Made by a program: the position numbers and the translations under genes. A stretch of DNA of 64,000 bases from Hufsiella ginkgonis (GTDB taxonomy: Bacteria; Bacteroidota; Bacteroidia; Sphingobacteriales; Sphingobacteriaceae). Each line of letters begins with the position of its first letter. Position 1 is the first letter of the stretch. The notes beneath the pieces are model-generated. The model worked only from the letters and a program-made list of their open reading frames with translations. It did no database searches and had not been told where the DNA came from. The DNA lies in assembly GCF_009834915.1 (NCBI RefSeq), contig NZ_WVHS01000004.1, positions 124,001 to 188,000 on the forward strand, read 5' to 3'. Of the stretch, positions 1-64,000 are shown in pieces.

Positions 1-149
1 AGCGATCGGTGAATCGTGGCAATGGCTTCCTGCTCATCTGCCTTTCCATACATGTCGCCTTCTTCAAAGCCGGTCATACCCATGCAACCCAAACCTATGT
101 TCGGAACGATCAGGCCTTGACTGCCTAATGTTACTTTCCTTATTTCCAT
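1..149 (-). CDS. Aldo/keto reductase, N-terminal fragment cut by the window edge
   Basis: The first 49 codons read leftward from an ATG at 149 and run off the window. The fragment contains VPNIGLGCMGMT, the N-terminal signature of aldo/keto reductases that act like the IolS/YajO branch: the opening strand of the TIM barrel and the glycine-rich turn near the NADP-binding face. Catalytic Tyr, Lys and His lie outside the window, so activity cannot be judged. It has no gene upstream within 500 bases. A pair of direct repeats at 197-227 lies just upstream and may be its operator. Family assignment is good; substrate is unknown. Confidence 0.8.
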   Translation of the reverse strand, partial: MEIRKVTLGSQGLIVPNIGLGCMGMTGFEEGDMYGKADEQEAIATIHRS

Positions 150-196
150 ATTACTGTTTTTATCACATCAAAGTTCGGTAACACGAGCAAGATGGC

Positions 197-227
197 TGTA
201 TGCAAAGCCCGGAAGCATGTATGCAAA
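197..227. promoter_or_regulatory. Direct repeat TGTATGCAAA, two copies 21 bp apart
   Basis: The 10-mer TGTATGCAAA occurs exactly at 197-206 and 218-227, so the copies sit 21 bp apart on the same face of the helix. They lie 48-78 bp upstream of the aldo/keto reductase start. AraC-family activators bind half-sites with this spacing, and such reductases are often controlled by them; that link is inference. Confidence 0.35.
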
Positions 228-550
228 TCGAGGGTATGTTAACGCGATGGTGGATAATTCCTCCCCGTTAGCCGTGATCATGGCAGGATTGCTGGCAGGC
301 AGCCATTGTTTTAACAGAAGCCAACCTACGTTGTAAGTGAATATTTCGAAAGGTATTGATCGTTGTATCTGTCAGAACATAAATAGCGTTCTATGGATCG
401 CATTTTTAAACCGTTTTGGGATCAAGGTGAATTTCTGGGAGTAGATTTGGCTGTCAGCTATGAGCATTCAGCCTGTAAGTATACCTCATAAGATAAGTAA
501 TTGACGTTGACCTATTTCTGAGTAGTATTCCAGGTTTGACAGTGTAATTA
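228..550. other. Intergenic stretch with no recognisable gene
   Basis: The gap between the aldo/keto reductase and the tRNA terminator holds no open frame above 60 codons and no recognisable RNA fold. Short open frames here (for example from the ATG near 249) resemble nothing I know. Its right part carries loose copies of the AGCTGATAGC-like repeat. Confidence 0.5.
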
Positions 551-577
551 AAGCTGATCGCTGAAAGCTAATAGCTC
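551..577. repeat. Degenerate AGCTGATAGC-type repeat, short copy
   Basis: Here AGCTGATCGCTGAAAGCTAA is followed by another TAGCT unit; it is a diverged form of the 10-mer family that makes longer tracts at 6476-6607 and 48871-48949. A related scrap, GCTGTCAGCTATGAGC, is at about 452-467. Confidence 0.5.
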
Positions 578-625
578 CCAAACTTTTAAGCCTGATCCCC
601 GTTTTGAATCACTTTTGGAGTTACT

Positions 626-658
626 AAAAAAAGGCACTTACCAGTATATGTAAGTGCC
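626..658 (-). terminator. Intrinsic terminator of the tRNA-Ala transcript
   Basis: A perfect 9-bp stem (GGCACTTAC at 633-641 with GTAAGTGCC at 650-658) is followed, in the leftward direction, by a seven-T tract (A-run 626-632). It starts 13 bases after the 3' end of the leftward tRNA. Confidence 0.8.
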
Positions 659-670
659 TAATTACCAGTG

Positions 671-744
<74 letters not shown>

Positions 745-851
745 GGTTGGGGTGCAAAACTACCAAAACTTCTGATACCCGCAAAAAAGATTGAAAATTT
801 AGTAGCGGCCCGTAATTTGCTTTATAAAAGTACAAGCATAAAGCACATCCT

Positions 852-1034
852 ATGATTATTCGTTTACAAAATCCCTTCAACGCTCTTAGCAGGCCAAAAA
901 CTCATCAAATTGAGGTAGAAAAGGCGCCTTTGTCTGCCGAAGAGCGGGTAAAATCAGATCGCCTTGTAACTGTGCTGCTGTTAACGCTGGTATTGGTGGG
1001 AACAGTGGTGTATCAAATATTATACTCCTTGTAG
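852..1034 (+). CDS. Small hypothetical protein with one C-terminal membrane segment
   Basis: A 60-residue open frame with a basic, hydrophilic N-terminal half and one hydrophobic helix at about residues 39-57 (LVTVLLLTLVLVGTVVY) that ends three residues before the stop. It would be a tail-anchored or single-pass inner-membrane protein. I do not recognise a family. It stands alone between the tRNA and a convergent small gene, with a possible -7-like TAATTTG upstream near 816. Support for its being a gene is the ordinary codon use and the clean membrane segment; no function can be given. Confidence 0.5.
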   Translation: MIIRLQNPFNALSRPKTHQIEVEKAPLSAEERVKSDRLVTVLLLTLVLVGTVVYQILYSL

Positions 1035-1042
1035 GTTTTTCC

Positions 1043-1270
1043 TTACACTCTGTATCTCAGTGATATAGAGTTACCGATAGCTTTGATCGCCTCCCCTAGT
1101 ATCGAAGCTGCACCATCCTTTTGGATCCAGCCGTGTTTTTCTTTACAAAGCGTCACTGTTCCTTCAGGTACAAGCACCTGCAGTTCAGGGACGTCTCCTG
1201 TTAAGTTGGCCTGTACGATGCGGTATTGGTAACGTGACTGGTTAAATGTGACGGTAAAGATCTGCCCCAT
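1043..1270 (-). CDS. Hypothetical small protein, 75 residues
   Basis: The ATG at 1270 is preferred over a TTG nine codons upstream. The product is small, soluble, begins MGQIFTVTFNQ and has alternating hydrophobic residues suggesting a beta-rich fold; no signal peptide or membrane helix is visible. I do not recognise the family. It converges on the small membrane protein gene, with 8 bases between stops. A hairpin with a T-tract sits in its upstream leader at 1311-1347 and could either end the lpxB transcript or attenuate this gene. Confidence 0.5.
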   Translation of the reverse strand: MGQIFTVTFNQSRYQYRIVQANLTGDVPELQVLVPEGTVTLCKEKHGWIQKDGAASILGEAIKAIGNSISLRYRV

Positions 1271-1310
1271 AAGTTTTAGGTTTATGACTGTGAACAATAA
1301 AAAGTACTGA

Positions 1311-1347
1311 TTGTTTTAAAAAGAAAAGCTCCTGATGGGCAGGAGCT
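1311..1347 (-). terminator. Hairpin plus T-tract, terminator or attenuator
   Basis: AGCTCCTG (1327-1334) pairs with CAGGAGCT (1340-1347) across a 5-base loop and is followed leftward by TTTTCTTTTT. It lies 220 bases after the lpxB stop and 41 bases before the ORF at 1270, so it probably terminates the surE-lpxB transcript. The AT-rich stretch 1380-1560 contains a perfect leftward TAnnTTTG (TACATTTG at 1412-1419) that may be the promoter of the small gene, which would make the hairpin part of its leader. Confidence 0.55.
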
Positions 1348-1567
1348 AATCAAACTAACCAATTATAAACCTAATTAAGGGAATTTCTTACTATATATTT
1401 AAAAAGATATACAAATGTAGCTAAAACGATCACATTTCTTTCAGCTAAATGTAATATTATTAAAATAATATCAATACACATGCCAAAATCAAGCGAAATC
1501 GAAATTTAATAATCGTTTTAGCCAAATAAAAATTCAAAAGCCGGTGCAATTAAGCGCGTATTTTATC

Positions 1568-2677
1568 TTATTTAGCCAAGTATTGCGCCATAAGTGTGGC
1601 CGCGTGGGCAGAAGCGCCCGGTTTTCCCATCAAATTTGCCAGTTCCTTGTATTCCGCTAACATTTTTATGCGTGAAGGCTCATTTTTTAATAGTTTCTTC
1701 ATCTCTGCGGCAATTGCTGACGGGTTACAGTCTCCCTGGATCAGTTCTTTTACAACTTCGCGGTCCATAATGAGATTAACCAGGGAAATAAATCGTGTGC
1801 GTATCAAAAAACGGGCAATTCCAATGGTCAGGCTGTTGCCTTTATAGACCACTACCTGCGGAACTTTTAGCAGGGCGGTTTCCAGCGTGGCTGTCCCTGA
1901 AGTTACCAGGGCACATTCGGCATGGCTGAGCAGGTCGTAGGTATGATCGAAAACCACGGGGATGCTGGCGTCACCCATGTATTGAAGGTAATATTCCCGG
2001 TTAAAATTTGGTGCCCCGGCTATCACTGGCCGGTACCCGGGAAATTGCCTGGCAGCCCCGATCATATCCGGCAGGATCCGGCTGATCTCCTGCTTCCTGC
2101 TTCCCGGGAGGAGCGCGATAACGGGATGGCCTTCCAGCTTATTTTCTTCCCTGAAATTTTGCTGCGGCACATGTGATGCGATGGCGTCGAGCAGCGGATT
2201 ACCGATATAATCGACCTCCATTCCCCATTTACGGTAAAAGTCCACTTCAAACGGAAGAATGCAGAACATGCGGTCGACTAAGCGTTTGATCCTCAGCACG
2301 CGTTTTTGGTTCCAGGCCCATACTTTAGGTGAAATATAATAGAACACCGGGATCTTATGTGCTTTTGCGAACCCTGCCACCTGCAGGTTAAAGCCCGGGA
2401 AATCCACCAGGATAAGCACATCCGGCTGGTATGCCAGGAGGTCTTTCTTAGCCAGTTTCAGATTTTTGGCGATCGTATTCAGGTTCGTTATTACCTCTAC
2501 AAATCCCATAAACGCCATACCTGAGATATGCAGCACCAATTCGCCGCCTTCTGCCTTCATCTTATCACCGCCGAAATACCTGAAAGAAGCCCCGGGGTCC
2601 TCTTTCTTCAGGGCGGCCATCAGGTTTGCACCGTGCAGGTCACCTGACGCTTCACCAGCGATGAGATAGTATTTCAT
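1568..2677 (-). CDS. lpxB: Lipid-A-disaccharide synthase
   Basis: LpxB transfers 2,3-diacylglucosamine 1-phosphate from UDP-2,3-diacylglucosamine to form the disaccharide of lipid A at the inner face of the cytoplasmic membrane. The protein has 369 residues, the usual length of this GT19 family. The N-terminal IAGEASGDLHGANLM is the family signature, with PDVLILVDFPGFN and the YYISPKVWAW segment further on and the GSRKQEI nucleotide-sugar motif near residue 195. It starts 2 bases after the surE stop, so the two are cotranscribed. Assignment is firm; an outer membrane with lipid A is implied. Confidence 0.97.
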   Translation of the reverse strand: MKYYLIAGEASGDLHGANLMAALKKEDPGASFRYFGGDKMKAEGGELVLHISGMAFMGFVEVITNLNTIAKNLKLAKKDLLAYQPDVLILVDFPGFNLQVAGFAKAHKIPVFYYISPKVWAWNQKRVLRIKRLVDRMFCILPFEVDFYRKWGMEVDYIGNPLLDAIASHVPQQNFREENKLEGHPVIALLPGSRKQEISRILPDMIGAARQFPGYRPVIAGAPNFNREYYLQYMGDASIPVVFDHTYDLLSHAECALVTSGTATLETALLKVPQVVVYKGNSLTIGIARFLIRTRFISLVNLIMDREVVKELIQGDCNPSAIAAEMKKLLKNEPSRIKMLAEYKELANLMGKPGASAHAATLMAQYLAK

Positions 2678-2679
2678 GA

Positions 2680-3450
2680 TCAGTTAAACTTCCAGGAGTT
2701 TAGTATGGTGATGGCGTGGTGTGCCGTGAGGTCAAACTGCACCGGGACGACCGATGCGAAATGATGGTCGAGTGCCCACACGTCGGTATCCTCTCCGTTG
2801 TCATTGGCCTGGAACTTACCGGTAAGCCAGTAGTAGTTCCGGTTGTGCGGGTCCTGGCGCTCATCAAATTCTTCCGCGTATTTGGCATTTGCCTGCCGGC
2901 AGATCTTGATCCCTTTGATCGTGGTCACCTTGGGAAAATTCACGTTGAGCAGTGTCCCGATGGGCAGGCCATGTTCGAGTACCAACTCAGCGGTTTTCTT
3001 CACCCAGGGCAGGCACTGCGAAAAATCGGCATCATAGGTAAAATCATCGTAGGAATACCCGATGGAAGGAATGCTTTCGATAGCGCCTTCTACCGCGGCA
3101 GACATGGTGCCGGAGTAGATCACGTTAATGGAATGGTTCAGACCGTGGTTGATGCCCGATACGCACAGGTCAGGCTTACGACCTTTAAACACCTGGTTAA
3201 CCGCAAGCTTTACACAATCGGCAGGGGTACCGGAGGTTTTATACATTTCTACGTCGGGGTAGATATTCACCTTATCCAGGCGAAGCGGTTTGGCAATGGT
3301 GATGGCGTGCCCCATGCCCGATTGTGGTCCGTCTGGCGCCACTACCACTACCTTGCCGAGGGTTTTCATCACCCCGATGAGTGCGCGGATACCTGGTGCG
3401 TCGATGCCATCGTCATTCACTACCAGTATGTTGGGTTTTTCCTTTTTCAT
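2680..3450 (-). CDS. surE: 5'/3'-nucleotidase SurE
   Basis: SurE is a metal-dependent phosphatase that dephosphorylates nucleoside monophosphates. The 256-residue protein opens with ILVVNDDGIDAPGI, which carries the two metal-binding aspartates; the third ligand region is SGMGHAIT, and the SGINHG motif holds the asparagine ligand. Length is normal. It is first in a two-gene leftward unit with lpxB. A promoter-like pair (TTTC, 20 bp, TATTTTCG) ends only 5 bases before its ATG, so the message may be leaderless. Confidence 0.96.
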   Translation of the reverse strand: MKKEKPNILVVNDDGIDAPGIRALIGVMKTLGKVVVVAPDGPQSGMGHAITIAKPLRLDKVNIYPDVEMYKTSGTPADCVKLAVNQVFKGRKPDLCVSGINHGLNHSINVIYSGTMSAAVEGAIESIPSIGYSYDDFTYDADFSQCLPWVKKTAELVLEHGLPIGTLLNVNFPKVTTIKGIKICRQANAKYAEEFDERQDPHNRNYYWLTGKFQANDNGEDTDVWALDHHFASVVPVQFDLTAHHAITILNSWKFN

Positions 3451-3455
3451 CGGGA

Positions 3456-3487
3456 CGAAAATACAGGTTAAAGATGAAAGAGGGAAA
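3456..3487 (-). promoter_or_regulatory. Candidate surE promoter, start codon very close
   Basis: Leftward reading gives TTTC (3484-3487), a 20-bp spacer and TATTTTCG (3456-3463); each box is one base from the Bacteroidota consensus TTTG/TAnnTTTG. The ATG of surE begins 5 bases after the second box, which leaves almost no leader. Confidence 0.35.
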
Positions 3488-3505
3488 TAGGTAACGGCAT
3501 AGAAA

Positions 3506-3561
3506 GCAGAAAGCCCAAAGTATAGCGCACTTTACAATGCTTTATACTTTGAGCTTTCTGC
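3506..3561. repeat. Long imperfect inverted repeat
   Basis: GCAGAAAGC plus CAAAGTATA on the left pair with TATACTTTG plus GCTTTCTGC on the right: 18 pairs with one mismatch and an 18-base loop. It lies between the CsbD-like gene and the surE promoter. No T-tract follows on either strand, so it is not a classic terminator; it may block transcripts by structure or protect the 3' end of the CsbD message. Confidence 0.6.
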
Positions 3562-3573
3562 CTGGAGCTTAAG

Positions 3574-3759
3574 TTACAGGCTTTTCAGCCAGTCGATCAC
3601 TTCGTCCCGGGTCTTACCGGTCTTCTGCTGCAGCCGTCCGTATAATTCGTCATCCTTCCCTTCTTCGTGCTGCAGATCGTCGTCCGTGAAATCACCGTAT
3701 GCCTGTTTAACTTTGCCTTTCAGCTCGTTCCATTTGCCTTTCAATTCTAACTTATCCAT
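3574..3759 (-). CDS. CsbD family stress-response protein
   Basis: A 61-residue, highly charged soluble protein beginning [29 protein letters not shown], the pattern of the CsbD family (general stress proteins with no known enzymatic role). The family pattern starts at this ATG, so I use 3759 and not the ATG nine codons upstream. It is a single gene, 26 bases downstream of the end of the CsbD-side gap and followed by the inverted repeat at 3506-3561. Family call is strong; function in the cell is unresolved for the whole family. Confidence 0.88.
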
Positions 3760-3812
3760 GGTTTTCTGTTTTAATACCAAACGCATGGGCTGGTGAAAGG
3801 TTTATTTTATCA

Positions 3813-6386
3813 TTATTTCGGATCCAGCGTCTCTGTGATCCTGTCTGAAAGATCCTGGAGATGATAGCTGGTCATTGAGTCGGTTGTTGCAGGCAGCGCC
3901 GATTTTACCAGCGCATTCACTGATCTTAACTGTGCCTTAGCCACAGATTTCACGTCATTTGGCAGGGACGCTTGTTCCGCACCACCACCGCGACGTCCGG
4001 CGCCAGCCGGGATCACCGCCGCCGCTGCAGGTGCTGCCGGGGGTTTCACCAATTCGATCAGCTGCTCCACATAGATTTTCTGCAGGTTTCGGCGATACAC
4101 GTCAACCGGCTTATTCGCTTTCAGTTCGCTGAATACAGACCCTTGGATATCAGTAAAAAAGTCTGTGATCTTAAATGCTTTGTCGCCATCCTGTGCTTCG
4201 CCGGCAATCAGTTTCGACAGGGTATTGCTGCTGAACAGGCGGTTCAGGGTAGTTTCCTGCATTCTTCCGATCACCTGGAGGGAATTGCCCCCGGTGTTGT
4301 CCAGGATAGGCTGATTGATCAGCCAGGTCGGCGTAGTGAACAGGTTCGCCTCAAGAAACGCCAGCGCTTCTTTCTGGGTGGCGGCAGGTGTGCGCTCATA
4401 GACCGGGCCTGTTTGTTCTACCGTTTTCGGGTTTTCGTAAATGCCGCCGATATTTTTGGATACGTGTCCCAGGTAACGGCCAAACTGCGTAGTGATCTGT
4501 CCGTACATGTTCTCGAGGTCATCGTACCCCTCGTTGGCATTTTTTGTCCATTCAGGCAAACTGGCCAGGATGCGCTTCAGGTTCCTGATGCCGTATTCGC
4601 TGGCCTTCATGGCATTGTCAGACAAATCTTCGTTCTGCGAGTGCGGGTCGTCAGGATTGCTTTCGGTGCCAAAGAATAACCGGCGGTCTTTCAAACGCTC
4701 AACGGCAAGCTTGTTTAGGGCAGAAATTTCGGCATCTGCGCTTTTATATTCAGGCAACAGCCTATATCCCCATTCGATGGCCCATTTATCATAATCGCCG
4801 ATGCGCGGGTAGATCCCTTTAGGCGTAATGTTATCTTCAGGCTGCGCTACGTAGTTAAAGCGGGCATAATCCATAATTGACGGAGTATGGCCATTAGCTT
4901 CAACCCATGCCTTGTTGCGGAGGTTTTCGGTAGGTACCGTAGAGCTGGAACCGTAGTTGTGACGTAGCCCAAGGGTATGGCCCACCTCGTGCGAAGACAC
5001 GAAACGGATCAGGTCGCCCATCAGTTCGTCGCTGAATTCCATTTTCCGGGCACGCGGGTCTATGGCCGCAGCTTGGGTAAAGTACCAGTCGTGTACCAGT
5101 TTTTGCACGTTATGGAACCAGTTGATATGGCTTTCCATGATCTCGCCGCTGCGCGGATCTGCGATACTCGGACCGCTTGCATTGGCTATCTCCGAAGGCT
5201 TGTACACGATGGCCGAGTGACCTGCATCGTCAAGGCTCCAGGTAGAATCCTCTTTCGCGGTAGGTGCCATCTTGCCGATAATGGCATTTTTAAAGCCGGC
5301 TTTCTCGAAGGCTTTCTGCCAGTCGTTCACACCGGCGATGAGGTATGGCACCCATTTTTTCGGGGTGGCAGGATCGATATAAAACACGATCGGTTTCATC
5401 GGCTCCACCAGCTCTCCCCTGCGATATTTGGCCATGTCGGCAGGTTTTGGCTCCAATCTCCATCTTTTAATGATCTGTACTTCTTTGATCCCCTGCGGGT
5501 TAAGATCGAAATCGGTATAGCCGACCGCGAAAAATCCTACACGCTGATCGAAATAACGCGGCTGCATTGGCTTTTTAGGCAGGACCACGAGCGAGGTGTT
5601 CAGCTCGACCGTAGCAGATCCGTTGTTGCCACCACCGCCGCCGCCAGCCGGCGCACCACCGCCGAAGCCTGTTTGCGCAGCTGTTAACGTGTAAGTTTTA
5701 ACCGTGGTGATCTCGATATTGGTTGGAAAGCTGCGCACATTTTCGATGTAGCTGCGGTCGGCCAGCAGGTTACCCAGGCGGAAGCCTGATTTCGCCTGGG
5801 CCGAGCCGAAGAAGAAAACTTCGCTGTCGCCATTGATATAATCCGTTACGTCGATCACGCTGCCTTTACCGCCCTCTGCATAGGCAGCCACGTTAAATGC
5901 CGCAGATATCGCCTGGATATTCGAGCGCTGTACCGCCTGGTACATCGACTTGGTGCTATCAGGACTGTATGTGCGGTAAGATACCTTACGCATGAAAATC
6001 CGGTTAGCCGGGCCCTTTTCGAACCGGATCACGGAACTCCCGATCTGGTCGCCGGCATATCCTGAAGCCGCCCGCACCTCAGCGCCAGCTTTGGAGATCC
6101 TGCTTACTACCAGGATCTCACGGCCTAACACACTGTCGGCGATCTCGAAATAATACTTATCGTCTACCTTATGGGTGGTAAAAAGGCCTTTGCGGGTCAG
6201 CGCCTTGTCGGTGATCACCGATTTGTAAGGTCTTGGCTGTGCACGCTGGGCTGCCGCTCCAGGGAACCCGCCCGGAATTGCAGGTCTGCCCACGGAATCC
6301 GTTGAAGCCGGCTGCCGGCGATTCTGCGCGCTGGCAGTACCCGCCACTGCCAAAAGCAACAGGGATGAAAGTAAAAGTTTGTTCAT
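3813..6386 (-). CDS. Secreted zinc-dependent metalloprotease (DUF5117/DUF5118 type)
   Basis: An 857-residue exported protein with a signal peptide (residues 1-20, cleavage near ASA-Q). The extended metzincin zinc motif HEVGHTLGLRH lies at residues 466-476, with Glu467 as catalytic base and three His ligands, and the Met-turn SIMDY follows at 503-507. The N-terminal part (about 50-200) and the region before the zinc site match the DUF5118/DUF5117 layout of Bacteroidota metalloproteases. A glycine-rich linker is at about 240-255 and a Pro/Ala-rich loop near 790. It is a single gene with its own promoter-like boxes. Substrate is unknown; a periplasmic or surface protease role is inferred. Confidence 0.93.
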   Translation of the reverse strand: MNKLLLSSLLLLAVAGTASAQNRRQPASTDSVGRPAIPGGFPGAAAQRAQPRPYKSVITDKALTRKGLFTTHKVDDKYYFEIADSVLGREILVVSRISKAGAEVRAASGYAGDQIGSSVIRFEKGPANRIFMRKVSYRTYSPDSTKSMYQAVQRSNIQAISAAFNVAAYAEGGKGSVIDVTDYINGDSEVFFFGSAQAKSGFRLGNLLADRSYIENVRSFPTNIEITTVKTYTLTAAQTGFGGGAPAGGGGGGNNGSATVELNTSLVVLPKKPMQPRYFDQRVGFFAVGYTDFDLNPQGIKEVQIIKRWRLEPKPADMAKYRRGELVEPMKPIVFYIDPATPKKWVPYLIAGVNDWQKAFEKAGFKNAIIGKMAPTAKEDSTWSLDDAGHSAIVYKPSEIANASGPSIADPRSGEIMESHINWFHNVQKLVHDWYFTQAAAIDPRARKMEFSDELMGDLIRFVSSHEVGHTLGLRHNYGSSSTVPTENLRNKAWVEANGHTPSIMDYARFNYVAQPEDNITPKGIYPRIGDYDKWAIEWGYRLLPEYKSADAEISALNKLAVERLKDRRLFFGTESNPDDPHSQNEDLSDNAMKASEYGIRNLKRILASLPEWTKNANEGYDDLENMYGQITTQFGRYLGHVSKNIGGIYENPKTVEQTGPVYERTPAATQKEALAFLEANLFTTPTWLINQPILDNTGGNSLQVIGRMQETTLNRLFSSNTLSKLIAGEAQDGDKAFKITDFFTDIQGSVFSELKANKPVDVYRRNLQKIYVEQLIELVKPPAAPAAAAVIPAGAGRRGGGAEQASLPNDVKSVAKAQLRSVNALVKSALPATTDSMTSYHLQDLSDRITETLDPK

Positions 6387-6422
6387 TCTGATTATTTTAA
6401 TGATTTTTTAATAATAGGAAGT

Positions 6423-6454
6423 CCAAGATAGGGTTTATGGACGGAGGAGGGAAA
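6423..6454 (-). promoter_or_regulatory. Candidate promoter of the metalloprotease gene
   Basis: TTTC (6451-6454), 20-bp spacer, TATCTTGG (6423-6430) read leftward; both boxes are one base off consensus. The start codon is 37 bases downstream. Confidence 0.4.
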
Positions 6455-6475
6455 GAATAACTAAGAAATTACAAT

Positions 6476-6607
6476 GAGTTGTCAGTTATCAGTTGTCAGT
6501 TATTAGTGGCCAGTCTTATCCTTGGTAAATGTTTTAACACAAGGGACAGGAGCTGAAAGCTGATAGCTAACGGCTGATAGCTGATAGCTAATGACTGATA
6601 CCTGATC
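6476..6607. repeat. Tract of degenerate GTTATCAGTT and AGCTGATAGC units
   Basis: The left part (about 6478-6510) repeats variants of AGTTATCAGTTGTC; the right part (6551-6607) repeats AGCTGATAGCTAA, GGCTGATAGCTGATAG and GACTGATACC. Units are about 7-10 bases and drift rather than copy exactly. The tract runs right into the stop codon of acs, whose TGA is the first repeat-like TGATCAGG on the other strand. The same family recurs at 551-577 and 48871-48949. Confidence 0.7.
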
Positions 6608-8531
6608 ACGATTGCGCTTTCAGTTTCGTAGCGCCGGTCATGATCTCCTCCACCACGGCCGGATCGAGCAGCGTGGAGGTATCGCCCAGGTTACCGGTAT
6701 CGCCCTCGGCTATTTTACGGAGAATGCGGCGCATGATCTTACCGGAGCGCGTTTTGGGAAGGCCAGACACGAACTGGATCTTGTCCGGTTTGGCAATCGG
6801 GCCGATGATCCTGGAAACGGTCATCACGATATCTTTGCGGGTTACCTCTTCGTTCTCGTGTTTATCCGGGCAAACCACGTACGCATATACGCCCTGCCCC
6901 TTAATGTCGTGCGGGTAGCCTACCACCGCCGATTCGACTACGCTGGAATGCATATTAATCGCGTTCTCCACTTCGGCAGTGCCGATGCGGTGTCCCGAAA
7001 CGTTGAGCACATCGTCAACTCTTCCGGTGATCCGGTAATAGCCATCGTCGTCGCGCAGGCAGCCGTCGCCGGTAAAGTACAGGTTCTCGTAAGTGGAGAA
7101 ATACGTTTTCTTGCAGCGTTCGTGGTCGCCGTAGGTAGTGCGGATCATTCCCGGCCACGGGAACTTAATGCAAAGGTTACCGTTAACACCGTTGCCGGCG
7201 ATCTCCACGCCGTTTTCATCGACCAGTATCGGTTGAATGCCAGGTAGCGGCAACGTAGCGAATCCCGGTTTTGTGGTGGTAACGCCGGCAATCGGGGAGA
7301 TCATGATCCCGCCCGTCTCTGTTTGCCACCAGGTGTCTACAATGGGGCATTTGCCGCCGCCGATCTGCTCATCAAACCAGTGCCATGCTTCCTCGTTGAT
7401 AGGCTCACCTACCGACCCAAGCTTTTTAAGGGAACTGAGGTCCTTCCCCATTACGGGGCCGGTACCAAAGCCCATAAGCGACCGGATGGCCGTGGGCGCT
7501 GTGTACAGGATATTCACTTTGTACTGTGCTACAATATTCCAGAGTCTTCCGGCATCGGGCCAGGTGGGCACACCTTCGAACATCAGCGTAGTAGCGCCCT
7601 GTGACAGGGGGCCGTACAATATATAGGTATGCCCCGTGATCCAGCCGATATCTGCGGTGCAGAAATAAATTTCACCCGGGTTATAATCAAACACATTGGC
7701 GAAGGTATAGCCTGCATATACCATGTACCCGCCGCAGGTGTGCACCACCCCCTTCGGCTTGCCGGTGGAACCGGAGGTGTACAGGATGAATAACATATCT
7801 TCGGCATCCATCTCCTCGGGCGTACATACGGGATTGCCCTTGGTTTCCACTTTCCGGATCTCGTCTTCCCACCATACATCGCGGCCCTTAAGCATCGATA
7901 CCGGCGTACGGCTGCGGGTAAGCACGATCACTCTTTTCACTGTAGCACATTGAACCAGCGCATCGTCGATCACCGATTTTAACGGGATATCTTTCGGTCC
8001 GCGGAAACCGCCATCAGCCGTAATCACCAGCGAGCAGGAGGCATCCTGGATCCTGTCGGCGATGGATTGGGCCGAAAAGCCGCCGAACACCACCGAGTGA
8101 ATGGCGCCGATCCGGGCACAGGCCAGCACGGCGATCGCCAGTTCGGGGATCATCGGCATATAAATACAGACGCGGTCGCCTTTCTGAACGCCATTATTTT
8201 TCAGCACATTAGAGAACTGGCAAACCTTGTCGTAAAGCTGGCGGTACGTTAACACGCGATGGTCTTCCTCCGGGTCGTTGGGCTCCCAGATGATCGCGGG
8301 CTTATCGCCCAGCGTTTCCAGGTGGCGGTCGAGGCAGTTCTCGGTAATATTTAGCTTAGCGCCTTCAAACCAGCGGATCTCCGGGTCAGTGAAATTCCAA
8401 TTAAGCACCCGGTCCCAGGGCTTACGCCACTGGAAATTACCCGCTATCTCCTCCCAGAATTTTTCGGGCTGCGTAACACTGTAATTGTATTTCTCTTTGT
8501 AATCTTCAAAGGATGTAGTCCGTAGGTTCAT
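6606..8531 (-). CDS. acs: Acetyl-CoA synthetase (acetate-CoA ligase)
   Basis: Activates acetate to acetyl-CoA by way of acetyl-AMP in the cytoplasm. The 641-residue protein has the N-terminal ACAS domain (about 1-60), the AMP-binding P-loop YTSGSTGKPKG at 251-261, the DTWWQTETGG motif, and the C-terminal PKTRSGKIMRR with Lys598, the lysine needed for adenylation and the usual site of regulatory acetylation. It is the last gene of a leftward unit DUF485-actP-acs, 37 bases after actP, which fits acetate uptake followed by activation. The downstream side is a repeat tract that touches its stop codon. Confidence 0.97.
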   Translation of the reverse strand: MNLRTTSFEDYKEKYNYSVTQPEKFWEEIAGNFQWRKPWDRVLNWNFTDPEIRWFEGAKLNITENCLDRHLETLGDKPAIIWEPNDPEEDHRVLTYRQLYDKVCQFSNVLKNNGVQKGDRVCIYMPMIPELAIAVLACARIGAIHSVVFGGFSAQSIADRIQDASCSLVITADGGFRGPKDIPLKSVIDDALVQCATVKRVIVLTRSRTPVSMLKGRDVWWEDEIRKVETKGNPVCTPEEMDAEDMLFILYTSGSTGKPKGVVHTCGGYMVYAGYTFANVFDYNPGEIYFCTADIGWITGHTYILYGPLSQGATTLMFEGVPTWPDAGRLWNIVAQYKVNILYTAPTAIRSLMGFGTGPVMGKDLSSLKKLGSVGEPINEEAWHWFDEQIGGGKCPIVDTWWQTETGGIMISPIAGVTTTKPGFATLPLPGIQPILVDENGVEIAGNGVNGNLCIKFPWPGMIRTTYGDHERCKKTYFSTYENLYFTGDGCLRDDDGYYRITGRVDDVLNVSGHRIGTAEVENAINMHSSVVESAVVGYPHDIKGQGVYAYVVCPDKHENEEVTRKDIVMTVSRIIGPIAKPDKIQFVSGLPKTRSGKIMRRILRKIAEGDTGNLGDTSTLLDPAVVEEIMTGATKLKAQS

Positions 8532-8568
8532 GCTAAGTAAAAAGCCAAATATATTATTTAACCGGGAA

Positions 8569-10482
8569 TCAATTAATAGCGGCCGCCGGTTTTGTTTTTT
8601 GTGTCATCAGCGACACGATCCATACCATTAAAACCGCCAGCGGGAACGAGATGATCGCCGGGTTATCCAGTTTATGTAAGGCATTGGCGGGATCCAGTCC
8701 GTAACGGTCCCACATGGTTGGAGAGGTGAGGATAATTGCCAGTGAAACAACGATACCGGTTACGATAGAAGTGGCGATCCCCTGCGACGTCGTCTTTTTC
8801 CAGAAAAGCAGGAACAATATCGCCGGGAGGTTGGCGGAAGCAGCGATAGAAAATGCCCAGCCTACCAGGAACGATACATTCATCCCTTTAAAAGCAATGC
8901 CCAGGCATATGGCGAAGATCCCGACTACAAAAGCGGATATTTTACCGGCACGCACTTTTTTCTTATCATCCTGTTTCCAGCCGAGGTAGTTATCGATCAG
9001 GTCATGTGCAATAGCGCCCGAAGACGCGATAATGAGCCCGGCCACTGTTCCCAGGATGGTGGCAAATGCCACGGCAGAGATCACCGAAAACAGGAACACC
9101 CCAAATGCTTTTGCCAGCAGCGGCGCAGCCATATTGCTCGATTCTACATCCAGTACGCCGTTCACGGCTGCGCCGAGGCCCATAAACATGGTCAGTATAT
9201 AAAACGTCCCGATGGCAGCGATAGCCAGGATGGTCGATTTGCGGGCATCGCGCTGCGATTTTACCGTGTAGTAACGGATCAGGATATGCGGCAGGGCGGC
9301 GGTTCCGAGGAACAGCGCCAGCATCAGTGAAATGAAATCGAGCCTGCTCCAGGCGCTGGCGCCTTTACCGATCTTATATTTAAGCCCGGGAAGCATGAAG
9401 TCGCTTCCCGCAGTTACGTTTTGGTAATATACGGTTACCTTTTTTCCCTCGTCGGTGAACTTAGCTTCCGAAAACCGTACCAGCTCGCTTTTGCCCAGCA
9501 CAGAAAGGAACCTGGCCGGTCCAACCGGGCCCGAGCTTTCCATTTCCTGCCCATCTATCACGATCTTGTCCAGGTGGCCTACGGGGAAGAACTTTTGGTT
9601 ACTTTTTGGCTCGCCGTTATATAAGATCACTCCATTCCCTTCGGCGATGGAAAGGGCCTCTTTAAGTGTGTATACACTGTCTTTCTCAGACAGGCTGAAC
9701 CACCGCGGCACGCCGTCCTTTTCCAGTTTTACAAAATTCTTGCCCTTTACTTCCTGTTGAGAAACTACTTTCCAGTTTTCCACATTGGTCACCTTTCCAC
9801 CGGTCACCTCCGGCGAAAGTGTTAAGAACTGGTGATAGGTACGATTTTCATTGTCGGGATGCAGCGTAAAGCCGTGTTTGAGGATATAAACGGTCAACAC
9901 GGTTGATAAAATTATCAACAAACTGCCTTTAATGAACTGCACATACGTGGTAGAGGTCATCCCCGCACTGGCCACGATCACGATCACCACCAGCCCTACA
10001 AGCACTACGCCCGCCCAATGCGGTAAACCCAGCAAGGGAGTTACCAGGTCGCCGGCACCCACCATCTGCGGGATGAGGTAGAAAATAGAAACGATAAGCG
10101 TACTGACCGCTGCCGTAAGCGTAATGGCCCGCGATTTGAACGTAGCGTTAAGCGCATCCGTGAACGTGTATTTCCCGAGCCGCTTAAGCGGCTCGGCGAT
10201 GAGGAACAGTGCAACGATCCAGCCCGCCAGAAAGCCGATGGAGTATAAGAACCCGTCGAAACCAACGGTAGCGATCATCCCGCAAATACCCAGGAAAGAA
10301 GCGGCCGAAAGGTAATCGCCCGCAAATGCGATCCCGTTTATGGCCCAATGGATCTGTCCGCCCGCCGCGTAATAAGAACTGGCCGACCGCGTTTTACGGG
10401 CAAAATAGAACGATAGCCCGAGTACGAATCCAACAAATACGATAAAGATCAGCAGTGCAGGAACAGAAATATCATAGATCAT
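8569..10482 (-). CDS. actP: Cation/acetate symporter, ActP-like (solute:sodium symporter family)
   Basis: A polytopic inner-membrane carrier of the SSS family. Recognisable parts are the first helix (residues 7-28), the YYAAGGQIHWAINGIAFAGDYLSAASFLG segment typical of acetate symporters, and the C-terminal helices. At 637 residues it is about 90 longer than the classical enterobacterial protein: a hydrophilic insert of roughly 150 residues (about 210-360) sits between two helices. It overlaps the DUF485 gene by 4 bases (ATGA) and is followed by acs, so the substrate is very likely acetate or another short monocarboxylate. Symbol given on family and context. Confidence 0.9.
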   Translation of the reverse strand: MIYDISVPALLIFIVFVGFVLGLSFYFARKTRSASSYYAAGGQIHWAINGIAFAGDYLSAASFLGICGMIATVGFDGFLYSIGFLAGWIVALFLIAEPLKRLGKYTFTDALNATFKSRAITLTAAVSTLIVSIFYLIPQMVGAGDLVTPLLGLPHWAGVVLVGLVVIVIVASAGMTSTTYVQFIKGSLLIILSTVLTVYILKHGFTLHPDNENRTYHQFLTLSPEVTGGKVTNVENWKVVSQQEVKGKNFVKLEKDGVPRWFSLSEKDSVYTLKEALSIAEGNGVILYNGEPKSNQKFFPVGHLDKIVIDGQEMESSGPVGPARFLSVLGKSELVRFSEAKFTDEGKKVTVYYQNVTAGSDFMLPGLKYKIGKGASAWSRLDFISLMLALFLGTAALPHILIRYYTVKSQRDARKSTILAIAAIGTFYILTMFMGLGAAVNGVLDVESSNMAAPLLAKAFGVFLFSVISAVAFATILGTVAGLIIASSGAIAHDLIDNYLGWKQDDKKKVRAGKISAFVVGIFAICLGIAFKGMNVSFLVGWAFSIAASANLPAILFLLFWKKTTSQGIATSIVTGIVVSLAIILTSPTMWDRYGLDPANALHKLDNPAIISFPLAVLMVWIVSLMTQKTKPAAAIN

Positions 10483-10763
10483 GGCTTCTGTTCCTCCCTG
10501 TTCAGGCTGTCTTCATACTGTGAGCAGAGATAATTGTAGATCACACCGAGTAATACCGCAAAAACGATCAGCCCTATGCCGTAAACGATGGCAAGGTTCA
10601 ACCCTCCCCATACCTCATGGCTCAGCAATTCATAGTTCAGCACACCGATTACGACAAATCCGGCATAAAAAAAAAGGTAAACGAAGAAAAACCAAACGCC
10701 AAGCCTGGATTTCTTCGCGGAGGCATTGTCGACTCCCAGTTCGGCAGCGGGTCCGTGATGCAT
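10479..10763 (-). CDS. DUF485 membrane protein (YjcH-like), partner of ActP
   Basis: A 94-residue protein with two membrane helices (about 22-43 and 53-77) and a short charged tail. This layout and its position directly before an acetate symporter match the DUF485 family, whose best-known member YjcH is cotranscribed with actP and acs. The stop codon overlaps the actP start in ATGA, so translational coupling is likely. A perfect TAnnTTTG box lies upstream at 10815-10822. The biochemical role of the family is not established; a subunit or chaperone for the symporter is inference. Confidence 0.88.
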   Translation of the reverse strand: MHHGPAAELGVDNASAKKSRLGVWFFFVYLFFYAGFVVIGVLNYELLSHEVWGGLNLAIVYGIGLIVFAVLLGVIYNYLCSQYEDSLNREEQKP

Positions 10764-10814
10764 ATCTTAACTGTTTTTGTGAATTAGGTTTATAATGGCG
10801 TATAAGGCTACTGT

Positions 10815-10822
10815 CAAACATA
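10815..10822 (-). promoter_or_regulatory. Promoter -7 box of the acetate operon
   Basis: TATGTTTG read leftward is a perfect TAnnTTTG. No good TTTG is found 20 bp upstream. It sits 52 bases before the DUF485 start codon. Confidence 0.45.
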
Positions 10823-10934
10823 TAAATAAAAAATTACAGCAGGAACGGAACCGGTGGTAAAATACTTGATAGATGAGCCGGCGGCCGGCCAGGGAATAAC
10901 TCCCAGCCCCGATGAAAAATTATTCACTACCCTG

Positions 10935-10965
10935 TTGCAGTTTTAGTTTTTAATTCGGATATTTG
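10935..10965 (+). promoter_or_regulatory. Promoter of the rpmB-rpmG operon
   Basis: TTG (10935-10937), a 20-bp spacer and GATATTTG (10958-10965), one base off TAnnTTTG, precede the rpmB ATG by about 50 bases. Confidence 0.45.
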
Positions 10966-11016
10966 CACACTCTTTTTGAGAATCTGAAGTATATATAAAC
11001 GAAACACAGTACAGTC

Positions 11017-11250
11017 ATGTCGAGAATTTGTGATTTAACAGGAAAAGGGCCGATGAACGGTTTCAACGTTTCTAATTCAAACGTAAAGACCAAACGGAAA
11101 TTCTATCCTAACCTGAAGGTTAAAAGATTTTATATTCCTGAAGAGGGAAAATGGATCACACTGAAAGTTTCCACTTCAGCCATTAAAACCATCAACAAAA
11201 ACGGCATTACTGCTGTGATCAATAAATTCGTTAAAAAAGGAACCGTATAA
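11017..11250 (+). CDS. rpmB: 50S ribosomal protein L28
   Basis: A 77-residue basic protein beginning MSRICDLTGKGPMNGFNVSNSN, the bL28 signature (ICxLTGKxPxxGNNVSHSN in other phyla, here slightly changed as usual in Bacteroidota). It is a structural component of the large ribosomal subunit. It is first in a rightward unit with rpmG and the DUF4295 gene; ftsY follows after a terminator. The 93-base gap to rpmG is filled by ACGT-type repeats. Only the first Cys of the zinc-binding version is kept, so this is a zinc-independent form. Confidence 0.97.
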   Translation: MSRICDLTGKGPMNGFNVSNSNVKTKRKFYPNLKVKRFYIPEEGKWITLKVSTSAIKTINKNGITAVINKFVKKGTV

Positions 11251-11254
11251 ATCA

Positions 11255-11338
11255 GTTATACGTTAAACGTTGGACGCTGGGACGTTAGCTAAGCGCTGCG
11301 CAGGAACGTAAACGTAAAACGTACGACGTAAAACATAA
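11255..11338. repeat. Degenerate ACGT-type repeats between rpmB and rpmG
   Basis: The gap contains many AACGTTGGACG, GGACGTTAG and AACGTAAAACGT variants spaced by about 8-10 bases, with no coding potential. The same style of sequence fills the araD-araA gap (45361-45505). A tract like this inside a ribosomal protein operon is unusual. Confidence 0.6.
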
Positions 11339-11343
11339 AAGAA

Positions 11344-11526
11344 ATGGCAAAGAAAGGTAACAGGGTACAGGTTATTTTGGAATGCACTGAGCATAAAGAA
11401 AGCGGCATGCCCGGAATGTCACGCTACATCACCAAGAAGAACAAGAAAAACACCACCAACCGCCTGGAGTTAAAGAAATTTAACCCTGTGCTAAAACGGG
11501 TAACTGTTCACAAAGAGATTAAATAA
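11344..11526 (+). CDS. rpmG: 50S ribosomal protein L33
   Basis: A 60-residue basic protein, [18 protein letters not shown] near the start, then [23 protein letters not shown], which is the bL33 pattern. The single Cys14 without the later CxxC pair shows the zinc-independent paralogue. It is a large-subunit protein in the middle of the rpmB-rpmG-DUF4295 unit; the next gene begins 40 bases downstream. Confidence 0.97.
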
Positions 11527-11566
11527 GCGAATAGCTGGTTTATTACAACATTCAAATTTTTGAGAT

Positions 11567-11725
11567 ATGGCTAAGAAAGTAGTTGCAACCCTGAAAACAG
11601 GTAAAGGCAAAGAATATTCGAAAGTGATCACGATGAACAAGTCACCTAAAACCGGTGCTTACTCTTTCAAAGAAGTTATCGTACACAACGATCACGTAAA
11701 AGACGCGATTGCCGGTAACATGTAA
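11567..11725 (+). CDS. DUF4295 protein, probable Bacteroidota-specific ribosomal protein bL38
   Basis: A 52-codon frame, MAKKVVATLKTGKGKEYSKV at the start and GNM at the end, with 11 lysines and no acidic patches. It follows rpmG by 40 bases and precedes ftsY, the conserved order in Bacteroidota. It belongs to the DUF4295 family. From memory, a structure of the Flavobacterium ribosome revealed an extra large-subunit protein named bL38 that is of this family; I hold that link at moderate confidence. It is too small for usual ORF cut-offs and easily missed. The terminator at 11750 ends the unit. Confidence 0.88.
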   Translation: MAKKVVATLKTGKGKEYSKVITMNKSPKTGAYSFKEVIVHNDHVKDAIAGNM

Positions 11726-11749
11726 CCCGGTTTTTCCGAAAAAGATAAG

Positions 11750-11781
11750 AGCCGTCCTGAGTATTCTGGAGGGCTTTTTTT
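11750..11781 (+). terminator. Intrinsic terminator after the DUF4295 gene
   Basis: AGCCGTCC (11750-11757) pairs with GGAGGGCT (11768-11775), one G-G mismatch inside, followed by seven Ts. It separates the ribosomal protein unit from ftsY, whose ATG is 24 bases further; ftsY is then expressed by read-through or an unseen promoter. Confidence 0.7.
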
Positions 11782-11804
11782 GTTAAACCTCCATCATTAC
11801 CATC

Positions 11805-12767
11805 ATGGGTCTATTTGATTTTTTCAAAAGAAAAGAGAACACCGTACAGGAGCAGGAAGCCCTTGATAAGGGCACGGAAAAAACCCGTGAAGGCCTGTTT
11901 TCCAGGATCACGAAAGCGGTAGCGGGAAAATCGACGGTTGACGATGAAGTGCTCGACGAGCTGGAGGAGATCCTGGTAACGTCGGATGTAGGCGTAAATA
12001 CCACGCTAAAGATCATTAAACGAATCGAAGAGCGTGTTGCCCGCGACAAATACCTGAACACCTCTGAGCTGAACGGCATCCTGCGCGACGAGATCCGGGA
12101 GCTGCTCGCGGAGAACAACAGCAACGACTTCCAGACCTTCGAGTACGGCAACTATAAACCTTACGTGATCATGGTAGTGGGCGTAAACGGAGTAGGGAAA
12201 ACCACCACCATCGGGAAACTGGCTCATAAGCTAAAGCAGGCGGGGAGCAATGTGGTGCTTGGCGCAGCGGATACCTTCCGTGCCGCGGCGGTCGACCAGC
12301 TGAAACTCTGGGGAGAACGCGTAAAGGTACGGGTGGTGGCGCAAGCCATGGGGTCTGATCCTGCCTCGGTAGCGTTCGATACGCTTCAGTCTGCCGTCGC
12401 CAACGGCGATGATGTAGCCATTATAGATACCGCGGGGCGCTTACATAACAAGGTGGCGCTGATGAATGAGCTCACTAAGATCAAAAATGTAATGCAAAAA
12501 GTAGTTCCGGGAGCGCCGCACGAGATATTGTTGGTCCTCGACGCCTCTACCGGCCAAAATGCGGTAGAGCAATGCCGGCAATTTACCCAGGCGACAGATG
12601 TGAACGCCCTGGCCCTTACTAAACTGGACGGAACGGCCAAGGGCGGCGTGGTGATCGGCATCTCCGACGAATTTAAGATCCCCGTAAAGTATATCGGCGT
12701 GGGAGAAGCCATGGACCACCTGCAGCTGTTTGACAGGAAAGCTTTTGTGGAATCGCTATTTAAATAA
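11805..12767 (+). CDS. ftsY: Signal recognition particle receptor FtsY
   Basis: FtsY docks the SRP-ribosome complex at the inner membrane and hydrolyses GTP with Ffh. The 320-residue protein has a short acidic/basic A region (1-45), the N domain (about 46-115) and the G domain: P-loop GVNGVGKTT at 126-134, DTAGR at 208-212, TKLDGTAKGG at 272-281. Length is typical for the short form lacking an extended A domain. The stop codon is immediately followed by the TTG region that starts rimO, so the two are coupled. Confidence 0.97.
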   Translation: MGLFDFFKRKENTVQEQEALDKGTEKTREGLFSRITKAVAGKSTVDDEVLDELEEILVTSDVGVNTTLKIIKRIEERVARDKYLNTSELNGILRDEIRELLAENNSNDFQTFEYGNYKPYVIMVVGVNGVGKTTTIGKLAHKLKQAGSNVVLGAADTFRAAAVDQLKLWGERVKVRVVAQAMGSDPASVAFDTLQSAVANGDDVAIIDTAGRLHNKVALMNELTKIKNVMQKVVPGAPHEILLVLDASTGQNAVEQCRQFTQATDVNALALTKLDGTAKGGVVIGISDEFKIPVKYIGVGEAMDHLQLFDRKAFVESLFK

Positions 12768-12773
12768 TTGACA

Positions 12774-14105
12774 TTGAAGACGAAAACGATATTTAACGAA
12801 GCGCCGGCAAAGCCAAAGGTGAATGTGATCACCCTGGGCTGCTCAAAAAACATCTACGATTCGGAGGTGCTGATGGGACAATTGCGCAGCGGGAACATGG
12901 ATGTGGTCCATGAATCGGGGCAAGTTGGAAAGAACGATATCGTAGTGATCAATACTTGCGGGTTTATCGATAATGCCAAACAGGAATCCATAGACACCAT
13001 CCTGCAGTACAGTGAGCTGAAAGAGCGGGGAAAAGTGGGTAAAGTGATCGTAACCGGCTGCCTTTCTGAAAGATATAAACCGGAATTGGAAGCGGAGATC
13101 ACCAATGTGGATGCCTATTTCGGCACCAATGATCTTCAAAACCTGCTCGCATCGGTAGGCGTGAACTACCGGCACGAACTGGTTGGCGAACGCATGCTTA
13201 CTACTCCTTCGCATTATGCGTATTTTAAGATCGCCGAAGGCTGTAACCGGCCCTGTTCTTTTTGCGCTATTCCGCTCATGCGCGGGAAACACGTGTCCAC
13301 ACCGATGGAGGATCTCGTAAAACAAGCTTCCTTGTTAGCCGCGAGTGGCACCAAAGAGCTTATCCTGATTGCACAGGACCTTACCTACTACGGGCTCGAT
13401 ACCTATGGAAAACGTAACCTCGACGAATTACTGCGACGCCTTTCGGACGTTGCCGGGATCGATTGGATAAGGCTGCAGTATGCGTACCCGTCCGGTTTTC
13501 CCCTGGAGATCCTCGACGTAATGAACGAACGCGAGAATATCTGCAAGTACCTCGATATGCCGCTGCAGCATATCAGCGACCCGATGCTGAAATCGATGCG
13601 CCGGGGTATCACCAAACAAAAAACCATCGACCTCGTAAATACGATCCGTGACAAGGTGCCCGGCATCGCCCTGCGGACCACCCTGATCTGCGGGTATCCC
13701 GGCGAAACGGAACAGGATTTTAACGAGATGCGCGACTGGGTTGAAATGTCACGTTTCGACCGGCTCGGCTGTTTCACTTATTCGCATGAAGAGAAAACGC
13801 ATGCGCACCAGCTGGTAGACGACGTACCCGAAGAAGTAAAAGAAAAGCGCGTGGAAGAGATCATGCAGGTACAGCAAGAAATTTCGTACGAGATCAACCA
13901 GGAGAAGATCGGCCAGATCGTAAAGGTACTTATCGATCGCCAGGAAGGTGGTTTTCTCGCCGGGAGAACGGAATTCGACTCACCGGAGGTTGATAATGAA
14001 GTTTTGATCGACGCCAGCAAACAATACGCCACACCAGGAACTTTTGTACAGGTACAGATCGGGCGCGCCGAGGATTTTGACCTTTATGGACAAATTGTCA
14101 AATAA
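12774..14105 (+). CDS. rimO: Ribosomal protein S12 methylthiotransferase RimO
   Basis: A radical-SAM enzyme that adds a methylthio group to the conserved aspartate of ribosomal protein S12. Visible parts: N-terminal UPF0004 domain with cysteines in ITLGCSKN, INTCGF and TGCLSE (one Fe-S cluster), the radical-SAM CxxxCxxC in CNRPCSFC near residue 160, and a C-terminal TRAM domain. There is no ATG: the frame opens with TTG at 12768 or 12774. I choose 12774 (MKTKTIFNEA) because family members start with MKTK or MRTK. Either start abuts the ftsY stop. Product length is 443 residues. Confidence 0.92.
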   Translation: MKTKTIFNEAPAKPKVNVITLGCSKNIYDSEVLMGQLRSGNMDVVHESGQVGKNDIVVINTCGFIDNAKQESIDTILQYSELKERGKVGKVIVTGCLSERYKPELEAEITNVDAYFGTNDLQNLLASVGVNYRHELVGERMLTTPSHYAYFKIAEGCNRPCSFCAIPLMRGKHVSTPMEDLVKQASLLAASGTKELILIAQDLTYYGLDTYGKRNLDELLRRLSDVAGIDWIRLQYAYPSGFPLEILDVMNERENICKYLDMPLQHISDPMLKSMRRGITKQKTIDLVNTIRDKVPGIALRTTLICGYPGETEQDFNEMRDWVEMSRFDRLGCFTYSHEEKTHAHQLVDDVPEEVKEKRVEEIMQVQQEISYEINQEKIGQIVKVLIDRQEGGFLAGRTEFDSPEVDNEVLIDASKQYATPGTFVQVQIGRAEDFDLYGQIVK

Positions 14106-14153
14106 AATAGCTCCCCGTCTGAATTAAGTTATTTCGCCTATTTTCGTTCCCGA

Positions 14154-15752
14154 ATGAAATCCAGCTGTATAGATTATCGCTCGACCGGCTCCTTCTCCCC
14201 CGCCGTGATCCGTTATCTTAACCGGGATGAAAAACTCGAACCTTTCCAGGCATACCCGCCTACCCTGGCCGGCTTGAAAGCCGCCGCCGAAAACAGAAAT
14301 TTCACCGGGGACCGGGAACTGCTGGCAAAAGTATTGTTGGAACAGTATGAAAAAGTGGCCGCCGCCGGTCGTCCCGCAGGGGAAAAGGTATTGGCAAATA
14401 TCCGCTCGCTGGCCAATGAAAACACCTTCACCGTTACCACCGGCCACCAGCTGAATATATTTACCGGTCCGCTTTATTTCATCTTCAAGATCGTTACGGC
14501 AATTAACCTTGCCAACCAGCTGAAGAAGGCCGACCCCGGGAAACATTTCGTGCCTGTTTATTGGATGGCTACGGAAGATCACGATTTCGCGGAAATCAAC
14601 CATACTTACGTGGACGGCCAGCTGTTATCATGGGAGACCGGCGCAAAAGGCGCTACGGGGCGCATGAATACGGCTACGATGGCAGGCACGCTAAAGTCAT
14701 ACACCGGGATGCTCGGCCTCTCGGGACATGCAGCCGACCTGGCGAAACTGGTAACCGACGCCTACACGCGGAACGAAAACCTGGCCGATGCCACCCGTTA
14801 TCTCGTAAACGCATTGTTCGGGGATTATGGGCTGGTGGTGATCGATGCCGACGATACCAGGCTCAAGAAACGGTTCGCTCCGGTTATCGCGCAGGACATA
14901 TTCGAACAAAATAGTTACCGGCAGATCACCGCAAGCAGCGAGGCATTGCAGCAAACGGGATTCCAAACCCAGGTAAACGCACGCGAAATCAATTTCTTCT
15001 ACCTGGCTGATGGTTTGCGCGAACGGCTGGTACTCGAGAACGGCACCTACTATGTACTTAACTCCGACGTTCGTTTTACCCCCGAAGAGCTTCGACACGA
15101 AATAAGCGCGCATCCGGAACGTTTCAGCCCGAACGTGATCCTGCGACCGCTCTACCAGGAAATGATCCTGCCAAATATCGCTTACGTGGGCGGCGGTGCG
15201 GAAATAGTTTACTGGCTGCAGCTGAAAAAGAACTTCGATTTTTACGACACACGCTTCCCCGTACTTATCCTCAGGAATTCAGCCATGCTGGCTGATGAGG
15301 AAATGGCCATAAAGCTTACACGGCTCGACCTTTGTTTCGAAGACCTGTTTACTAATCCTGTATTGCTTGAAAAAGAGTGGGTGCGAAAACACACTAAAAA
15401 CGACTTGAGCCTTACCGGCGAATGGGCTGAATTGGAAGCGGTTTTTGAAAAGATCAGTTTCCGCGCTGCGAAAGTAGACCCGACCCTGGCGCCCAGTGCG
15501 CAGGCGGTAAAGGCCCGTCTTGGTCGCGCCATACAAAACCTGGAAAAAAAACTGGTAAAGGCAGAGAAAAGAAATAACCATACGGCCTTATCTCAAATTG
15601 CCGCTATCCGCGAAAAACTCTTTCCCCAAGGGGGATTGCAGGAACGTAAAGCGAATTTCGCACCGTTCTACGTGAAGCATGGCCCCGAACTGATCAGCGA
15701 ACTGGTGAAACACTTAGAGCCGTTAGACTTCAAGTTTACTATCTTAAGCTGA
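14154..15752 (+). CDS. bshC: Bacillithiol biosynthesis cysteine-adding enzyme BshC
   Basis: BshC adds cysteine to glucosaminyl-malate, the last step of bacillithiol, a low-molecular-weight thiol used by Firmicutes and many Bacteroidota. The 532-residue protein has the family hallmarks TTGHQLNIFTGPLYFIFKI near residue 98, FVPVYWMATEDHDFAEINH near 130, and the C-terminal coiled coil (about 440-490). The genes for BshA and BshB are not in the window. It follows rimO by 48 bases and precedes the Ldh-family gene by 3 bases. Confidence 0.95.
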   Translation: MKSSCIDYRSTGSFSPAVIRYLNRDEKLEPFQAYPPTLAGLKAAAENRNFTGDRELLAKVLLEQYEKVAAAGRPAGEKVLANIRSLANENTFTVTTGHQLNIFTGPLYFIFKIVTAINLANQLKKADPGKHFVPVYWMATEDHDFAEINHTYVDGQLLSWETGAKGATGRMNTATMAGTLKSYTGMLGLSGHAADLAKLVTDAYTRNENLADATRYLVNALFGDYGLVVIDADDTRLKKRFAPVIAQDIFEQNSYRQITASSEALQQTGFQTQVNAREINFFYLADGLRERLVLENGTYYVLNSDVRFTPEELRHEISAHPERFSPNVILRPLYQEMILPNIAYVGGGAEIVYWLQLKKNFDFYDTRFPVLILRNSAMLADEEMAIKLTRLDLCFEDLFTNPVLLEKEWVRKHTKNDLSLTGEWAELEAVFEKISFRAAKVDPTLAPSAQAVKARLGRAIQNLEKKLVKAEKRNNHTALSQIAAIREKLFPQGGLQERKANFAPFYVKHGPELISELVKHLEPLDFKFTILS

Positions 15753-15755
15753 CAC

Positions 15756-16850
15756 ATGCCTGCAGGATCTGCCCTTTTCAGCGAAAATAATCTCCGTAGC
15801 TTTACCACCAGCATATTCCTTCAAATTGGCTGCAGTGAGGCGCATGCTTCGCTTGCCGCCGATGTGCTGCTGCGCGCAGATCTTCGCGGAATCGATTCAC
15901 ACGGGGTGGCGCGCCTGGCCGGATACGTCCGGCTATGGGAAAAAGGCCGGATCAATGCCACGCCCGACATCACGATAGTACATGAAACCCCGACCACGGC
16001 CACGGTCGACGGAGATAGCGGGTTAGGACTGGTAATAGCTCCCTTCGCTATGAACCTGGCCATTGAAAAAGCGTCGGTTTATGGTTCCGGCTGGGTGGCG
16101 GTCAGGAACTCCAACCACTTCGGTATCGCCGGTTATCATGCGCTGATGGCTGCGGAGCGGCAAATGATCGGCATGGCCATGACAAATGCAAGCCCGCTGG
16201 TGGCTCCTACCTTTACCACCGAACGGTTGTTGGGTACCAATCCCATCTGCTATGCTTTCCCTGCCGGCAATCATCCGCCGGTGGTAGTAGATATGGCAAC
16301 TTCGGCTGCCGCAAACGGCAAACTGGAGATCGCACAGCGGAAGAACGATCCCTTGCCGGGGGGCTGGGTACAAACTGCCGGCGGCGAAAGCAGTACAGAC
16401 GCCCACGCGCTAAAATCGGGGGGCTCGTTACTACCGCTTGGCAGCGACCGCGAGCACGGCAGCCATAAAGGATTCGGGCTTGGCGCTACGGTCGATATTT
16501 TATCGGCCGTGCTCTCCGGTGCGAATTATGGCCCTTGGGTTCCCCCCTTTGTTTCTTTTATCGATCCCCTACCCGACCTCCCGGGAAAGGGAATCGGGCA
16601 TTTCCTGGGCGCCATGCGTGTAGATGGCTTCAGGCCGGTAGCAGAATTTCACCACCACATCGATCAGTGGATCGACCGGTTTAAAGCGGCAAAACCCATC
16701 GACCCGCTTCAACCGCTGATCATACCCGGCGAACCTGAACTCCAGGCAGCACATGACCGCAAAAAAAACGGCATCCCGCTGGTGGACGCCGTCGTATCTG
16801 ATCTTAATACCCTTGCTGAAAAATTCAACATTCAAAAGCTGGAAGGGTAA
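15756..16850 (+). CDS. Ldh family NAD(P)-dependent oxidoreductase (malate/L-lactate dehydrogenase type 2)
   Basis: A 364-residue cytoplasmic dehydrogenase of the LDH2/MDH2 (YbiC/AllD) family, distinct from Rossmann-type lactate dehydrogenases. Family marks are LRADLRGIDSHGVARL near residue 36 with the catalytic His, SNHFGIAGYHA near 118 and GHKGFGLGATVDIL near 230. Substrates in the family include malate, ureidoglycolate, sulfolactate and delta-1-piperideine-2-carboxylate, so the reaction is open. It begins 3 bases after bshC, likely cotranscribed, and converges with lepB. Confidence 0.9.
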   Translation: MPAGSALFSENNLRSFTTSIFLQIGCSEAHASLAADVLLRADLRGIDSHGVARLAGYVRLWEKGRINATPDITIVHETPTTATVDGDSGLGLVIAPFAMNLAIEKASVYGSGWVAVRNSNHFGIAGYHALMAAERQMIGMAMTNASPLVAPTFTTERLLGTNPICYAFPAGNHPPVVVDMATSAAANGKLEIAQRKNDPLPGGWVQTAGGESSTDAHALKSGGSLLPLGSDREHGSHKGFGLGATVDILSAVLSGANYGPWVPPFVSFIDPLPDLPGKGIGHFLGAMRVDGFRPVAEFHHHIDQWIDRFKAAKPIDPLQPLIIPGEPELQAAHDRKKNGIPLVDAVVSDLNTLAEKFNIQKLEG

Positions 16851-16877
16851 AGCTAAAAGCTTCGGGCCTTTAACTCA

Positions 16878-18074
16878 CTAGTGTATGCCCATAAAGATCC
16901 GGTTCCACCTGATCTTGCTAAAGAAAGATCCGCTTTCGTTCCAGCTCATCCATACGAACAAGGCCTTTCCAACCACGTGATCTTCGGGCACAAAACCCCA
17001 GAAACGGGAATCCAGGGAGTCGTCGCGGTTATCGCCCATCATCCAGTAATAATTCATCTTAAAGGTGTAGGACGTGGCCTTTACGCCGTTAATGTACACG
17101 TCCGTACCCCGCTCTTCCCACTTATTACCCTCGTAAACCTGTATGGCACGCTTATAAATCGGCAGGGTGGTACTGTCAAGTTTCACCGTCCAGCCCTTTT
17201 TAGGAATGATCAGCGGGCCGAAGTTATCCTCGTTCCAGTTATATTTCGCGTTATGCGGGAAAACCGCGCTTTCATATTGACCGGGTTGTTTGTTCTGCTT
17301 AGTCACCGACTTCACATTGCCCCAGGTTTTAATCAGTTCGCTTTGTTCCCGGGTGAGCTTCATACCATACTCGGTAGTTGATATTGCCGTGGCTACGATG
17401 CCCATTTCCTCCAGGGTAACCCGGTTAAAATCGGTACCATCTGTAGTAACCAGGTACTCGTTCTGGCTTGTTTTGGAATCTTCGAACGCCTGTCCGTTCA
17501 AATAGATCTGTGCATTAATGATCCTCAGGGTATCGCCAGCAATTCCCACACAGCGTTTGATGTAATTTTCCCGCTTATCAACCGGGCGCTCTACAAAGGT
17601 ATAACCGGGGTTGCCGCGGGTAACGGCCCTGCCCATCTGCCGCACCAACTGATAATAGCTGGCCGACTCCTGGGTTTCCACTACCACCGTATCGCCCTCC
17701 GGGTAGTTAAACACCACTACGTCTCCTCTTTTAATCTCGCTCAAGCCAGGCAGGCGGCGGTATTTCCACTGAATGCCGTCCCAATAGGCCTTGGTACCGG
17801 TTAAAGGCATAGTATGATGTGCGAAAGGAAACGCCACCGGTGTAATGGGCATACGTGCACCATAATTTACTTTGCTTACAAAAAGAAAATCGCCTATCAG
17901 TAACGATTTCTCCATGGAACCTGTAGGAATCGTATAGGCTTCGATGAACAGGCCCCGAATAAGCGTTGCCGCTACCACCGCGAAAACGATGGCGTCTACC
18001 CACTCTCTTGCTGCGCTTTTCTTTTTAGCGGGCTTCTTTTTATCTGAATTCTTTTTCCAGAATTTCCAACTCAT
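16878..18074 (-). CDS. lepB: Signal peptidase I
   Basis: Cleaves signal peptides of exported preproteins at the periplasmic face. A basic N-terminus (1-24) is followed by one membrane helix (about 26-43), the catalytic Ser53 in IPTGSMEKS, the general base Lys173 in YIKRCVGIAGD, and box E MGDNRDDSLDSRFWG near 360. At 398 residues it is longer than the enterobacterial enzyme through inserts of about 70 residues on either side of the lysine box, normal for Bacteroidota. It is the last gene of parA-parB-DUF5683-dapB-lepB. Confidence 0.96.
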   Translation of the reverse strand: MSWKFWKKNSDKKKPAKKKSAAREWVDAIVFAVVAATLIRGLFIEAYTIPTGSMEKSLLIGDFLFVSKVNYGARMPITPVAFPFAHHTMPLTGTKAYWDGIQWKYRRLPGLSEIKRGDVVVFNYPEGDTVVVETQESASYYQLVRQMGRAVTRGNPGYTFVERPVDKRENYIKRCVGIAGDTLRIINAQIYLNGQAFEDSKTSQNEYLVTTDGTDFNRVTLEEMGIVATAISTTEYGMKLTREQSELIKTWGNVKSVTKQNKQPGQYESAVFPHNAKYNWNEDNFGPLIIPKKGWTVKLDSTTLPIYKRAIQVYEGNKWEERGTDVYINGVKATSYTFKMNYYWMMGDNRDDSLDSRFWGFVPEDHVVGKALFVWMSWNESGSFFSKIRWNRIFMGIH

Positions 18075-18215
18075 GATCTTCTTTTATTTATTGCTTGCTC
18101 AGGTTAAAGGTTGAAAGTTAAAGGTTTGATGTCTAACCGCATAATCAAATCGCCATAATTCCCATTAATCGTTACGGGCCCGACGCTGAACTTCAAACCA
18201 ACAACCGTTAACTTA

Positions 18216-18959
18216 TTACACTTTAAAATCAAACATATCTTTTACGGAGTAAAAACCCTTTTTACCCGCGAGCCACTCGGCTGCAAGCACAGCGCCCAAC
18301 GCAAAACCGGCGCGGCTGTGTGCGGTGTGTTTAAGCTCGATATCGTCCACTTCCGAACTGTAAATAATGGTATGCGTTCCGGGTACATCCTCAAGGCGAT
18401 GCGACTCGATCAGCAACTGGTTTGGCGTGCTTACCATATCGCTCTGCGTACCCGCCACTTCGTTTATCCATTCGGTTTTACGTTCCAGTTCGTCAACGAT
18501 CCCTTCCGCCAGCGTAATCGCGGTCCCGCTCGGCGCATCCAGCTTTTGCGTATGGTGGATCTCTTCCACCTGCACATCATACTGGCCATACCTGTTCATC
18601 AGTTTTGCGAGTACTTTATTCACAAAAAAGAGAATATTTACGCCAACACTGAAGTTAGATGCGTAGAGTAACGCGCTGTTACTCCTCCCGCAATTGTTTT
18701 TTACCTCCTGCAAACGCCCATACCAGCCGGTGGTACCCACCACAACAGGCAAACCCGCATTAAAACAGGCGTCGATATTCGGCAGGACAGAATCGGGCGT
18801 ACTGAATTCGATCGCCACATCCGCCTTCGCGAGATTTTCGCGGGTAAGCTGGTCCTGGTTAAAAGCGTCGATCTTTAATATCACCTGGTGTCCACGGTCA
18901 ACGGCAAACTGCTCGATAATGCGGCCCATTTTTCCGTAGCCGAGGAGGACGATGTTCAT
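18216..18959 (-). CDS. dapB: 4-hydroxy-tetrahydrodipicolinate reductase
   Basis: Reduces 4-hydroxy-tetrahydrodipicolinate with NAD(P)H in lysine and diaminopimelate synthesis. The 247-residue protein has the Rossmann start VLLGYGKMGRIIE, the VVGTTGWYGRL and ASNFSVGVNI segments, and the substrate-binding EEIHHTQKLDAPSGTAIT motif with its catalytic His and Lys. Length is normal. The 140-base gap to lepB holds degenerate AACTTTAACC-like repeats and no gene. Confidence 0.96.
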   Translation of the reverse strand: MNIVLLGYGKMGRIIEQFAVDRGHQVILKIDAFNQDQLTRENLAKADVAIEFSTPDSVLPNIDACFNAGLPVVVGTTGWYGRLQEVKNNCGRSNSALLYASNFSVGVNILFFVNKVLAKLMNRYGQYDVQVEEIHHTQKLDAPSGTAITLAEGIVDELERKTEWINEVAGTQSDMVSTPNQLLIESHRLEDVPGTHTIIYSSEVDDIELKHTAHSRAGFALGAVLAAEWLAGKKGFYSVKDMFDFKV

Positions 18960-19093
18960 ATAGTTTTCAGTTTTCAGTGATCAGTTTGATTGCTGGTTTA
19001 GTATCAGGCCCGGGGTATAAAAGGGATAGGTACTGATCCCTGATAACCACTCACCATCCCGCTAAATTAGCGTTTTTCAACGATTGGGCAACG

Positions 19094-19801
19094 TCATTTA
19101 AAGGATAAGCTGAGCTTCATTGCCGGAGCGGGCGTATTTAACGAAAAGCCCTGGGTGGGCGGGCCATTTTGTATAACAGAAGGCGCGATCTTCATCGACA
19201 GGTTGTCGCCGATATCATAACGAAAGAGCTTGGCGTCAGTATAAGCTTCGATGGACTGTATCGTATGAAAGAACAGGAAGCCCAGGATACAAAGGTCGCG
19301 ATCGCGCCGAAAATTGTCTTTAACCGAGATCAGCGACGATCGCTGGGTAATTACGAACAGGTCGGGGTCCCGTTTCTGATCCGAGTTCGCCAGCCTGTAC
19401 TGGAGCTCGTGCAATGTTTTGCGATACCAGTACTGGTCGTAATTATAGATTAGTCCAAGGGCCACGTACCCGCCATAAATTGCGGGGATCTTGATATACC
19501 TGAACGGCTGTTTTTTTCCTTTGCGGATCTGGATGTTATAAAGCTGCCCCCAGCCAGGAATCATCAGCGACCTTTTCAAAGCGGTAGAAGGCATTTTTTC
19601 TATGGCAAGCCGGGCGGAATCTTTCACGACCCCGGACGATTTCTTTGCCGTCGCCTTTCTACTCGCCGCCGAGCTGTCGGGGATATTAGGTTTGGTTCCG
19701 GGATTGCGCATCGACGAATCTCCCTTCACCATAGTTGGGTTTGTTTGTGAATATCCGTGCGAGGCAAACAGCAGGATCGCTATGAAAAAAAAAATGCGCA
19801 T
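19094..19801 (-). CDS. DUF5683 domain protein
   Basis: A 235-residue exported protein: signal peptide (1-18), a low-complexity linker rich in Ser, Lys and Pro (about 20-75), then the conserved block RSLMIPGWGQLYN near residue 79, a membrane-like helix around 108-120, and IQSIEAYTDAKLFRYDIGDNLSMKIAP near the end. This is the DUF5683 pattern found in Bacteroidota between parB and dapB. Its start overlaps the last base of parB, which shows cotranscription. Function is unknown; envelope location is likely. Confidence 0.85.
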   Translation of the reverse strand: MRIFFFIAILLFASHGYSQTNPTMVKGDSSMRNPGTKPNIPDSSAASRKATAKKSSGVVKDSARLAIEKMPSTALKRSLMIPGWGQLYNIQIRKGKKQPFRYIKIPAIYGGYVALGLIYNYDQYWYRKTLHELQYRLANSDQKRDPDLFVITQRSSLISVKDNFRRDRDLCILGFLFFHTIQSIEAYTDAKLFRYDIGDNLSMKIAPSVIQNGPPTQGFSLNTPAPAMKLSLSFK

Positions 19802-20703
19802 TACCAGTCCAGCAATTCAAGGATGCGGTTCAGGTCGTCGTCGGAAACGAAAGGAATCTCAATCGCTCCTTTCCCCTGGCTTTGCATCTTCAGCTTTACC
19901 CTTGTGGCAAATTTAGAGGCAAGGTCATCCTGAACCTTTTGGTACTGAAACGTCATCGCGGGCGTTTTCTTACTTTCGGATGGTACTTTTCCGGATTGCT
20001 GGAGCGCGCGCACCAGTTCTTCCGCTTTGCGGACGGAAAGGTTCCTGGACAGGATCTCGCGGTGTACATACAACTGTTTGTCTGATCCCTCGAGACCGAG
20101 CAGTGCCTTGGCGTGCCCCATGGAGATATTATTATCGCGTACAGAAACCTGTATCGCAGGCGGCAGCTTAAGTAACCTGAGATAATTGGTTACGGTTGAG
20201 CGGTTTTTGCTTACGCGATCCCCGAGCTCCTCCTGTTTCAGCTTACACTCGTCAATCATTCGCTGAAAGCTGAGCGCCACTTCGATGGCGTTAAGGTTTT
20301 CGCGCTGGATGTTTTCGATAAGCGCCATTTCCAGCATCTGCTGGTCATTGGCCGTACGGATATAGGCCGGCACCTCGGTGAGCCCTGCCATCCTGGAGGC
20401 ACGGAACCTTCTTTCGCCGGAAATGATCTGGAAAGCCGAGGGGCCGGTTTTACGCACGGTGATCGGCTGGATCAGTCCCTGCAGTTTTATCGAGTCAGAA
20501 AGTTCCTGCAGTGCCAGTTGGTCAAATGCGGTACGCGGCTGGAACGGGTTTACCTCCACCTGGCTTACCAGCACATGGCTGATGGAGCCGGGCGCTGGGC
20601 CTTCGTTCGCTGCGAGGGCTCCCGGACGGGTATTTTGCTTGTCGGTATCATCGAGCAACGCTCCTAATCCCCTGCCTAACCCTGTTTTCTTCTGATACGT
20701 CAT
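19801..20703 (-). CDS. parB: Chromosome partitioning protein ParB
   Basis: Binds parS sites near the origin, spreads as a CTP-dependent clamp and works with ParA in segregation. The 300-residue protein has the N-terminal ParB/Srx domain (about 40-130) with the CTP-binding GERRFRAS motif, the helix-turn-helix region (LGDRVSKNRSTVTNYLRLLKLP) and a C-terminal dimerisation tail. It lies 3 bases after parA. I looked for a parS-like GTTTCACGTGAAAC palindrome in the visible neighbourhood and did not find one. Confidence 0.97.
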   Translation of the reverse strand: MTYQKKTGLGRGLGALLDDTDKQNTRPGALAANEGPAPGSISHVLVSQVEVNPFQPRTAFDQLALQELSDSIKLQGLIQPITVRKTGPSAFQIISGERRFRASRMAGLTEVPAYIRTANDQQMLEMALIENIQRENLNAIEVALSFQRMIDECKLKQEELGDRVSKNRSTVTNYLRLLKLPPAIQVSVRDNNISMGHAKALLGLEGSDKQLYVHREILSRNLSVRKAEELVRALQQSGKVPSESKKTPAMTFQYQKVQDDLASKFATRVKLKMQSQGKGAIEIPFVSDDDLNRILELLDW

Positions 20704-20706
20704 TTA

Positions 20707-21510
20707 TTAAACGGTAGCTTGAGTTACGGCCTCTTCTTCCCTGGTCATTCCGTTGTTACGGATGATCTCCCTCGCGAGGTTCAGGTAATTGATGGCTCCT
20801 TTGCAATTGGCGTCGTGCATGATCACGGAAACGCCGTAACTCGGCGCTTCGCTCAGGCGGGTGTTTCGCTGGATGATGGTATCGAATACCAGGTCCTGGA
20901 AATGAGTTTTCACCTCTTCCACTACCTGGTTGGAAAGGCGCAAACGCACATCGTACATAGTAAGCAGGATGCCCTCGATCTCCAGTTCAGGATTAAGGCG
21001 GTTTTGCACGATCTTGATGGTATTGAGCAGCTTGCCCAATCCTTCTAAAGCGAAGTACTCACACTGTACCGGGATGATCACCGAATTAGCGGACGTAAGC
21101 GCGTTGATGGTAATAAGGCCCAGCGACGGGGAGCAATCGATAATGATAAAGTCATAATCGTCACGTACCTTGTCAAGCACCGCCTTCATTTTATATTCCC
21201 TGGTGTCCAGGTTGATCATTTCGATCTCCGCGCCCACCAGGTCGATGTGTGCAGGCAACAGGTCGAGGTTCGGAGTATCTGTTTTTTGAATCGCTTCGCG
21301 CGGGTCGATCCCGTTGATGATACATTCATAGATACTTGCCTGTATGTTCCGCGGATCGAAGCCAATACCGGAGGTCGAATTAGCCTGCGGATCCGCGTCG
21401 ACCAGCAAAGTTCTGAATTCAAGTACGGCGAGACTGGCGGCAAGATTAATTGACGACGTCGTTTTACCAACACCACCCTTCTGATTAGCTATTGCGATGA
21501 TCTTACTCAT
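20707..21510 (-). CDS. parA: Chromosome partitioning ATPase ParA/Soj
   Basis: A 267-residue deviant Walker ATPase: AIANQKGGVGKTTSSINL at residues 5-22 with the signature lysine, DADPQANST (Walker A prime) and IIDCSPSLGLIT (Walker B). It moves the ParB-parS complex on the nucleoid. It is the first gene of the block that continues with parB, DUF5683, dapB and lepB. The region upstream is AT-rich and has a near-consensus CACGTTTG (21527-21534) leftward that may be its -7 box. Confidence 0.97.
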   Translation of the reverse strand: MSKIIAIANQKGGVGKTTSSINLAASLAVLEFRTLLVDADPQANSTSGIGFDPRNIQASIYECIINGIDPREAIQKTDTPNLDLLPAHIDLVGAEIEMINLDTREYKMKAVLDKVRDDYDFIIIDCSPSLGLITINALTSANSVIIPVQCEYFALEGLGKLLNTIKIVQNRLNPELEIEGILLTMYDVRLRLSNQVVEEVKTHFQDLVFDTIIQRNTRLSEAPSYGVSVIMHDANCKGAINYLNLAREIIRNNGMTREEEAVTQATV

Positions 21511-21682
21511 TCTTTGGATATAATTACAAACGTGTGATATAAAAGCGCAAAACAGGCACTTCCGGGCAAAAGAAAGCCGCTACTTTTACAGCGTTCAAGG
21601 CGCTTTTTACCAATCGCTAAGATACGAACTTTAAACAATTAACCGGGGGGGCTGTTAGCTCGTTTTACACATATTATCCACA

Positions 21683-22204
21683 ATGATCACATTATTGGCT
21701 GCTACCAATAGAGAAGAAAGCTTTACGCTTAAGCTCACCCGATACTACCAAAAGAGGCTGGCGGAGCTGGGTATAGAAACGAACGTGCTCTCGCTTACTT
21801 CACTTCCCCATAACCTGATCAGCAGCGATTTATATGGCAAAAGAAGCGCGGAATTTCAGCCGGTCCAGGACCAGGTAACCGCTACCACCAAGTTCCTGTT
21901 CGTGATACCGGAATATAACGGAAGCTTCCCCGGCATATTAAAAACCTTCATAGACGCCTGTAAGTTTCCCGAAAGTTTTTACGGGAAAAAGGCCGCACTT
22001 ACCGGCATTTCCTCGGGGAAATATGGCAATATCAGGGGGATCGATCACTTCACAGGAGTTTGTCATTACGTAGGCATGCATGTGATGCCGCTTCGCATTC
22101 ACATACCTGCCATACATAAAGAACTGGATGAACACGGCAACCTCTTTATGGAAGATACTCTCCGGTTCACTAACCAGCAGATCAACCAGTTTATTACTTT
22201 TTAA
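21683..22204 (+). CDS. NADPH-dependent FMN reductase family protein
   Basis: A 173-residue flavodoxin-like protein. ATNREESFTLKLTRYYQK carries the phosphate-binding loop and VIPEYNGSFPGILKTFID is the second flavin contact; both fit the NADPH-dependent FMN reductase / azoreductase family. Probably a cytoplasmic quinone or azo reductase; substrate is unknown. It starts downstream of the divergent parA gene, and its TAA overlaps the stop of the convergent gene: the four bases TTAA at 22201-22204 supply both stop codons. Confidence 0.88.
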   Translation: MITLLAATNREESFTLKLTRYYQKRLAELGIETNVLSLTSLPHNLISSDLYGKRSAEFQPVQDQVTATTKFLFVIPEYNGSFPGILKTFIDACKFPESFYGKKAALTGISSGKYGNIRGIDHFTGVCHYVGMHVMPLRIHIPAIHKELDEHGNLFMEDTLRFTNQQINQFITF

Positions 22205-23127
22205 ACTTCAAACTTGAGCCAGCCTGCGCCCTCGTACCCAAAAATGAATTGTTTCGGGTTAATGATCTCGGCCAGGATCTCGATGGTATCCACGATCCGT
22301 GGTCCCGAGCGGTTGAAATAATGATTCCCGTCCGCAATGTAAAAGCGATTGTTTTTAATCGCCTTCAGCGCGTTCCAACCGGGGAGCTCCAGCAGCAGGC
22401 TGATCTCTGACATCGTCCGTTCGATGGAGAACCCGCAAGGCGATACCACGATGATATCGGGATCCGCGGCGCGCAGCGATTCATAATCGATAAACGGCGA
22501 GTGCCTGCCCTTCTCCGCCATGATGGGCACGCCACCTGCGATCTCCACCAATTCCGGGGTCCAGTTGCCGGCGACCATTAGGGGCGACAACCATTCCACC
22601 ACGAACACGTCAGGTCTCTCTGTAATGAACTTCAATTTATGACGGATAAGATCGATCCGCTCTTCTAATGATTCGATCACTTCTTCGCCCTTTTCCGGCA
22701 CGTTGAGCTGACGGGCAATATTCCTGATGTCGGCAAATATATCGCCAAGCAAATTGGGGGAAAGCGAAATGATCTCCGCGTTTTTATCCAGCAGGGAACC
22801 AAGCGCATCTTCCACATCCTTAAGGCTTACGGCACATACTTCGCATTGCGTTTGGGTGATGATCACATCAGGCGATAGTTGCCTGATCATCTCTTTATCC
22901 ACGGTATAGATCGATAACGCTTCTGTTAGGATCTCTTTTACTTTGCGGTCAATCTCCGTGCTGCTGAGATCCGGTGCAAATTTAACGGAAGAGCAGGCGG
23001 GCAATACAAGCGCTTCGGACGGGAAATCGCATTCATGGGACCGTCCTACCAGGGCGTCTCCTTTACCCAGTGCATAAACGATCTCGGTGCCTGCGGCAAG
23101 GAGCGAAACGATCTTCTTTTCTGGCAT
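22201..23127 (-). CDS. Cobalamin-binding protein, BtuF-like, without signal peptide
   Basis: A 308-residue type III substrate-binding fold: KIVSLLAAGTEIVYALG at the start, VGRSHECDFP near residue 28 and PDVIITQTQCEVCAVS near 105, all typical of BtuF/cobalamin-binding proteins. The mature-type sequence begins at residue 4 with no signal peptide or lipobox, so the protein would remain cytoplasmic. No ABC transporter genes are adjacent. This signal-less branch is common in Bacteroidota but its role is unclear. It lies 10 bases after the aldehyde dehydrogenase stop region and may be cotranscribed with it. Confidence 0.82.
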   Translation of the reverse strand: MPEKKIVSLLAAGTEIVYALGKGDALVGRSHECDFPSEALVLPACSSVKFAPDLSSTEIDRKVKEILTEALSIYTVDKEMIRQLSPDVIITQTQCEVCAVSLKDVEDALGSLLDKNAEIISLSPNLLGDIFADIRNIARQLNVPEKGEEVIESLEERIDLIRHKLKFITERPDVFVVEWLSPLMVAGNWTPELVEIAGGVPIMAEKGRHSPFIDYESLRAADPDIIVVSPCGFSIERTMSEISLLLELPGWNALKAIKNNRFYIADGNHYFNRSGPRIVDTIEILAEIINPKQFIFGYEGAGWLKFEV

Positions 23128-23137
23128 TCGGAAGTAA

Positions 23138-24625
23138 TTAAGATTTGACCGGTTCTAAGGTAGTTTCATTGTTGATCACCCGCCAGAGATCCAGCGGATT
23201 CTCGTTCTTTAATTCATCAGGCAAAAACTCGTCGGGCCAGTTCTGGAAGCAAAGCGGACGGGAGAACCGCCTGATGCCATCCGCGCCGACCGAAGTGAAG
23301 CGGCTATCAGTAGAAGCAGGGAAAGGGCCGCCATGATGCATGGCCAGGCTTACGTCTACGCCGGTTGGAAAGTTATTCACAATGATACGTCCGCAAAAGT
23401 CCTGCACATGGTGGATAAGCTCTTCGTTAGAGGCGAGGTCGCCGGCGGTAGCCAGCAAGGTCGCCGTTAACTGGCCTTGCAGCGCGCCGGCTATCTCCAG
23501 CATTTCCGCCGCACCGGCGCATTTAACCACCAGGGAGAAAGGCCCGAACACTTCTTCGTGAAGGACGGGGTTCGATAGGAATGTGGCGGCATCGGTAACG
23601 GCAACCGTTGCAAGCCCCTGTCCCTCTGCCGGCGTAATGTCAGAGATCCCGGGCGCCGCAACACCGGGTTGCTGTAATGCCTGCGATCTTCGTGCATGAT
23701 AGTTGCTGGCAATACCCGCGTGAAGCATGTTGGCGGGAGCCACGGCCTTTACCTGCTGCGTTAACGCAGCGATGAACTGGTCGAGATCCGGTCCCTCAAT
23801 GCCGATAGCCAGTCCGGGATTCGTGCAAAATTGCCCCACACCCAATGTTACCGATGCGGCAAATTGCTGGGCAAGTGCTGCAGGATCGGCACCCAGCTTT
23901 CCCGGGAGGATAAATACAGGGTTCACGCTACCCATTTCCGCGAATACAGGAATAGGGTCCTTTCGCCGGTTGGCGAGGTCGAAAAGCGCTTTGCCGCCGG
24001 TGAAGGACCCGGTAAAAGCCACCGCTTTAATAACAGGATGCGATACCAGGGCCTGGGCGACTTCGATGCCCGGATCCCATATCTGTGCAAAAGTCCCTTC
24101 CGGGAAACGGCATTTTTCTACCGCACGGAGAATAGCCTGTTCCATGAGCGCGGCCGTTTTAGGATGCGCGGGATGAGCTTTAACGATCACCGGGCAACCC
24201 GCCGCAACGGCGCACGCCGTATCGCCGCCGGCCGTGGAAAATGCGAAAGGAAAATTACTCGCGCCGAACACCGCTACCGGCCCGATAGGCACCTGCATTT
24301 TGCGGAGATCTGGTTTGGGAGGCGTGCGCGAGGGATTGGCGGTATCGATCCGCAAATCGAGACAGGTGCCCAGTTCTGCGGCATTGGCATAACTCTGCCA
24401 CTGAAAGATGGTACGCGCGCGCTCGCCAGTCAGCCTCGCCTCCGGTAAGTGCGACTCTGCCATAGCGGTGTGGATCAATTTATCACCGAGCAGCTCTATC
24501 TCTTTGCCGATAGTTCGCATAAAGGAGCCACGTTGCCGTGCCGACATTTTCTTTAACTCCGTAGCGGCGGTTTTTGCTTTATGGAGGATCACTTCGAGTG
24601 CTTCCGCTGATGTTTCCTGGTGCAT
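23138..24625 (-). CDS. Aldehyde dehydrogenase (NADP+), 2,5-dioxovalerate dehydrogenase type
   Basis: A 495-residue member of the aldehyde dehydrogenase superfamily nearest to alpha-ketoglutarate semialdehyde dehydrogenases, which end the oxidative pentose, glucarate and hydroxyproline routes. PVAVFGASNFPFAFSTAGGD binds the cofactor, AFTGS follows, the general base lies in FAEMGSVNP and the nucleophile in GQFCTNPG. I use the ATG at 24625, not the TTG at 24703, because a perfect -7 box lies between them. Given the arabinose locus nearby the family is suggestive, but the isomerase route there does not need it. Confidence 0.88.
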   Translation of the reverse strand: MHQETSAEALEVILHKAKTAATELKKMSARQRGSFMRTIGKEIELLGDKLIHTAMAESHLPEARLTGERARTIFQWQSYANAAELGTCLDLRIDTANPSRTPPKPDLRKMQVPIGPVAVFGASNFPFAFSTAGGDTACAVAAGCPVIVKAHPAHPKTAALMEQAILRAVEKCRFPEGTFAQIWDPGIEVAQALVSHPVIKAVAFTGSFTGGKALFDLANRRKDPIPVFAEMGSVNPVFILPGKLGADPAALAQQFAASVTLGVGQFCTNPGLAIGIEGPDLDQFIAALTQQVKAVAPANMLHAGIASNYHARRSQALQQPGVAAPGISDITPAEGQGLATVAVTDAATFLSNPVLHEEVFGPFSLVVKCAGAAEMLEIAGALQGQLTATLLATAGDLASNEELIHHVQDFCGRIIVNNFPTGVDVSLAMHHGGPFPASTDSRFTSVGADGIRRFSRPLCFQNWPDEFLPDELKNENPLDLWRVINNETTLEPVKS

Positions 24626-24646
24626 GTTAAATTTCAAATAATTGGT

Positions 24647-24695
24647 CAAAGATAAAGCTTTGATACCTGACCACTCATAACTATCCTTACTTTTG
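24647..24695. promoter_or_regulatory. Divergent promoter boxes between the aldehyde dehydrogenase and dgt
   Basis: TATCTTTG leftward (24647-24654) and TACTTTTG rightward (24688-24695) are both perfect TAnnTTTG boxes, 22 and 25 bases from the respective ATG codons. Neither has a good TTTG at 20 bp. Confidence 0.5.
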
Positions 24696-24719
24696 GCCTT
24701 CAATTAAATCAGGTCCATT

Positions 24720-26063
24720 ATGAAGTGGGAAATGCTGCTGTCTGCAAAGCGATGGGGAAGCGAGGAAAAATACCAGGGAAACACAACCGACGCCCGGTCT
24801 GAATTTCAGCGCGATTATGACCGGCTGATCTTCTCCTCCCCTTTCCGGAGATTACAGAACAAAACGCAGGTTTTTCCGTTACCCGGCAGCATATTCGTAC
24901 ACAACCGGCTAACACACAGCCTGGAAGTAGCCAGCGTCGGCCGGTCATTGGGCCGCATCTTTTACAATAAGCTGCGCGAAAATAATCCATCGTTAGACCG
25001 GCGCCTCCCGCTGATCAGCGAGATCGGGAATATCGTAGCTGCCGGCTGCCTGGCGCATGATCTTGGGAACCCGGCCTTCGGTCATTCAGGCGAAGCGGCG
25101 ATCTCTTATTACTTCAATAAATCAGAAGGGAAGGTCTACCGTGACCAGGTAACCGGGGCACAGTGGTCTGACCTGACGCATTTCGAAGGGAATGCCAATG
25201 CTTTCCGGATCCTAACACATCCCTATGCGGGAAAAGGATATGGCAGCTTTGCGTTAACTTATTCCACACTTGCGTCGATCGCGAAATACCCGTGTGCATC
25301 GCAGGCTGGTCATGACAAAAAGTTACTTCACCGGAAAAAGTACGGGTTCTTCCAGTCGGAACAGGCCGGGTTTGAACGTGTCGCTACAGAGTTAGGTATG
25401 AAAAAAGTGACAGACGACCCGCTCAGTTATAAACGCCATCCACTGGTTTACCTGGTAGAGGCGGCGGATGATATCTGTTACAACATCATCGACCTCGAGG
25501 ACGCTCACCGGCTCAAGATCCTCTCTTACCAGGAAGTAGAAGAGCTGCTGCTCCCGCTTTGCGGCGATGCTAAGATTAAATCGCGGCTGGCGGATATCGA
25601 CGACGATGACGCACGCATCAGCCTCCTTCGTGCACGATCGATCAACACGCTGATTCAGCTATGCTCGGTGCTGTTTTTTAACGAACAGGAAGCCATCCTT
25701 GCCGGCGAAATGAACCGCAGCCTGATCGATGGCATCGACGAACCTTACCAGGCAGCGATGAAAAAGATCGCGGAGGTTTCCGTGAAGAAAATTTATAACT
25801 ATTCATCGGTGGTACAGATCGAAATTGCAGGTTATAAAGTAATGGGCGGAATATTGGAAGAGTTCGTTCCGGCCTACCTCAACAATGAATCGAAATACCA
25901 CGAAAAGCTCATTGCACTGATTCCTAAACAGTTCCTCACTAAAAACACCGATACTTATTCAAAGATCCAATCGGTATTGGATTTCGTATCGGGAATGACA
26001 GACTTGTACGCGGTGGAACTTTTCAGGAAGATCAAAGGGATCTCATTCCCTTCGATCGGGTAG
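24720..26063 (+). CDS. dgt: Deoxyguanosinetriphosphate triphosphohydrolase family protein
   Basis: Hydrolyses dGTP or other dNTPs to the deoxynucleoside and triphosphate. The 447-residue protein has the N-terminal RRLQNKTQVFPLP and NRLTHSLEVASVGRS segments and the HD motif AAGCLAHDLGNPAFGHSGE near residue 110, then VEAADDICYNIIDLEDAH near 240, all family hallmarks. Length fits the long bacterial dNTPase type. It is a single rightward gene, followed by 148 bases of AT-rich intergenic sequence before the convergent GH88 gene. Confidence 0.95.
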   Translation: MKWEMLLSAKRWGSEEKYQGNTTDARSEFQRDYDRLIFSSPFRRLQNKTQVFPLPGSIFVHNRLTHSLEVASVGRSLGRIFYNKLRENNPSLDRRLPLISEIGNIVAAGCLAHDLGNPAFGHSGEAAISYYFNKSEGKVYRDQVTGAQWSDLTHFEGNANAFRILTHPYAGKGYGSFALTYSTLASIAKYPCASQAGHDKKLLHRKKYGFFQSEQAGFERVATELGMKKVTDDPLSYKRHPLVYLVEAADDICYNIIDLEDAHRLKILSYQEVEELLLPLCGDAKIKSRLADIDDDDARISLLRARSINTLIQLCSVLFFNEQEAILAGEMNRSLIDGIDEPYQAAMKKIAEVSVKKIYNYSSVVQIEIAGYKVMGGILEEFVPAYLNNESKYHEKLIALIPKQFLTKNTDTYSKIQSVLDFVSGMTDLYAVELFRKIKGISFPSIG

Positions 26064-26211
26064 CGGACCTCTTTTTGGTATAGATCAACATCAAATTACC
26101 TATCTACCAGGCATACTACTTTACAGGTTGAATGCTGATAGTAAACAGCCAATATACTCCCCAAAAATTCAGCTTGATCTGGAAACGCTATGAAATGAAT
26201 AAATTAATGGC

Positions 26212-27411
26212 TTATTTAAATGCCTTATACCTTTCCATCGCTTCCACAAAGTAGTAATCGCCGTATGTTAGCGGTACATCTACTTCTGATTTTGCGGGGA
26301 GGTGGCCAACGCCGTGCTTTAAAATAAATCCGCCGTTGGTTCCTGCGGCGGCCTTATAGGTATCGGAGGAGAGCGACGTGATCATGGTTTCGGCAGCGGT
26401 AAAGTACTTCTGACCGGCTTCGCCGCCCGTGTATTTACACAACTCGAGCAACGCGGAAGCTGCAACGGAAGCTGCGGAAGCATCGCGAAGCACATTCGGC
26501 ATACCCGGCGCGTTAAAATCCCAATACGGTACCTTATCCGACGGAAGATTCGGGTGATTGAGTATATATTCGGCGATATGCTGTGCCTGGTCAAGATACT
26601 TCTTATCTTTGGTCTCCCGGTACATCACGGTGAACCCGTAAAGCCCCCAGGCCTGCCCGCGCGCCCAGGCAGATTCGTTTGCATAGCCTTGTGCCGTTTT
26701 CTTCTCTTTTACCGAGCCGTCGTTCTTATTGTAGTTAATAACATGGTAGGAGCTGTAATCGGGACGGAAATGGTTTTTGATCGTGGTATTGGCATGGGTA
26801 ACCGCGATCTTGTAATAAGACGAATCGCCGGTCACTTTAGTGGCCCAGAACAACAGCTCCAGGTTCATCATGTTATCGATGATCACCAGGAAATCAGACT
26901 CAATTTTAGAGTCCCACGATTTAATTGCGTTTACTTTCGGGCTAAACCGTGTCGACAGGGACCTGGCGCTCGTTACCAGGATATCTTTATACGCCTCGCT
27001 TGGCGCGATCCTGTTCGCGTTGCCAAAGCTGCAAAACATCATGAAGCCAAGATCGTGTGTGCTGGTATTCAGCTTTTCCTTTTCCAGCACTTTCAGGATC
27101 CTGTTTGTTTCAGCATACAGCGCAGGATCTTTCGTTTGCTCGTAAAGGTACAACATCGTTCCGGGGTAAAAACCGCTGCACCACCATTGGGAATCGCTGG
27201 TTACCAATTTATTGGCTGCCGCATCAAACGATTTTGGAAAACGGTTCTCCGGCAGGTTCTTCATCATCACCTTGTACTGCGCGGCAGCGTCGGCAAAGTT
27301 CTTGTCAATGGTAGTTAGTAGGTTCTTGCGGGGGGCAAATTTTGCGGTCCGCCGGACGGCGCACGACATGCACAGCATCGCCATGCAAGCCAGGATAAAG
27401 TACTTATTCAT
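26212..27411 (-). CDS. Glycoside hydrolase family 88 protein (unsaturated glucuronyl hydrolase type)
   Basis: A 399-residue exported (alpha/alpha)6-barrel enzyme. Signal sequence ends in MLCMSCAVR, a weak lipobox with Cys17. DSQWWCSGFYPGTML, THDLGFMMFCSFGNA with the first catalytic aspartate near residue 120, and SAWARGQAWGLYGF with the second near 235 are GH88 signatures. Members hydrate and release 4,5-unsaturated uronic acids left by polysaccharide lyases; no lyase is in the window. It is the last gene of the six-gene arabinan operon, 27 bases after GH51. Substrate is inferred only. Confidence 0.88.
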   Translation of the reverse strand: MNKYFILACMAMLCMSCAVRRTAKFAPRKNLLTTIDKNFADAAAQYKVMMKNLPENRFPKSFDAAANKLVTSDSQWWCSGFYPGTMLYLYEQTKDPALYAETNRILKVLEKEKLNTSTHDLGFMMFCSFGNANRIAPSEAYKDILVTSARSLSTRFSPKVNAIKSWDSKIESDFLVIIDNMMNLELLFWATKVTGDSSYYKIAVTHANTTIKNHFRPDYSSYHVINYNKNDGSVKEKKTAQGYANESAWARGQAWGLYGFTVMYRETKDKKYLDQAQHIAEYILNHPNLPSDKVPYWDFNAPGMPNVLRDASAASVAASALLELCKYTGGEAGQKYFTAAETMITSLSSDTYKAAAGTNGGFILKHGVGHLPAKSEVDVPLTYGDYYFVEAMERYKAFK

Positions 27412-27438
27412 GGCACGATATTACCAAAAAATCTCTTA

Positions 27439-28983
27439 TTACTGCACCTTCAAAATCACTACAGATTGCGGGGGAAGCGCGACAACCAGGTCATTATTCA
27501 TTTTTTTGGCGCCGGTAAACGGCCTGATGTGGATTTTATCAGGCTCGGTAAAGGTGTTGATATCTGTGATCTTCCCGGAAGAAATAATTTGGCCGGTCAC
27601 TGTCTTCCAGTTAACGCCGGGCAGCGACGTGGTCAGGTTGATCGTTTTCGACAGGTCTACATTCACCAGCGAAATATGGATAGTGCCCGTAGAATCCTGT
27701 GAAGCGGAGGCATTTACCGCGGGAATCTTGCTATCGCCGCTTACATAGTCGGGAGTATTCAGTTCCATCGGCAGGTATTTTGCATCGTGATGCACCTTGT
27801 ACAGGTCGAAGACATGGTAGGTAGGTGTCAGGATCATTTTATCTTTTTCGGTTAATACCAGTGCCTGGAGCACGTTAACGGTTTGCGCCAGGTTAGCCAT
27901 TTTTACCCGGTCGCTGTGGTTATTAAAGATATTCAGGTTAATACCGGCGATCAGCGCGTCGCGCATGCTATTCTGCTGGTACAGGAAGCCCGGGTTTGTA
28001 CCGGGTTCCACATCGGTCCAGATCCCCCATTCATCCACCACCAGCGCCACGCGTTTCCGCGGATCATATTTATCCATAATGGCGGAATGTTTCGACACGA
28101 TCTCATCCATTTTCAGGGTGTTCCTGATGGTGTTAAAGTATTCCTTTTCGTCAAAATTGGTGGCCGAGCCTTTGCTGCCCCGCCAACTCCCGGAAGGCAG
28201 CGTATAATAATGCAGCGTAAGGCCCCACATCTGGGTACCTATGTTCTTCATGCAGGTCTCCGTCCAGTTATAATCCTCGCCGTTAGAGCCGCTGGCGATC
28301 TTTTTGAGTGGCGCGCCCGGGTAATTACGTGCGTAGGTGGCGTACCGTTTGTATTGATCAGAGTAAAACTGCGCGGTCATATTGCCGCCGCAGCCCCAGC
28401 TCTCGTTGCCTACTCCCCAGAATGAGACCTTCCAGGGAGCGGCATGGCCATTCTGTTTACGTAGGTTGGCCATCGGGCTTTCGCCATCGAAATTAAAATA
28501 TTCCACCCATTTGGCCATCTCTTCTACCGTTCCGCTGCCGACATTCCCCGCGATGTACGGCTCCGTGTTCAGCATCGAGCAGAGCTCCATGAATTCGTGT
28601 GTGCCGAAACTGTTGTCCTCGGTAACTCCACCCCAGTTGGTGTTCACCATTTTGGGCCGGAGGTTCCTAGGCCCAACGCCGTCACGCCAGTGATACTCAT
28701 CTGCGAAACAACCACCCGGCCAGCGCAGGTTCGGGATCCTGATCTTTTTAAGCGCCTCCACAATATCGAGACGGATCCTGCCTTTATTGGGCACTTTCGA
28801 CCCTTCGCTCACCCAAAAGCCGTCGTAAATACAGCGCCCGAGATGCTCGGCAAAATGACCGTAAATATGCCTGCTGATCACCTGGTTATTAACATTAGGC
28901 TTGATGGTGATTTTCGCGTCAGACTGGGCAAGGGCTACGCCTGTGATCGCCAAAGCGATCATTAAAGACAAGGTCCGTTTCAT
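27439..28983 (-). CDS. Alpha-L-arabinofuranosidase, GH51, periplasmic
   Basis: A 514-residue retaining hydrolase that releases terminal alpha-L-arabinofuranose from arabinan, arabinoxylan or arabinogalactan side chains. Signal peptide 1-19 (cleavage at ALA-Q). GH51 marks: [19 protein letters not shown] near 88, the acid/base in [11 protein letters not shown] (Glu194) and the nucleophile in VVDEWGIW (Glu318). Length is that of the compact GH51 type without binding module, unlike the second GH51 at 33297. It lies between galM (19 bases) and GH88 (27 bases) in the leftward operon. Confidence 0.95.
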
Positions 28984-29002
28984 GGTTTACCTGTTTGTTC
29001 TG

Positions 29003-30169
29003 CTATTTGGCAGAGAATTTATAAACTGTTGTAGAAGTGTATGTTACACTTGGCTTGAGCACTGTCGACGGGAACGCCGGCTGGTTGGGAGAATCAGGAA
29101 AATGCTGTGTTTCCAGGCAGAACGCGGTACGGTGCGGGTAAGGCTTCGCGCTCTTGCCATCACTGTCTTTCCCGTCAAGGAAATTACCTCCGTAAAACTG
29201 TATGCCTGGCTCGGTGGTCAACACATCCATGGTAATGCCCGTCGCGGGGCCGGTTACGGAAGCTGCCAGCGTTAGCGAATTATCCTTTTTGTTAAGCACA
29301 AAGTTGTGGTCGTAACCCAGGCCGGCTTTGATCTGCGCGTCATCTGCATCCACACGCGAGCCGATAGCGGTCGGTTTCCTGAAATCGAACGGCGTGCCGG
29401 TTACGTCTTTCAATTCTCCTGTCGGGATAAGGGTAGTATCTACCGGGGTGAATTTATCGGCATTGATCATCATCAGGTGATCGTTAATGGTACCACTGCC
29501 CTCGCCATTCAGGTTGAAGTAAGCGTGGTTGGTAATATTTTGAACGGTAGGCGCATCAGTTGTTACCGCGTAATCTATCCGCAGGCCGTTCTCATCGGTT
29601 AAGGTGTAGGTCACTTTCACGGTAAGGTTACCGGGGTAGCCTTCTTCGCCGTCGGCGGATACATATTTCAGTTCCAGCTTATCAGCGGAGGAAGACACCA
29701 CCTCCCAAACCCGTTTGTGAAAACCGGTCGGGCCGCCGTGAAGCGAATTCAGGCCATTATTTATCGCCAGGGAATACTCTTTCCCGTCGAGCTTGAACTT
29801 GCCTTTCGCGATGCGGTTCCCGTAGCGGCCGATCAATGCGCCGAAATAAGGATCGTTATCTTTCTGGTAACCGGAAAGTTTCTGGTAACCTAACACTACA
29901 TCGGTCAATTTCCCGGCTTTGTCGGGCACCATCAGGCTCACGATCCTGCCGCCATAATTGGTGATCACGGCCTCTAAGCCGTTTTTGTTCTTTAACGTAT
30001 ACAGGTTAACAGGCTTGCCATCAACATCTTTGTGAAAATCTGCGGTATCGTACGCTGCGGTAGAAACCGAATCTGCATTGCTCGAGTTCATTTTTTGGGG
30101 ATTATTACAGGCCGCGACGGAAAGTATTCCACAGCAGGCCAGCAAGATAAACTGTTTTTTCATGATCAT
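29003..30169 (-). CDS. galM: Aldose 1-epimerase (galactose mutarotase), lipoprotein
   Basis: Interconverts alpha and beta anomers of aldoses, here probably L-arabinose freed by the neighbouring hydrolases. The 388-residue protein has a lipobox (SVAAC, Cys21), so it should sit in the membrane facing the periplasm. Catalytic parts: GRYGNRIAKGKF near 120, NGLNSLHGGPTGFHKRVW near 140 with the catalytic His, TNHAYFNLNGEGSGTINDH near 215 and the acid Glu in TTEPGIQFYGGNF near 332. Start could be the ATG at 30163. It is fourth in the arabinan operon. Confidence 0.93.
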   Translation of the reverse strand: MIMKKQFILLACCGILSVAACNNPQKMNSSNADSVSTAAYDTADFHKDVDGKPVNLYTLKNKNGLEAVITNYGGRIVSLMVPDKAGKLTDVVLGYQKLSGYQKDNDPYFGALIGRYGNRIAKGKFKLDGKEYSLAINNGLNSLHGGPTGFHKRVWEVVSSSADKLELKYVSADGEEGYPGNLTVKVTYTLTDENGLRIDYAVTTDAPTVQNITNHAYFNLNGEGSGTINDHLMMINADKFTPVDTTLIPTGELKDVTGTPFDFRKPTAIGSRVDADDAQIKAGLGYDHNFVLNKKDNSLTLAASVTGPATGITMDVLTTEPGIQFYGGNFLDGKDSDGKSAKPYPHRTAFCLETQHFPDSPNQPAFPSTVLKPSVTYTSTTVYKFSAK

Positions 30170-30215
30170 TAGTATGGTTGGTTAGCAGGATTATTGAAAT
30201 GGCTAAGGTAAGATT

Positions 30216-32219
30216 CTACTTCGATATCAGGTCTACGTTCGTTACTTTTTGAGGGAACCATACCGTCATTTCACCCTTCCCGCGATGAGCCCAGGCGTAG
30301 TAAGGGATGGCAGTAAACGGCTTGCTGCCGGTATCGATCTTCTCGCCCGACGCGTCTACCATTACCTTAGGAACACTTCCCCGCAGTACGGTCACACCGT
30401 TAAACAGGCCTTTATCGAACTCCGCTGAAAGCGATGCCGTTTTGGGCATCAGGAAGTTACTGGTCGAACCGTCGTTATCGGCCCACTCCGCACAGTAGAT
30501 GATCGGACCGCGCTGCAGGGCTACCTTACCCAGGTCTTCGCGGACGAGGGGATTGGCAACCACCGATCTCACTTCCATCGGCAGGTTCATTTCAATACGG
30601 TCGTTCTTTTTCCACGTTCTTTTTAGTACGGCGTACCCGTTCTCTACCGCGTAATTTACCGGCTCGCCATTCACCCTGATGGTTACCGGTGTATCGGCCG
30701 CCTGCGAAAAGGTGTACAGGTCTGATGGAACGGCTTTGTTTTGCGCCCATCCCGGGATCCGCAGTTTCATGGTAAACGTCAATGGCGACTTTGGCGACAG
30801 CGTGAACTGCAGCCTGCCGTCCCATGGATAATTATTCTGCTGGATAAGCTGTACAGGTTTGTTGTTAACCACGATATCGGCCGTGCCGGGAATGAACAGG
30901 TTGACGAAAACAGCATCGCCATTCTGGGCATATACATAACCCGGGATGGATGGAATGAGCCGCACGATATTGGTTGGGCAGCAGGAGCATTCAAACCACC
31001 CCGACCGGCCTCCCTCCATATCCTTGTGTGCGAAGATGTGTTTGATCTGCATTGCGTTGGTATAAAAGAACGATTTGCCATCCATTCCCACGCCGGAGAT
31101 CAGCCCGTTGTAAAGTGTTTTCTCCAGCACGTCGACGTATTTCGCCTCGCCATGTAATTGGAACATGCGCTGGTTCCACATCACGTTGCCAATTGCGGCG
31201 CAAGTTTCGTTGTAAGCGGTGCCATTGGGAAGGTCGTAATTATCGCCGAAGCGCTCGCCATCCGGCACCGCCCCGATGCCGCCCTGTACATATAACTTTT
31301 TGCCTACCATGTTGTCCCATATGTGGTCTATGGCATTCAGGTATTGCCGGTCGCCGGTAAGTGCCGCTACATCGGCCATTGCCGAATACAGGTACATGGC
31401 GCGCACGGCATGCCCTACCGCCTCATCCTGGTCTATAACAGGTTTGGCATTTTGCCAGTATTCCCCGTTCTGGAAAGGATTTTTGCTTCGTTTATTATAT
31501 TGCCGCTTGCCGCGCTCATCGAGGAAGAACTTTGCCAGGTCGAGGTATTCTTTTTTCGAAGTGATGCGGTACAATCTTACCAGTCCCATTTCCACCACTT
31601 CGTGCCCCGGCGCCACATGCATTTTATCCGGGCCAAAGGTATTTACCAGGAGGTCGGCATTTTTAAGGGCAATATTCAACAGGTTCCGCTTGCCGGTGGC
31701 GAGAAAATGTGCGCTTGCCGCTTCGAACAAATGCCCGGAATTATAAAGTTCGTGGCTGTTATCGTGCTCATTTTCCCAGCGCCTGGTACCCGACCAGGCA
31801 TGCGGATGTGCCGGATCGATGGTCCTGGCAGTATACAGGTACCCATCTGGTTCCTGTGCGCCGGCGATGATCACGATCATGGAATCCACATACGCATCGA
31901 GTTTCTTATCCGGGTGTACCGCCAGCGAAAAAGAGGCGCCTTCGATCGTTTTATAAATGTCGGTATCGTCAAACGGGAAGGTGGTACCAAACTTGCCGCT
32001 ATGTTGCGCGGCCATCTGGAAGTTCTTCACACGGCCGGTATTTTCGCAACGCTCAAACGATGCCGGGATGGTAACGGTACGGTTGGTTTCGATCCGGGGT
32101 GTCCAGAAATTATCCGAAAGCTTGACACTCGTAAAAGCCACCGGCCGGTAAGGGTAATCCTTTACCTGCGCCGTTGCGGCGGCGCCCGAAAACATCAGAA
32201 ATAACAATATGCGTTTCAT
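30216..32219 (-). CDS. Beta-L-arabinofuranosidase, GH127 (former DUF1680)
   Basis: A 667-residue exported enzyme for beta-linked L-arabinofuranose, as in hydroxyproline-rich glycoproteins of plant walls (extensin) and some arabinans. Signal peptide 1-17. The hallmark WFECSCCPTNIVRL near residue 410 holds the cysteine cluster that in the family coordinates zinc and contains the nucleophilic Cys; ETCAAIGNVMWNQRMFQLHGEAKY near 335 is also conserved. The N-terminal (alpha/alpha)6 barrel and C-terminal beta-sandwich fit the length. GH146 is an alternative within the same fold. Confidence 0.92.
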   Translation of the reverse strand: MKRILLFLMFSGAAATAQVKDYPYRPVAFTSVKLSDNFWTPRIETNRTVTIPASFERCENTGRVKNFQMAAQHSGKFGTTFPFDDTDIYKTIEGASFSLAVHPDKKLDAYVDSMIVIIAGAQEPDGYLYTARTIDPAHPHAWSGTRRWENEHDNSHELYNSGHLFEAASAHFLATGKRNLLNIALKNADLLVNTFGPDKMHVAPGHEVVEMGLVRLYRITSKKEYLDLAKFFLDERGKRQYNKRSKNPFQNGEYWQNAKPVIDQDEAVGHAVRAMYLYSAMADVAALTGDRQYLNAIDHIWDNMVGKKLYVQGGIGAVPDGERFGDNYDLPNGTAYNETCAAIGNVMWNQRMFQLHGEAKYVDVLEKTLYNGLISGVGMDGKSFFYTNAMQIKHIFAHKDMEGGRSGWFECSCCPTNIVRLIPSIPGYVYAQNGDAVFVNLFIPGTADIVVNNKPVQLIQQNNYPWDGRLQFTLSPKSPLTFTMKLRIPGWAQNKAVPSDLYTFSQAADTPVTIRVNGEPVNYAVENGYAVLKRTWKKNDRIEMNLPMEVRSVVANPLVREDLGKVALQRGPIIYCAEWADNDGSTSNFLMPKTASLSAEFDKGLFNGVTVLRGSVPKVMVDASGEKIDTGSKPFTAIPYYAWAHRGKGEMTVWFPQKVTNVDLISK

Positions 32220-32231
32220 AGAATGAATATA

Positions 32232-33287
32232 CTAGTTTGCCGTGCGTGGCTGTACCGCCGGCCAGCCTTTTTCCCAGGTAATTTTTTCGATGCGAAGCTT
32301 TGAGCGCCCATTGTCAGCGGCACTGTAGCCATGGAATACCAGGTAATCCGTTTTATCGAAACTGCTTACGCCGTTATGTCCTACCCCATACCAGTTTTTG
32401 TCGCCTTCGAGCACCAGGGTGCCACCGCCTTTGGCCATGGAAACGCCGGTTTTGTCCAGGTAAGGCCCGCTGATCTCTTTGGAACGGCCAACGATCATCT
32501 TGTAGGTGCTATTAATCCCTTTGCAGCAATAATCGATGGATGCGAAAAGGTAATAATACTTGCCCCTTTTAAAAATGAACGGCGCTTCGATCGCATTTCC
32601 GCCGGCATCAACCGGGTTATTGTCGACCGAAGGAAGGTTCTCTTTCACTCCCGGGTCCTTTTTGCGGCTGGCGATTGTCACGATGCTTTCTACCGGCTGG
32701 GCGAGGTGAAGGCGGTCGCCGGTAAGTTTTGCCAGCTGCAGCCCGTTCCAGAACGAGCCGAAAGCGAGGTACGGGCGTCCTTTTATATCAGTAACCAGGT
32801 TAGGGTCGATGGCATTCCAATTGGTTTTACCGGGGATCGACTGAACGACCTTGCCGTGATCCGTCCACGCGTAAGCCGGGTCGTCCGTATGAAGCGTTTT
32901 ATTGGTGGCTACCCCGATACACGAGGTGTTTTTGCCAAAAGCCGATGCCGAATAATAGAGATAATACAACCCGTTGTGGTACGAAATATCCGGCGCCCAC
33001 AAACTGTTGCCCCTAAATGTTTTGATAAAATCCCTTGCCCATTGCGGCGCTTCGGCAAACACCGGCTTCTCCTGTTTCCAGTTTATCATGTCCTTCGACG
33101 AAAACATCGAAACCCCGTTACCTGTACAGAAAATGTAAAACAGGCTATCCTGGCGGATCATCACCGGGTCATGCACCGAAATATTGGTACGCAGCACCCC
33201 ATACGCCGGCGCGGGTTGCTGTCCCGAGGCGGTTCCGGCGGTAAGCAGCACCGCTAAGCCCGCCAGGAAAATAAGCTTGATTCTCAT
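32232..33287 (-). CDS. Arabinan endo-1,5-alpha-L-arabinosidase, GH43
   Basis: A 351-residue exported five-bladed beta-propeller enzyme that cuts the alpha-1,5-linked arabinan backbone. Signal peptide 1-22. The three catalytic acids of clan GH-F are visible: Asp40 in VHDPVMI, Asp161 in WNAIDPNLV, Glu234 in AIEAPFIF. The LWAPDISYHNGLYYLYYSAS segment near 96 is the arabinanase version of the family. It lies 12 bases after GH51 and 12 before GH127 in the operon. An exo-acting or arabinofuranosidase member of GH43 remains possible. Confidence 0.93.
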   Translation of the reverse strand: MRIKLIFLAGLAVLLTAGTASGQQPAPAYGVLRTNISVHDPVMIRQDSLFYIFCTGNGVSMFSSKDMINWKQEKPVFAEAPQWARDFIKTFRGNSLWAPDISYHNGLYYLYYSASAFGKNTSCIGVATNKTLHTDDPAYAWTDHGKVVQSIPGKTNWNAIDPNLVTDIKGRPYLAFGSFWNGLQLAKLTGDRLHLAQPVESIVTIASRKKDPGVKENLPSVDNNPVDAGGNAIEAPFIFKRGKYYYLFASIDYCCKGINSTYKMIVGRSKEISGPYLDKTGVSMAKGGGTLVLEGDKNWYGVGHNGVSSFDKTDYLVFHGYSAADNGRSKLRIEKITWEKGWPAVQPRTAN

Positions 33288-33296
33288 AAACGTTAA

Positions 33297-35285
33297 TTAA
33301 AGCATTTTCACACGCACCACGCTGAATGAATAAGGACTGATAACAAGACCGATCTTCTTATTTTTCACCTCCGCCTGCTTATCCGAAGGGCTTACCGCCA
33401 AAGGGTTATCGAACGAGTTCAGCTGCTCCAGGTCCCTGCTGGCGATGGTGGTTACGGTGGCCTTGGGCGCCAATTTGCTAACCCCCTCGAACGCGAAACT
33501 GGCTTCCTGCGGCTTGTCAGAGCTGTTCACGATCTTAACTATGATCTCTTTGGTTTTTTTGTCGATCACCGCCGAGCCGTACAGCCCGTCCTTTCCGGCG
33601 ACCACTTCGTTATTTTGCAGCATGGCGATCACGTCCGTCCCCTTGTACAAAGAGAAGAGTTTTTGCACCTGGTAATCCGGTGTACCGTACGAGCGGAGGT
33701 TATCTACCCAAATCAGGTCGGGCGTCCATTGCCAACCTTCCGCATGTGCGAACAAGGGTGCATACGAAGCCATGGCCACCACATCGGCATTCCGCTCGAG
33801 GCCGGTCATAAAGGCGGCCTCAGAAAGTGCGGTCTGCCAGTTGTTCTTATTGTTCACGCTTACGGTTCTATCGCTTTGCGCAGCATACTCTCCGGCGAAA
33901 ATCTTCGAGCCGGTTCTCGGGTAATTATCGTAGCGCGACGCATTTTGCAGGAACCATTCCGGGCGGCGGTAATAATGCTCGTCAATAATATCGGCATTCA
34001 TTTTCCTAAGCTCACCGTTCAGGTAGTCGAACCGGTCGCCGTTAGGATCCGTGCCCGAGCTGTTTACCAGCTGCATGAAAGGGTATTTATCCTTGATCGC
34101 TTTTGTAAATATCTTAAGGCGTTCCACGTATTGCGGTCCCCAGTTCTCGTTGCCGATGCCCATCATCTTCAGGTTAAACGGCGCGGGGTGCCCCATATCG
34201 GCGCGGATCTTTCCCCATTTGGTTTTTACATCGCCGTTGGCGAATTCAACGAGATCGAGCGCATCCTGTACATACGGCTGAAGCTCGTCCATCGGCACTA
34301 CTTCGGCGGTATTAAACTGGCAGGCCATGCCGCAGTTGAGGATCGGCAGCGGTTCGGCGCCGATGTCTTCCGCGATCTGGAAATATTCAAAAAAACCCAA
34401 CCCGAACGACTGGAAATAATCCGGCGCCGGCTTATGCGCAAACTCCGTATTCCAGCGGTTAACTATCAGCTGGCGGTCTTCAACAGGCCCGACCGTTTTT
34501 TTCCATTGATAACGTGTCGCAAGGTCGTGCCCCTCTACGATACATCCTCCCGGGAAACGGATAAAACCAGGCTTCATATCTGCAAGCAGCTGAACCATAT
34601 CCGCACGCATACCACCGGGACGGTTCTTCCAGGTATCCTGCGGGAAAAGGGACACCATGTCCAGGTCGACGCCTCCGTTACCTTCAAACCAAATGCTCAG
34701 TTTAGCCTTCTGTTCCGTTGTGGTAGCTTCAAAGCTGATGCGTTGTTTCTTCCATGTCCCGGTGTTGCCGGGGAGGTTGAGGGTAGCGGAGCCGATCTTC
34801 TCACCTTTGGGATTTACCAGCTCGGCATGCAATTTTACGTCCGTTCCGGGAACACGGTACATTACCGAAAAATCATATTTCATCCCCTTTTTAATACCCA
34901 TGCCGCGGAACCCTTCATTGGTGATCCCCACGCTTCCCCGGGCAGCATTCACCAGCGAAATATGCAGGTACCGCGGGTTTGCGGCGTTAGATTCCCGCCG
35001 GTTTTGCACCACCACCGTGCCTTCCGGCACCTGACGCGGCACCACCGTCCAACCCATCAGCGGCTTATAGAACTCGAAAGAACGGTTTTTCACCAGCTCG
35101 GCATAGATGCCTCCGTCGGCGCCCATGTTTATATCTTCAAAAAAAACGCCCCACATGGTTGGCTTTACTTCTGCTTTCACCTGGTTGGCGTGAATAGTAA
35201 ATATATTCCGAACGGGTTGCCCGTTCGCGCCGGCTAAACTTAATGAAGCTGCAAAGACGGCGCTCAGAAATTTTCTCTTATACAT
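33297..35285 (-). CDS. Alpha-L-arabinofuranosidase, GH51 with carbohydrate-binding insert
   Basis: A 662-residue exported GH51 enzyme. Signal peptide 1-22; I use the ATG at 35285, not the TTG at 35312 that would add nine residues before it. Residues about 75-215 form a CBM4-like beta-sandwich inserted near the start, as in Bacteroidota arabinofuranosidases. Catalytic parts: FIRFPGGCIVEG near 241, acid/base Glu380 in MGIGNENWGPQ and probable nucleophile Glu466 in KIFAGEYAAQ. It is first in the hydrolase operon, with a promoter-like box just upstream and downstream of the SusCD terminator. Confidence 0.94.
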   Translation of the reverse strand: MYKRKFLSAVFAASLSLAGANGQPVRNIFTIHANQVKAEVKPTMWGVFFEDINMGADGGIYAELVKNRSFEFYKPLMGWTVVPRQVPEGTVVVQNRRESNAANPRYLHISLVNAARGSVGITNEGFRGMGIKKGMKYDFSVMYRVPGTDVKLHAELVNPKGEKIGSATLNLPGNTGTWKKQRISFEATTTEQKAKLSIWFEGNGGVDLDMVSLFPQDTWKNRPGGMRADMVQLLADMKPGFIRFPGGCIVEGHDLATRYQWKKTVGPVEDRQLIVNRWNTEFAHKPAPDYFQSFGLGFFEYFQIAEDIGAEPLPILNCGMACQFNTAEVVPMDELQPYVQDALDLVEFANGDVKTKWGKIRADMGHPAPFNLKMMGIGNENWGPQYVERLKIFTKAIKDKYPFMQLVNSSGTDPNGDRFDYLNGELRKMNADIIDEHYYRRPEWFLQNASRYDNYPRTGSKIFAGEYAAQSDRTVSVNNKNNWQTALSEAAFMTGLERNADVVAMASYAPLFAHAEGWQWTPDLIWVDNLRSYGTPDYQVQKLFSLYKGTDVIAMLQNNEVVAGKDGLYGSAVIDKKTKEIIVKIVNSSDKPQEASFAFEGVSKLAPKATVTTIASRDLEQLNSFDNPLAVSPSDKQAEVKNKKIGLVISPYSFSVVRVKML

Positions 35286-35366
35286 ATTACTTTTTAATTC
35301 CAGGCAAGCCAATACCCGGTGAATGATCGAAAAGAAAGATGAGCTAAATTAGGAAAGATTTATAAA

Positions 35367-35382
35367 CGTCAAAGATACAATT
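35367..35382 (-). promoter_or_regulatory. GH51-operon promoter box overlapped by a degenerate AraR-like site
   Basis: TATCTTTG leftward (35370-35377) is a perfect -7 box. The 16 bases CGTCAAAGATACAATT match 12 of the positions of the TGTCWANRTWACACTT motif found at the susC and araB promoters. The start codon is 82 bases downstream. The overlap would let the regulator block this promoter; that is inference. Confidence 0.35.
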
Positions 35383-35387
35383 AAAAA

Positions 35388-35411
35388 AAGCCGGCCATTT
35401 AAGGCCGGCTT
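35388..35411. terminator. Bidirectional terminator between SusCD and hydrolase genes
   Basis: AAGCCGGCC (35388-35396) pairs perfectly with GGCCGGCTT (35403-35411) across a short loop; runs of A on the left and T on the right serve either direction. It ends the leftward susC-susD-DUF3823 transcript 15 bases after the last stop. Confidence 0.85.
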
Positions 35412-35425
35412 TTACTGGTTAAAGG

Positions 35426-36151
35426 TTAGGGGATGGTTATTTTCTGTACCTGGGTGAAGATACGTTCTGCGGTACCGGTGGTTTTCACCCCGATCCTCGC
35501 AAAAGCGTATTTCTTAAATTGAATGCCTTCGAGTGTTTGTTTTACGAAGGCTTGTCCTGCGGCCGTATAATTTGCCGGGTCGAGGCTGATTTTCACGGTA
35601 ACCGCCGATCCGACCGTTTTAGCAGCTTCCGTAGAAATGATCAGGTTAGTGTTATCTACAAATTCGGTGGCGCCGATCATCAATGTCGACAACTCCACCG
35701 TCTTGCCGGTAACGACCTGGTTCACAGTAAACGTAGCGGTAACAGATTTATCCGCGGCAGCATACGTAAAAGTAGCTGCCGTGATATTGAAGTAAGGTGT
35801 TACGGGGACGTCCACTACGGTATTTCCTTTTACTTTCACATCGATGGAGTCGGTAACGTCTGCCCATGGGCCATTACCTCTTAGGCGGACCAGTTTGTAA
35901 TCGCCATCGAACAGGGCAGCGGAATAGCTGCCGTCCTGTGCTACGTAAACGGGGATCTTGGTAAACAACTGGTAACCATGCTGCCATAATTCGAGCTGCA
36001 CGCCATTGGTTCGAACGGGAACCGGCGTACCGTTATAAGTTACCTTACCCGAAAGCATCGATTTTGGGGGTTCATAGTTATCTTTCGCACAGTTCGTCAA
36101 TAAAAAGACAGACAGGGCAAACAGGGTGTATAATGAGATCTTGAGTTTCAT
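35426..36151 (-). CDS. DUF3823 lipoprotein of the SusCD system
   Basis: A 241-residue lipoprotein with lipobox LLTNC (Cys21). The N-terminal block LSGKVTYNGTPVPVRTNGVQLELWQHG is a carboxypeptidase-regulatory-like beta sandwich; a second beta domain follows (about 125-240). DUF3823 proteins occur beside susD in Bacteroidota polysaccharide loci and are thought to be surface glycan-binding proteins. It starts 8 bases after susD and ends at the terminator, so it is the third gene of the SusCD unit. Confidence 0.85.
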   Translation of the reverse strand: MKLKISLYTLFALSVFLLTNCAKDNYEPPKSMLSGKVTYNGTPVPVRTNGVQLELWQHGYQLFTKIPVYVAQDGSYSAALFDGDYKLVRLRGNGPWADVTDSIDVKVKGNTVVDVPVTPYFNITAATFTYAAADKSVTATFTVNQVVTGKTVELSTLMIGATEFVDNTNLIISTEAAKTVGSAVTVKISLDPANYTAAGQAFVKQTLEGIQFKKYAFARIGVKTTGTAERIFTQVQKITIP

Positions 36152-36159
36152 AATAGTTA

Positions 36160-38040
36160 TTATTGGAATGGGTTACGTATTACTTTACCGCCGCTATTGT
36201 CAATTACAGATTGGTTTATGAACGTGTAATAATTAAACAGCTGGAAATTGCGCGGCGCTTTAAAACGGGGAGCGATCATTTTCACGAACACGTATTTGCC
36301 GTCTTTCGAAGCATCGCCGGGACGGATCACCCGGTACGGATAAAGCGCGTACAGCATTGCATCCGCATTATTCGGATTGCCGTTCCACACGATGTGGGCG
36401 ATCCGCCAGCGTTTCATGTCCCAAAGGCGGTGATCCTCAAAAGCCAGCTCCACTTTGCGTTCGTTCCTGATCTTGTCCATGGTAAGCGTAGTGGCATTCA
36501 GGCTGTTGGCCGGGAAGCCTGCACGCTCCCTGATCGCGTTTACATAAGTCAACGCGTCCGTAGTCTGGCCCAGCTCGAAAGCGGCTTCGCTTGCATTTAA
36601 GTACATTTCGCCGAGGCGGAACCATACCCACCAAACATCGGTACCAATACCCCTGGTGCTTGTGCCTGCGCCGGCGTCGAGGAATTTCCGGATATAAAAC
36701 CCGCTGTTAGAAACCTCCTGGATAGTGCGATGCGGGCCGGATGTTCCTGTTAATAATTTACCATCCGTGTAACTGGCACCGAGGGAGCTTCCTTCCACCG
36801 TACTATAAGTACTCGTAGCTGCGTTCCATACCAGCACACCAGCCTGCATTTGCACCGGCAGCCCTTTAAAACTGCTTCCCGGGTAAATAACCGTTCCATA
36901 TAAGCGGGCATCCTTGTTGGCGAAAATGTCCTGTGGATTATCGTAATAGATGTAGTCTGTATTGGCGGCATTACGGATCTTAAGGGCGCCATTGGAGCCG
37001 TCGAGATATTCGTAACTTTCTACCAGGTTAAGAGAGGGCGTGATTGCCGAAGATCCCAGGTTATCCTCCCGGATCCCTAACGGGATGTTGTTATAGGAGA
37101 ACCCGTGTTTCTTGCTTTTTGCACTCAGGTAATCTTTCACAAAAATGGCCTCTTTATTACCGATCTTCTTTACCACTGCTTCGTAAAAGTTTTCACCCAG
37201 GTTACCCGGGTTGCCTTTATAAAGCGTAAACAGGCCGCTGTTGATAATTTCTTTCGAAGCATCGAGAGACTTTTGGAAGTATTCATTCGCTCTTGCTAAT
37301 GGAATCCCCACCTCTCCCCCGGGGAGGGTGATCGGCGAAGCCAGCTGGGCATTGTATTTGGCAATAGAACCGGCATACAGCATTGCCCTGCTTTTTAAGG
37401 CCATTGCGGTGTATTTGGTGGCCTTGGTATTGCTTGCGGTTGAGCCGGTTACGTTACCCAGGTCATTTTTGATGGCATCGAGCTCGGAAGCGATGAAATC
37501 ATACACTTCCGCTTCTTTGGCACGGGCCGTTTGCAGGGGCGAAGGATCGCCGCTGTAATCATAGATCAACTGCTTGGTTACCAGCGGTACGCCTCCCATA
37601 CGTTTTACCATTTCGAAATAATCGAAGGCGCGGATAAAGCGCAGCTCGCCTTTAAATTGCGCCTTTTGCGCGGCAGAAAGTTTAGTACTGTACAGGTCGA
37701 TACTTTCGAGGGCCAGGTTGATGTCCCTGATCAGGCCATAATCCCATAAATACCAGCTGCCGCTGCCATAACTGGTGATGTTGTTCCTGCCGTCCTCACC
37801 GGTATATCCAGACCACATCGCATCGTCATAATTTGCCATGTTGGTCCAGTTATCCATGCTTTGCTCGCTCGGCAGCCGGTCGTAATAATTGGCCAATAAC
37901 CCAAGGATCTGTTTGCTGTCATTCCATACCTGTTCTTCAAGTATGATCGTTTTGGGAGTTCGTTCCAGGAAATCTTCTTTACAGGACGAGCCCGTCATGA
38001 TAAATATTCCCAGGATCAACCCTTTATATAGTGTTTTCAT
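36160..38040 (-). CDS. SusD/RagB family outer-membrane glycan-binding lipoprotein
   Basis: A 626-residue surface lipoprotein (lipobox GSSC, Cys20 from the ATG at 38040; the frame also opens with a TTG at 38052). Typical SusD layout: N-terminal SusD-like TPR region with QILGLLANYYDRLPSE and FIRAFDYFEMVKRMGGVPLV near 135, and the C-terminal RagB domain with YVNAIRERAG, ERKVELAFEDHRLWDMKRW near 550. It forms the lid over the SusC barrel. It lies 12 bases after susC; ligand is probably arabino-oligosaccharide by context. Confidence 0.95.
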   Translation of the reverse strand: MKTLYKGLILGIFIMTGSSCKEDFLERTPKTIILEEQVWNDSKQILGLLANYYDRLPSEQSMDNWTNMANYDDAMWSGYTGEDGRNNITSYGSGSWYLWDYGLIRDINLALESIDLYSTKLSAAQKAQFKGELRFIRAFDYFEMVKRMGGVPLVTKQLIYDYSGDPSPLQTARAKEAEVYDFIASELDAIKNDLGNVTGSTASNTKATKYTAMALKSRAMLYAGSIAKYNAQLASPITLPGGEVGIPLARANEYFQKSLDASKEIINSGLFTLYKGNPGNLGENFYEAVVKKIGNKEAIFVKDYLSAKSKKHGFSYNNIPLGIREDNLGSSAITPSLNLVESYEYLDGSNGALKIRNAANTDYIYYDNPQDIFANKDARLYGTVIYPGSSFKGLPVQMQAGVLVWNAATSTYSTVEGSSLGASYTDGKLLTGTSGPHRTIQEVSNSGFYIRKFLDAGAGTSTRGIGTDVWWVWFRLGEMYLNASEAAFELGQTTDALTYVNAIRERAGFPANSLNATTLTMDKIRNERKVELAFEDHRLWDMKRWRIAHIVWNGNPNNADAMLYALYPYRVIRPGDASKDGKYVFVKMIAPRFKAPRNFQLFNYYTFINQSVIDNSGGKVIRNPFQ

Positions 38041-38052
38041 ATTCAAAATCAA

Positions 38053-41000
38053 TTACAAGGTTAAGTTGAAACCAAAATTATACAGGCGTTGCTGCGGGTA
38101 GATCAGTCCGCCGGAAGAGCTGATCTCCGGGTCGATCTCGAAATCCTTCACGGAGTCGAAAGAGAACAGGTTAGATCCGTTCGCATAAACGCGAAGTTTG
38201 GACACACCCACCCTTTTCATCAGCTTTTGCGGAAAAGTATAACCCACCTCGAGATTCCTCAGCCTGAAATAGCTTACATTGGTTAGCCAGAACTGGTTTT
38301 GGCGGAAGTTTGCATGGCCTGTTTCATTTCTCCGCAGCGCCGGGTAAGTTCCGGGGATCCAGGCGCTGTTCAGGTCGTAGGGGTTTTCGCGGTGCCAGCG
38401 GTCCGTGAACATATATTTTGGCGAGTTACCATTATTCTGGAAAGGGAATTTCAATTCCACATCCCTGGAGAAGCTTTGCATGGTCGCTCCCGAGAAATCA
38501 GCAGCCAGGTTTATTCCTTTGAAGCCTACACTCAGGCTCGATCCATAGCTCATATACGGTGTGGCACCTGTGGCATAGCCGATGGGGCGCTGGTCTTCCG
38601 TGGTGATAATTCCATCGCCATTAGAATCCTTGTACATAAAATCGCCTGGGAGCTGGGTGCGGTTACCCTGCCCGTCGTTATTAACTTTATAGTTATCGAT
38701 TTCCTGTTGCGACTGGAAACGGCCCACAATCTCATAACCGAAGTTGATGCCGGTCCAGCGATCTATAGCAGAGTTCCGGTAATAATCCCAGGAGTTGCCC
38801 CGGCGGGGTTTGTATTGCGCAATATTCCGGCTCCTGCCGATCGTTCCGTTGGCGGAGATCGAGAAGTCTATCTTTCCCAACCGTTTATCAAAGCTTAGTA
38901 AACCTTCCACGCCCCGGGTCTCATCAGAATTCAGGTTCTCGTTCGGCAGGGTGTAACCTGCTTCGCTCGGCAGCAACACGTCGTACTTAGAAGCCGGCAA
39001 GCCCGATCTTTTACGTTTAAAAATGTCGAACTGGCCGGTAAGGCCGTTCAGCATACCAAAATCGAGCCCGAGATTCAGCAGCTTGTTGTTAACCCACGAC
39101 AGATTGGTAATAGGTAAGCCCCTGGGTCTCAAACCGATCACGTAGTTTCCGTCGAGCACCGCGCTTCCGCTGTTAAAATTATACCCGGCGAGGTAGTCAA
39201 AACGGTTAATTCCCGATTCGCTGCCGGTCTCGCCATACGATGCCCTGATCTTTAAATCGTTAACAACGCCACCGATCTTATTCTTGATAAACGGTTCTTC
39301 GGAAAGCCTCCAGCCCACAGACATCCCCGGGAAGAAACCCCAGCGCTTATCGGCCGCATAGAGGTATGAACCGTCATACCGGCCTAACACTTCCAGCAGG
39401 TATTTTTGCTTGTAGCTGTAGTTGATCCTGCCGGTGTACCCAGCCCTCGCTTCTACTTCCCATGCATCTGCCAGAAAATCCTGGTTGGCGAACTGCATGA
39501 TCGGGATATAGTTATTTGGGGGAACCGAGTGAATAGCCAGGTAATCGTTTTCCTGCTCAGACCGTTCGTAAGCCGCTACCGCGGAAAGCGAGTGAAAACC
39601 GAACGATTTTTGGTAGTTCAACTGAAACTGGGCAAAATTGGAAAATATGTTACGTTTGTGTTTTTCTCTCCAGGGATTCTGGTTTCCGCTGGCAAGCGTA
39701 TAAGTATCTGTTGCTGCGTTATAATTATAGGCGTCGTAGGTAAATTCAAACCCGTCGAAATCCTCGTTGGTATAATTATGGGAATAGGTTCCCTTCGCCA
39801 CTAAACCAAAGGGGAAATCATAAGATACATTCAGGTTTACGTTTACGTTCCGGTAGATCTCGTCGATATATCCGGTTACGTCGTTTTTGTAAGTAGCCGG
39901 GTTAACATTCACACTGTGGCCCTGGTTAATGTAGGCCGGGTTATCATTGGCGTACATCGGCTCCGTTGGCCACATGCTCGAAATACTCAAAAGCGGGTTA
40001 AAGTAATCGTCGAGTCCGGGTACGCCCACGTTATGCGCTTTTTGCAACCGGCCGCTGATCTGGGTGCCGATCTTCAATCCTTTGGCAAGACTGGCATCCA
40101 GGTTCGCCTGAAGGTTAGTCCTTCCATAAGTAAAATCCTTGATCAGCGCGTCCTGGTTAATATGGCTTACAGAGAAGTAATAATTGGACCGTTGCGATCC
40201 TCCGGATGCGTTTGCACTCAGGTAGTACTGGGGTACGTTCGGACGTGTCACCGCGTCGAAATAATCGTAGCTTTTATAGCCTTTTTCAGTTCCTGCCTCC
40301 CATTTCGCCAATACATCGGGGGTGAAAAGCAACGAAGGATTCCCCGCAGCAAGCGATTTGTTCTGTTCGGCTTCCAATTGGGCCCTGACGAACTGGCCCG
40401 CATTGGCAGGGTGAGGGTACCGGGTAAAGTTTTGCATCCCGTAATAACTGGTAACATTGATCATCGATGTTTCCCGTTTACCTTTCTTGGTGGTTACCAA
40501 TACCACCCCGTTCGATGCCCGTAATCCGTAAACCGCGGCCGAAGCATCTTTCAGGATCGTAACGCTTTCGATATCTTCAAGCCCAAGGTTATTAAACACG
40601 TTAGCGCCGGAGTTATTGCTGTTAAAGCCAAACGCCGACTGGCTGTCGTTCGTACTGTAAGGCACGCCGTCGATCACGTACAACGGAGTACCCAGGTTCC
40701 TGATCTGCAGGTTGGTGCCGTTACCGGGTCGCGAGTCCTGCGAGCGGGAAGTGATCCCGGGGATTTTCCCCACCAGCGCGTTGGTAGCCGCGACCGCCGG
40801 CGAACGCACAATATCAACCGAATTGATCTGGCTGATTGCACCGGTAACGCTGGCTTTCTGCTGTGTGCCGTATCCTACCACTACTACTTCTTCCAGCGCC
40901 TTAGTGTCGTTTTCAAGCACGACGTTTACGGTACGATCGGCAGGGATGGCAATCTCCTTCGTAAGATAACCAAGGGCCGAAAACACCAGCGTACCGCCGG

Positions 41001-41220
41001 AAGAAGGCACCGTCAGCACAAATGCCCCATCTGCGTTGGTACTGGCACCAACCGTGGTACCCTTTAGCTTGATAGTAGTGCCGATCAAAGGCTCGCCTTT
41101 AGAATCTTTTACGGTCCCCTTTACCTGCACACTTTGCGCAACGGCCAGGTGCAGCCCGGAGACCAATAAAAACAGGGCAACGACGCTACCCCTCAGCAGT
41201 TTTTGTCTGATTCTTTTCAT
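38053..41220 (-). CDS. SusC/RagA family TonB-linked outer-membrane transporter
   Basis: A 1055-residue TonB-dependent transporter. Signal peptide 1-28; carboxypeptidase-regulatory-like domain (about 32-108) with VKGTVKDSKGEPLIGTTI; TonB-box region EEVVVVGYGTQQK near 111; plug domain (about 120-235) with LYVIDGVPYS and ILKDASAAVYGLRASNGVVLVTTKKG; then the 22-strand barrel ending in an aromatic strand FNFGFNLTL. Imports glycan fragments across the outer membrane with SusD. Its upstream region carries a promoter, two copies of the candidate AraR site and a leader hairpin. Confidence 0.96.
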   Translation of the reverse strand: MKRIRQKLLRGSVVALFLLVSGLHLAVAQSVQVKGTVKDSKGEPLIGTTIKLKGTTVGASTNADGAFVLTVPSSGGTLVFSALGYLTKEIAIPADRTVNVVLENDTKALEEVVVVGYGTQQKASVTGAISQINSVDIVRSPAVAATNALVGKIPGITSRSQDSRPGNGTNLQIRNLGTPLYVIDGVPYSTNDSQSAFGFNSNNSGANVFNNLGLEDIESVTILKDASAAVYGLRASNGVVLVTTKKGKRETSMINVTSYYGMQNFTRYPHPANAGQFVRAQLEAEQNKSLAAGNPSLLFTPDVLAKWEAGTEKGYKSYDYFDAVTRPNVPQYYLSANASGGSQRSNYYFSVSHINQDALIKDFTYGRTNLQANLDASLAKGLKIGTQISGRLQKAHNVGVPGLDDYFNPLLSISSMWPTEPMYANDNPAYINQGHSVNVNPATYKNDVTGYIDEIYRNVNVNLNVSYDFPFGLVAKGTYSHNYTNEDFDGFEFTYDAYNYNAATDTYTLASGNQNPWREKHKRNIFSNFAQFQLNYQKSFGFHSLSAVAAYERSEQENDYLAIHSVPPNNYIPIMQFANQDFLADAWEVEARAGYTGRINYSYKQKYLLEVLGRYDGSYLYAADKRWGFFPGMSVGWRLSEEPFIKNKIGGVVNDLKIRASYGETGSESGINRFDYLAGYNFNSGSAVLDGNYVIGLRPRGLPITNLSWVNNKLLNLGLDFGMLNGLTGQFDIFKRKRSGLPASKYDVLLPSEAGYTLPNENLNSDETRGVEGLLSFDKRLGKIDFSISANGTIGRSRNIAQYKPRRGNSWDYYRNSAIDRWTGINFGYEIVGRFQSQQEIDNYKVNNDGQGNRTQLPGDFMYKDSNGDGIITTEDQRPIGYATGATPYMSYGSSLSVGFKGINLAADFSGATMQSFSRDVELKFPFQNNGNSPKYMFTDRWHRENPYDLNSAWIPGTYPALRRNETGHANFRQNQFWLTNVSYFRLRNLEVGYTFPQKLMKRVGVSKLRVYANGSNLFSFDSVKDFEIDPEISSSGGLIYPQQRLYNFGFNLTL

Positions 41221-41246
41221 GAAATTGGTTTTAGTTAGTTAGTTGG

Positions 41247-41265
41247 CCACGGATGTGGTCCGTGG
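41247..41265 (-). ncRNA. Hairpin in the susC leader
   Basis: CCACGGA pairs with TCCGTGG (7 bp, 5-base loop) between the predicted start of transcription near 41280 and the susC ATG at 41220. There is no T-tract after it. It could affect stability or be a pairing site for a small RNA. A similar-position hairpin exists before the second susC. Confidence 0.45.
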
Positions 41266-41285
41266 TGATAATTGGTTATCCTGCG

Positions 41286-41317
41286 CTAAGGTAATGATAG
41301 AATAATTAACTGTCAAT
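41286..41317 (-). promoter_or_regulatory. Promoter of the arabinan susC operon
   Basis: Leftward: ATTG (41314-41317), 20-bp spacer, TACCTTAG (41286-41293), each one base off the Bacteroidota consensus. The -33 box lies within the first copy of the candidate AraR site. Confidence 0.45.
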
Positions 41318-41351
41318 ATAACACTTTAAAAAAACTGTCAACATTACACTT
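41311..41351. promoter_or_regulatory. Two copies of candidate AraR operator between susC and the 41450 gene
   Basis: TGTCAATATAACACTT (41311-41326) and TGTCAACATTACACTT (41336-41351) are 14 of 16 identical and offset by 25 bp. The motif TGT-N-A...T-N-ACA is a pseudo-palindrome. The third good copy precedes araB at 42955. Copy one covers the susC -33 box, which fits repression; the copies may also act on the divergent 41450 gene. Confidence 0.55.
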
Positions 41352-41449
41352 TAAAAATCAACTGATTGATTATCAAGCAAATAATTTTTATATGTGATTT
41401 TTTAAAATAAAAACCAGTACTTACCTTGCATTAACTAATCAATCGTACA

Positions 41450-42109
41450 ATGAAAAATACCACCCGGACTATCCGCGTGTTTATCGCATTGCTCCTGTTT
41501 ACCGGCAACCTGCCGGTACAAGCACAAGTCGTAACGCTTTCACATTACCTGTTCCCCGGCTTTGTTAAGGGTACCGTTAAATTCAAAAACGCTACACAGC
41601 AAGAGGCACAGCTCAATTACAATTCCCTCACACAGGAAATGCTCTTCCTGGATAAAGACACCCCGCTGGCGCTGGACCAGACAGAGAACATCGACACCAT
41701 ATATATACAGGGCCGGAAATTTATTCCCACGGAGAAAGCCTTTTTCGAAGTCGCTACCACAGGCGCCACCCCCTTACTCATCCGTCATAAATGTACGGTG
41801 ATCCCGCCCGGCAAACCGGCAGGCTATGGGTCCACTTCCCAGGCTTCCGGTATTACTACGCTTTCCGGCATCTCCTCCAACCTGTTTTACAAACTCCAGC
41901 TTCCTGCCGACTATAAACTGATCCCCGAAACCGAGTTCCTGCTAAAAAAGGGCAAAGACTATGTGAAGATCACGGGCGTCAAACAGTTTATCACCGCCTT
42001 TCCGGCGAAGTCGGACGCGATTAAGGCTTATGTTAAACAAAATGACCCCAACTTTAAGGACCCTGCCGATCTCGTGAAGCTGGTCGATTTTTGCAACAGG
42101 GCCTCCTGA
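41450..42109 (+). CDS. Exported protein of unknown function, divergent from susC
   Basis: A 219-residue protein with a signal peptide (residues 1-26, cleavage near VQA-Q). The mature part begins with a beta-rich stretch FKNATQQEAQLNYNSLTQEMLFLDK, which resembles periplasmic or surface beta-sandwich proteins of Bacteroidota, and ends in a lysine-rich helical region with FPAKSDAIKAYVKQ. No cysteine lipobox and no catalytic motif are evident. It shares its regulatory region with susC and leads into araR, so it should belong to the arabinose regulon. I do not recognise a family name. Confidence 0.75.
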   Translation: MKNTTRTIRVFIALLLFTGNLPVQAQVVTLSHYLFPGFVKGTVKFKNATQQEAQLNYNSLTQEMLFLDKDTPLALDQTENIDTIYIQGRKFIPTEKAFFEVATTGATPLLIRHKCTVIPPGKPAGYGSTSQASGITTLSGISSNLFYKLQLPADYKLIPETEFLLKKGKDYVKITGVKQFITAFPAKSDAIKAYVKQNDPNFKDPADLVKLVDFCNRAS

Positions 42110-42131
42110 GAATAATCATTAATTTAGCGCT

Positions 42132-42152
42132 CCGGCACTTTGCCGGGGTTTT
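42132..42152 (+). terminator. Terminator after the exported protein gene
   Basis: CCGGC (42132-42136) pairs with GCCGG (42142-42146), followed by GGTTTTG. A weak stem with a short T-tract, 23 bases after the stop. Confidence 0.5.
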
Positions 42153-42215
42153 GTCATCCGTGCACGCAACAGGGCAGGATGCAACTTGAAATTATTATTA
42201 ATATTTTCGCTCCAA

Positions 42216-42923
42216 ATGATCAGGTATTCAGGGCAAACACGCATTCTGGTAGCAGTGGACTGCATAATCTTCGGGTTCGACGGCGAACACCTGAAGCTGT
42301 TACTTATACACCGCGGGTTTGAGCCTGAAAAGGAACAATGGAGCCTCATGGGGGGCTTTATCGGTACCGAAGAAGACCTGGACCAGGCCGCAAACCGCAT
42401 CCTTAAAGAGCTTACCGGCCTCGAAGGCGTTTATCTCGAGCAGTTCCATGCCATGGGCGATCCCAAACGCGACCCCATCGAGCGCACCGTTTGCGTGGCC
42501 TACTTCGCATTGATCGACATCCATAAATACGAAAAACAGATCAGCGACCAATACCGGGCCGAATGGTTCCTGCTAAAAGATATGCCCAGCCTCATATTCG
42601 ATCACCAAAAAATAGTCGAGCTCGCTAAAAAGAAACTACGGTACAAAGCAGCCCTGCATCCAATCCTTTTCGAGCTCCTGCCACCCAAATTTACACTGCC
42701 CCAATTGCAGATGCTTTATGAGGCGATCTACGAAACGGAATTCGACAAACGCAACTTCAGCAGGAAGATCCTCTCTACCGGCCTGCTCGTTAAACAACCC
42801 GATAAAGACAAACGCAGTTCTAAAAAGGGCGCCTTTTACTATAGCCTGCACGAACTGGAGTATAACGACAAGTTCGATGCCTTCCTCAACTTCATACCCA
42901 ATCCGCACGCGCTGATCGCGTGA
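42216..42923 (+). CDS. araR: AraR-type transcriptional regulator (Nudix domain plus winged helix)
   Basis: A 235-residue regulator of the Nudix-related (NrtR/AraR) family known to control L-arabinose genes in Bacteroidota. The N-terminal Nudix fold (about 1-150) has the box with G47 and E53, but where an active enzyme has REUxEE the sequence is RILKEL (61-66), so hydrolase residues are lost. The C-terminal part (about 155-225) is the winged helix with KFTLPQLQMLYEAIYETEFDKRNFSRKI. The ATG at 42216 replaces an earlier TTG. It sits directly before araBDA and probably senses L-arabinose. Confidence 0.92.
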   Translation: MIRYSGQTRILVAVDCIIFGFDGEHLKLLLIHRGFEPEKEQWSLMGGFIGTEEDLDQAANRILKELTGLEGVYLEQFHAMGDPKRDPIERTVCVAYFALIDIHKYEKQISDQYRAEWFLLKDMPSLIFDHQKIVELAKKKLRYKAALHPILFELLPPKFTLPQLQMLYEAIYETEFDKRNFSRKILSTGLLVKQPDKDKRSSKKGAFYYSLHELEYNDKFDAFLNFIPNPHALIA

Positions 42924-42954
42924 TTCCTAAATATTTTTTTTAAAACAAAAAAAT

Positions 42955-42970
42955 AAGTGTTACTTAGACA
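42955..42970 (+). promoter_or_regulatory. Candidate AraR operator before araB
   Basis: AAGTGTTACTTAGACA is the complement form of TGTCTAAGTAACACTT and matches the two susC-promoter copies at 12 of 16 positions shared by all three. It is only 12 bases before the araB ATG, so a bound regulator would block initiation or early elongation. Confidence 0.5.
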
Positions 42971-42982
42971 CGAAATAAACTG

Positions 42983-44656
42983 ATGACTACTGAAAGCTTT
43001 GTAATCGGCGTAGACTATGGCACGGATTCCGTCCGTTCGGTGCTTGTTAACACGCAATCCGGCCAGGAAATCGCCTCTGCTATATATTATTATCCACGTT
43101 GGAAAAAAGGATTGTATTGTGATCCCTCTCGGAACCAATTCAGGCAGCACCCGCTAGACTACGTCGAGGGTCTTGAATTTACCATTAAATCATGCCTCGA
43201 ACAGGCCGGGCCGGCAGTAGCCGCGCAGGTAAAAGCGATCTCCGTAGACACCACCGGATCTACTCCCGTGGCCGTCGATCACAGCGGTATACCCCTGGCC
43301 CTGCTTCCCGGGTTTGAACACAACCCCAATGCCATGTTTGTGCTTTGGAAGGACCATACTTCCGTAAATGAAGCCGCAGAGATCAACGAGCACGCCACCC
43401 GGTTCCCGGTAAATTACCTGCAGTTCGTGGGCGGTATCTACTCTTCAGAGTGGTTCTGGTCAAAACTGCTCCATATTCTCCGCACAGACGAGGACGTCAG
43501 GAACGCCTGTTACTCCTGGGTAGAACATTGCGACTGGATCCCGTTCCTGCTGGCAGGCGGCAAACGGTCGGCAGATATCCGCAGGGGCGTATGTTCCGCG
43601 GGGCATAAATCGCTCTGGGCGGCAGAATTTGGAGGGCTCCCGCCCGAAGAATTTTTCAGCTCGCTCGATCCGTTGCTGGCCGGCTATACGTCAAGGCTGT
43701 TTACCGAAACTTACACGGCCGACCAGGCGGCAGGCACCCTGGGCGAAGAATGGGCCGCCCGCCTGGGACTTTCCACGGCGGTGATCATCGGCATCGGCGC
43801 ATTCGATGCGCACATGGGCGCCGTGGGCGGCCAGATAGAGCCCTACTTCCTGAGTAAGGTAATGGGAACGTCTACCTGCGACATGTTGGTAGCTCCCGCA
43901 ACGGAAGTGAACGATACCCTCGTAAAAGGGATCTGCGGCCAGGTGCCCGGATCCATCATTCCCGGCATGATCGGCATGGAGGCGGGCCAGTCTGCCTTCG
44001 GCGATGCCTATGCCTGGTTCAGGAACCTGCTCATGTGGCCGCTGAAGCACCTCGTTACCGAAAGCAGCGTGCTTACCGCTGAACTGGCACAGGTACTCGT
44101 TAACGACGTCGAAGCGCGGATCATTCCCGAGCTGAGCAGGCTCGCAGAACAGCTTCCCGTAGAGGAATATGGAGAGCTGGCGATCGACTGGATGAACGGA
44201 CGGCGCACGCCGGATGCCAACCAGGCGCTAAAAGGTGCGTTTTTAGGCTTAGGCCTGGGCAGCGATGCCGTCAAATTATTCCGCGCACTGGCGGAAGCGA
44301 CCTGTTTCGGCGCCCGCAAGATCGTAGACCGCTTCATCGAACAGGGCATCCCCGTAAAAGGGCTGATCGGCCTGGGCGGCGTAGCCCGGAAGTCGCCGTA
44401 CATTATGCAGATGATGGCCGATGTGATGAATATGCCCATTAAGATCCACCGTTCAGAACAAACCTGCGCCATCGGTGCCGCCATGTTCGCCGCGACGGCA
44501 GCCGGTATCTATCCCCGTGTAGAAGACGCCATGGAAGCCATGGGCCAGGGTTTCGATGCCATTTATGAGCCGGACGCTGAAAAGGCGGCCATTTACGCAA
44601 AACGCTACGAACAATATACCACCGCAGGAAATCTCGTTGAAACAATTACCCGATGA
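42983..44656 (+). CDS. araB: Ribulokinase
   Basis: Phosphorylates L-ribulose to L-ribulose 5-phosphate. A 557-residue FGGY kinase: GVDYGTDSVRSVLV at residues 8-21 binds phosphate, SVDTTGSTPVAVD near 88, the HCDWIPFLLAG substrate segment near 190, and C-terminal GLGGVARKSPYIMQMMADV near 458. Its length and the araB-type motifs separate it from xylulokinases. Its stop overlaps the araD start (ATGA, 4 bases). First enzyme gene after araR in the rightward ara operon. Confidence 0.96.
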   Translation: MTTESFVIGVDYGTDSVRSVLVNTQSGQEIASAIYYYPRWKKGLYCDPSRNQFRQHPLDYVEGLEFTIKSCLEQAGPAVAAQVKAISVDTTGSTPVAVDHSGIPLALLPGFEHNPNAMFVLWKDHTSVNEAAEINEHATRFPVNYLQFVGGIYSSEWFWSKLLHILRTDEDVRNACYSWVEHCDWIPFLLAGGKRSADIRRGVCSAGHKSLWAAEFGGLPPEEFFSSLDPLLAGYTSRLFTETYTADQAAGTLGEEWAARLGLSTAVIIGIGAFDAHMGAVGGQIEPYFLSKVMGTSTCDMLVAPATEVNDTLVKGICGQVPGSIIPGMIGMEAGQSAFGDAYAWFRNLLMWPLKHLVTESSVLTAELAQVLVNDVEARIIPELSRLAEQLPVEEYGELAIDWMNGRRTPDANQALKGAFLGLGLGSDAVKLFRALAEATCFGARKIVDRFIEQGIPVKGLIGLGGVARKSPYIMQMMADVMNMPIKIHRSEQTCAIGAAMFAATAAGIYPRVEDAMEAMGQGFDAIYEPDAEKAAIYAKRYEQYTTAGNLVETITR

Positions 44657-45351
44657 GTATCTATCAGCATATCAAACAATCGGCCTACGACGCCAACATG
44701 GAGCTCCCGAAGCTCGGTCTCGTATTATTTACTTTTGGAAACGTAAGCGCCGCCGACCGCTCACTGGGTGTATTCGCCATTAAGCCGAGCGGCGTGCCCT
44801 ACGAAAACCTGACACCGGACATGATGGTGATCGTAGACTTCGACGGAAAAACCGTACAGGGCGATCTACGCCCCTCTTCCGACACCAAAACACACGCCGT
44901 GCTCTACAAACACTGGGAACAAATTAACGGCATCGTACACACGCATTCCACCTATGCTACGGCATGGGCGCAGGCGCAACGCGATATCCCGATATTTGGC
45001 ACCACCCACGCAGATCATAACACCGTGGATATTCCCTGTGCTCCGCCGATGAGCGATGCGATGATCGTGGGTGACTATGAATACCAGACCGGTTTCCAGA
45101 TCATGGACCACTTTACAGAAAAAGGCCTGGACTACCAGGAAGTTGAAATGGTACTGGTAGGAAACCATGCCCCGTTTACCTGGGGGAAAACTCCCGAAAA
45201 AGCCGTTTACAACAGCGCGGTGCTCGAAACGGTAGCCAAAATGGCGCTGCTCACAGAGCAGGTAAGAAAAGATACGCCGCGCTTACAAGACTCATTGATT
45301 AAAAAACACTACGAACGGAAACACGGCCCCGACTCGTACTACGGCCAGTAG
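44653..45351 (+). CDS. araD: L-ribulose-5-phosphate 4-epimerase
   Basis: Converts L-ribulose 5-phosphate to D-xylulose 5-phosphate for the pentose phosphate pathway. The 232-residue class II aldolase-like enzyme shows the zinc ligands in IVHTHSTYATAWA (two His near 97) and the later His in VLVGNHAPFTWG near 172; TTHADH near 117 is also conserved. Length is standard. It overlaps araB by 4 bases. The araA gene follows after 157 bases of non-coding repeats. Confidence 0.96.
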   Translation: MSIYQHIKQSAYDANMELPKLGLVLFTFGNVSAADRSLGVFAIKPSGVPYENLTPDMMVIVDFDGKTVQGDLRPSSDTKTHAVLYKHWEQINGIVHTHSTYATAWAQAQRDIPIFGTTHADHNTVDIPCAPPMSDAMIVGDYEYQTGFQIMDHFTEKGLDYQEVEMVLVGNHAPFTWGKTPEKAVYNSAVLETVAKMALLTEQVRKDTPRLQDSLIKKHYERKHGPDSYYGQ

Positions 45352-45360
45352 CAATGGCTG

Positions 45361-45505
45361 GAAGTTTAACGTGGGACGTTCGACGTTCCGGAAGATCACT
45401 ATAAACGGATTAATAAAAAGCAATTAAATCAACACCTCGTTTTCGTTTGTCTTCACTACAGGCATTACGCCGGAACGTCAAACGCATAACACCTAACGTC
45501 AAACC
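45361..45505. repeat. ACGT-type repeats and inverted repeat in the araD-araA gap
   Basis: The gap repeats AACGTGGGACGTTCGACG-like units at its left end and GGAACGTCAAACG at its right end. GACGTTCCGG (45382-45391) and CCGGAACGTC (45470-45479) are exact inverted repeats that could close a large hairpin before araA. The style matches the rpmB-rpmG gap. The interior is AT-rich and has no gene. Confidence 0.6.
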
Positions 45506-45508
45506 CAA

Positions 45509-47002
45509 ATGATAGATCTCAAAAGTTTCGAAGTCTGGTTCATCACCGGTAGCCAGGACTTATATGGTGAGGAAACACTCAAACAGGTAGCCGAACACTC
45601 ACGGGAAATTGCCCTGGGGCTCGATGCGGCATCACAGATCCCGGTGAGGGTGGTATTTAAGCCGACGGTTAAATCGACGGAAGAAATTTACCAGGTGATC
45701 CAGCAAGCCAACGTAGCCGAAAACTGTATCGGCCTGATTGCGTGGATGCACACTTTCTCTCCCGCGAAAATGTGGATCCGCGGCCTGGGCATTTTAAAGA
45801 AGCCCCTGCTGCACCTGCATACCCAGTATAACCGCGACCTGCCATGGAGCACCATCGACATGGACTTCATGAACCTCACGCAGAGCGCCCATGGCGACCG
45901 GGAGTTCGGCTTTATGGTATCGCGCATGCGCCTGGAACGGAAGGTGGTGGTTGGGCATTGGCAAGACCCTGAAGCGCTCGCACAGATTGGCGGCTGGACC
46001 CGCGTAGCCGCCGGCTGGTACGACTGGCAGGGCGCTAAATTCGCCCGCTTTGGCGATAATATGCGTTACGTAGCCGTTACCGACGGCGATAAGGTGGAAG
46101 CCGAGCTGAAATTCGGTTACTCCGTAAATTCCTACGGCATCGGCGACCTCGTGAAACTGGTAGGCGAAGTAAGCGACCAGTCGCTCGACCACCTCATCAC
46201 CGAATATGAAGACCGTTACACCATGTCGGCCGATCTCCGCAAAGGCGGCGACCGCCATACGTCCGTGAGAGAGGCGGCCCGGATCGAGATCGGCCTGCGT
46301 GCCTTCTTACAGCAAGGCGGTTTTAAAGGGTTCACCGACACTTTCGAAGACCTCCACGGCATGCTCCAGTTGCCCGGTATCGCGGCACAGCGCTTAATGA
46401 ACGAAGGGTACGGCTTCGCCGGAGAGGGCGACTGGAAAACCGCAGCCCTTGTTCGCGCCTGTAAAGTGATGGGTACAGGCCTCCCGGGAGGCAACGCCTT
46501 TATGGAAGACTACACCTATCACTTCGACCCCGCCAATCAGCTGGTGCTAGGTTCGCATATGCTGGAGATCGACGAGTCCATCGCCAGGGGCAGGGCGTCG
46601 CTGGAGGTACACCCGCTCGGCATCGGCGGCAAAAGCGACCCGGCGCGCCTCGTATTTAACGTAGCAGGCGGGCCGGCCATCAACGCCTCTATCGTCGATA
46701 TGGGCAACCGCTTCCGGATGCTCGTAAACGAGGTGGAAGCCATCGAACCGCTCCACGATCTTCCTAAATTACCCGTAGCCCGCGTGCTCTGGAAACCGTT
46801 ACCGGATATGAAAACCGGCTGCGCCGCCTGGATCTACGCCGGTGGAGCGCATCACACCGCTTACAGCCAAAACCTGGACGCCGGGCAGATGGCGGATTTC
46901 GCGGCTATCGCCGGGATCGAGTGCGTGAGGATCGATAAGGACACGAAGCTCGACCAGCTGAGGAACGAGCTCAGGTGGAGTGAAGCGTACTGGAGTAAAT
47001 AA
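45509..47002 (+). CDS. araA: L-arabinose isomerase
   Basis: Interconverts L-arabinose and L-ribulose with a divalent metal. The 497-residue protein starts [26 protein letters not shown], the AraA signature, and has the metal/catalytic region [18 protein letters not shown] near 305, [10 protein letters not shown] and HMLEIDES near 335, and GGAHHTAYS near 448. Length is standard. Third enzyme gene of the araBDA operon, with a strong terminator shortly after the stop. The isomerase pathway is complete in the window. Confidence 0.97.
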
Positions 47003-47026
47003 CATTTCGCACGATAAACCGATCAA

Positions 47027-47068
47027 AACGCCGGGAGCTGACAAAATCACGTCACCTTCCGGCGTTCT
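47027..47068 (+). terminator. Terminator of the ara operon
   Basis: AACGCCGG (47027-47034) pairs with CCGGCGTT (47059-47066), with TGAC/GTCA inside; 24 bases after the araA stop. The T-tract is weak (TTCTTC). Confidence 0.6.
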
Positions 47069-47134
47069 TCGTATTACAAGCAGCCAGCAGACGCGGCAGA
47101 ACCCGCGAGACGGGAAACCCCGGCAGCCAGGCAG

Positions 47135-47536
47135 TTAATTCGAGGCCTTATAACTTAAGTAATCGCCATCCGAAATAAACACATGCTTGTCCACCGGCCA
47201 GTTATACAGGTAAACCCAGCATTCCATATCACCGGTGGCGGTGCAGATGTTCACTATTTTGCGGACGTATTCGTCGGACGGATCGGGAATTTCGCTTATC
47301 ATTTCATATTGATCCAGCACCGGCCATACCTCCGGGTCGCTGATAGCTACCACGGTGCCACAAACCACGCTTTCGGCAGCCGGGTCATGTACCGCGCCGG
47401 GATAGTTCCCGATGTCGTACAAATACCCTTTAAAACAGCCTGATCCTATCCGGACACTCCGCTCTTTCAAATATTCTGCATATTTATTCCCGGTTTGCAG
47501 CAATGTTCCATAAATAAATAACAGATTCTTGGCCAT
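47135..47536 (-). CDS. Gamma-glutamylcyclotransferase-like protein
   Basis: A 133-residue GGCT-fold protein: FIYGTLLQTGNKY contains the YGTL cofactor-like loop, then CFKGYLYDIGNYPGAV and the acidic Glu in DQYEMIS near residue 75 that acts as catalytic base in family members. Likely cleaves gamma-glutamyl amino acids or related amines to 5-oxoproline; exact substrate is unknown. It is a lone leftward gene between two rightward genes. Confidence 0.85.
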   Translation of the reverse strand: MAKNLLFIYGTLLQTGNKYAEYLKERSVRIGSGCFKGYLYDIGNYPGAVHDPAAESVVCGTVVAISDPEVWPVLDQYEMISEIPDPSDEYVRKIVNICTATGDMECWVYLYNWPVDKHVFISDGDYLSYKASN

Positions 47537-47704
47537 CGGGGATTAATGAAGTGTATGGTATCATAATATCGCGTTCTTCACCGATTCTTCATAATCTTTT
47601 TTACCAAAAATTATATTTTACAACGAAATCCGGCGGTTGAAAGGCAATAAATCCGGCCGATGATGTTTTCACAAAAAAAAATGTAAAATCTTTAAAAAAT
47701 CGCA

Positions 47705-47732
47705 TTGTTTTTATCAAAATAATGTACATTAG
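47705..47732 (+). promoter_or_regulatory. Possible glnA promoter
   Basis: TTG (47705-47707) and TACATTAG (47725-47732), one base from TAnnTTTG, lie in a very AT-rich leader 70 bases before the glnA ATG. The 17-bp spacer is shorter than the usual 19-21. Confidence 0.3.
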
Positions 47733-47801
47733 CCGTTAAAATAGGTGTTTTAATAACAGAACTGCAAACCTACACCCCAAAATTTATAAATCAATCAAAC
47801 A

Positions 47802-48809
47802 ATGGCAAAACTTGAGTACATCTGGCTCGATGGATACAAACCCACCCAGAGCCTACGTAGTAAAACTAAAATTGAAAAAGATTTTAGCGGCAAATTAGAG
47901 GACCTTCCGATGTGGAGTTTCGACGGTTCTTCTACCGAGCAGGCACCTGGCGGATCGTCGGACTGCTTGTTAAAACCAGTGTTTGTTTGCCCTGACCCGC
48001 AACGTAAAGATGGCTACCTGGTGATGTGTGAAGTATTGTCGGCAGACGGGACCCCGCACGAATCGAATGGTCGTGCCGAGATAGAGGATGACGATAACGA
48101 CTTCTGGTTTGGTTTCGAGCAAGAGTACTTCCTGTGGGATCCTGCCACCAATAAACCTCTTGGGTTCCCCGCAGGAGGCTATCCCGGTCCGCAAGGCCCT
48201 TACTACTGTTCTGTAGGTGCACAAAATGCTTACGGCAGAGAGATCGTTGAAGAACACCTCGATGTTTGTTTAGAGGCAGGCCTGAACGTAGAAGGCATCA
48301 ACGCCGAAGTTGCCGCCGGTCAGTGGGAGTTCCAGATCTTCTCAAAAGGTGCTGCGGATTGCGGCGACCAGATCTGGGTTGCCCGCTACCTGCTCGAAAG
48401 AATCGGTGAAAAATACGGCGTATCCATCAACTGGCATTGCAAACCGCTTGGAGCGCTCGACTGGAACGGTTCAGGCATGCACGCCAACTTCTCTAACACT
48501 ACCCTGCGCACCGCGGGAAGCAAAGAGATCTTCGATAAGATCTGCGAATCTTTCCGCCCGGTAGTAAAAGAGCACATTGAAGTTTATGGTGCAGACAACC
48601 ACCTGCGCTTAACCGGTAAGCACGAAACTGCAAGTATCCACGACTTTAGCTTCGGTGTTTCTGACCGTGGCGCTTCGATCCGTATCCCCGTTCAGGTTCC
48701 TAAATGGGGCTGGAAAGGTTACCTGGAAGATCGTCGTCCGAACTCGGCCGCAGATCCGTACAAAGTTGCCGCACGTATCATCAAAACCGTTAAATCCGCC
48801 GCGCTTTAA
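47802..48809 (+). CDS. glnA: Glutamine synthetase, type II (eukaryote-like)
   Basis: Makes glutamine from glutamate, ammonia and ATP. The 335-residue protein is the short GSII form: YIWLDGYKPTQSLRSKTK at the start, WSFDGSSTEQAPGGSSDCLL, WFGFEQEYFLWDP near 105, GPYYCSVGAQNAYGREIVEEH near 130, WHCKPL, NGSGMHANFS near 220 and the RGASIRIPV motif near 290. Bacterial type I is about 470 residues and type III about 720. A strong hairpin ends the gene. Regulation by adenylylation is not expected in this type. Confidence 0.95.
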   Translation: MAKLEYIWLDGYKPTQSLRSKTKIEKDFSGKLEDLPMWSFDGSSTEQAPGGSSDCLLKPVFVCPDPQRKDGYLVMCEVLSADGTPHESNGRAEIEDDDNDFWFGFEQEYFLWDPATNKPLGFPAGGYPGPQGPYYCSVGAQNAYGREIVEEHLDVCLEAGLNVEGINAEVAAGQWEFQIFSKGAADCGDQIWVARYLLERIGEKYGVSINWHCKPLGALDWNGSGMHANFSNTTLRTAGSKEIFDKICESFRPVVKEHIEVYGADNHLRLTGKHETASIHDFSFGVSDRGASIRIPVQVPKWGWKGYLEDRRPNSAADPYKVAARIIKTVKSAAL

Positions 48810-48830
48810 TTAACGAAAGCTGTCAAATAC

Positions 48831-48859
48831 AAGAGGTCGTCCTAAAAAGACGGCCTCTT
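48831..48859 (+). terminator. Terminator of glnA
   Basis: AAGAGGTCGTC (48831-48841) pairs with GACGGCCTCTT (48849-48859), 11 bp including one G-U pair, 7-base loop; 21 bases after the stop. Confidence 0.75.
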
Positions 48860-48870
48860 CCTGTTGTAGG

Positions 48871-48949
48871 GAGCTGATGGCTGATAGCTAATAGCTGATA
48901 GCTGATAGCTGATGACTGATGACTGATAGCTGCCGATAACCGATAGCTT
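48871..48949. repeat. Tract of degenerate AGCTGATAGC repeats
   Basis: About eight to nine units: AGCTGATGGCTGATAGCTAA, then GCTGATAGCTGATAGCTGATG, ACTGATGACTGATAGCTG, and CCGATAACCGATAGC. Unit length is 7-10 bases. It lies between the glnA terminator and the cupin gene and belongs to the same family as 6551-6607. Confidence 0.75.
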
Positions 48950-49012
48950 GTAACCTGTAATTTAAGATGGTTTCCGACCCTATAGCCACCAGCCTTTTTC
49001 GTATACTTGTAC

Positions 49013-49342
49013 ATGACCGAATCTCCCTTTTATAGCTTCGACGACATCCTTGTAAAAGAGATCGCCCCGGGGTTCTTTTCCAAACTGATCCACACCTCGG
49101 GCAATACAATTAATTTTATTGAAGTAAAAGCCGGCAACCATGTCGCACTGCATAAACATCCGCATGAGCAGTATACCTTCGTACTGGAGGGCGAATTCGA
49201 GCTCACCATCAACGACGATACCCGGGTGCTGAACCCCGGCCTGTTCGCACTGGTGCCTTCGGATACTTTACACGGCGGAACCTCGTTAACAGATTGTAAA
49301 CTGCTGGATATTTTCAGCCCGGTACGCGAAGATTACCGCTAA
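49013..49342 (+). CDS. Small cupin-domain protein
   Basis: A 109-residue single-domain cupin. HKHPHEQYTFVLEGEFELTIND holds the first cupin motif with three His and one Glu metal ligands; the second motif is LVPSDTLHGGTS with a His. The ATG at 49013 is chosen over a TTG at 49007. No HTH domain is fused. Function is unknown; many such proteins are sugar-related sensors or isomerases. TATACTTG ends 3 bases before the ATG, so the message may lack a leader. Confidence 0.85.
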   Translation: MTESPFYSFDDILVKEIAPGFFSKLIHTSGNTINFIEVKAGNHVALHKHPHEQYTFVLEGEFELTINDDTRVLNPGLFALVPSDTLHGGTSLTDCKLLDIFSPVREDYR

Positions 49343-49356
49343 CCGGGAATTTCAGT

Positions 49357-49364
49357 TACCTTTG
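49357..49364 (+). promoter_or_regulatory. Promoter -7 box of the 49396 gene
   Basis: TACCTTTG is a perfect TAnnTTTG, 31 bases before the ATG. A matching -33 box is unclear. Confidence 0.45.
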
Positions 49365-49395
49365 GTCCTTAATTATTTATCGTAATATACTTAAA

Positions 49396-50301
49396 ATGAA
49401 ATTATTAAAAGTTGTATCGGGCTTGTGTGTTTGGAGTATGGTTGCCGTAAGTTCTTTCGCGCAGAAGTTGCCCGACCAGCAGGAGGTGAGCCTCCGGCCG
49501 CCGGCAAACATCAAAATTGACGGTAAGGCGACAGAATGGCCCGCTTTCCAGGCATATAATAAGTCGACATCGCTGTTTTATACGATCACCAACGACGACG
49601 ACAACCTGTACCTTGCGGTTCAATCCACCAATTCGGGTATTACCAATAAGATCATGCGCGGTGGCCTTACATTTACGGTAAACACTACCGGCAAGAAAAA
49701 AGAAAAAGAGGGGATCTCTATCATGTTCCCTGTGCCGCCTAAAAACGATATGATGTCTATGATGCAAGGCATGCGTACGGCCATGGGTGGTGCCGGCGGT
49801 CCGGGTGGTCGCCCGGGTCAGACCGTAATAATGGGGGGACCGCCTTCCGGGGATCCCGCTGCAATGATGAAACGTGCCGACTCCATTATGTACGAAATGA
49901 ACCGACAGCAGATAGACAAGCTGAAAGACATCAAAGTGTTCGGCATCAAAGACATCACAGACTCGTTGCTTTCTATTTACAACGAAGAAGGCATCAAGGC
50001 CCGTGCGCTGTTCGACGGCAACAGGAACTATACGTATGAACTGGCCATCCCGTTAAAATACCTCAGCATCACTACCAATAACCCGAAAGAATTTACCTAC
50101 AACATTAAGCTGAACGGCATGCAGCTAAACCTGCCCCCTCCTCCTCCGTCAATGGCTGGCGGCGGCGCTCCCACGGTGGTAATTAACGGTGCTCCGATGG
50201 GCGGCGGCGGTATGCGCATGGGCGGACCGGGTGGTATAGACTTCATGTCGATGTTTAGCGTAACCGATTTCTGGGGTAAATATACGCTGGCAAAGAAATA
50301 G
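49396..50301 (+). CDS. Exported protein with CBM9/DOMON-like domain and Gly/Met-rich segments
   Basis: A 301-residue exported protein: signal peptide 1-22. Residues about 35-110 contain IDGKATEWPAFQ and YTITNDDDNLYLAVQSTN, the pattern of carbohydrate-binding family 9-like / DOMON domains that bind sugars or haem. Residues about 115-175 are rich in Met, Gly and Pro, and a second Gly-rich stretch lies near 250-285. It is a lone gene converging with the membrane protein. Partner and ligand are unknown; a TonB-system accessory is a guess. Confidence 0.72.
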   Translation: MKLLKVVSGLCVWSMVAVSSFAQKLPDQQEVSLRPPANIKIDGKATEWPAFQAYNKSTSLFYTITNDDDNLYLAVQSTNSGITNKIMRGGLTFTVNTTGKKKEKEGISIMFPVPPKNDMMSMMQGMRTAMGGAGGPGGRPGQTVIMGGPPSGDPAAMMKRADSIMYEMNRQQIDKLKDIKVFGIKDITDSLLSIYNEEGIKARALFDGNRNYTYELAIPLKYLSITTNNPKEFTYNIKLNGMQLNLPPPPPSMAGGGAPTVVINGAPMGGGGMRMGGPGGIDFMSMFSVTDFWGKYTLAKK

Positions 50302-50324
50302 ATCTCTCGCTACCGCCGAGGTCC

Positions 50325-52064
50325 TTAATAAGTGCGAAGGTCGGCGCCCGGAATTTTCCTCAGCAGACCGATATAACGCGGCTCTTTTGACACTGCCGTC
50401 GGTCCTATCCTGTACCGGGTGCTGGAACAAGCCAACCAGGACTCATTTTTTTCTGCGGGGAAAGCAGTTACTTCACGGTAATTGATTCCCGCTTCGCGTA
50501 ACCTGGTCCGGCTTGCCGGAAGAAAACCGAAATTGACTAATACGGGAGATCGTGAGGCGCGCATCTCCGCCAATTGGTATCGCAGGAATATGGTTTGCAC
50601 GATGTTTTTAGGAATTGATAACAGGCTGAGCCCTATATTAAAAAAAAGAGCCAGGTAGAGAATACTTTTTATTCTCCTGGAAAGCGGTGATAACGAAGCC
50701 AGCTCGAGCAAAAGGATAAACAACAGGGGAACGAGCCATAACTGCGGCACCAATCGCGCCCACCACGCCTCCGAAACGATAAATATTGATACCGCCAGTA
50801 TAGTAAGCGCATACAACATATAAGTAATGCCGGGAAGTGATTTTACGCGAACCAGTTCGCCAACAACCAACCCAACGGCCAAAAGGAATATGCCGCAAAA
50901 GAACGGTCCCAGCGCAGCGATGCGTGTGTCGGGAAGAACGGCATCCCGTATCTCCATGCGATCAACCGAAAAGGGGATTTTTAACCGGGGAGAGGTTGCC
51001 GGGTAGGCAGAAACATTTTCGGTATGCGAAAAAATGGAGATAAAAAACTTCTCGAACCTGTTCTTTTCCCGAAAGGAAACGGGCGTGTTCATGATGAAGA
51101 TATCTACCGCCGGCTTTCCCGAGGCCGTCATCAGCGGATAAAACGGGTGACCTTTACTCAGCGAATTTTTTACATACGGATTGTAACCGGCTATACCGAT
51201 GGCGGCGGCTCCCGCTATGGCCACGCATAAGGCGGTCCGTTTCAGGTCGTTTGTCCGTCTTCTAAATACCATAATGGCGAACAATCCAATGATAAATATC
51301 CCCACAAACGGCACACCGGTGAATTTAATATTGATAACCATCAGCATACTCAATCCCAGGAGGACCAGATTTGTGCGGCTTGCTTCCGCGAAGACGAGGC
51401 AGCAAGCTGAAGCCAGGCACAGTAGTAGCGATGCTAACTGGCCGTCGATGCAAAAACTGAACAGTTGGGTAATAGTAACCGGGTTGAGTGCTGCAAAGGC
51501 GCTCAGCAATAACACTTTATAGCGTGACAATGGCGTTGCGGCAGTTAGCGCACACACGCAAAGGAAGAAACCCGCCACAGCAAGCAGGATATTGGTGGCT
51601 TTACCACTTTCGATCCGGTCTGTAAAACCGTAAATAACAGCCGACGAAAGCTCCGCACCTTTCGCATAATGATTTATCCAAATTGCATAACTGACGCTAT
51701 CGGGCGGTATTTCCCTGGCCGGGTTCCATCCATTTTTAAGCTGATAAACGGTTTCCTGGTGATAAGCCTGGCCATCGTAGGAAGTATCATAGGTTACGGA
51801 AGCGGCAAATACGGCTGATGCTACCAATGCCAGGTGTGCGCCAATTGCCTTAAAGTACCTGGTAAGGTTACCCTTCCGGGAGTATACCAAAACGGTCACG
51901 TACACAATTACAAGCGACACCGGGAAATGCCAGGGCGTTAGCCGGTAACCTGCCAGGAAAGTGACCGAAGGCAGCATCAGCATCACCACGACGAATGCAA
52001 GCAACATGCCGCCAAGCAATAGTTCAAAAGAGAGTTCGCCGATTCGCGGCTTCACCATAATCAA
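50325..52064 (-). CDS. Polytopic membrane protein, glycosyltransferase GT-C-like
   Basis: A 579-residue inner-membrane protein with about 12 predicted helices through most of its length. A hydrophilic loop after the third helix contains DTSYDGQAYHQETVYQLKNGWNP, an acidic, tyrosine-rich segment similar in place to the periplasmic first loop of GT-C glycosyltransferases that use polyprenyl-linked sugars. The C-terminal 100 residues are soluble. The start could be the ATG at 52058. No neighbours point to a pathway. The fold call is inference; the exact family is not recognised. Confidence 0.6.
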   Translation of the reverse strand: MIMVKPRIGELSFELLLGGMLLAFVVVMLMLPSVTFLAGYRLTPWHFPVSLVIVYVTVLVYSRKGNLTRYFKAIGAHLALVASAVFAASVTYDTSYDGQAYHQETVYQLKNGWNPAREIPPDSVSYAIWINHYAKGAELSSAVIYGFTDRIESGKATNILLAVAGFFLCVCALTAATPLSRYKVLLLSAFAALNPVTITQLFSFCIDGQLASLLLCLASACCLVFAEASRTNLVLLGLSMLMVINIKFTGVPFVGIFIIGLFAIMVFRRRTNDLKRTALCVAIAGAAAIGIAGYNPYVKNSLSKGHPFYPLMTASGKPAVDIFIMNTPVSFREKNRFEKFFISIFSHTENVSAYPATSPRLKIPFSVDRMEIRDAVLPDTRIAALGPFFCGIFLLAVGLVVGELVRVKSLPGITYMLYALTILAVSIFIVSEAWWARLVPQLWLVPLLFILLLELASLSPLSRRIKSILYLALFFNIGLSLLSIPKNIVQTIFLRYQLAEMRASRSPVLVNFGFLPASRTRLREAGINYREVTAFPAEKNESWLACSSTRYRIGPTAVSKEPRYIGLLRKIPGADLRTY

Positions 52065-52256
52065 GCTATTTGATCAGTAAATATACTGTATTCAATGAAT
52101 GGCTGCCTCGTACATTGCGCAAAAAAAGCCGCCCTTAACAAGGACAGCTTTTAACGGGATGGTTCATTTTCGCACCGGCTCAGGGAAATCCCGGGAGCCC
52201 ATCGGTTCAGTTTTCATCAATATGGTGCGGGCGTCCGGGTAGTATCAGCCATGGCG

Positions 52257-52718
52257 CTAGTCGACCGCGGTCACCAACGGGTAGCTGCCTGCATTCTTTT
52301 CCGCATTCTCCGAGATCTTGTATACCTGGGTGATCTTCCATCCGGCATCGCCGGAACGTTCCATGGTGATAAAGTTCTGCTGAACGAACCCAGGATATTT
52401 AAAATCCACACGGGCCATGATCAGCGCATCGGTTTTAGTGATCAGCTGGTAGGATGAGCTGCAGTTTTGAACCACACCGCTTTCTTGTTTCATGGCATTG
52501 AGCAGTGCACTGCGCGATTGCACGATCACTTTATTCTGGCGCGGGATCTTAAACGTTGCGTCGTCGCTCAGCACGTTGTCGAGCTTCTTGGCATCGGTAT
52601 TAACATGCCCCGAAATAAAGGTACTGATTACGGCGGTATAACTTTTAGGCTCTTCCGAGCGGGCCTGGACAGCCATAAACAAGGCTGTTACACAGGCAAT
52701 TACTAGTTTAGATTTCAT
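52257..52718 (-). CDS. NTF2-like exported protein (putative lumazine-binding family)
   Basis: A 153-residue protein with signal peptide (1-19, cleavage near ARS-E). Residues about 22-145 have the NTF2-like pattern: YTAVISTFISGHVNTDAKKLDNVLSDDATFKIP, then SRSALLNAMKQ and ITMERSGDAGWKITQVYK. The fold is that of SnoaL/DUF4440 and putative lumazine-binding proteins. The ATG at 52718 is preferred to one 32 codons upstream because it gives the signal peptide at the very N-terminus. Function is unknown. It is a lone leftward gene. Confidence 0.8.
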   Translation of the reverse strand: MKSKLVIACVTALFMAVQARSEEPKSYTAVISTFISGHVNTDAKKLDNVLSDDATFKIPRQNKVIVQSRSALLNAMKQESGVVQNCSSSYQLITKTDALIMARVDFKYPGFVQQNFITMERSGDAGWKITQVYKISENAEKNAGSYPLVTAVD

Positions 52719-52793
52719 GATTATGGTTGATTTTTGACTAAAGTTCCTCCTTAAAGGAGGCCTCCGGTATGCCAAAAACACCAACCACTGCCC

Positions 52794-52822
52794 CAAACAA
52801 AAAAACCACCCCATTGGGGTGG
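52794..52822 (-). terminator. Terminator after the second SusCD unit
   Basis: CCACCCC (52806-52812) pairs with GGGGTGG (52816-52822); reading leftward a T-rich tract follows. It lies 25 bases after the stop of the 52847 lipoprotein gene. Confidence 0.75.
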
Positions 52823-52846
52823 CTCTTTAACAGTAATTAACAGCGC

Positions 52847-53437
52847 TTAGTTCTGCGCGATACGGATGCCCAGTTTGCTGTAGTTGGGCGACGGCTTAAT
52901 GTTGTCGTTACCCAATAATTCGATAACGAGGTCACGGGTACCGGTGGTTACGCCGGGGTTAAGGATCACCACTTCGATCTCGCCGAAGCTCGAGTTCGCA
53001 GGCAGCGTAAACTGGCCGGAAGTGGTGTAGTGTACCCCGGATTGTGCAGTGGTTACCGTGGTAGCGGTACCGCCGATGGTTTCCGTATCCATCACGCGGT
53101 ACTTGATCACCTCGGCGGCAGAGCGCTGTGCGGTGACCAGGTTCACCCGGAATTTCACGGTCCCGGAAGTACGGGTCAGCAAAGGATCGGCAGGCACCGT
53201 GATATTAGGTGTTACGTCTGTAAAGGTAGTAGCCGTGCTCAGGGCCGGCCGTCCGTACCCGGGTATGCGGGTTAGCATCGGGTAAGTCCTGCCGCTCAGC
53301 GCGGCGTTTAACACCGCCGCATCTATTTCCACCTGCGCGGGACCGTTATACACGGGTTTCTCTTCCTCCAGCTTTTCGCAGGAGGTGAAAAGCAGTGCTG
53401 CGATGAGCACATAAGTTAATCTGATTAAGTTCTTCAT
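52847..53437 (-). CDS. SusD-linked lipoprotein, DUF4843-like
   Basis: A 196-residue lipoprotein with lipobox LFTSC (Cys20). After a short linker (EEEKPVYNGPAQVEID) the rest is beta-rich, with Thr- and Val-rich strands and GVHYTTSGQFTLPANSSFGEIEVVILN, a pattern of cell-surface beta-sandwich domains (Calx-beta / DUF4843-like) encoded beside SusD genes. It starts 14 bases after susD and ends at a terminator, so it is the third gene of this unit. The family name is less certain than its role as a surface accessory. Confidence 0.75.
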   Translation of the reverse strand: MKNLIRLTYVLIAALLFTSCEKLEEEKPVYNGPAQVEIDAAVLNAALSGRTYPMLTRIPGYGRPALSTATTFTDVTPNITVPADPLLTRTSGTVKFRVNLVTAQRSAAEVIKYRVMDTETIGGTATTVTTAQSGVHYTTSGQFTLPANSSFGEIEVVILNPGVTTGTRDLVIELLGNDNIKPSPNYSKLGIRIAQN

Positions 53438-53451
53438 TTCTCTTCTAATTT

Positions 53452-54927
53452 TTAATAACCAGGGTTTTGTACCAGCTTCTTGTTGGCATCGACGGCCGCG
53501 GTAGGTATCGACCCGATGATCCGGGTATCGGTATACGCGATAGACGATACGGCGCTGAGTCCTGGCGCTTTAGGAATGTCAGATTGGTTACGGATCAGGT
53601 CAAACCAGCGGTGGCCTTCAAATGCGAGCTCCAGGCGGCGCTGTAACAGGATCTCCGTTACCAGGTTCGCCGGCGTGCCCAGCACATAGGTGGATAAACC
53701 GGCACGGCTCCTGATCACGTTCAGGTCGGTAACCGCCAGTGCAAGCTGGTTCGATTTCGCGTAAGCCTCTGCGCGGTTAAGCAATACTTCGGAGGTACGC
53801 AATACCATCACGTTATCCTGGCCGAAAGTGCCGGCCGTTCCGCTGAACTTGTTGCTGAAATAGTAACCGGTAGACCCTTTGCAATACGGCCCTTCTATCA
53901 ACTGTGTTTTACGGATGTCGGCGGCATCATATGCCGCTAACAGCGTAGTGGAAACAGCCAGGTCGCCGAAGCTGGAACGTGCCGGGTTGCCGGTACAGGT
54001 AGCATTCACCGGTTTCGGGAACACGGTATACCATGATTGCAGCGACGATGTACCCAGGTTGTCGGAAGTTCCGTAAATGATCTCCCAGACAGACTCCGAT
54101 TTCTCGCTCGCAGTACGCCACATGGTTACCAGCGCGGTACCGGTTTGTGCAACGCTTGTCGCCTTGGTGTTGATGGTAGCGGTACCAAGCACCTCGTTGG
54201 CTAACGAGATCGTTGCGGTATAATCATTCAGGTACAGGCTCACGCGGCATAACAACGCCTGTGCAGCGGCTTTGGAAACATACCCTTTAGAGCTCCGGCC
54301 GGTATTGTTAAGCACCGTGATCGCGGCGGTAAGATCGGCTTTGATCTGGTCATACACCTGCGTGTTGGTCGCCCGCTCTGGGTAAGTTACATCCTGCAGC
54401 GTCTTTGTAGGGGTGAGGATGATCGGCACGCTCGCTTTCCAGCCGTTTACCTCTTTACCGGGGATATACCCGTAAGAAGTCGCCAGCTGGAAATAAGCCA
54501 GCCCGCGGAAAAACAACGCTTCGCCTTTAAACATTGCTAACTGGGCCGCGGTAGCATCGGTGATGATGCCGCTTTCTACCGCGTCGATGATCAGGTTACA
54601 ACGCAGGATGATCAGGTAGTTGTTATCCCATGCACCGGTTCCGGTACCAAGGTTATTGGTTTCCTGTGTTCTCCAGGAGTTGTTGTTGGTCGACGTGTTG
54701 ATCACGTTATCCGCCAGCACCTCAGGCAGGATCACCCGGTTGGTACCATAGTTGGTGCCCGACCGATAGGCGCCATACACCGCGTTCAATACCCCGTTTA
54801 CGCCGGTCGCGGTAGTAAGCGCAATGTCGGCATCGATAGATTGCCGCGGCTGTGTTTCCAGCAGGTCGTTGCACGAGAACAACACCGTTGCCAGGAACAG
54901 AGAGAAATATATTGCAAGTTTTTTCAT
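53452..54927 (-). CDS. SusD/RagB family outer-membrane lipoprotein (second system)
   Basis: A 491-residue surface lipoprotein with lipobox LFSC (Cys19). SusD marks are TATGVNGVLNAVYGAYRSG, GEALFFRGLAYFQLATSYGYIPG near 125, and LNVIRSRAGL and RRLELAFEGHRWFDLIRN near 430. It is shorter than the arabinan SusD (626), so the binding loops differ. It lies 20 bases after susC. Ligand unknown: no glycoside hydrolase is nearby. Confidence 0.95.
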   Translation of the reverse strand: MKKLAIYFSLFLATVLFSCNDLLETQPRQSIDADIALTTATGVNGVLNAVYGAYRSGTNYGTNRVILPEVLADNVINTSTNNNSWRTQETNNLGTGTGAWDNNYLIILRCNLIIDAVESGIITDATAAQLAMFKGEALFFRGLAYFQLATSYGYIPGKEVNGWKASVPIILTPTKTLQDVTYPERATNTQVYDQIKADLTAAITVLNNTGRSSKGYVSKAAAQALLCRVSLYLNDYTATISLANEVLGTATINTKATSVAQTGTALVTMWRTASEKSESVWEIIYGTSDNLGTSSLQSWYTVFPKPVNATCTGNPARSSFGDLAVSTTLLAAYDAADIRKTQLIEGPYCKGSTGYYFSNKFSGTAGTFGQDNVMVLRTSEVLLNRAEAYAKSNQLALAVTDLNVIRSRAGLSTYVLGTPANLVTEILLQRRLELAFEGHRWFDLIRNQSDIPKAPGLSAVSSIAYTDTRIIGSIPTAAVDANKKLVQNPGY

Positions 54928-54947
54928 TTGATTAATATTATCTGAAA

Positions 54948-57900
54948 TTAAAATCCAACCTGGATGCCTGCTGTAAGGGTCTTTCCTTGCGGGAACACGC
55001 CAAGATCGGAGCCGGTAACCTCGGGATCATAGCCGGTATACCCGGTAAATGTTAATAAGTTGTACGCTTCGAGGTTGATACGCACGCTTCTCATCTTCGC
55101 TTTGGTAAGCCACGAAGCCGGTAAGCTATAAGAAAGAGTAACGGTTTTTAACCGGATGTAGGCGCCGCTTTCGTAGTTACGGCTGGAGAAAGACGCCAAT
55201 CCCCTGTTAAGCGGCTCGGTAGAGTTGTACATCTTCGGCCAGTCGGTGATGTCGCCGGGCTGCCGCCACCTGCGATCGTATACACGCATGGTGTGGTTAG
55301 TTTCTGATGAACCGGAGCGCTCGCCAAAGAAAGAGTTGTTATTGATCAGCGTATTACCGAACTGTCCCTGAAAGAACACGTTAAGGTCTACACCCTTGTA
55401 GCTGAAGGTGTTGCCGATACCGCCATAAGAATCGGGCACCGATTTGCCGATGATCCGGCGGGCGTCGTTCACACCGGCGCTTTCTGATGGCTGGTAAGTG
55501 ATGTTGTTGTTCGCATCGTACCAGAACGGGCGACCCGTCGCCGCATTTACGCCGGCAAACTCAACCACGTAAATGGAGCCGAGCGGCTTACCCACAAAGG
55601 CGTTGGAGGAGATGATACGGTCAAGTCCTTCATTGAGTTTTAATACGCGGCTGCGAATGAGCGTCCAGTTAAAGTTGGTCGACCATTTGAAGGCTTTGCT
55701 GGTGATATTCTGGGTAGTAAGTTCCAGTTCGAGGCCTTCGTTCTTTACCGAGCCGATGTTCTGGCTGATGGTGGTAAAGCCTGAAGTAGATGGCAGCGGA
55801 CGATCGAGCAGCAGGTCCTTCGAAGTTCTCCTGAACGCATCGAATGTTCCCGCCAGGCGCGAGTTAAAGAAGGCGAAATCAAGTCCCAGGTCTATGCTAT
55901 GGTTTTCTTCCCACGAAAGCACAGCGTTACCCAGACCGGTTGGGGTAATACCACCGATCCCGTTATACGCGCTGGCCGCATTTCCCTGGAAAAGCGAACG
56001 CGAGTCGAAGTTACCGATCTGCTGGTTACCGGTGATGCCGTAAGAGCCGCGCAGCTTCAGTTCGCTGATGGCGTCGATCTTTTTAACGAACGATTCATCG
56101 CTTAGTCTCCAGGCAAGCGATACCGACGGGAACCAGCCGTATTTTTTGTCGGCCCCGAAACGTGAGCTTCCGTCATAACGCAGGGTGCTGTTTATGATGT
56201 ACCGGCCTTTGTAAGTGTAGTTCACCTTGGTGAAATATCCCGCGGTGCGGTAAGTGGTAAAGCTGGAGTTTACACCGAATGGCGTAGCCGCCGACTGTAA
56301 CGTCTGGAACAACTCGTTAGGGAAGCTGCGGCCCTGCGCGGTGATGGTGTTATCAACCACGTTACGGTAGCTGAAACCAAGCAGCGCCGTCAGGTTGTTG
56401 TCCTCGTTAAACTTCTTGATGTAGTTAAATACCTGGTCTGTCGACCAGTTAGCACGACGTGTATTCAGCTCGTTTGCTTGCCCGCCGAAGGCTGCGCCGT
56501 CCCTGGTACGCGGGTCGATATAGCGGTCTTCTACGATGTCGGTATAATCGAGGTTCCAGGCAGAACGGAACTTCAGACCGGAAACGATCTCGAAATCAGC
56601 GCCCACAGAACCTGTCAGCTGGTTGGTAACGCCCAGGTTTTTGTTGTAGTTGGTTTGCTTGATCACGTTAGACGGACGTGTTCCCAGTACCGGCTCGGCA
56701 TAGGTGCCGTCGGGATTGTAGATCGGCTGGATCGACGGAATAGTTACGCCAGAAAGGAACAAGCTGCCGCTCTGGTTAGAGCTTTCTACCGCATTTTGCG
56801 TGATGGTAGACAGGTTCAGCTTGGTATCGAACGACAAGCGGCTGGATGCCTTATGGTTCAGGTTCAGGTGCATGGTGCCGCGGCTGAAGTCAGACTTAAT
56901 GATCTGGCCGTTCAGCTTCTGGTAAGATCCCGAAAGGTAGAACTGCGTGCTTTCGTTACCGCCGTTCGCGTTACCCTCGATGAGGTTGGTATTGCCGCGG
57001 CGGGTCATGGCTTCCTGCCAGTCGTAGGTCGGGGCGTTACCGAAAGTGGACGGTACGAAGCCGTATAGCGACGTAGAACGCGCATCGGCTACCTGCGTGG
57101 CCTGGGTGGCGTTGAGACCCTGCGCCAGGAGCAGGTTCCGTCTCGCTTCGTACATCAGTTCCAGGAACTGCGGCCCGTTGGTAACCGGCGTTTTGTTAAT
57201 CATGTCTGTGCCGCCGGTCTGGTAGTTCAGGGTCAGTTTCGTTTTTCCCGACTTTCCTCTTTTGGTGGTAATGATCACTACGCCGTTAGCTGCCTGCGAA
57301 CCGTAAATAGCCGCGGATGCGGCATCTTTAAGCACGTCGATCGATTCGATATCGTTCGGGTTGATGGCGTTCAGGAGGTTGGCAGACGTTAAGCTGCGCG
57401 AAATATCACCGCCCTGCATCTGCACACCGTCCACAATATACAGCGGATCGTTCCCCGCGTTGATGGAGCCGCTTCCGCGGATACGCATCTGCACGTTACC
57501 CCCCGGGATACCGCTGCTGCCCTGTACCAGCACGCCCGACATTTTGCCCTGTATGGCACGGTCGAAACTGGCTACCGGCATATTTTCAATCTCGGCACCG
57601 GTTACCCGGGATACAGCGCCTGCAATATCACGTTTCTGCTCCACGCCGTAACCGGTGATCACTACCTCGTTCAGGTTAGATACGTCCGGGGTAAGCCCTA
57701 CATTTACCGTAGTACGGTTACCAATCGTTTCATCGTGGGTTTTATACCCGATGGATGTAAAAGTGATCACGTTCTGGTTATCGGCCAGGCGGATAGAATA
57801 TACGCCGCTGGCATTGGTTTGCACGGCGACCTGGGTACCTTTAACACGTACCGATACTCCCGGGATCGGCCCGCCGTCGTCATTTCCGGTAACGGTTCCG

Positions 57901-57977
57901 GTAACGGTGCGGGTTTGAGCTACAGCCTGTGCAACTGTAAATAAGCTCAGGAAGAAAATGAGTAATTTTTGTTTCAT
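54948..57977 (-). CDS. SusC/RagA family TonB-linked outer-membrane transporter (second system)
   Basis: A 1009-residue transporter; I use the ATG at 57977 since the extra upstream codons (GTG at 58028) overlap a leader hairpin and precede the signal peptide. Signal peptide 1-21, carboxypeptidase-like domain with VTGTVTGNDDGGPIPGVSVRVKG (about 24-100), TonB-box segment NEVVITGYGVEQKRD, plug with PLYIVDGVQMQGGD and LKDAASAAIYGSQAANGVVIITTKRGK, then the barrel ending GIQVGF. It is of a different subgroup from the arabinan SusC. First gene of the unit susC-susD-lipoprotein. Confidence 0.96.
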   Translation of the reverse strand: MKQKLLIFFLSLFTVAQAVAQTRTVTGTVTGNDDGGPIPGVSVRVKGTQVAVQTNASGVYSIRLADNQNVITFTSIGYKTHDETIGNRTTVNVGLTPDVSNLNEVVITGYGVEQKRDIAGAVSRVTGAEIENMPVASFDRAIQGKMSGVLVQGSSGIPGGNVQMRIRGSGSINAGNDPLYIVDGVQMQGGDISRSLTSANLLNAINPNDIESIDVLKDAASAAIYGSQAANGVVIITTKRGKSGKTKLTLNYQTGGTDMINKTPVTNGPQFLELMYEARRNLLLAQGLNATQATQVADARSTSLYGFVPSTFGNAPTYDWQEAMTRRGNTNLIEGNANGGNESTQFYLSGSYQKLNGQIIKSDFSRGTMHLNLNHKASSRLSFDTKLNLSTITQNAVESSNQSGSLFLSGVTIPSIQPIYNPDGTYAEPVLGTRPSNVIKQTNYNKNLGVTNQLTGSVGADFEIVSGLKFRSAWNLDYTDIVEDRYIDPRTRDGAAFGGQANELNTRRANWSTDQVFNYIKKFNEDNNLTALLGFSYRNVVDNTITAQGRSFPNELFQTLQSAATPFGVNSSFTTYRTAGYFTKVNYTYKGRYIINSTLRYDGSSRFGADKKYGWFPSVSLAWRLSDESFVKKIDAISELKLRGSYGITGNQQIGNFDSRSLFQGNAASAYNGIGGITPTGLGNAVLSWEENHSIDLGLDFAFFNSRLAGTFDAFRRTSKDLLLDRPLPSTSGFTTISQNIGSVKNEGLELELTTQNITSKAFKWSTNFNWTLIRSRVLKLNEGLDRIISSNAFVGKPLGSIYVVEFAGVNAATGRPFWYDANNNITYQPSESAGVNDARRIIGKSVPDSYGGIGNTFSYKGVDLNVFFQGQFGNTLINNNSFFGERSGSSETNHTMRVYDRRWRQPGDITDWPKMYNSTEPLNRGLASFSSRNYESGAYIRLKTVTLSYSLPASWLTKAKMRSVRINLEAYNLLTFTGYTGYDPEVTGSDLGVFPQGKTLTAGIQVGF

Positions 57978-58012
57978 GTGTTTGTCATTATAATTTTCTC
58001 TTGATTGAATAG

Positions 58013-58028
58013 GTGCCTTTCTCGGCAC
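58013..58028 (-). ncRNA. Hairpin in the leader of the second susC
   Basis: GTGCC (58013-58017) pairs with GGCAC (58024-58028) around a 6-base loop, 36 bases before the ATG. Short stem; its interest is the similar position to the hairpin before the first susC. Confidence 0.35.
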
Positions 58029-58230
58029 TGTAGCGTCGCGCGAACGCTCACGGCGGATGGGGGAAATTGCTGAACATGGTTCGAGAGATTAAGTTAAACT
58101 CATACTTTTAACTCCTCGGAAGAAGAAAGACCAATGTTACAGAAACGCGTGCCGGGCAAATATGCGGCAATCACCTATTTGAAAAAGCTTCAAAAAAAAG
58201 TGTGATTTAGTATATCAATAAAGAAAAATG

Positions 58231-58246
58231 TGGTTATATGTAACCA
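58231..58246. promoter_or_regulatory. Inverted repeat TGGTTA-TATG-TAACCA
   Basis: A perfect 6-bp inverted repeat with 4-base centre in the gap between the second susC and the pseudogene, about 255 bases upstream of susC. It has the size of a dimeric regulator site; AT-rich flanks. No second copy was seen. Confidence 0.3.
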
Positions 58247-58265
58247 ATTTTGCAATAAGCGGGTC

Positions 58266-58851
58266 TTATTGGACGAATTTTACAAAATAGATATCATCGG
58301 AAGTATTGCCCGGGGCCGTAAATAAGCCTACCAGGTCTCGTCGGGATCCACAAAGCGTTAAACTCATCGCCCTTGGTATTAATAGCGGTATCGAGCAGCA
58401 CCGGTTTCCGAAACTTGCCGTTCACGCTTTCGCATACCACGATGTCTTCCTCCCCGTAGCCGCGGGCAAGCCGGGCCGTAAAATAGAGGTTACCGGAACG
58501 CGTCACCGAAGGGTAAAACTCGTTCCCCGGCGAATTCACCTCGTTACCGAGATGCACGGGTGTACCCCGGCCGCCGACCGTTTTTTTCTACTTTCCAATA
58601 TCGAAGTCGCGGGTGGAATCCCTTGTATCAACCGGCCGGCCGGAAGAAAAATAGACCGTTTTGCCATCCGGCGAAAGCGTAAAATCGCGGTTGTTCAGGC
58701 CATCCGAGATGATACCTGGCGCAAATAACGCGGCCACCTCGCCTGCGGCACCGCCGGGGAAATCATAGGCAGCTTGCCCCCTTCCGGCGTACGCCCAAAA
58801 TATCGCCGCGGCGGCAAAAAAAAGACGGTCAAAGAGTGGTTTTCTTAACAT
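58266..58851 (-). pseudogene. Decayed PD40/WD40-like beta-propeller protein gene
   Basis: Reads leftward from an ATG at 58851 with a signal-like N-terminus, then DFTLSPDGKTVYFSSGRPVDTRDSTRDFDI, as in PD40 (TolB-like) propeller proteins of Bacteroidota. A TAG at 58588-58590 interrupts it; beyond, the same frame resumes with HLGNEVNSPGNEFYPSV and SGNLYFTARL. Around the TAG the next frame reads WKVEKNG, which the family has there, so two compensating indels are implied. Near the end VDPDETW and GLFTAPGNTSDDIYFVKF are in different frames, showing further shifts. The SPDGK motif joins directly to the SGRP motif, so a blade was probably lost too. Confidence 0.8.
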
Positions 58852-58978
58852 GGGCTGCGCTAACAGGTTCAAAACTACCATGATACTTTAATTCACCACA
58901 GCATATTTTCAAAATCCCCCACTTGGGGTGATACTCGCACATTATAATCAGGATAGCTTTGAATGCTTAGTAGTGATA

Positions 58979-59356
58979 ATGGATTTAACACTAAAATATA
59001 CGCCTGTGCAGGTAAAGGATCCCGAAAGTGTGAAGGATTTCCTGCTGGACTTTTTTGGCTTTATCTATTGGCGGAAGGCGTTTATTACCGGCAACCTGGA
59101 AGGCATTATCGTGGGGCTGAACGTAACAGACCCGCACCGCATGCTCCTGGTAAACGGAGGCCCGGGAAGCGCGGGGACCCTCATTATTAACACAGACGAT
59201 TGCCTGAAGGACTACAACGAGCTACTGCAGAAAGGCATTTCCCCAGGCCAGAAACCGCAATACACGGCAATGGGACTGGCAGTGACCATCGAAGATGCCT
59301 CCGGCAACAAATATGTGCTACTGGAAGAACGCGAATACGAGGAGAATAAATCATGA
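58979..59356 (+). CDS. VOC superfamily (glyoxalase-like) protein
   Basis: A 125-residue soluble protein: LKYTPVQVKDPESVKDFLLDFFGF at the start and LAVTIEDASGNKYVLLEE at the end give the paired beta-alpha-beta-beta-beta modules of the vicinal-oxygen-chelate fold. Metal ligands typical of glyoxalase I are not all clear. The ATG at 58979 is chosen over a GTG 17 codons upstream. Its last 4 bases overlap the start of the AraC gene (ATGA), so the two are translated together and may act together. Confidence 0.75.
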   Translation: MDLTLKYTPVQVKDPESVKDFLLDFFGFIYWRKAFITGNLEGIIVGLNVTDPHRMLLVNGGPGSAGTLIINTDDCLKDYNELLQKGISPGQKPQYTAMGLAVTIEDASGNKYVLLEEREYEENKS

Positions 59357-60222
59357 GAACCGTAAAAATTCTACAAAACCAGAACAGGATCTTCAGTGAG
59401 ATTTCCAGTGATGTTTCGTATCCTAAACAGGGCAGCGATTTTTCTATGCGCATGGTGTTCAGCGGCAACGAAAACTACACGATAGGTACCCGCAACCTCA
59501 AGATCTACCCCGACAGCTTCCTGGTATTAAACGAAGGAACAAGCTTTTCACGCCGCATCTATTCGGATGTGCCGGTGCATACGCTGTCAGTCTCCTTCGC
59601 CCCGCAATTCTTAAAAGATTTTCACCGCAGCCAGCGCAGCAGCGACCGCACCCTCCTCGACGATCCTTTCGCTACCTGGCAGAACGACGTTCCCAATTTC
59701 CTCGAAACGCTGTACCCGCTTTCCGGCGACCTGAAATTCAACATGCTTCACCTGAAAAAACACATAGAAAATAATGTAGACAACGACATGCTGTACAACG
59801 AGTACATGCACCATTCGCTGGCCCTTTATTACCGGGTGTACAACCAGGAAGTGGTCCAGAAAAGTAAAAAACTCGACTTCCTGAACAGCCAGACCAAGAT
59901 CGAGATCCTGAAACGGCTGGCCATCGCCAAAGATTATATCCTGAGCAATTATAACCGGCCCATTAGTCTTGCAGACATTAGCCAGCAGGCCTGTTTATCG
60001 GTAAATCACCTGCTCCGCACCTTTAAACAGGCATTTAGCTGTTCACCACATCAATACCTGATCAAGGTACGTTTACAGCGCGCACAATACCTGCTGAAGA
60101 ACAGCACCAATTCCGTTAATGAGATCGTAGACCTGGTGGGCTTCGAATGCCCCAGCTCGTTTATCCGGCTGTTTAAGGGGACTTATAACATGACGCCGGG
60201 GAATTACCGGGTAGCGAATTAG
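59353..60222 (+). CDS. AraC family transcriptional regulator
   Basis: A 289-residue regulator. The N-terminal part (about 1-170) is a cupin-like sensing domain with PDSFLVLNEGTSFSR. The C-terminal AraC domain (about 185-285) has two helix-turn-helix units: SLADISQQACLSVNHLLRTFKQAF and NEIVDLVGFECPSSFIRLFKGTYNMTPGNYR. It overlaps the VOC gene by 4 bases. Targets are unknown; the second SusCD unit and the VOC gene are the nearest candidates. Confidence 0.92.
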   Translation: MRTVKILQNQNRIFSEISSDVSYPKQGSDFSMRMVFSGNENYTIGTRNLKIYPDSFLVLNEGTSFSRRIYSDVPVHTLSVSFAPQFLKDFHRSQRSSDRTLLDDPFATWQNDVPNFLETLYPLSGDLKFNMLHLKKHIENNVDNDMLYNEYMHHSLALYYRVYNQEVVQKSKKLDFLNSQTKIEILKRLAIAKDYILSNYNRPISLADISQQACLSVNHLLRTFKQAFSCSPHQYLIKVRLQRAQYLLKNSTNSVNEIVDLVGFECPSSFIRLFKGTYNMTPGNYRVAN

Positions 60223-60247
60223 CGCCGGTGACCGGTTGTAAGCGATC

Positions 60248-60874
60248 CTAAATCAACTTATTTTCCCTCGCCATCTTAATCGCGTCGGCGCGCGAGTTCA
60301 CATCCAGCTTTATATAAATGTTCTTGATATGTGAACGCACCGTTTCCAGGTCGATGAACAGCTCCCGGGCGATCTGGCTGCGGCTTTTTCCTTCTCCTAC
60401 CATTTCGAGGATCTGTGTTTCGCGCTTGGAGAGCGGCGAATCCTGGTTTTTGCGGAACGACTTGATCACGATGCGGGCGATGTTAATGCTCATGGGCCCG
60501 CCACCTTTGATCACTTCGCGCACGGCGGCGCAGATTTTGTCGGCGGGGGTATCTTTGGTAAGGTACCCGGCGGCGCCGTTGCTCAGCGCGTCGAAAATAA
60601 GCTTCTCCGACTCGTATACCGTGAGAATGAGGATAAAAGCCTTTGGCAGCAGTTTTTTGAGCCTGGGAATACCCTCGATGCCGTTCGTACCCGGCAGCTC
60701 GATATCCAGCAGGATCACGTCCGGGTCTTCCCCCCGGATGGTTTTCAACGCCTCGTCCACGGAGGCGTAGGCGTTGATCACTTCGAAGCCTTCTTCCTCG
60801 CCGATCAGGATCTTATAGCCCATGCGGATGGTGTCGTCGTCCTCGATAATTACAATTTTTATATTTCGTTCCAT
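60248..60874 (-). CDS. NarL/LuxR-type response regulator
   Basis: A 208-residue DNA-binding regulator: receiver domain (1-120) with acidic pair D12/D13, phosphoacceptor Asp57 in DVILLDIELPG, and Lys near 107 in YLTKDTPAD; then a LuxR helix-turn-helix (about 145-205) with SKRETQILEMVGEGKSRSQIA. It lies 14 bases after the sensor kinase gene and is surely its partner. Its targets are not visible. Confidence 0.95.
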   Translation of the reverse strand: MERNIKIVIIEDDDTIRMGYKILIGEEEGFEVINAYASVDEALKTIRGEDPDVILLDIELPGTNGIEGIPRLKKLLPKAFILILTVYESEKLIFDALSNGAAGYLTKDTPADKICAAVREVIKGGGPMSINIARIVIKSFRKNQDSPLSKRETQILEMVGEGKSRSQIARELFIDLETVRSHIKNIYIKLDVNSRADAIKMARENKLI

Positions 60875-60888
60875 ATTGTGGTCGCTGC

Positions 60889-63861
60889 TTATTGTATGGT
60901 TAAAGGAATAAAAAGCTCATAACTGGTACCTTTTCCCGGGGAAGAGCAGACTTCGAGCGTTCCGTTGATCCGGTTCGCGCGCATGCGCATATTGTTCAAT
61001 CCTCTTCCTTTCACGGGTGCATCGGGGCAGAAACCCTTTCCGTCGTCGCTGATGGTGATCCGCACGCCTTCCTTCTCCGGCGAGCTCATCACTTTTACCT
61101 GTTTGGCGCCGGAATGTTTCAGGATGTTGTTCAGCGATTCTTTAACGATCATGCTGATGTTGCGGCTATATTCCATCGGCAGGGAGACGCGCTGGAATTT
61201 AGGGTCCGTTTCGTTGAAACTAAAATCGATATCGGTATTGTGAAAAAGCTCGTTCCCAAACTCGTGTACGTAATGGAGGATCTCGTACAAATTGTCGCTC
61301 TGCGGATCCAGCGCCCATAAAATATCCTTGGTACCGCTGTAGAGGGTGGCGGCGTTGGCCTTGATCTGTGCTACGATCTCGCGCTGCTCCGGCCGCGAAT
61401 CGCCTATCTGCTTGTTCAGGATATCAGAGAGCACCGCGATGCGGGTAAGCTTATTGCCGATGTCGTCGTGGAAATCTTCTGCCGTCTGGCGCCGGATACG
61501 GAGCTGCTCTTCCAGCTTGATCTGCCTGCGTACACGCTTTTGCATCGCCTTGCGGTAGGTCCAGTAATACTGAACGCTGATGATGAGCACCACCAGCAGC
61601 ACGAGCACAAACACCCTGAAAAGCAGCGTCTGGTAAAACGGCGGCGTAATGGTAAACGTGATACTGCGTACATTGGAGGTCACCCCATTCCCGGTAACGG
61701 CCTTAACCTCGAAAGTGTAAGTGCCCGGCAGCAGCGAAGGGTACTCGATCATATTGGTTTTGATCGGCTGACTGAACACTTCATCCACCCCCGTTAGGCG
61801 ATAGCGGTAAGATACATCGTCGGGGTTAGTCAGGAATATCCCGCGGAAGGAGATCAGCACCCGGTTATGCCGGTGGTCGAGGCGCAGCGCGGCGGGAATT
61901 TTTTCAGTGTAGATCTTAGCTTGCTGTTCATCGCCCGCCGCGGCCGCCTGGTTAACTACCTTTACCGACTGCAGGTTGATGAACGGCTTTTTATGACTGT
62001 CTTCCGAGGGCGTTGCATCAAACACGTACAGGCCCTTGGTAGAGCCCACCCAAATCTTGTTATCGAAGCTGATGATGGAGTTCTGGTTACACTCTATCAG
62101 CGCCGTCTTTACCAGGTCGCGGATCACGCTCACCTCCAGCGTTTTCGGGTTTATGGTAAACCGGTTTACCCCCCGGCCGGTGCCGGCCCAAAATAAACCC
62201 CTTTCATCCCGCGCAAGGCTGTAAATATCGTTATAGTAAAATCCATCGCGGGTGGTGTAGTGCCTCACCGCTTTGGTATGGAGGTCGATCACGAACAAGC
62301 CATCACCAAAAGTAGCTACCAGCAGCATGTTTCGGTAACGCAGCAGGCTTAGTACCGTGGCTTCGTTCACGGCCGGAAGGCGGAAGGATCTGTCAAGCTT
62401 TTTGTTCCTGATCAGCCAGATCCCGCGGTTGGTACCTGCCATGATCGAATCCCTCCCGACCTCGGTCACCATAGCCGCTGATTCGGAGAAGTTATCCACC
62501 TGCGCTACCTTTCCCTGTTCCAGGTAGAAGCAGCCCCTGGGGGCAGCCATCCAGATCGTTCCTGCACGGTCAGAAATCACCGACCGGACAAACCGCGGGT
62601 ACGGCGCATCGGGCAGCAGGTCGTTAAACTCGCGGCCGTTGTATTGCCATAAGCCGTCCTGCCCGCCGATAAGTAAACCATGCCTGGGATCGTTAAAGAT
62701 CGTAAGAATACTTTTGCTGTAGGGGTTTGATGAAGGGATGTACACGTTTTTAAATGTCCGGCCGTCATATTTGATAAGACCGTTGTTGGTAGTACCCAGC
62801 CAAAGGTTATTTGCGCTGTCGCGCGCGATGGGCATGAACATCTGCTCCAGGCCATTAAACTTATGAAAGCTTGTATAAGCGCCGCCGTCGAACTTAAAAA
62901 CGCCGGTACCGTCTGTTCCCAGCCAGATATTGTCTTCAGAATCGCGGAAAATATCGTACACGTTAATGGTTTTAAACCCGTTGTCGCCGTTAAAATGTAC
63001 CGGGTCTTTCTTACGCAGCCAATAAGCGCCGTTGTTGGTCCCTACCCACAGGTTCCCTTTGGCGTCCTGCTCCATCGACAGGAACGGTTCCCTGATCGCA
63101 TCCAGCATGGGGTGCGAGTACGACCTGATCACGCTGCCCCGTGTTTCAAAAATATGGCCCGACGAAAGCAAGTAGCATTTTGACCGGTCGTTCCTGTCGA
63201 ATACGATCTTGGTAACAACCACCGAGCTGTCTTTACAGGGAACGCCGAGCCTCCAGCTTTTACCGTCATAATAGTGAATACCTTTTCCCCATACCGCCGC
63301 GTATAACCTGCCCGACGGATGCCTGGCCAGCGTGGTCACATACTCGCCCGGGCCGGTAATATAGTATGGCACGATCTGGTTGTTCACCAGCGTAAAAAGC
63401 CGCGACTTGCTGGTGAGCCATAACCGGCCGGATTCGTCTTCCCTTATAAACCGCACCAATCCGCCCGCATCCTTAGCGGGCATCTTTATCGTCACGACCT
63501 TCTTTCCCTCTATCCGCGACATGCCGTTTTCCTGCCCGATCCATACGCGGCCCTTCCGGTCGGTCATGATAGAGGTAACCATGTTATTATTCAATCCGTC
63601 GAGCTTACTGAAAGAGATAAACTCCTTCCCGTCAAACCGGCCCAGGCCGCCGCGTGTGCCAAACCAGAGGTAATTGGAGGGGTCCTGGTAGATCTCCATC
63701 ACCTGCGATTGAACAAGCCCCTGCTCGATATCGTATTGTGTGAAATTGTATTTCTGCGCGTGGAGGGTAAACGGCGTGAACGCCGAAAGAATAAGCAACA
63801 ATATAAATGGCAGGGAGGTGTGTTGAAATCCCCGCTCTCCGGTCCGCACGTAATTCATCAT
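60889..63861 (-). CDS. Sensor histidine kinase with two-component propeller and Y_Y_Y domain
   Basis: A 990-residue sensor. The ATG at 63861 gives a signal sequence (about 12-34, ending HAQ); an upstream TTG would add 36 residues. Periplasmic part: propeller repeats such as YLWFGTRGGLGRFDG, LWVGTNNGAYW, IWLGTDGTGVFKFDG and LFWAGTGRGVNRF (about 40-680), then a Y_Y_Y domain. One membrane helix (near 755-775) leads to HisKA_3 with His798 in DFHDDIGNKL and HATPase with SDDGKGFCPD and GRGLNNM. Unlike hybrid HTCS proteins, it has no AraC output and uses the separate response regulator. Confidence 0.95.
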   Translation of the reverse strand: MMNYVRTGERGFQHTSLPFILLLILSAFTPFTLHAQKYNFTQYDIEQGLVQSQVMEIYQDPSNYLWFGTRGGLGRFDGKEFISFSKLDGLNNNMVTSIMTDRKGRVWIGQENGMSRIEGKKVVTIKMPAKDAGGLVRFIREDESGRLWLTSKSRLFTLVNNQIVPYYITGPGEYVTTLARHPSGRLYAAVWGKGIHYYDGKSWRLGVPCKDSSVVVTKIVFDRNDRSKCYLLSSGHIFETRGSVIRSYSHPMLDAIREPFLSMEQDAKGNLWVGTNNGAYWLRKKDPVHFNGDNGFKTINVYDIFRDSEDNIWLGTDGTGVFKFDGGAYTSFHKFNGLEQMFMPIARDSANNLWLGTTNNGLIKYDGRTFKNVYIPSSNPYSKSILTIFNDPRHGLLIGGQDGLWQYNGREFNDLLPDAPYPRFVRSVISDRAGTIWMAAPRGCFYLEQGKVAQVDNFSESAAMVTEVGRDSIMAGTNRGIWLIRNKKLDRSFRLPAVNEATVLSLLRYRNMLLVATFGDGLFVIDLHTKAVRHYTTRDGFYYNDIYSLARDERGLFWAGTGRGVNRFTINPKTLEVSVIRDLVKTALIECNQNSIISFDNKIWVGSTKGLYVFDATPSEDSHKKPFINLQSVKVVNQAAAAGDEQQAKIYTEKIPAALRLDHRHNRVLISFRGIFLTNPDDVSYRYRLTGVDEVFSQPIKTNMIEYPSLLPGTYTFEVKAVTGNGVTSNVRSITFTITPPFYQTLLFRVFVLVLLVVLIISVQYYWTYRKAMQKRVRRQIKLEEQLRIRRQTAEDFHDDIGNKLTRIAVLSDILNKQIGDSRPEQREIVAQIKANAATLYSGTKDILWALDPQSDNLYEILHYVHEFGNELFHNTDIDFSFNETDPKFQRVSLPMEYSRNISMIVKESLNNILKHSGAKQVKVMSSPEKEGVRITISDDGKGFCPDAPVKGRGLNNMRMRANRINGTLEVCSSPGKGTSYELFIPLTIQ

Positions 63862-64000
63862 TCTAAATAAACAACTAAAATAGCGATGACCGATCCCCCG
63901 GAAAGGGTGATTTTTCCAATAAAGAACCATTCCTCCACAAATCCGGTATTTCGAACATTTCCAGTTCAAATTACGTAAAATATCTTAAATTAAACGCTGC

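Follow-up and report, generated by a model that had tools for sequence, protein, structure and literature searches.

The open reading frame at 41450..42109 (+) of the window (the whole 64-kb stretch of DNA that was analysed) encodes an exported protein, here called Q219, whose gene separates the two divergent halves of a full locus for arabinan and arabinose; the protein is uncharacterised, and the data do not establish it as a new component of arabinan capture. The reading that is favoured, tentatively, is that of a soluble periplasmic accessory of various glycan loci which was recruited between AraR operators and araR. Q219 would then be a member of an uncharacterised Bacteroidota family of soluble, Sec-exported and probably periplasmic proteins, acting as an accessory for exported glycan-handling enzymes and transporters, most likely as a protein-binding adaptor or stabiliser, in a role that would not be tied to one sugar. 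It would probably be induced by arabinose along with susC and the arabinan enzymes, AraR control of Q219 being what the operators suggest. A soluble, protein-binding accessory in the periplasm is favoured by the scatter of relatives over sugar systems, by export without an anchor and by the smallness of the beta domain; the adaptor step is one that we infer from a predicted fold with weak structural matches. L-numbers are labels of related or compared loci.

The reading frame runs from ATG to TGA (219 codons) and begins with a Sec signal peptide, recognised by eye, at residues 1–25 (41450..41524, +). The best relative (L084) was 54% identical over residues 26–219, and the nucleotide differences between the two genes were distributed over the three codon positions as 82/64/134, thus mostly at the third (219 codons compared); the conserved relative and the concentration of differences at third positions mark Q219 as a real coding gene, and the secreted protein of 219 residues proposed by the sequence-only reading was confirmed. 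Cysteine is found at residues 115 and 215 only, so there is no lipobox, as that reading had stated; tryptophan is absent. Lipobox-like strings occurred in two of the 63 aligned family proteins. Pfam and NCBIfam searches with Q219 gave no match (0 each), with no kinase, receiver or DNA-binding domain in either and no known carbohydrate-binding domain in Pfam, and a PDB sequence search gave no convincing match (best E 0.084 with the protein, 0.22 with the profile); the description of a protein with no recognised domain therefore stands. The same genome carries one clear paralogue (35% identical), which is located outside any ara locus and adjoins a Gfo/Idh-like gene (named by reading), and elsewhere weaker matches to Q219, mostly C-terminal.

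Sixty related loci were obtained from a scan of genome contigs, 59 of them from Bacteroidota and one (L084) filed as Williamsia. The 62 aligned relatives were 23–49% identical; in the 63-protein alignment (Q219 included) residues Y57, N58, E63 and M64 were invariant and F38, G48, F66, F91 and E100 nearly invariant, and the conserved core can be written as F...G.V...LNYN..T.EM.F. No Pfam or NCBIfam model was matched by more than two of the 63 members and none was matched convincingly; Pfam, NCBIfam or PDB matches confined to one or two members, with E values of 0.001–0.1, were treated as chance. The distribution is patchy: matches to Q219 (E ≤ 1e-3) were present in 28 of 399 family-level genomes and profile matches (E ≤ 1e-5) in at least 33 of 395 phylum-level genomes, the window's genome being included in both counts; the second count is a lower bound with at most seven candidates scored per genome, and many of its matches cover the C-terminal part only. 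By comparison, 379 of the 399 family-level genomes had an AraR-like match (E ≤ 1e-40), other NrtR-type regulators included. In the tree, in which many forks are open, Q219 pairs with L084 (support 96/78), and this pair stands next to L117/L119 and to a Sphingobacteriaceae group holding the paralogue (92/83). L134 (match in two pieces) and L143 (short match) were left out of alignment A2 and of the counts over 58 loci, L130 was used in the tree and left out of A2 (no ATG found), and the weak relatives L046 and L048 are absent from the clustering. Tandem copies of the family gene were seen at six loci (L085, L102, L112, L120, L131 and L044).

An AlphaFold2 model was calculated on the family alignment (mean pLDDT 88.2, pTM 0.78; residues ~121–150 weaker) and consists of an N-terminal helix, a beta domain at residues ~34–130, a further hairpin and three short C-terminal helices; the core is predicted to fold as a small, bent, barrel-like beta domain. 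Both the full model and the isolated N-terminal domain were used for structure searches. The best Foldseek matches were weak (E 0.065 for the whole protein, to another fold, and 0.29 for the domain, to Hfq), as was the best VIA-align match (Z 4.1, rmsd 4.8 Å over 82 residues). The entries matched, all of them weakly, were FMN split barrel, Hfq/Sm, YaeO and YgdI-like ones, and the Q219 fold is not claimed as new; profile and structure searches for a known unrelated family, a match to which the sequence-only reading had named as evidence against it, thus yielded nothing convincing. Conservation in the Q219 family gave no arguable catalytic or sugar-binding site.

The locus around Q219 is a complete one for arabinan and arabinose. 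On the minus strand lie a SusC-type TonB-dependent transporter (38053..41220, −) and SusD (36160..38052, −), both by domain match, followed downstream of susD by a DUF3823 protein (35426..36151, −; lipobox LLTNC by eye), which is placed like a SusE/F-type surface glycan-binding lipoprotein, and by arabinan-type enzymes (26212..35312, −), namely two alpha-L-arabinofuranosidases, GH43, GH127, an aldose epimerase and a GH88-like enzyme. On the plus strand Q219 is followed by the NrtR/Nudix-type regulator AraR (42219..42923, +; Pfam NrtR_WHD, NUDIX and AraR_C; start at ATG 42219 or alternatively TTG 42186) and, by domain match, an FGGY sugar kinase (araB, 42983..44656, +), a class II aldolase-type epimerase (araD, 44653..45351, +) and L-arabinose isomerase (araA, 45509..47002, +). 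Q219 is thus divergent from susC and upstream of araR, as described from the sequence alone. Further along the window, a second SusC/SusD-like pair (53452–58028), an AraC-type regulator-like gene (59353–60222) and a large two-component-type sensor (60889–63969) were named by reading.

The two operator copies of the sequence-only reading correspond to a 25-bp direct repeat between the susC and Q219 starts, whose units (41308..41332 and 41333..41357, no strand assigned; 92% alike) were taken as two tandem AraR-type sites, ~92 bp from the Q219 start; they resemble the BtAraR EMSA oligonucleotides in the excerpt used of PMC4666351. In the 64 kb the palindromic motif AAGTGT-N7-ACACTT was found twice with ≤1 mismatch, both times as the tandem sites, against 0.125 expected (40 simulated sequences), three times at 2 mismatches against 1.8 expected (a small excess) and 18 times at 3 mismatches against 18.2 expected (no excess), the chance test being partly circular because the motif was partly read off the tandem sites. 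Site 1 overlies the −33 element of a putative susC promoter (ATTG, N20, TACCTTAG; 41286..41317, −), and site 2 ends 7 bp before the −33 element of a putative Q219 promoter (ATTG, N20, TATATGTG; 41365..41396, +); each promoter is a match to the Bacteroides consensus alone, as quoted in an excerpt of PMC7366714, and carries no chance estimate. Such a geometry fits regulation of susC no less well than regulation of Q219. The gap between Q219 and araR contains a terminator-like stem-loop (42129..42149, +; 9 pairs, short T tail; folding energy of 42101–42170, −15.4 kcal/mol), terminator-like matches there numbering 4 against 2.6 expected, close to what chance would give; with this stem-loop 3′ of Q219, a common transcript of Q219 and araR is not established. 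Between araR and araB a further AraR-like site with 2 mismatches was noted (42955..42973, no strand assigned), which in the window alone is not beyond chance; it differs by one base from a Hufsiella site in the same position (L221:6470-6488), and the ara locus of L084's genome has a similar site between araR and araB (L230:7696-7714). Its conservation suggests that in this group AraR may regulate araB through a site of its own.

The expectation that orthologues would always lie beside arabinan susC/araR failed: tblastn with the window's ara genes (E ≤ 1e-8) detected araR, araA or araD at none of the 60 related loci within flanks of up to 10 kb and in none of 18 further regions of other family-level genomes (six being the same places), the same search giving a single kinase edge fragment, at L117. 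Conversely, no family member was present at 29 other araR loci (the best 29 among the 379 genomes with a match). At 14 of these 29, an AraR-like site with ≤2 mismatches was located ≤200 bp upstream (~0.2 expected at the window's rate), with no family member between the site and the araR match. Judged from these sequences, the placement of Q219 is unusual among the ara loci examined.

The relatives had varied neighbours. At 13 or more of 58 loci the closest gene to one side, transcribed in the same direction, was of a type found in glycan loci, this number being a lower bound as some neighbours had no individual scan: sulfatase (L092), GH3 (L093), GH127/GtaA (L094), alpha-L-fucosidase (L108, L113, L121 and L126), heparinase/GH28 (L115), DUF3823/GtaA (L117 and L119), GH43 (L118), alpha-L-AF (L125) and SusD (L142). 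The distal genes of the same loci included fewer glycan families among the 25 listed, in what is a rough comparison. The window's SusD or DUF3823 was matched within the flanks at four of the 58 loci, L142 being added by Pfam, and the L085 relative adjoins a TonB-type receptor. In two Mucilaginibacter-type genomes (L130, which equals L040, and L041) a xylose operon (kinase, isomerase and transporter, by reading) precedes the relative; at L116 a neighbouring gene belongs to the class II aldolase family and was unmatched by the window's araD, and the L084 relative adjoins a thioredoxin gene of DsbA type as well as a gene that was read as cytochrome-c-like. A convergent DUF6155 gene was present at 11 of 58 loci, mostly near YebC-like and DEAD-box-like genes, and LemA was a neighbour at three; with no glycan gene adjacent at many related loci such as these, an accessory role might apply to part of the family only. 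The DUF6155 loci are L087, L088, L089, L090, L091, L095, L099, L100, L107, L109 and L111; seven of the 11 are filed as Prolixibacteraceae, and all 11 share what is a conserved non-sugar setting.

At least one relative, on a branch adjoining that of Q219, belongs to an arabinose locus. Just beyond the flank of L117, on the same contig, araD (50% identical) and araB (59%) were found, and the whole series lies on one strand in the order araD, araB, aldose epimerase, sigma-factor-like and anti-sigma-like genes (both by reading), susC, susD, DUF3823, relative, GtaA, GH2-like gene, GH127 and GH43; an AraR-like site with 1 mismatch precedes the araD match by ~60 bp. SusCD, DUF3823, relative, GtaA and GH127 follow each other in L119 as in L117; the L119 contig begins slightly before susC, and in that genome araB lies, together with an AraR-like gene, on a different contig, where no family member was seen. 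The GH127 proteins of L117 and L119 belong to a different subgroup from the window's (23% identical). In Hufsiella (L094) the relative has GH127 on one side and GtaA on the other, a GH43 is close by, and a SusD 65% identical to the window's is 7 kb away; the araR locus there, ~266 kb off, has no family gene. In L118, L125 and L134 the relative adjoins or is close to genes for GH43, alpha-L-AF and GH127, so that in all, relatives have GH127, GH43 or alpha-L-arabinofuranosidase in their vicinity in L094, L117, L118, L119, L125 and L134. Relatives lie mostly outside arabinose loci, which is largely the outcome that the sequence-only reading had named as refuting it; L117 and the arabinofuranosidase-type clusters speak for that reading.

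The strength of this link was estimated from AraB; a search that covered the genomes behind 59 of the 60 loci (L102 left out) matched it in 9 of 11 genomes at E ≤ 1e-20 and in 30 of 48 at E ≤ 1e-60 (L101 doubtful, 36%). Among the 39 genomes with an AraB match, araB was ≤20 kb from the family gene in one (L117); ~0.2 such cases were expected by chance, so that the single case is no proof. Many contigs are short and further cases may be hidden; in L094, L116 and L134 araB is on the same contig, about 265–295 kb from the family gene. Counted after the pattern had been seen, with distances by eye and L102 left out, GH127 was ≤10 kb from the family gene in 2 of 20 other genomes (0.24 expected, P 0.024, post hoc) and GH43 in 4 of 20 among the matches listed (0.69 expected, P 0.006, post hoc; P 0.03 with a syntenic pair taken once), which amounts to a mild enrichment of the family gene near GH127 and GH43. 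In the tree the copies from these clusters fall on more than one branch, so that repeated recruitment and loss are both possible. The closest susD orthologues (63–70% identity) in 11 other genomes had a family gene nearby in Hufsiella only; over 12–14 kb on the susC side it was absent at the other ten loci, two of them with araR. Joint movement of Q219 with the window's SusCD, both being within 10 kb in Hufsiella, was considered and is unproven, 10 of the 11 susD loci being without the gene over that stretch and the Hufsiella copy not grouping with Q219 in the tree, where many forks are open.

These data were weighed against several other readings. It is somewhat unlikely, although the strongest of the rivals, that Q219 is without a working arabinose link and was brought beside the operators by rearrangement, with an unrelated periplasmic role of its own: the empty 29 araR loci, the ten of 11 closest-susD loci without the gene over the stretch examined, the terminator-like stem before araR and the same-genome paralogue outside any ara locus all speak for such an origin, to which the distance of ~92 bp from the tandem AraR sites, the recurrence of relatives in SusCD, GH127 and GH43 clusters and the arabinose locus at L117 are opposed. 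If it applied, the case would illustrate how readily an unrelated exported gene can end up beside a sugar operator and mimic a pathway part. Arabinan or arabino-oligosaccharide capture by a specific periplasmic component, the part of the earlier proposal that survives as possible, is rated as unlikely. It draws on the position of Q219 inside a complete arabinan locus, on L117 as a second arabinose locus with a relative and an AraR-like site ahead of araD, and on the other relatives near GH127, GH43 or alpha-L-AF with their post hoc excess; set against these are the single araB case in 39 genomes, the relatives beside GH29, GH28 or sulfatase genes or beside no sugar gene, the other GH127 subgroup of L117 and L119, and a protein without Trp, known carbohydrate-binding domain or lipobox. 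The sensing that had been proposed alongside capture is excluded from this reading and found no support, no signalling domain being present. An arabinan-specific role is accordingly not favoured, since relatives are mostly outside arabinose loci, and is kept alive by L117 and the arabinofuranosidase-type clusters.

A helper for the periplasmic folding or assembly of outer-membrane SusC-type transporters and surface lipoproteins is a further reading, judged improbable: a relative comes immediately after SusD in L142 and immediately after DUF3823 in L117 and L119, and the L085 relative and Q219 have a TonB-type receptor and susC, respectively, as neighbours, but only four of 58 loci match the window's SusD or DUF3823 in their flanks (plus L142 by Pfam), and ten of the 11 other SusD-orthologue loci lack the gene on the stretch examined. 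The soluble periplasmic accessory of various glycan loci accommodates the scatter of relatives, with the membership of the L117 relative in an arabinose locus as evidence against a purely general role. If it is correct, the SusCD model would gain a part that acts after capture at the outer membrane and before uptake across the inner membrane, and a name would be given to a family that ranges from Sphingobacteriaceae to Bacteroidales and yet matches no Pfam or NCBIfam model here. Its most far-reaching version, quite unlikely, would make the family a class of periplasmic, soluble accessories, as yet undescribed, for Bacteroidota pentose- and deoxysugar-glycan loci (contexts of arabinose, arabinofuranosidase/GH127, fucosidase and xylose); in the space from the outer membrane to the inner-membrane transporter they would handle either oligosaccharides or enzymes, and they would be plugged into whatever regulon is local, here AraR.

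Among known systems, SusE/F-like proteins are surface glycan-binding lipoproteins of SusCD loci. The Q219 family shares with them export and the SusCD locus, relatives following DUF3823 or SusD in L117, L119 and L142; Q219 differs in having no lipobox and no Pfam match and in being divergent from susC rather than downstream of susD. Hfq/Sm-like and other small beta barrels have a strand arrangement somewhat like that predicted for residues ~34–100 (VIA-align Z ~3–4, weak), whereas Q219 has no sequence match to the Hfq/Sm-like barrels, is larger, has a helical tail and is exported. The closest parallel to the locus is the BtAraR regulon of Bacteroides thetaiotaomicron which, in the excerpt of PMC4666351, likewise has an NrtR-type AraR with tandem semipalindromic sites that governs ara catabolism as well as GH51/GH43 enzymes and SusCD. 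That excerpt names AraM, AraP, Abn, Abf and SusCD, and its figure legend adds hypothetical genes, so a counterpart of Q219 is possible there.

Two observations were made in passing. Proteins of a ~693-aa family adjoin the relative in three loci (L118:10627-12714, L086:1489-3564 and L134:7861-9945; Chitinophagaceae), with GH43 or GH127 genes near in two of the three; those of L118 and L086 had no Pfam match. The assembly of L084 and L230 is filed under Williamsia (Actinomycetota), yet its contigs carry Bacteroidota-type genes, and its ara locus encodes AraR and AraB 71% and 73% identical to the window's; the label is probably a naming or binning error.
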